A stretch of 15,110 nucleotides of DNA. Source: Rhizobium leguminosarum. Its GTDB lineage: Bacteria; Pseudomonadota; Alphaproteobacteria; Rhizobiales; Rhizobiaceae. The notes below the pieces were generated by a model, which ran no database searches, was not told the origin of the DNA, and saw only the letters and a list, made by a program, of their open reading frames with translations. Shown here in pieces: positions 1 to 15,110 of this stretch. Numbering within the stretch: the stretch's first letter is position 1; each line of letters starts with the position of its first letter. Location of the stretch: the NCBI RefSeq assembly GCF_001652265.1, contig NZ_LWBS01000471.1, positions 1 through 15,110 of the forward strand. The letters are read 5' to 3'. The translations under genes and the position numbers were made by a program.

Positions 1-105
1 AACGTCGATCCGCAGGCCTGGCTCACCCAGACCCTCGAGCGCATAGCCAACAGCTGGCCCAGCAGCGAAATCGATGCACTCATGCCGTGGAACTACACAG
101 GCTGA
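1..105 (+). CDS. tnpC: IS66 family transposase (TnpC), C-terminal fragment
   Basis: Frame 1 from base 1 encodes 34 residues and ends in TGA at 103-105. It begins NVDPQAWLTQTLERIA and ends IDALMPWNYTG. The pattern V-D-P-x-A-W-L...L-x-R-I-A and a final x-L-x-P-W-N-[WY] is the typical C-terminus of IS66 TnpC transposases. The start is outside the window, so whether the full transposase is intact is unknown. The terminal repeat just downstream supports the identification. Confidence 0.7.
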   Translation, partial: NVDPQAWLTQTLERIANSWPSSEIDALMPWNYTG

Positions 106-127
106 ACGGCCTCGGCTTGCCGCTTAC
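1..127 (+). mobile_element. Right end of an IS66-family insertion sequence
   Basis: The window opens inside an IS66-type element. The transposase C-terminus ends at 105, and about 20 bases later the sequence CCGCTTAC (120-127) matches the usual IS66 terminal repeat (GTAAGCGG read inward). I place the element end at 127. The left end lies outside the window, so completeness and target duplication cannot be judged. Confidence 0.65.
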
Positions 128-243
128 GGTGGATCTCACGTCCAGACTTCCTGATTGTGAGAACCTCCATCGTAGTCTCCATGGAGAAACTCACGTTGCT
201 CGTCCATGGAAAGGCGATGACATGTCACTGCGAGGGAGACAAC

Positions 244-573
244 GTGGGAGCGGAACACCGGTTACACTTCACATCATCATCATCACTCACGCCGGTTGGG
301 TTTGCTTTGCGAGGCCCGGCATCCCGCAAGATCGCATGGACGCTGGGCGACGCGGCGCGTCTCCTGATCAACGAATGGCCTTGCGATGACGGCGAGGAAT
401 ATGTGGCCGCTATCAAAGCTTGCGTCGACGCATTGAGCGCGAAGATTGCCCCGAAACAATTCCCGGAAGCGCTTCTGCGTGCGGCCAATGAGGCGGGTAT
501 CGCCCGCTCTTTCGCTCGTCCAGCAGGGAATTGGACAGCGACGACCGGATCTGCCTCAAGCGTGCAAAGATAG
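244..573 (+). CDS. DUF982 domain protein
   Basis: The frame encodes a small protein of the DUF982 family, whose function is unknown and which is found mostly in rhizobia and their relatives, often in many copies on symbiotic replicons. The family signature is visible in WTLGDAARLLINEWP, then a helix with A-x-x-x-C-V-D-A-L, then FPEALLRAANEAGI, which is the usual A-A-x-x-A-G-[IV] ending. I chose the GTG at 244 (109 codons) because GAGGGAG lies just upstream and the family is usually about 80-110 residues. An ATG at 157 would give 138 residues with an N-terminus unlike the family. The gene lies just past the IS66 end. The last 20 or so residues after the domain look unstructured. Confidence 0.6.
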   Translation: MGAEHRLHFTSSSSLTPVGFALRGPASRKIAWTLGDAARLLINEWPCDDGEEYVAAIKACVDALSAKIAPKQFPEALLRAANEAGIARSFARPAGNWTATTGSASSVQR

Positions 574-664
574 TCCGATCTTCAAGGGCTATCCGTTTTT
601 CGAAGTCATGTTTGCACCGAGAGCCTGCCCATCTGGCTGGACCCCGACGCGCCACTCCTTATCA

Positions 665-1714
665 TCAGGTCGCCTCGAGAACCATGTTCAGCGGGGTCTG
701 GGCTGCTCGTCTGACATGTGTGAACCCGCCTGACCGGATCACCTCCGTCAATCGCTTCTCTCCCGCCTGTGCGCCAAGTGCTAGTCCCGTCTCCTGCGCC
801 AGGGAGGTGGGAACGCAGATCATCGTCGAGGCGGAGTAGTAGAGCCGCCCGACCGGGTTGATATTCTCCTCAAGCGTATCTCCAGCCATTGGTTCGACCA
901 CCATCCAGGTGCCGCCTTCCTTCAGCGCTTTTCTGATATGAGACGCCGCGGCTTCCGGGTCGCCCATGTCGTGCAGGCAGTCGAAGCAGGTGATCAGATC
1001 GAAGTCGCTTCCGTCGAAGTCCTGCGCCCGGCCCACCTCGAACTGCACGTTCGCCAAACCGTGCGCCTCAGCATGCGCTTTCGCAGCCGCGACCGAGCCC
1101 AAATGGAAGTCGTAACCTGTGAACCGGGAGTTGGGAAAAGCCTGCGCCATCAGCACCGTTGATACCCCGTGCCCGCATCCGACGTCGGCCACCGTTGCAC
1201 CCGATTTCAACTTGTCGATCACGCCATCGAGCGCCGGCAGCCACTCCTGGACGAGGGCATTGACATAACCAGGGCGGAACAGCCGCGCGACAGCGCAGAA
1301 CATGCAGCCCGCTTGGTCGTCCCAGGCAACGCCTCGGCCGGTTTTGAAGGCGGCTTGCACCTTCAGTTGGTTTTCGACCATCGCAGCAGCGGTATCGAAC
1401 GCGCCGATCAGATTGACCGGGCTGTCCGGCTCGGCAAACACGAAGGCCTGCTCGGGCGTCAGGGAGAACAATCCTTTCTCATGGTGCACATAACCTGAGG
1501 CAGCCTGTGCCGCCAGCCACTCGCGCACATAACGAGATGCGCATCCCGTAGCATCGGCAAGTTCGTGGGCCTTCACCGGCCCGATCTCCTTAAGTGTCCT
1601 GTATAGCCCGAGAGCCTCTCCAATCCGTACCAGCGGCACGCTGACCGCTCCGCCAATATCGCCAAGGATGCGGTCCACGAGGTCCTTGAGCGTGGTTTCG
1701 TTGAGTTGCGTCAT
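665..1714 (-). CDS. Class I SAM-dependent methyltransferase with winged-helix N-terminus
   Basis: This encodes a 349-residue soluble protein. Residues about 10-95 look like the winged-helix dimerisation domain found in front of some methyltransferases (GLYRTLKEIGPVKAHELA, then a YVREWL helix). Residues about 170-345 form a Rossmann methyltransferase: motif I VADVGCGHGVST (175-186), the acidic residue ending strand 2 in TGYD (199-202), ITCFDCLHDM (241-250) for motif IV and a G-G-T-W strand 5 region (267-270). Family knowledge suggests S-adenosylmethionine-dependent transfer to a small molecule; the substrate cannot be read from the sequence. The frame is open for 39 more codons upstream, but I chose the ATG at 1712-1714 because a perfect AGGAGG sits 7 bases before it. 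It follows fixU in the same direction after 136 bases, so it could be read with the nif operon. I see no sigma-54 element of its own. Confidence 0.8.
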   Translation of the reverse strand: MTQLNETTLKDLVDRILGDIGGAVSVPLVRIGEALGLYRTLKEIGPVKAHELADATGCASRYVREWLAAQAASGYVHHEKGLFSLTPEQAFVFAEPDSPVNLIGAFDTAAAMVENQLKVQAAFKTGRGVAWDDQAGCMFCAVARLFRPGYVNALVQEWLPALDGVIDKLKSGATVADVGCGHGVSTVLMAQAFPNSRFTGYDFHLGSVAAAKAHAEAHGLANVQFEVGRAQDFDGSDFDLITCFDCLHDMGDPEAAASHIRKALKEGGTWMVVEPMAGDTLEENINPVGRLYYSASTMICVPTSLAQETGLALGAQAGEKRLTEVIRSGGFTHVRRAAQTPLNMVLEAT

Positions 1715-1850
1715 ATCGGATTCCTCCTGATTTATGGGCGGCCTCCTGCCGATGACCGCCTTCAAGGGATCGTGAACTCGATGCCCTATATTCGGGGTGT
1801 ATGCCCGCTTGCGCTTCGCATCCACGCACATCTATCAAGCCGCGCACACG

Positions 1851-2057
1851 CTAACTGGGTAGCCTCCTCGCGTCGACAGTAACGGGCAGCCGCCTGTTCT
1901 GCGATAGGTCGGGGAGGGCAATCCGCCATCCATTTTTAAGCAAAATGAAGCCGCCCCATAGGTTTTTGTGCTCAACCGAGATGATCGGTTCCTCAAGATC
2001 TTTCTTGTGAATATAGACCGATAAGCCAACGTCAGTTCTACTGATTGTCACTCTCAT
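1851..2057 (-). CDS. fixU: NifT/FixU family protein
   Basis: This is a 68-residue protein of the NifT/FixU family, small proteins encoded in nif clusters whose precise role in nitrogenase maturation is not settled. The family features are all visible: a basic start MRVTISR, the block KKDLEEPI, the signature LWGGFILLKNGWRIALP and the closing RLPVTVDARRL. The length is normal. The ATG at 2057 is preceded by GAAGGGA at a suitable distance. In many rhizobia fixU follows nifZ and overlaps or abuts it; here the gene upstream is fdxN, 272 bases away, with no nifZ. Confidence 0.85.
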   Translation of the reverse strand: MRVTISRTDVGLSVYIHKKDLEEPIISVEHKNLWGGFILLKNGWRIALPDLSQNRRLPVTVDARRLPS

Positions 2058-2329
2058 GCATGTCCCTTCTCGCTACGGCGGCTTTGAAGATCGAAAGTCG
2101 AGCGTTATCAAAGCCTATTATTTTGGTACGGCATATGCCCAGGCCGACACCTCCGTTATGGCTCTGTCTGAGGTTTGGACGGCATGCGTTCCGGGCCCAC
2201 GACTCTACTCAGGTTGCGCGCATCGCTCACTGGATGTGATATTGATGGGTGCATGAATTTTTAACCGCATGTTCGCCTAGGAGACCACTGATCGCTCGTC
2301 GCATTCTTTGCGCTTTAGTCCGGTGGCGA
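2058..2329. other. Gap between fdxN and fixU, where nifZ would be expected
   Basis: I translated the minus strand of this 272-base gap in my head and found no NifZ-like segment and no frame without stops longer than a few dozen codons. An inverted repeat with 8-base arms (CTGATCGC at 2288-2295, GCGATCAG at 2326-2333) brackets the fdxN stop codon with a 30-base loop. It could fold at the 3' end of the nifB-fdxN transcript but has no T-tract, so I do not call it a terminator. Confidence 0.5.
2122..2139 (+). promoter_or_regulatory. Orphan sigma-54-like -24/-12 sequence on the plus strand
   Basis: TTTGGTACGGCATATGCC has TGGTACG followed by an ATGC, with exactly 10 bases between GG and GC as sigma-54 promoters need; the -12 half (ATGC for TTGC) is imperfect. 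It points away from fixU, toward the 3' end of fdxN, where there is no recognisable plus-strand gene. No TGT-N10-ACA was seen nearby. This may be chance or a relic of a rearranged promoter. Confidence 0.25.
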
Positions 2330-2524
2330 TCAGGCAGGGACGCAGGTCTTCGGCATCGGACACACCGAAGCGCATTGCTGTGTGTCAAACTCACCCTTGC
2401 ACTCGGTACATTTTTTTGAATCCACAACATATCCCTCACCTTTGAAACTGATCGCATCTGAGGGACATTCAAATTCGCAAGCGCCGCACTGGGTGCATTG
2501 GGATACAATGATCTTGAAGGCCAT
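2330..2524 (-). CDS. fdxN: Nif-type 2[4Fe-4S] ferredoxin FdxN
   Basis: This is a 64-residue ferredoxin. The first cluster motif is C10-x2-C13-x2-C16-x3-C20. The second is C39-x2-C42-x8-C51-x3-C55, with the longer middle spacing typical of Nif-associated ferredoxins, and one more Cys at 61. The start [20 protein letters not shown] matches rhizobial FdxN. Family knowledge places it as an electron donor needed in NifB/nitrogenase maturation in rhizobia. It lies 16 bases after the nifB stop, in the same operon, and AGGAG stands 9 bases before the ATG. Confidence 0.95.
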
Positions 2525-2540
2525 GGTTTTAGCTCCTGAC

Positions 2541-4034
2541 TCAATTAGAGGGGCCTAAAGCTGTCGGCATCGCCGGTTTGCCGCCAAACTCGGCGGCGTA
2601 TAGCGCGCCAATCGCAGTCTCGATGTAATCATAGGAAAATGCGTCACTGGCTCGCACGCCAGTTTCTGCCAACCGCTTCTTTGGGCAATCGCCGATTTTG
2701 GAAGAAAGCAGAATGTCGATGCCGTCGAGTGCAACGATAGTGTGATCGAGAGTGGCTTTCTCGCCTAAACCACCGAGGCAATACTGCTCGACCTTGCGGT
2801 GTCCCACCAAGTTGATCCCCTTTGGTGAGACTGCATACACTTGGAATTCTCTTGCCTGACCGAAATGTTCGTTGATCCGGCCGCCACCTTTAGTCGCCAC
2901 GGCAACAGCAAGGGTTCCCCAAGAACCCAGTGACTTGACTGCTTTGTTCGCGTCCAATTTTGCTGCCAGTTGATCCCGTCGCTCATGCTGGACCAGCCTG
3001 CGATAGGCCTCGCGCTTGCTGGTGTCGAATTCAACTTTGGTGGAGATCTGGTCGAGAGCAAACTCTCGCTCGCGATCATTGCCCAGCAAACCGACGGCAT
3101 CGGCCCGACACTGTTGGCAGTGGCGCATAAGCTTAACGTCACCATCGAGACAGTCTTGAAGTGCCTTCAGTTCGAACGGCTCCGGGCAACGCTGCCCCGT
3201 GAGACCGTAATAAGTACCATGCGAAGGCTTGGAAATCAGGGGCACCACATTGTGCATGAACGCCCCGCGGTCTCTGATCCATCGGTTAACTTCCACGAGG
3301 TGCGTGTCATTGACGCCTGGAATCATTACCGAATTGATCTTGGTGAGGATGCCGCGTTTGGTCAGCATTTCCAAACCTAACATTTGGCGCTTGTGAAGGA
3401 TCCTGGCCGCTTCTATGCCAGTGTATCGACGATGCCCGTGGAGTATCCATGGATAGATCTTCGCCCCGACTTCGGGATCCACCATGTTGATAGTGATCGT
3501 CACGTGATCGACGTTCATGTCAGCTAGCTCATCGACATGGTCGGGAAGCGCCAATCCATTGGTAGAAATGCATAGTTTGATGTCAGGAATTTCTCTCGAA
3601 ATTCCCTCAAACGTCGCTACTGTCTTCCTCCAGTCGTAACAAGCGTCGCCCGGTCCGGCGATGCCGATTACGGAAAGCTCCGGTACTTTGCTGGCGACGG
3701 CAAGCACCTTGCGTAGGGCCTGGTCGGGAGTTAGCTTTACTGATGCGACCCCGGGACGGCTTTCGTTGGTGCAATCATATTTGCGATTGCAGTAGTTGCA
3801 CTGGATGTTGCAGGCAGGTGCGACCGCGACATGCATGCGAGCGAAATAGTGATGGGCTTGCTCGGAAAAGCAGGGATGGTCTTTAATTCTCTCCCAGATC
3901 CGCGCATCTATGTCATCCGTCACCGAAAGGCCATAAGACGAAGATGCGCGGCCACCGGGCATAGCGGGAGCCATCGGCGCCCGGTGGGAGGGGGCTCTGC
4001 TGGTCGTCCCGACCTTTATTTCCGGTTCCGACAT
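2541..4034 (-). CDS. nifB: Nitrogenase FeMo-cofactor biosynthesis protein NifB
   Basis: NifB is a radical SAM enzyme that builds NifB-co, the Fe-S-C core of FeMo-cofactor, from two [4Fe-4S] clusters, SAM carbon and sulfur. This copy has 497 residues, normal for rhizobia. Residues 1-50 are a variable leader. The radical SAM triad is C75-x3-C79-x2-C82 ([15 protein letters not shown]), followed by [15 protein letters not shown] (121-135) and [13 protein letters not shown] (155-167). The conserved [10 protein letters not shown] motif is at 306-315. Residues about 374-485 form the NifX-like carrier domain ([21 protein letters not shown], with [10 protein letters not shown] near 446-455). All key residues seem present. 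It is followed by fdxN after 16 bases and preceded by nifA with a 214-base gap that holds a candidate sigma-54 promoter. The ribosome site before the ATG at 4034 is weak (GTGGAA). Confidence 0.96.
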
Positions 4035-4072
4035 CGCACTGTTCCACTGGTGAGGAAAGGTTACAGCTCCAA

Positions 4073-4092
4073 AAGCAAGAGAGATTCCGGTC
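4073..4092 (-). promoter_or_regulatory. Candidate sigma-54 promoter of nifB-fdxN-fixU
   Basis: On the minus strand the sequence CCGGAATCTCTCTTGCTTTT has GG and GC separated by exactly 10 bases and a perfect TTGCT at -12. The -24 half (CGGAAT) is poor against TGGCAC. A start about 12 bases beyond the GC would leave a leader of roughly 30 bases before the nifB ATG. A near-miss activator site, TGT-N10-ACG, lies further upstream near 4167-4182. No better element was found in the 214-base nifA-nifB gap. Confidence 0.45.
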
Positions 4093-4248
4093 GACGAGAC
4101 ATTGATGTTTCAGCGCTTATGTCGCCTTTATCGCCCCTTTTCCCGCTTGCTGCCGGAGATGTTTCGTAGAAATTAAGACAGGATCGCGCCCGACGTCGCT
4201 TCGCCGGCAACCAACCAAAGCTTACGACGTTCTTGATATCGCTCACCT

Positions 4249-5832
4249 TCACTCTTTCACCACATCGATACCAAACCGGCGCAGCGCATAGCCGACCTGT
4301 CGCGGCGTTTTCCCTAGGATACGAGCCGCTTTGGCCTGTACCCAACCAGCCTTCTCCATCGCATTGATCAGCCGATCACGCTCAGTGAGACCCGGTGCCT
4401 CGATTGTGGCTGTGGCACCGCTGGGAGTGCCTGCGTTGGCCCCCAGTCCGCTCGACATTGTATCTCGCGGGTTGAGACTATGCATCGCGTCGTTGCCAAT
4501 ACCGTCGCCGTCGGCTTTCCAGAGGAGCGCCGAAAAACATTGGTCTTGCTGACAGGCAAAATCCGATGAAGTGATGGTATTTGAACTGGCAAGAGTGGCG
4601 GTCCTTTGAACGCAGTTGTCCAGCTCGCGAACATTGCCGGGGAAGGCGCATTTCGACAAAATGTCTATCGCTGACGGCGCGAAGTCGAGATTTCGATCAT
4701 TTGCCTTGTTGAATTGCTCGAGGAACACTTGCGCTAGGAGCGAAATGTCACCGTCGCGCTGCCGAAGTGGCGGCAAAATGATCGGCACCACATTGATCCG
4801 GTAATAGAGGTCGGCTCTGAACTCCCCTCGAAGGACGGCCACTTCAAGGTCCTTGTTGGTGGCGCAGATAACTCGAACGTCTACTTTCAATGTCTTCGTT
4901 CCGCCGAGACGTTCGAATTCGCCTTCCTGCAAGACGCGCAATAACTTCGCCTGGAATTGTGGGGATACATCGCCTATCTCATCAAGCAATAGCGTTCCGC
5001 CATTGGCCAGTTCGAAACGTCCAGCTCGTTGAAGGAGAGCGCCAGTGAAAGCGCCCTTCTCATGGCCAAACAATTCGGATTCCAGAACGGTTTCCGACAG
5101 CGCGGCGCAATTCAACTTAATAAATGCCTTGCTTTTCCGTATCGACAACGCGTGTATTGCTCTTGCAAAGCATTCCTTGCCAGTGCCGCTCTCTCCTCTC
5201 AAGAGCACCGCGGAGTTCGTCGCGGCCACGATCTTGGTGGTAGCTAATACCCTCTTGAGCGCGGGGCTCTCCCCAACGATCCAGTCGATTTTGTCGAGTT
5301 GGGTGGGTTGAGGCTTCGGCTTGATTTTCGGAATCTGTCCTGCTTGTTGTTCCTCGGCGACTGAGCCGCCATCGCTGCACGATTCGCGATAGCGCTGGCA
5401 GGTTAAGCCGATAAGGACGGCAATCATTGCCAGAAGGGTTTCGTCCTGATCTCCGCTTTTCTGCGCGAAATCAATCCACAATGCGCCAATTGCTTTCCGG
5501 TTTACTTTAACGGGGAGAACGGCAGAATTTTTCCCAAAGTGCTTCTCACCGCTAGCGATGACACGATTTATTGCGTCCGCCTGTTCAAGCGTAAGAGAAC
5601 GTGAGCGAACGTCGTGCCCAATGGGAGCCCGTACGTTTATCCAGGGCTCTCCTCCGGAGCCGTGAATCACGATTCCGCCATCGCGCAATAGCAGATGCTC
5701 GACGAGGGCGTTCATGGCAGCCTTCAGCACGTTGTCGAGAGGAAAAGAAGAGATAAGCTCTTTGGATATGTCGTAGAGTATATGGAGCCGCGCCTCTGGT
5801 TTAATCATGCCTACAAACAGGGGAGGGTGCAC
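4249..5832 (-). CDS. nifA: Nitrogen fixation transcriptional activator NifA
   Basis: NifA binds TGT-N10-ACA sites and remodels sigma-54 RNA polymerase to switch on nif and fix genes. This 527-residue protein has an N-terminal GAF-type domain (about 15-150), a linker, and a central AAA+ domain (about 183-405) with Walker A GESGTGKE (213-220), the sigma-54 loop GAFTGA (260-265) and Walker B LLLDEIGD (281-288). It carries the rhizobial oxygen-sensing cysteines C395-x11-C407-x19-C427-x4-C432, and a C-terminal Fis-type helix-turn-helix (about 484-520, AAKAARILGKTPRQVGYALRR region). The start is GTG at 5832, preceded by CAGGG about 10 bases away; an ATG at 5808 (MIKPEARLHIL) is a reasonable alternative matching shorter rhizobial NifA proteins. 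It lies 175 bases after fixX in the same direction, so read-through from fixABCX, giving autoactivation, is likely. Confidence 0.96.
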   Translation of the reverse strand: MHPPLFVGMIKPEARLHILYDISKELISSFPLDNVLKAAMNALVEHLLLRDGGIVIHGSGGEPWINVRAPIGHDVRSRSLTLEQADAINRVIASGEKHFGKNSAVLPVKVNRKAIGALWIDFAQKSGDQDETLLAMIAVLIGLTCQRYRESCSDGGSVAEEQQAGQIPKIKPKPQPTQLDKIDWIVGESPALKRVLATTKIVAATNSAVLLRGESGTGKECFARAIHALSIRKSKAFIKLNCAALSETVLESELFGHEKGAFTGALLQRAGRFELANGGTLLLDEIGDVSPQFQAKLLRVLQEGEFERLGGTKTLKVDVRVICATNKDLEVAVLRGEFRADLYYRINVVPIILPPLRQRDGDISLLAQVFLEQFNKANDRNLDFAPSAIDILSKCAFPGNVRELDNCVQRTATLASSNTITSSDFACQQDQCFSALLWKADGDGIGNDAMHSLNPRDTMSSGLGANAGTPSGATATIEAPGLTERDRLINAMEKAGWVQAKAARILGKTPRQVGYALRRFGIDVVKE

Positions 5833-5855
5833 TGCTTTTTTACCCTGGTGCGCGA

Positions 5856-5873
5856 AATATGCTAACGCATATT
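5856..5873. repeat. Perfect 7-bp inverted repeat just upstream of nifA
   Basis: AATATGC-TAAC-GCATATT is a perfect inverted repeat with a 4-base centre, 24 to 41 bases before the nifA GTG start. It is well placed to be a repressor or activator site over a nifA promoter, or a small hairpin in the nifA leader. It is not a FixK box (TTGAT-N4-ATCAA) and not a NifA site. Confidence 0.6.
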
Positions 5874-5915
5874 CCTAAGTTAAAGATACTTGTTCCCGGC
5901 GGCATAGAAAATTTG

Positions 5916-5927
5916 CCTTTCGAAAGG
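5916..5927. repeat. 12-bp palindrome in the fixX-nifA gap
   Basis: CCTTTCGAAAGG is a perfect 12-base palindrome in the 175-base gap between fixX and nifA. A second palindrome, GTGCATGCAC (5934-5943), follows 6 bases later. Together with 5856-5873 this gives three symmetric sequences upstream of nifA. No -35/-10 or -24/-12 promoter could be assigned with confidence in this gap. Confidence 0.5.
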
Positions 5928-6007
5928 TGATGAGTGCATGCACACTCGATCGCCGCCGTTAATGCAGCTGGATCGGTCGCTGCTATCCCGGCGGAGGTAG
6001 GGACTCC

Positions 6008-6304
6008 TCATCCGAATTTGAAGAGGACCCCGAACCCGCCCCGGGGATAATTCCACTTGATGTCGCCACTAGCTTCGCATAACACTCTGCATGTGCCGCA
6101 TTCCAAGCAGCCATCGGAAACAATCGCCACCTGACCCGTTTCGTTCACCTCGTAGCATTTGGCCGGACAGATTTGCGTCAAGGCGAGCAGGTTCGGGCTT
6201 GGCGACAGATGCGGTCGCACCGTAATGTGCGGACGTCCTGTATCGACGAGGTATCGGTTTTGGTACAGTTTATCCTCAATGCGCTCAATGATGGTCGCCT
6301 TCAT
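6008..6304 (-). CDS. fixX: Ferredoxin-like protein FixX
   Basis: FixX is the ferredoxin-like partner of FixC and corresponds to the Fe-S part of ETF-quinone oxidoreductase. The 98-residue product begins [20 protein letters not shown] and ends [10 protein letters not shown], both typical. Cysteines are at C46 and C50 (ICPAKC) and C66-x2-C69-x2-C72-x3-C76 ([11 protein letters not shown]), which fits one [4Fe-4S] cluster with flanking cysteines. I chose the ATG at 6304, 11 bases past the fixC stop and preceded by AAAGGAAA. The frame is open 7 codons further upstream, but that start would overlap the end of fixC and lacks the family N-terminus. Confidence 0.95.
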
Positions 6305-6315
6305 CGTATTTTCCT

Positions 6316-7623
6316 TTAACGCCAAGATACGGCGGCGCGGACCGCGTCGCTAATCAACCCCCAACGGGATCGTGCATTGATAAAGGAGGCAGCTGTGGCC
6401 TTCTCCCCGTTGACTTTAGGTGCACCGTCGACGCGCACAAAATTTTGCGCCGCCTGAGATATCAGCGTTGGATACATCATGAAAAAATTGTGACTGTCGG
6501 TGTGGAGGAGGCTTGGAAGATCTTTGTGTTTCATCAGGTCTTGCATGACGAACGACTTATCCAGCATGCCCTTATAGAGAGAGAGATTGCGCTTCGTCAT
6601 CAAGCCGCCACGGCTCTTTATCTGAAAGATCGCTTCACCCGCCATGAGGCCCGATGTCATCGCAAGGTTTGATCCCTCCCTATGCACGGCATTGTTTAGT
6701 TGGGCCGCGTCGCCCACGACGACCCACCCGTTGCCAAAGAGCTGCGGGATTGCCTTGAAGCCCCCCTCGGGAATAAGATGCGCGGCGTATTCTTTGATCT
6801 CTGATCCGGCCAGTAATGGTCGGATCGAGGGATGTTGCTTGAAGGCGTCAAGAAGGCGGTACGGATTTTCCATGTTTGCCGCTAAACCGGAAACGAGGCA
6901 GCCGATCCCCACCGAGATTGACTCCTTGTTGGTATAAAGGAAGCCCAGTCCGGCCATTCCGCGTGAGATCGTGCCGCCGGCTTCGATCACACAGCCCTCG
7001 CCATCGGTGAGGCCGAAGCGCTCAGCGATGACCTCTTCCGGCAAGAAATGCATTTCCTTGACAGCGAGTGCCACATGTTCTGGCTTCGGCATGTCGCGTA
7101 AGCCGGCTCGTGTTCCAAGCAGTCCGTTCACGCCCTCGGCAAGGACGACTACGTCCGCGAGGATCACACCGCCCTCTCGGTCCGTGTAAACGCCTATTAC
7201 TCTACCGCTCTGATCTCGAGCGAGTTTCGTCCCTGTCGTTTCACAAAGGACTGTGCCGCCCGCCTCGCGCACCTTGGATGAGAACCACTTGTCAAACTGG
7301 GCGCGGATGATCGTATACCGGTTTGGTTTCAGTTCATTGAAGTCATCAGAGCGATAGTGCACGCCCGTGTGCGACGACTCGTCCATTAGCCAGAATCGTT
7401 GCTCGACCAGATGCCGTTCCAGAGGAGCGTCATCGCGGAAGTTTGGGATAATCGCCTCCAACATGTTGGCGTACAATATAGCCCCTTGAACATTCTTAGA
7501 GCCCGAATGTTCTCCGCGCTCCAGCTGCAGCACTTTTAGACCGCGACTAGCCATCGAATACGCTGCGGCGTTGCCGGACATACCGGCACCAATGACGATC
7601 GCGTCGAACTTACTCTTGGTCAT
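6316..7623 (-). CDS. fixC: Electron-transfer flavoprotein-quinone oxidoreductase FixC
   Basis: FixC is the flavoprotein of the FixABCX complex, which bifurcates electrons from NADH to quinone and to ferredoxin/flavodoxin for nitrogenase. This 435-residue protein is of normal length. It opens with an FAD-binding fold, [19 protein letters not shown] (7-25), with the acidic end of strand 2 in [10 protein letters not shown] (32-41). [20 protein letters not shown] (301-320) is the second FAD contact motif, G-D-A-A. The ATG at 7623 lies inside the end of fixB, with a 14-base overlap, and its ribosome site GAGGAAGG is within fixB. This predicts translational coupling. Confidence 0.96.
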
Positions 7624-8746
7624 TTAGCCTTCCTCGGTCCATACCCTTGATAGCGTTGTGCGGTGGCATTCGCCTGGCGAAAGCTTCTGTCAACGCCGGC
7701 AAGAACTCCACCGCGCAAGCGACAACGCCGATGTGGGCGAAGTCAAAGATCGGAGCGTTCTGGTCGAGGTTGATAGCGACAATCAAATCGGCTCCTTCGA
7801 CGCCAACGCGATGCTGGACCGCGCCAGATATTCCCGCGGCGATATAGAGTTTGGGTCTGATCGTATGGCCGGACTGACCAATTTGTCGATCAGCAGGCAT
7901 CCAGCCTTTTTGGACCAGTGGGCGCGAGCACCCGACTCCCCCGCCGATCGTCGTTGCCAGGTTTCTCAAGTATTGCAGGTTTCCTGCAGCGCCAAGGCCG
8001 AGTCCGCCCCCAACCACGATGTCGGAGTTGGCCAGATCGGATTGCTCTGACCCGCTGTTACAAAGGAACGCGAGGACTTTGGTGACGATCTCCTCCTCAA
8101 CCATCAGGAGTTGATGTTGGATAACGCGCCCAATTGGCTTATCCGCACGTTGCGGCGTCGCCATGACCCTGGACCGCACCGTTGCCATTTGCGGCCGGCT
8201 GTTCAGCGTGTAGATCGTGCACAACAACGACCCGCCGAAAGTTGGCCGCGTCGCTGCGAGTGAACCATCTCCATCAACATCCAGCTCGGTGCAATCAGCC
8301 GTAAGCCCTGTTTGTAAGGTCGTTGCTACAGCACCGGCGAGGTCGCGGCCGAGCGTGGTCGCGCCGAGAAGGAGAATTTCTGGTTTGTGAGTAGTGACCA
8401 GATCCGTCAAAGCCTTGGTGAAGGGTTCGTTTCGATAGTTGGCGAGGAGCGGCGACTCTACCAGATAGGCGATATCAGCTCCGTAAGCGAAGGCCTCTTC
8501 GATCGCAGGCTTAGTCCCCACGCCTTCAGACGAACCGAGGATTACCCCGGCCAGTTGGACACCCAGTTTGTCAGCTAGTCTGCGGCCTTCGCCGAGGAGT
8601 TCAATCGATACGGGATGAACCTTGCCGCGCTCAAGTTCCATGAAGACCCAGACGTGCCGGTGATCTTCGAAACACTTAAGCAGCTTTTTCCCTGAGCTGG
8701 CGCGGCCGACCGCGTTTGCCGGCGTTTCATTTTTTCTAGCGACCAA
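7610..8746 (-). CDS. fixB: Electron-transfer flavoprotein alpha subunit FixB
   Basis: FixB is the EtfA-like subunit of the FixABCX electron-bifurcating complex. It has 378 residues, slightly longer than many homologues because of a variable N-terminus. The N-terminal ETF domain begins at [20 protein letters not shown] (32-51). The C-terminal FAD domain shows VVGGGLGLG (244-252), [20 protein letters not shown] (287-306) followed by SGAVQH, and a final [20 protein letters not shown] (320-339). I take TTG at 8746 as the start because GAGGAG stands 6 bases before it. It starts 17 bases after the fixA stop and overlaps fixC by 14 bases. Confidence 0.95.
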
Positions 8747-8763
8747 AATCTACTCCTCGCTGC

Positions 8764-9615
8764 TCACCGATTCCCATGGGACGTGAGCTTGCGTTCCAAA
8801 ACAGGCTCGCGGGCAAAAATTGCAGCGACCGTGTCGGCCGCGACCTCGGCCAACGTTTTGTCGTTAATGTCCATTTGCATAGCTTTTTCGGCGCGCGGAC
8901 CAGGAGCGAATACTCGCTTCACGACCGTCGGCGATCCCCTTAGGCCGCATTTGGTCAACTCCCCAATGCCGGCGTCAGCGGCCCCCCATTTAAGAACCGG
9001 GCTTCGCGCGGCACGGAAGGCGTCATCGAGAGAGCCCCGGCGGATTGCATTGACACCTTCCAGCACGGTGATGAGACATGGCAACGTGCTCTTCAGCATC
9101 TGCGTGCCGCTCTCCGCATGCCGTTCAACCATGAGCTCGCGCGAAGTGGGATCAATGGAGACAATCTTCGTTACGTAAGTCAGCTGCTGGAGGTTCAGCC
9201 TCTTTGCAATTCCGGGTCCGACCTGGGCCGTGTCGCCGTCAATTGTCTGCTTTCCGGTAAAGACGATATCTGGCGCCCCATAGCTCTCGCCAATCTTCGC
9301 TACTGCTTGAGAAAGAGCATACGAGGTCGCCAGCGTGTCAGATCCAGCAAAGTGGCGGTCGGTGAGAAGCACTGCGCGATCTGCGCCGTGGGTGAGGGCT
9401 TTGCGTAGCGCTTGCTCAGCCATGGGCGGCCCCATCGTGAGAACAGTCACCTCGCCCCCATAGCGGTTACGAACTTGGAGTGCCTCTTCGAGAGCAAACA
9501 GGTCGTAAGGGTTAATGATGGTCGGTACGCCTTGGCGCATGATCGTATTTGTCACCGGGTGGACGCGTATCTGCGCAGAGTCCGGCACTTGTTTGATACA
9601 GACTACAATGTGCAT
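8764..9615 (-). CDS. fixA: Electron-transfer flavoprotein beta subunit FixA
   Basis: FixA is the EtfB-like subunit of FixABCX and carries the bifurcating flavin site together with FixB. The 283-residue protein starts MHIVVCIKQVPDSAQIRVHP and has NPYDLFALEEALQVRNRYGG (36-55), the ETF motif VFTGKQTIDGDTAQVGPGIA, and the ETF-beta signature near VTKIVSI...VERHAESG...LPCLITV. It is complete. The start ATG (9613-9615) is preceded by GGGAG 11 bases upstream. It is the first gene of the fixABCX operon, and a strong sigma-54 promoter lies 52-69 bases before it. A deleted second copy of its 5' part lies at 10616-10766. Confidence 0.96.
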   Translation of the reverse strand: MHIVVCIKQVPDSAQIRVHPVTNTIMRQGVPTIINPYDLFALEEALQVRNRYGGEVTVLTMGPPMAEQALRKALTHGADRAVLLTDRHFAGSDTLATSYALSQAVAKIGESYGAPDIVFTGKQTIDGDTAQVGPGIAKRLNLQQLTYVTKIVSIDPTSRELMVERHAESGTQMLKSTLPCLITVLEGVNAIRRGSLDDAFRAARSPVLKWGAADAGIGELTKCGLRGSPTVVKRVFAPGPRAEKAMQMDINDKTLAEVAADTVAAIFAREPVLERKLTSHGNR

Positions 9616-9699
9616 CGTCGTTTAAGCTCCCAATCGGATTCGGGCTTTAGGGACCCGGCTAACTCTGAGCACTGCTCGTGCCAATAAAGTTGCGCCGCA
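9582..9699 (-). repeat. fixA 5' end and promoter, copy 1 of a direct repeat
   Basis: About 117 bases covering the first dozen fixA codons, leader and -24/-12 element recur nearly unchanged at about 10732-10848 in the same orientation. Both read, on the plus strand, from CCGGCACTTGTTTGATACAG through GTTAAGCTCCCAATCGGATT to GTTGCGCCG. Homology stops at about 9699, where the TlpA-like remnant begins, so this is a recombination junction. Confidence 0.85.
9667..9684 (-). promoter_or_regulatory. Sigma-54 promoter of fixABCX
   Basis: On the minus strand TTGGCACGAGCAGTGCTC gives TGGCACG at -24 and GTGCT at -12, with GG-N10-GC spacing. The predicted start is near 9657, about 42 bases before the fixA ATG. 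I found no TGT-N10-ACA in the roughly 100 bases upstream, which are the remnant end of the TlpA-like gene. The two other copies of this promoter do have one. FixA expression may therefore depend partly on the upstream copy at 10817-10913. Confidence 0.85.
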
Positions 9700-9805
9700 A
9701 GAAGATGCTGTCCGGGTTCAGGTTGATGCCCTCCTCAATGGCCGAGAGCGCCGCCTTCCAATTCTTAATCTCAATCGCCGCCGAGACTCGATCATGAAAC
9801 AATCT
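9697..9805 (-). pseudogene. Frameshifted, cut-off C-terminal continuation of the TlpA-like gene
   Basis: In the frame next to that of the TlpA-like gene the minus strand encodes IEIKNWKAALSAIEEGINLN followed by PDSIFLRRN. This resembles the start of the helical, TPR-like tail that follows the thioredoxin domain in longer rhizobial homologues of about 400 residues, as I recall them. It is out of frame by one base with the gene before it, the change falling near 9795-9810. It stops abruptly where the fixA promoter repeat begins. The rest of the tail is absent. Confidence 0.55.
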
Positions 9806-10337
9806 GCGCAGCATAAGTCTCGCCTTCAGCAATCCGCTCCTCTTCGGCATTCTTTGCTTCCGCGCTGGCGCGCCAGCTGCCGTCAATCACTTTTGGCAAA
9901 ACGTCCTCGATCATAAGCAGATCACCGATAAAGGCGATGCTACCGTCTCCGTCGACAACGAACGTCTTTGGAACGTGGAACGACAAGCTGGCTTTGAGCC
10001 AATCCTCATCCATTTCGCCTGAGTGGTCGAATCCCATCCGAATGTTCGTATTCGGGAGCGATTTGGTTATGGACGCGTCCACCCGGGCTCGGGCGTCGTC
10101 AGCCGTTGCAGCTTTCTCACTTGCTGCGATCCCAATGAACTCAACTCCCGTGTCGCTGAACTTCTCGTGCAACTTCGCCAGGTCGGATAGCTCCGGCCCG
10201 CAATAACCGCAGGTAGTCGAAAAGAACTCAACGATGTATATCTTGCCGAGCTGGAAGTGGGAAAGCGGTTCGCCGCGCAGCCAGTTCTGCACTTTGATAG
10301 ACGGGGCTGGAGAGCCGAGATTTAAACTAGAAGTCAC
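9792..10337 (-). CDS. TlpA-like thioredoxin-fold protein, C-terminally truncated
   Basis: The 181-residue product has a redoxin/thioredoxin domain at about 5-150: GSPAPSIKVQNWLRGEPLS, then YIVEFFSTTCGYCGPELSDL with active-site Cys43-x2-Cys46, GVEFIGIAAS, and VPKTFVVDGDGSIAFIGD with the cis-proline region. No signal peptide or membrane segment is visible, so it may act in the cytoplasm. Family knowledge suggests a thiol-disulfide or peroxide-handling role; no substrate can be given. I chose GTG at 10337 with GGGGAAC upstream, because the frame before it (to 10400) reads as unrelated basic sequence that overlaps another ORF. The gene ends early through a frameshift, followed by 100 bases of tail remnant. 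It lies upstream of fixA in the same direction and overlaps the end of the 62-codon ORF by 11 bases. Confidence 0.7.
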   Translation of the reverse strand: MTSSLNLGSPAPSIKVQNWLRGEPLSHFQLGKIYIVEFFSTTCGYCGPELSDLAKLHEKFSDTGVEFIGIAASEKAATADDARARVDASITKSLPNTNIRMGFDHSGEMDEDWLKASLSFHVPKTFVVDGDGSIAFIGDLLMIEDVLPKVIDGSWRASAEAKNAEEERIAEGETYAAQIVS

Positions 10338-10515
10338 GTCTTGTTCCCCACAGTGTTTTATCCGGCGTTTCGCGCGCCAGGAGTGAGCTTGTCCTGCCAA
10401 GTATCAGGTCGATTTGTTTTGATATTGAAAGGCCATCGCGGCGAACGTTCCATCGGTTGGACAAAAGACGTTTGTGATCTCGTCTTGTGAAATGGCTTCT
10501 GCGGGTGCGTGCCAT
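10327..10515 (-). CDS. Small basic protein of unknown function, coupled to the TlpA-like gene
   Basis: A 62-codon ORF begins MARTRRSHFTRRDHKRLLSN and ends DKTLWGTRRDF. I do not recognise it. It has an almost ideal ribosome site, AAGGAGGAATTTGCA before the ATG at 10515. Its TAG stop overlaps the GTG start of the TlpA-like gene by 11 bases, a classic coupling arrangement. It is rich in Arg and Lys at the N-terminus, with no cysteines and no membrane segment. It could be a real small gene in the NifA-driven operon, or a leader peptide that delivers ribosomes to the next gene. It sits between the deleted fixA copy and the TlpA-like gene, downstream of the left NifA promoter. Confidence 0.5.
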   Translation of the reverse strand: MARTRRSHFTRRDHKRLLSNRWNVRRDGLSISKQIDLILGRTSSLLARETPDKTLWGTRRDF

Positions 10516-10615
10516 TGCAAATTCCTCCTTCTGAGAGCATGACGATAGTCACCGTCGTGACGGGAAGGTGCCGAGGTCTAAAGCAGATGGAGCAGGAGGC
10601 CATTCCAGAGCTCCT

Positions 10616-10766
10616 CGCCATGTAAGTCAATTGCTGGAGGTTCGGCCTCCTTCCGATGCCGGTCAGGCCGCGGCCGTGTCACCGTCAGTTGTCGTCTGCT
10701 TCCCGACGAAGACGATACCAGGCGTCCGAAGCCCGGCACTTGTTTGATACAGACCACGATGTGCAT
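10616..10766 (-). pseudogene. Internally deleted duplicate of fixA
   Basis: The first 11 codons (MHIVVCIKQVP) are the same as fixA, with the same upstream region. They are then joined directly to a segment matching fixA codons about 113-150 (the GIVFVGKQT...DGDTA stretch, and CTCCAGCA-TTGACTTAC on the minus strand, compare 9172-9280). About 100 codons are missing between. Frameshifts in the remaining part (a TGA after DGDTA in the fixA frame) make it non-coding. It is a scar of a fixA duplication and travels with promoter copy 2. Confidence 0.8.
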
Positions 10767-10848
10767 GGGCGTTAAGCTCCCAATCGGATTTGGGCTTTAG
10801 GGACCCGGCTTACTCTGAGCACTACTCGTGCCAATCAGGTTGCGCCGG
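10732..10848 (-). repeat. fixA 5' end and promoter, copy 2 of a direct repeat
   Basis: This is the partner of 9582-9699, with the same orientation and only scattered differences by eye. Unlike copy 1 it continues upstream into the activator site and into the left arm of the large inverted repeat, so it is the more complete copy of the promoter region. Recombination between the two direct copies would delete the deleted fixA remnant, the 62-codon ORF and the TlpA-like gene. Confidence 0.85.
10817..10834 (-). promoter_or_regulatory. Sigma-54 promoter, left copy, reading toward the fixA remnant, 62-codon ORF and TlpA-like gene
   Basis: The minus strand reads TTGGCACGAGTAGTGCTC: TGGCACG at -24, GTGCT at -12, with GG-N10-GC spacing. 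A matching activator site lies 64 bases upstream (10898-10913). The first intact downstream genes are the 62-codon ORF and the TlpA-like gene, and the transcript could continue into fixABCX. Confidence 0.85.
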
Positions 10849-10897
10849 TAAGCTTTCGAGATTGCACATGTTTCGTTGTCGCTATGCGGAGGGGTTT

Positions 10898-10913
10898 TGT
10901 AGGGTTGCCGACA
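10898..10913 (-). promoter_or_regulatory. NifA upstream activator site, left copy
   Basis: TGTCGGCAACCCTACA on the minus strand is a perfect TGT-N10-ACA site. It lies 64 bases upstream of the -24 element, within the usual range for DNA-loop activation by NifA. The same site is conserved in the right arm with one internal change. Confidence 0.8.
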
Positions 10914-11017
10914 TGTCGTGTCGCAATCCGCCCCGATCACCACCGCGAACGGAGGGGCGGCTCGATGGGCTTCAGGTCGGATAAGTCCGTGATAGCTGCG
11001 CCACGAGCCGGAAGATT

Positions 11018-11293
11018 TCAACGCCGAATAATACGCCTGGAGATAGCACGGGGATTGAAGTTCTGGTGCGGTGGGCGTGTATCGAGCTTCGGTTTACCAT
11101 TGACAATCTGACTAGCGATACCGTACGCGATCAGAACCAGAGCGATCGAGAAAATAACGCTGCGGCGCCAAGTAAGGTTGGACAAGCGTTTTAGCTGATT
11201 TTGCGGCGTCACCAGGATCATTGCCAGAAGCGTGGAGAAACCCTTGCTGGATATATCAATCGAAAGCCGTCCATAAACGCTGCTGCAGCGCAT
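11018..11293 (-). CDS. Unidentified C-terminal gene fragment with one membrane segment
   Basis: The minus strand has an open frame of about 91 codons ending at 11018. It includes a hydrophobic stretch SVIFSIALVLIAYGIAS that could be a membrane helix, then QIVNGKPKLDT. The right arm of the inverted repeat encodes, in the matching frame, YGVASQIINGTPKLET. Third-position and conservative changes between the two suggest this was once coding. I see no convincing start or ribosome site and do not recognise the family. A neighbouring minus frame (11256-11531) may be its upstream part after a frameshift. It is probably a relic. Confidence 0.3.
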   Translation of the reverse strand: MRCSSVYGRLSIDISSKGFSTLLAMILVTPQNQLKRLSNLTWRRSVIFSIALVLIAYGIASQIVNGKPKLDTRPPHQNFNPRAISRRIIRR

Positions 11294-12695
11294 CGAGCTC
11301 TTGGCTTTTCTCCGCCTCGATCGTTACATCAACGCCGTTCTGATCGGTTGGGCGAGCTACCGTATGACCAAATGAACAAGCCGAAGCCACATGATCTGAC
11401 GCGACTTGCTGCATTGAGCCAGCGCCAGTTGTGGCCTTTAGACGCATGACAACAATTTGCGACGTTGTCTTCACCTTTGTCAGATCAGCGACAAAGGCTA
11501 CCTCCTCGATTGCGCGGCTTTTCCGCGTCAACCGGCGCTCGAGACATGGCGACCTATGGGAGAAGATTACTTTGTGGGTGGCGGCTGAGCGCGGGGCAGG
11601 CTGGTGTAGTTCGTAAGGACAAGCGGATCAGGCGGTTGGAAAAAATGGTCGCGGTTTCACGCGGGCTCCTGTGGCCGCAAGTTCGAGAAGGTCGATCCTG
11701 GGCAATTTATCTCGCAGTGAAGGACCTTGAGAAGATGGAACAGGAAGCCGACGCCATTTGTGCATATGTCCAAGACAAGGACAGCACCTTGCGCAGCGCA
11801 GCCCACGTTCATGCGCTGTCGCGGCATTCGGAGGCTATGGAGGCGCGCGGCACGCGGCAGATCTTTACCCACTAGGTGTGGCGAATGCCCGCTCGCCGGG
11901 CGGTGGCCGACCGCAGTGGGAGGACCGCTGCATCCGACGTCGCCAGACAACGACTCCAGTTCAACCAAGTGAAGGGCGGAAAGCATGACGGCTCTGGATG
12001 AGGACAAAATCTGCGCTATCGGGAGATCATTCTCCGCTTCAGATCTGGCAATTTTGGGTTGGAAACCTGCAATCGCCAAGGGCCGCGTCACTCCTTGGCC
12101 CGCTGCGGAAGAGAAGCACTTGAACGCTTTTCGCGGGGTCATTGAGCTTGGACGATACATAGAGTTCACAACCCGATTGTGGGAAGGCACAGGACACCGG
12201 TATGCACCCGACGGCAAAGCAAAGGTTAGTGCATTTCCGAATTCCAGAGCGCCCCGCTTCAAGCGCAGACAGGCTTTCGTGCGAATCAAGGAGGTAACGG
12301 ACATGCGTGATGGCATTTTCGCTAAACCCAAAAAACTGACCTTTTAGCGCTAGCGCAGCAGTCGGCGCAGGGTGCTCTTCGACAAACGGGCAAGAAGCAT
12401 ATCGGCGAGGGGCCACGGTACGGGCCGTATCGGCAAATCCAGGCGGAAGCCCGAAGCATAAGCTGGTAACGGCGTGCATCTTCTCGGTTCTCCCATGACT
12501 TTGCCGCCGGCACTTTCCTCTCGCCAATCGCAAAGGCCATCGTCTCCGACGGGGCATCTTTGCTGACGGACTTTTAGTCGTTCCTGACCGAAATGGGAAA
12601 CCTGACCTTCAGCGCCAACCGCAAGACGCCACGTTACAAGGCGGTGACATGCACCTATCAGAATTGCCTTTATCGACAACGGCGCCGGGGGATAT
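11137..12695. other. Interior of the inverted repeat: no recognised gene
   Basis: About 1.56 kb lies between the arms. Open frames exist on both strands: plus 11546-11875 (a helix-rich stretch with KRIRRLEKMVAV and LEKMEQEADAICAYVQ), plus 11985-12347, and minus 11657-12331. None matches a family I know. Base composition and codon choice do not clearly favour one strand. It contains no transposase I can recognise. It may hold decayed genes left between two promoter copies. Confidence 0.4.
11985..12347 (+). CDS. Hypothetical protein, possible gene between the inverted repeats
   Basis: A 120-codon plus-strand frame starts MTALDEDKICAIGRSFSASD and ends FAKPKKLTF. The ATG is preceded by GAAGGGCGGAAAGC, an acceptable ribosome site. 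The product is mixed alpha/basic with a Lys/Arg-rich C-terminal third and no membrane segment or cysteine motif. I do not recognise it. A long minus-strand frame overlaps it entirely, so one of the two must be a shadow. I favour this strand for its ribosome site and ordinary amino-acid make-up, but with low certainty. Confidence 0.35.
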   Translation: MTALDEDKICAIGRSFSASDLAILGWKPAIAKGRVTPWPAAEEKHLNAFRGVIELGRYIEFTTRLWEGTGHRYAPDGKAKVSAFPNSRAPRFKRRQAFVRIKEVTDMRDGIFAKPKKLTF

Positions 12696-12914
12696 TTCGT
12701 TTATGGTGTCGCTAGTCAGATTATCAACGGTACACCGAAGCTCGAAACACAGCGGCGGCCACCAGAACTTCAGTCCCCATGGTATGTCTCGGGGGATTGT
12801 TTGGCGTTGAAATCTGCCGGCAGGTATCGCAGCCATCATGACTTATCCGACCTGAAGCCTATTGGACCTCCCCCTCCATCGCGGTGGTGATCGGGGGCAG
12901 ATTGCGACATGACA

Positions 12915-12930
12915 TGTCGGCAACTCTACA
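12915..12930 (+). promoter_or_regulatory. NifA upstream activator site, right copy
   Basis: TGTCGGCAACTCTACA is a perfect TGT-N10-ACA site on the plus strand. It differs from the left copy by one base in the spacer. It lies 65 bases upstream of the -24 element at 12994. Confidence 0.8.
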
Positions 12931-12993
12931 AAACCCCTCCGCATAGCGACAACGAAACAGGTGCAATCTCGAAGGCTTACCGGCGCAACCTGA

Positions 12994-13011
12994 TTGGTAC
13001 GAGTAGTGCTC
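12994..13011 (+). promoter_or_regulatory. Sigma-54 promoter, right copy, reading into the thiamine-diphosphate enzyme gene
   Basis: TTGGTACGAGTAGTGCTC has TGGTACG at -24 and GTGCT at -12 with GG-N10-GC spacing. The only change from the left copy is C to T in the -24 box (GGCAC to GGTAC), which is tolerated in known sigma-54 promoters. The predicted start near 13021 leaves a leader of about 57 bases before the ATG at 13078. A second half-copy of the -24 region (ACCTGATTGGCACGA, 13051-13065) lies in that leader without a -12 partner. Confidence 0.8.
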
Positions 13012-13077
13012 AGAGTTAGCCGGGTCGCTAAAGCCCGATCGTGGTCCCCGACCTGATTGGCACGAAGGGAGACCGAC

Positions 13078-14743
13078 ATGGCAGGAATGCGAAAAAAGAT
13101 CACCCCGAGCCGTGAGGGCGAACAGCGCGAGGTCAAGGGGTCCGACCTCTTTGTCCGGGCGCTTGAAAACGAGGGGGTCACGGTCATCTTCTACATCCGG
13201 CGAGGAAACCATCGACCTCGTGGAGTCGCTGCGCAACTCGACGATCAAGCTCGTGCCGACCCACACCGAGTGGGCCGCGGCCCTCATGGCCGCCAACTGG
13301 GGTCGGCGCACCGGCCGCACTGGCATCTGCATCGCCACCTGCGGTCCGGGCGTGCTCAACTTCCCGAACGGCGCGGAATATGCCCGGCTCAACGGTATGC
13401 CTTTGGTGCTGATCGCCGGCCAGAAGGCGATCAAGAACCGCCGCCAGGCGGGTTTTCAGAGGTCCGACGCCGTCGAGGTGATGAAGCCTGTGACCAAGCG
13501 CGCAATACAAATCGCATCGGCGGAGATCCCGCCGACGGTCAGTGAGGCATTCCGCATCACCCAGGAGGGAAAGAAGGGGCCAGTGTATATTGAACTTCCG
13601 GAAGATATCGCGGCCGAAAAATGCGAGAAGGAGGTTGCGCTGATTGCACGGCACAAGCGCGAACTGCCGAAAGCAAACGATGCGGCCCTCGATCGCGCCG
13701 CGGCGCGCATCCCCGCAGCCAAACGTCCACTTCTGATGTTCGGAGCAGCCGCCCCGCGTCGCGTCGCCTCGTGTCCCGGTTTGATAGCGGATATGGCTCA
13801 ATTTGTGATCCGCATCGGCATTCCGTTCTTTACCACTCAAATGGGCAAGGGTGCCGTGTCCGAAGACTCCCATCTCTACATGGGCACGGCGGCGCTATCC
13901 GAAGGCGACTATGTCCACGAGTCCATCGAGCAGGCCGACCTAGTCATCGCGATCGGCCATGACACGACCGAAAAACCGCCCTTCCTTATGGGGCCTAAGG
14001 GACCGGAGGTCATTCGCATCGGAGATCAGTCGCCGCCAGTCGAGCAGGTCTACTTCCCGCAATCCGAGGTCATCGGCGACATCGGCCCTTCGCTCAAGTC
14101 GCTGGCGGATCGCCTTGAGGGCAAGCTGCCAAATGCCGGCGCATTGCTGCCGCTGCGCGAGAAGATCCTCTCCCGGATGTCCAACGGCGCCGATGAAGAA
14201 CGTTGGCCGGTCACGCCGCAGCGACTGGCGCACGCCGTGCGCAAGGTCATGCCGGAAAACGGCATCGTTGCGCTCGACAACGGCTTGTACAAGCTCTCGT
14301 TCGCCCGCAACTACCAGACCTATGTCCCCAATACGCTGCTGCTCAACAACGAGCTGGCGACCATGGGCGCGGGACTGCCGTCGGCGATTGTTGCCGCGAT
14401 GCTCTCTCCCGAGCGCCGCGTCATGGCGGTCTGCGGCGATAAGGGCTTCATGATGACCAGCCAGGAACTGGAGACGGCCGTCCGCCTCAAGCTCAACCTG
14501 GTCGTGCTCATCGTGGAGGACGGCGGCTACGGCATGATCCGCCATAAGCAGGCCGCCCGCGGTTTCCCGGATTTCGGCAACACCGTCGGCAATCCGGATT
14601 TCGTGAAATTGGCCGAAGCCTATGGGGTTAAGGGCACGCGCGTCGAAGCGCTGGACGATCTTGTGCCAGCGCTGGAAGCCGCTTTCGAAGGCGGCGGGGT
14701 GCATGTGGTCGTAGTGCCGATCGATGATTCAAGGAACAAGTGA
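13078..14743 (+). pseudogene. Acetolactate-synthase-like thiamine-diphosphate enzyme, frameshifted near the N-terminus
   Basis: The start is ATG 13078 with GAAGGGAG before it. The first frame reads VKGSDLFVRALENEGVTVIF, the usual opening of this family. The continuation ETIDLVESLRNSTIKLVPTH is in another frame; the break falls at about 13196-13205, where the expected I-P-G-E-E is short by two bases (or has one extra). The second frame then runs to 14743 and covers the diphosphate-binding Glu (HTEWAA), the central domain and the C-terminal binding domain. There the usual GDG is GDKGF and the usual Asn in the later motif is Glu (VEDGGYGM), so cofactor binding may differ. TGA 14741-14743 also looks premature, since VLTDELQ follows in frame, as in homologues. 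The substrate is unknown. A sequencing error could explain the frameshift. Confidence 0.75.
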
Positions 14744-14889
14744 GTGCTCACCGACGAGCTGCAGCTCGCGCAAAGCGTAACCGGGATAAACCGCCCTCAG
14801 GAGCCCAGGAGGTTGACAGCAATGATCATCTTTTCAGAGCGGACGGCAGGCCCTGCCGCCCGAGAGAGGCAAACAGAGGGACCAAGCAG

Positions 14890-15110
14890 ATGAAGCCATT
14901 TACTTTCCAAACCCCGTCCAACATCATTATCGAGGCAGGCGCGTCCAGCAAGATCGCCGACTTCTTCAAGGGCTACAAGGCCGCCCATGTGCTGCTCGTC
15001 ACCGACGAGGGCGTACGGGCGGCCGGGCTGACGCGCAATGCGGAAGCGGCGATTGCCGAAGCCGGCATCGCGCTCACCGTGTTCGACGGCGTGGTCGTCG
15101 ACGCGCCGTC
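14890..15110 (+). CDS. Iron-containing alcohol dehydrogenase, N-terminal part
   Basis: An open frame starts at ATG 14890 (MKPFTFQTPSNIIIEAGASS) and runs off the window. F-x-x-P-x-x-I-x-x-x-x-G at the start, then AAHVLLVTDEGVRAAGL, AEAAIAEAGIALTVFDGVV and VDAPS, are the nucleotide-binding N-terminal half of the iron-containing alcohol dehydrogenase family (NAD(P)-dependent, group III). The metal ligands lie beyond the window. GAGGGA precedes the ATG. It lies 146 bases after the stop of the thiamine-diphosphate gene; if that stop is a mutation, the original frame would end at a TGA overlapping this ATG (ATGA). The two genes probably form one operon that makes and reduces a carbonyl compound, which is inference. 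Confidence 0.8.
   Translation, partial: MKPFTFQTPSNIIIEAGASSKIADFFKGYKAAHVLLVTDEGVRAAGLTRNAEAAIAEAGIALTVFDGVVVDAP

Follow-up and report, generated by a model that had tools for sequence, protein, structure and literature searches.

A duplicated NifA/sigma-54-type promoter before a putative poly-4-hydroxybutyrate operon in Rhizobium leguminosarum

The window analysed here is a whole contig of 15,110 nt from Rhizobium leguminosarum (NZ_LWBS01000471.1, forward strand). Its minus strand carries nifA, the presumed activator (4249..5832; 621 bits against TIGR01817, cut-off 529), and fixA (8764..9615), which is 100% identical over 276 residues to an annotated R. lentis FixA-family protein. Pattern search and repeat comparison place a core promoter without a perfect UAS directly before fixA (9640..9697, minus). 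Upstream lie a redoxin gene identified by domain match (AhpC-TSA/Redoxin) in the fixW position (9792..10400, minus) and a degraded 5' fragment of fixA (10612..10773, minus), which the repeat families mark as a remnant of promoter duplication. Both are preceded by the source promoter (10772..11140, minus), recognised by repeat comparison and containing a UAS at 10898-10913 and a core at 10819-10833. In strain 3841, the equivalent of this region stands directly before fixA.

A second promoter module lies on the plus strand. Its TGT-N10-ACA UAS (TGTCGGCAACTCTACA, 12915-12930), located by pattern search, is followed by a -24/-12 core (TGGTACGAGTAGTGC, 12995-13009) with GG-N10-GC spacing. The -24 GG and -12 GC are ten bases apart and the UAS lies about 100 nt 5' of the predicted start, both as required of a NifA/sigma-54 promoter; counted by hand, the UAS centre is ~98 nt from this start, near 13021. 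At one position of the -24 element the core has T where the other aligned copies have C, and a 14-nt direct repeat (CCTGATTGGYACGA) occurs at 12989 and 13052. Taken singly and searched loosely, neither element is striking: within the window there are 3 matches to TGT-N10-ACA alone where 1.93 would be expected (64 of 200 shuffles reach as many), and 26 to the core with up to two mismatches where the expectation is 20.8. For the exact core, TGGYACG-N5-TGC, the count is 4 with 0.07 expected, and the joined arrangement UAS-N45..95-core is present twice (this module and that before fixW) but in none of 400 shuffles, both patterns having been composed after the sites were known. As far as its letters can tell, the NifA/sigma-54-type module before the thiamine-diphosphate (ThDP) enzyme gene is genuine, and the first-pass annotation, which had described a complete, correctly spaced NifA-type promoter ahead of the ThDP and iron-dependent alcohol dehydrogenase (Fe-ADH) genes, was correct on this point.

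The same annotation had read the module as an inverted fixA promoter placed by duplication before a non-nif carbon-metabolism operon. Indeed, 12697..13036 (plus) repeats the promoter region of the fixA/fixW operon in inverted orientation, with 86% identity over 336 nt to 10772-11140. Identity reaches 94% over the 143 nt of 12894-13036 and 10792-10934, and the same repeat extends to 12697/11130 at 80-85%. However, the closest copy of 12894-13036 is the promoter before fixW, whereas the core directly before fixA resembles it over 58 nt only (91%). By alignment of the copies, the leader past the junction (13037..13077, plus) is not fixA-derived. Special conservation of the inverted block was considered and rejected, as it is no more conserved than the broken ThDP gene: the block differs by 6.3% from that of R. 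lentis (ThDP remnant 3.5%, p 0.22; flank p 0.50) and by 6.3% from that of R. hidalgonense (ThDP gene 6.7%). Since this divergence is not below that of the ThDP remnant, gene or flank, no purifying selection is visible on the inverted copy. The fixW promoter copy differs by only 2.2%.

The first gene behind the module (13078..14743, plus) belongs to the PRK08322 family of ThDP enzymes and is frame-shifted by a 2-nt deletion at 13196/7. All three ThDP domains (PF02775, PF02776 and PF00205; N, M, C) are present, in an ORF that starts out of frame. This GTG ORF (13112-14743, 543 aa) spans the gene with a foreign N-terminus, about 28 residues being substituted by out-of-frame sequence. The gene has neither an uninterrupted frame nor GDG, the cofactor motif having become GDK, and its dN/dS is relaxed. 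Among the fetched loci, 23 of 29 copies of the gene carry interruptions, and it is broken or mostly deleted in every fixA-type lineage read. This gene and the dehydrogenase gene are both uninterrupted in the loci compared from Bradyrhizobium, Methylobacterium and Bosea (dN/dS 0.03-0.21). NCBIfam and the nearest solved structures assign the enzyme to acetolactate synthase. Gene neighbourhood suggests another role: acnA-idh lies 5' of the ThDP gene in Bosea and four Bradyrhizobium loci, and because operons elsewhere start acnA-idh-ThDP, the enzyme may have been the ancestral source of succinate semialdehyde, a 2-oxoglutarate decarboxylase. Among the matches listed, ThDP and aldehyde dehydrogenase genes are paired in 20 of 63 clustered loci, and such pairing also occurs in the strain's own genome; the aldehyde dehydrogenase falls below every NCBIfam cut-off. 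The clustering covered the 63 of 80 listed loci in which the ORF picker found a ThDP ORF (17 omitted), and tblastn covered all 80.

The second gene (14890..15110, plus) is the 5' part, about 73 codons, of a ghbD-like iron dehydrogenase (PF00465). Its first 71 residues show 82% identity to a full-length relative, and the contig then ends; judged by this similarity, it matches GhbD, the first enzyme of the bacteroid poly-4-hydroxybutyrate operon. The families named by the first-pass annotation stand for both genes, but the first is frame-shifted and the second truncated. Intact relatives score 257 and 247 of 500 bits, under the cut-off of the NCBIfam 4-hydroxybutyrate dehydrogenase model. Two further contigs of the assembly, C61 and C56, begin inside ghbD and carry C-terminal pieces, followed by class III phaE-phaC in C61 and by acs in C56, giving one ghbD start and two ends. 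As the assembly lacks the central part of ghbD, the join of the window (C471) to C61 is inferred by synteny with R. lentis. Contig C9 carries attKLM-like genes, with SSADH (TIGR01780) and AttM above NCBIfam cut-offs and an Fe-ADH between them.

The same arrangement was sought in relatives, as the first-pass annotation had proposed, and the ThDP gene is also joined to a fixA-type promoter in R. hidalgonense, R. indicum, R. leguminosarum A1 and R. lentis. The ThDP-ADH region matched 234 plasmid records, paralogs among them; 19 of these were opened for the ghb operon, and the tallies therefore describe the fetched loci only. Homology to nif/fix promoters precedes the operon in 18 of 28 fetched copies, 3 fixA-type and 15 nifH-type. 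The spaced core is retained in 15 of these 18, and in ten of those 15 a perfect UAS also lies 40-140 nt further 5'; all three fixA-type lineages keep both the UAS and the correct core spacing. In R. lentis, a deletion left promoter-ThDP remnant-ghbD end-phaE-phaC, with phaE-phaC uninterrupted and near the promoter. ghbD is gone in both other fixA-type lineages, yet intact in 15/15 nifH-type copies, uninterrupted phaE and phaC coming next in 12/15 within the stretches read; overall, ghbD is intact in 24 of the 28 copies that could be read. Repeats or near-copies were omitted from the copy tallies and tree (L087, L088, L089, L126, L127, L129, L133), the tree leaves out L138 because of its short length, and the near-copies L092/L132 and L090/L006, identical in ThDP, were retained. 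In locus G138 (L134/L152), added to the later tally, ThDP and ghbD are both frame-shifted. On the tree the promoter labels require six changes, and the fixA-type and Rhizobium nifH-type copies are each confined to one strongly supported branch. The promoter copies appear to derive from at least three sources, and the ghb operon seems to have captured nitrogenase promoters several times. Two candidate statements were dropped. The nifH-type copies with TTGA at -12 are not counted as dead, as A is the base reported there for nifH promoters in R. leguminosarum, R. etli and M. loti (PMC3538637); 3841's own nifH promoter reads TTGT. An association between ThDP loss and nif promoters is likewise not asserted: the gene is uninterrupted in 2/18 copies with and 4/10 without them, and the copies are related.

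Taken together, the window most probably contains the start of a poly-4-hydroxybutyrate operon that is carried on a plasmid and has come under a duplicated NifA/sigma-54 promoter. The original operon would have read ThDP gene-ghbD-phaE-phaC-ghbT. The repeats show that the UAS-bearing fixABCX-nifA promoter, together with a fixA fragment, was duplicated to a position ahead of fixW and re-copied in inverted orientation about 2 kb away; the inverted copy is joined to the ThDP gene, as in two other lineages. NifA and RpoN would turn the operon on in micro-oxic bacteroids. By analogy with the S. meliloti homologs, GhbD would reduce succinate semialdehyde to 4-hydroxybutyrate, whose CoA ester PhaE/PhaC would polymerise as an electron and carbon sink. 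The ThDP enzyme, presumably once fed by acnA-idh, would be dispensable in bacteroids and now decaying. An alternative history, in which repeat recombination set the promoter copy before an already failing operon with no current role in this strain, accommodates the ThDP frameshift and GDK motif, the unexceptional divergence of the promoter block and the loss of ghbD in the other fixA-type lineages. It is nonetheless unlikely given the UAS and spaced core kept in all three fixA-type lineages, the uninterrupted phaE-phaC close behind the R. lentis promoter and the intact ghbD of every nifH-type copy.

The first-pass annotation had instead envisaged a working bacteroid pathway in two steps, condensation or decarboxylation followed by reduction. 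The two genes are adjacent behind one promoter, both are uninterrupted, with dN/dS of 0.03-0.21, in the Bradyrhizobium, Methylobacterium and Bosea loci, and an open 543-aa frame covers the window's ThDP gene. That frame, however, has lost its native N-terminus, most ThDP copies are interrupted, and the S. meliloti HM006 operon is reported to work (PMC12636752) though its ThDP gene reads as frameshifted, making such a pathway very improbable. The evident payload is ghbD-phaE-phaC, and the predicted reaction, succinate semialdehyde to 4-hydroxybutyrate for polymer, is more specific than the one envisaged. The earlier interpretation is partly supported, and the placement that it described is not unique: elsewhere the same operon lies behind nifH-type copies. 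It is about an even bet that repeated independent captures (Rhizobium fixA, Rhizobium nifH, Sinorhizobium nifH, perhaps more) each made a free-living storage trait a bacteroid trait, and that an ancestral citrate-to-polymer route (acnA-idh-2-oxoglutarate decarboxylase-ghbD-phaE-phaC-ghbT) shed its first steps after capture because bacteroids obtain succinate semialdehyde otherwise. If so, several separate nif/fix-promoter duplications would explain ghb expression in nodules, and the repeated wiring would suggest recurrent selection for a bacteroid polymer or electron sink. NifA dependence is predicted, and deleting the promoter copy should abolish the phenotype. The neighbourhood also suggests a testable succinate-semialdehyde source, 2-oxoglutarate, unlike the proposed GABA route.

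The closest published relative is the S. meliloti bacteroid poly-4-hydroxybutyrate operon ghbD-phaE-phaC-ghbT, described in a 2025 preprint that reports GhbD activity, bacteroid expression and granules in HM006, and that the ghb/pha operon can, via ghbD, collapse nitrogen fixation on alfalfa (PMC12636752). The HM006 pSymA ghb/pha loci (pha-1, pha-2) carry homologous ghbD-phaE-phaC behind a damaged ThDP gene, as here, and HM006 ghbD shares 78% identity with its R. leguminosarum Tp73_4 counterpart. The upstream copy is Sinorhizobium nifH-like rather than the Rhizobium fixA copy of the window, and in each of the two copies the -24 and -12 elements are separated by 9 rather than 10 nt; HM006 expression may therefore stem from another promoter. 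The available passages of the preprint mention neither a nif/fix-promoter origin upstream of the operon nor the ThDP gene (PMC12636752), and the titles and abstract openings surveyed contain no statement of a ghb operon behind copied nif/fix promoters. The cyanobacterial bypass through 2-oxoglutarate decarboxylase (KGD) and SSADH likewise has a ThDP enzyme followed by an aldehyde dehydrogenase, as in the 20/63 relatives listed, and the GDG..D..Y spacing of MaKGD (D435/D462/Y465; hand-counted) is the same as in the ThDP relatives, a feature that does not discriminate (PMC10418658). Here, the ThDP gene is paired with a reductase (GhbD) and polymer synthase, and the comparison covers gene context and motif spacing. 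In R. leguminosarum UPM791, the order orf71-orf79-fixW-orf5-fixABCX-nifA agrees with the window's source region, compared by gene order alone; the UPM791 promoter controls nif/fix genes (PMC3538637), whereas the window's inverted copy precedes the ThDP gene. For 3841, PhaE-PhaC2 is reported active in bacteroids (PMC5852556), and across a set of 72 isolates its ghbD-phaE-phaC genes are correlated with the use of gamma-hydroxybutyrate (PMC4313370). The 3841 operon (pRL10 ghbD-phaE-phaC2, pRL100103-105) is the same and also includes a damaged ThDP gene; it is located on a symbiotic plasmid but is preceded by a nifH promoter and nifH 5' fragment rather than a fixA-type copy. The S. meliloti mos (rhizopine) locus also sits behind a duplicated nifH promoter. 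There, as proposed for the window, a duplicated nitrogenase promoter puts a metabolic operon into the symbiotic regulon, with other genes, another product and nifH in place of fixA.

The minus strand of the window carries a methyltransferase gene, nifB, nifA, fixXCBA (fixX being assigned by position) and a redoxin gene; the plus strand carries a gene for a thiamine-diphosphate (ThDP) enzyme and the 5' start of an iron-containing alcohol dehydrogenase gene. The window is an entire contig (C471, 15110 bases) of a draft assembly of 472 contigs. By DNA matches it falls within the Rhizobium leguminosarum complex, and the top-ranked plasmid record, R. lentis BLR27 p4, matches at 93.8% over 298-12092. 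The methyltransferase (665-1831, minus strand), near nifB, has an Rv2258c-like winged-helix domain. A -24/-12-like site (TGGTACGGCATATGC, 2124-2138, plus strand) lies between these two genes, and none of the three TGT-N10-ACA sites in the window is near it.

The promoter-like region before the ThDP gene comprises a TGT-N10-ACA upstream site (UAS; TGTCGGCAACTCTACA, 12915-12930) at the correct spacing from a -24/-12 sigma-54 core (TGGTACGAGTAGTGC, 12995-13009). This combination of UAS and core is found at two places in the window and in none of 400 dinucleotide shuffles, bearing out the complete NifA-type promoter of the first-pass annotation; the UAS pattern alone is not more frequent in the window than expected by chance. 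The region is an inverted copy of 10772-11140 (143 nt at 94%, then 80-85% as far as 12697). A 14-nt direct repeat, CCTGATTGGYACGA, at 12989 and 13052, on either side of the promoter junction, is perhaps a trace of recombination. In R. johnstonii 3841, the same 300-nt UAS-bearing region lies immediately upstream of fixA. In the window, a second promoter copy, a degraded fixA fragment and the redoxin gene stand between the UAS and fixA, and the core directly before fixA lacks a perfect UAS. In strain UPM791, a NifA-autoregulated promoter is reported to precede orf71-orf79-fixW-orf5-fixABCX-nifA (PMC3538637). The first-pass annotation had proposed that a copied fixA promoter drives the ThDP enzyme and the dehydrogenase as a pair. 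The observation of an inverted copy stands, but its interpretation needs three corrections: we take the source to be the promoter of the fixW-fixABCX-nifA operon, the first gene is broken, and the payload is the already known ghb/pha operon for poly-4-hydroxybutyrate (ThDP gene-ghbD-phaE-phaC-ghbT).

Over 71 readable residues, the dehydrogenase shares 82% identity with a full-length relative encoded in the order ThDP enzyme, iron dehydrogenase, PhaE; other plasmids carry PhaC and/or a CoA-transferase or acs in addition. In Sinorhizobium meliloti HM006, GhbD is reported to reduce succinate semialdehyde to gamma-hydroxybutyrate, the ghb/pha cluster to be highly expressed in bacteroids, the bacteroids to contain polymer granules, and ghbD expression to be sufficient for collapse of the symbiosis with alfalfa (2025 preprint, PMC12636752). 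Upstream of the cluster, the preprint notes two pseudogenes and "presumably, the promoter"; in a term search of it, "NIFA" appeared only as a funder and "acetolactate" was absent. Reportedly, pRL100103-105 of 3841 correlate with the use of gamma-hydroxybutyrate across 72 isolates (PMC4313370), PhaE-PhaC2 of 3841 is active in bacteroids (PMC5852556), and mature pea bacteroids of a different strain, RlvA34, are without PHB granules (PMC6421345).

The assembly divides ghbD, leaving its 5' start at the end of C471 and codons 343-387 at the start (in sense) of two other contigs, C61 and C56. On C61 the ghbD end is followed by phaE, phaC (93% to 3841) and a ghbT remnant, and on C56 by a nifH-promoter copy and acs. 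The genome likely holds two ghbD copies, although a single ghbD start and a single operon-type ThDP gene were found in it. We infer that C471 joins C61, since R. lentis has the order promoter, ThDP remnant, ghbD end, phaE, phaC at the same fixW-promoter locus. Contig C9 carries attKLM-like genes. The 3841 nifH promoter region has seven matches in the genome (C28, C418, C457, C31, C13, C56, C62), and the one on C457 is followed by a phaC-like fragment.

Relative to its homologs, the window ThDP gene lacks 2 nt at 13196/7, and its cofactor motif reads GDK in place of GDG. A GTG-initiated frame of 543 aa still covers it, with ~28 N-terminal residues out of frame. In a draft assembly the deletion could be an error; GDK is independent of it. 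Among 28 plasmid-type loci (including the window and R. lentis L138) and one further locus (G138), the ThDP frame is uninterrupted in six (L006, L090, L094, L102, L103, L105), and the other 23 have a shifted, interrupted or truncated frame; 24 of 28 readable loci have an intact ghbD (exceptions L006, L086, L138, G138). All ten further rows beyond the plasmid-type loci have an uninterrupted ThDP frame. The window ThDP gene gives dN/dS values of 0.50 with R. hidalgonense and 0.49-0.54 when paired with two uninterrupted copies from Rhizobium; pairs from Bradyrhizobium, Methylobacterium and Bosea give 0.03-0.16. Relaxation is wider than breakage, since L090 and L094, both uninterrupted Rhizobium copies, differ at 0.55. 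Where both genes could be compared at length, dN/dS is higher for ThDP than for ghbD in 11 of 12 symbiotic pairs (e.g., 0.83 vs 0.45; 0.81 vs 0.25; the exception, L090/L094, has 0.55 vs 0.56) and lower in 5/5 Bradyrhizobium, Methylobacterium and Bosea pairs, although these are not independent pairs, as loci recur among them.

What is new is that one polymer operon has been coupled repeatedly to nitrogenase promoters. Upstream of the ThDP gene, 28 loci divide into three fixA-type (window, R. hidalgonense L086, R. lentis L138), 15 nifH-type and ten with neither. The nifH-type loci often retain a 5' fragment of nifH (3841, R. sullae, Ta9k, TA1 and, by eye, S. meliloti ml21), and in Vaf10 the ThDP gene appears by eye to be fused to the NifH start. 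A correctly spaced core is present in 15 of the 18 nif/fix-type loci, ten of which also have a perfect UAS 40-140 nt upstream; it is missing in HM006 L097 (spacing 9), LMB1 L105 (-24 GG lost) and R. indicum L131 (leader only). Rhizobium nifH-type copies resemble Rhizobium nifH, and Sinorhizobium copies Ensifer nifH. When promoter labels are mapped on a 37-row ThDP tree, six changes are required, and four for presence/absence; the fixA-type and the Rhizobium nifH-type each occupy a single starred branch of their own, and the Sinorhizobium and clover nifH-types require two each. Three different source promoters imply at least three captures by the operon, although counts alone give no direction of change. 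Downstream of ghbD, a nifH-promoter copy is located in six loci that have no nif promoter upstream (L090, L091, L099, L123, L125, L130), and it precedes ghbT in the two checked (L090, L123).

In L086, the fixA-type promoter is immediately preceded, upstream of 6001, by 71 nt that match the UAS part of the 3841 nifH promoter at 72%, so this copy may combine two captured promoters as a mosaic. By eye, a recurring TTGAC...GTGACG...AACCATCATGATG-like leader, sometimes in tandem, precedes the ThDP gene in L090, L094, L096-L099 and L104; it may represent either a further promoter or a repeat element. In L092 (1-4894), L095 (1-3895), L096 and L098 (1-2700), the operon has genes for Nif11-type peptide precursors or RiPP maturation as neighbours, and a divergent nifH-promoter copy faces such genes in 3841 and R. 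sullae. R. leguminosarum OyaliB p3 (L139, 3775-4860) has another fixA-promoter copy with a fixA fragment; inspection by eye places a nifH-like promoter and an aminotransferase/biotin-carboxylase cluster after it, and this cluster may be another captor of nif/fix promoters.

The promoter copy could instead be a decaying by-product. No constraint on it is visible against R. lentis or R. hidalgonense, as the promoter block diverges by 6.3% in both comparisons and the ThDP remnant or gene by 3.5% and 6.7%, respectively. Flank divergence from R. lentis is 4.7% (12226-12696) and 17.0% (12697-12893), and the fixW promoter copy diverges by just 2.2%. Moreover, the window copy has a C to T change within its -24 element, and both pha copies of HM006, the source of the expression data, have a -24/-12 spacing of 9 nt, not 10 (L097, about 3903; L150). 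Because of these three points the by-product reading is given some weight, though we consider it rather unlikely. Given the high bacteroid expression reported despite this spacing, expression in HM006 may arise from another promoter.

The operon is also found in a longer arrangement, taken here as the putative ancestral pathway. Among the 80 ThDP relatives listed, the ThDP gene of Bradyrhizobium loci L013, L017, L019 and L020 is preceded by acnA and idh and followed by ghbD, phaE, phaC and ghbT; Bosea has the same content, and L102 and L131 retain remnants of idh upstream of this gene. All five operon genes occur together in at least 12 of the 80 loci among the matches listed. With few candidates scored per genome, ghbD matches at E <= 1e-120 were found in at least 10/148 genomes of the genus, 1/394 of the family and 1/397 of the order. 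NCBIfam assigns the ThDP enzyme, above cut-off, to acetolactate synthase, and acetolactate synthases are its nearest solved structures; from its context, it is fairly probably a 2-oxoglutarate decarboxylase. In 20 of the 63 clustered loci among the matches listed, an aldehyde dehydrogenase gene comes after the ThDP paralog, and the window strain's genome also has such a pair. This aldehyde dehydrogenase matches SSADH-type models, below every NCBIfam cut-off. The adjacency of ThDP paralog and aldehyde dehydrogenase resembles the 2-oxoglutarate decarboxylase route reported for cyanobacteria (PMC10418658).
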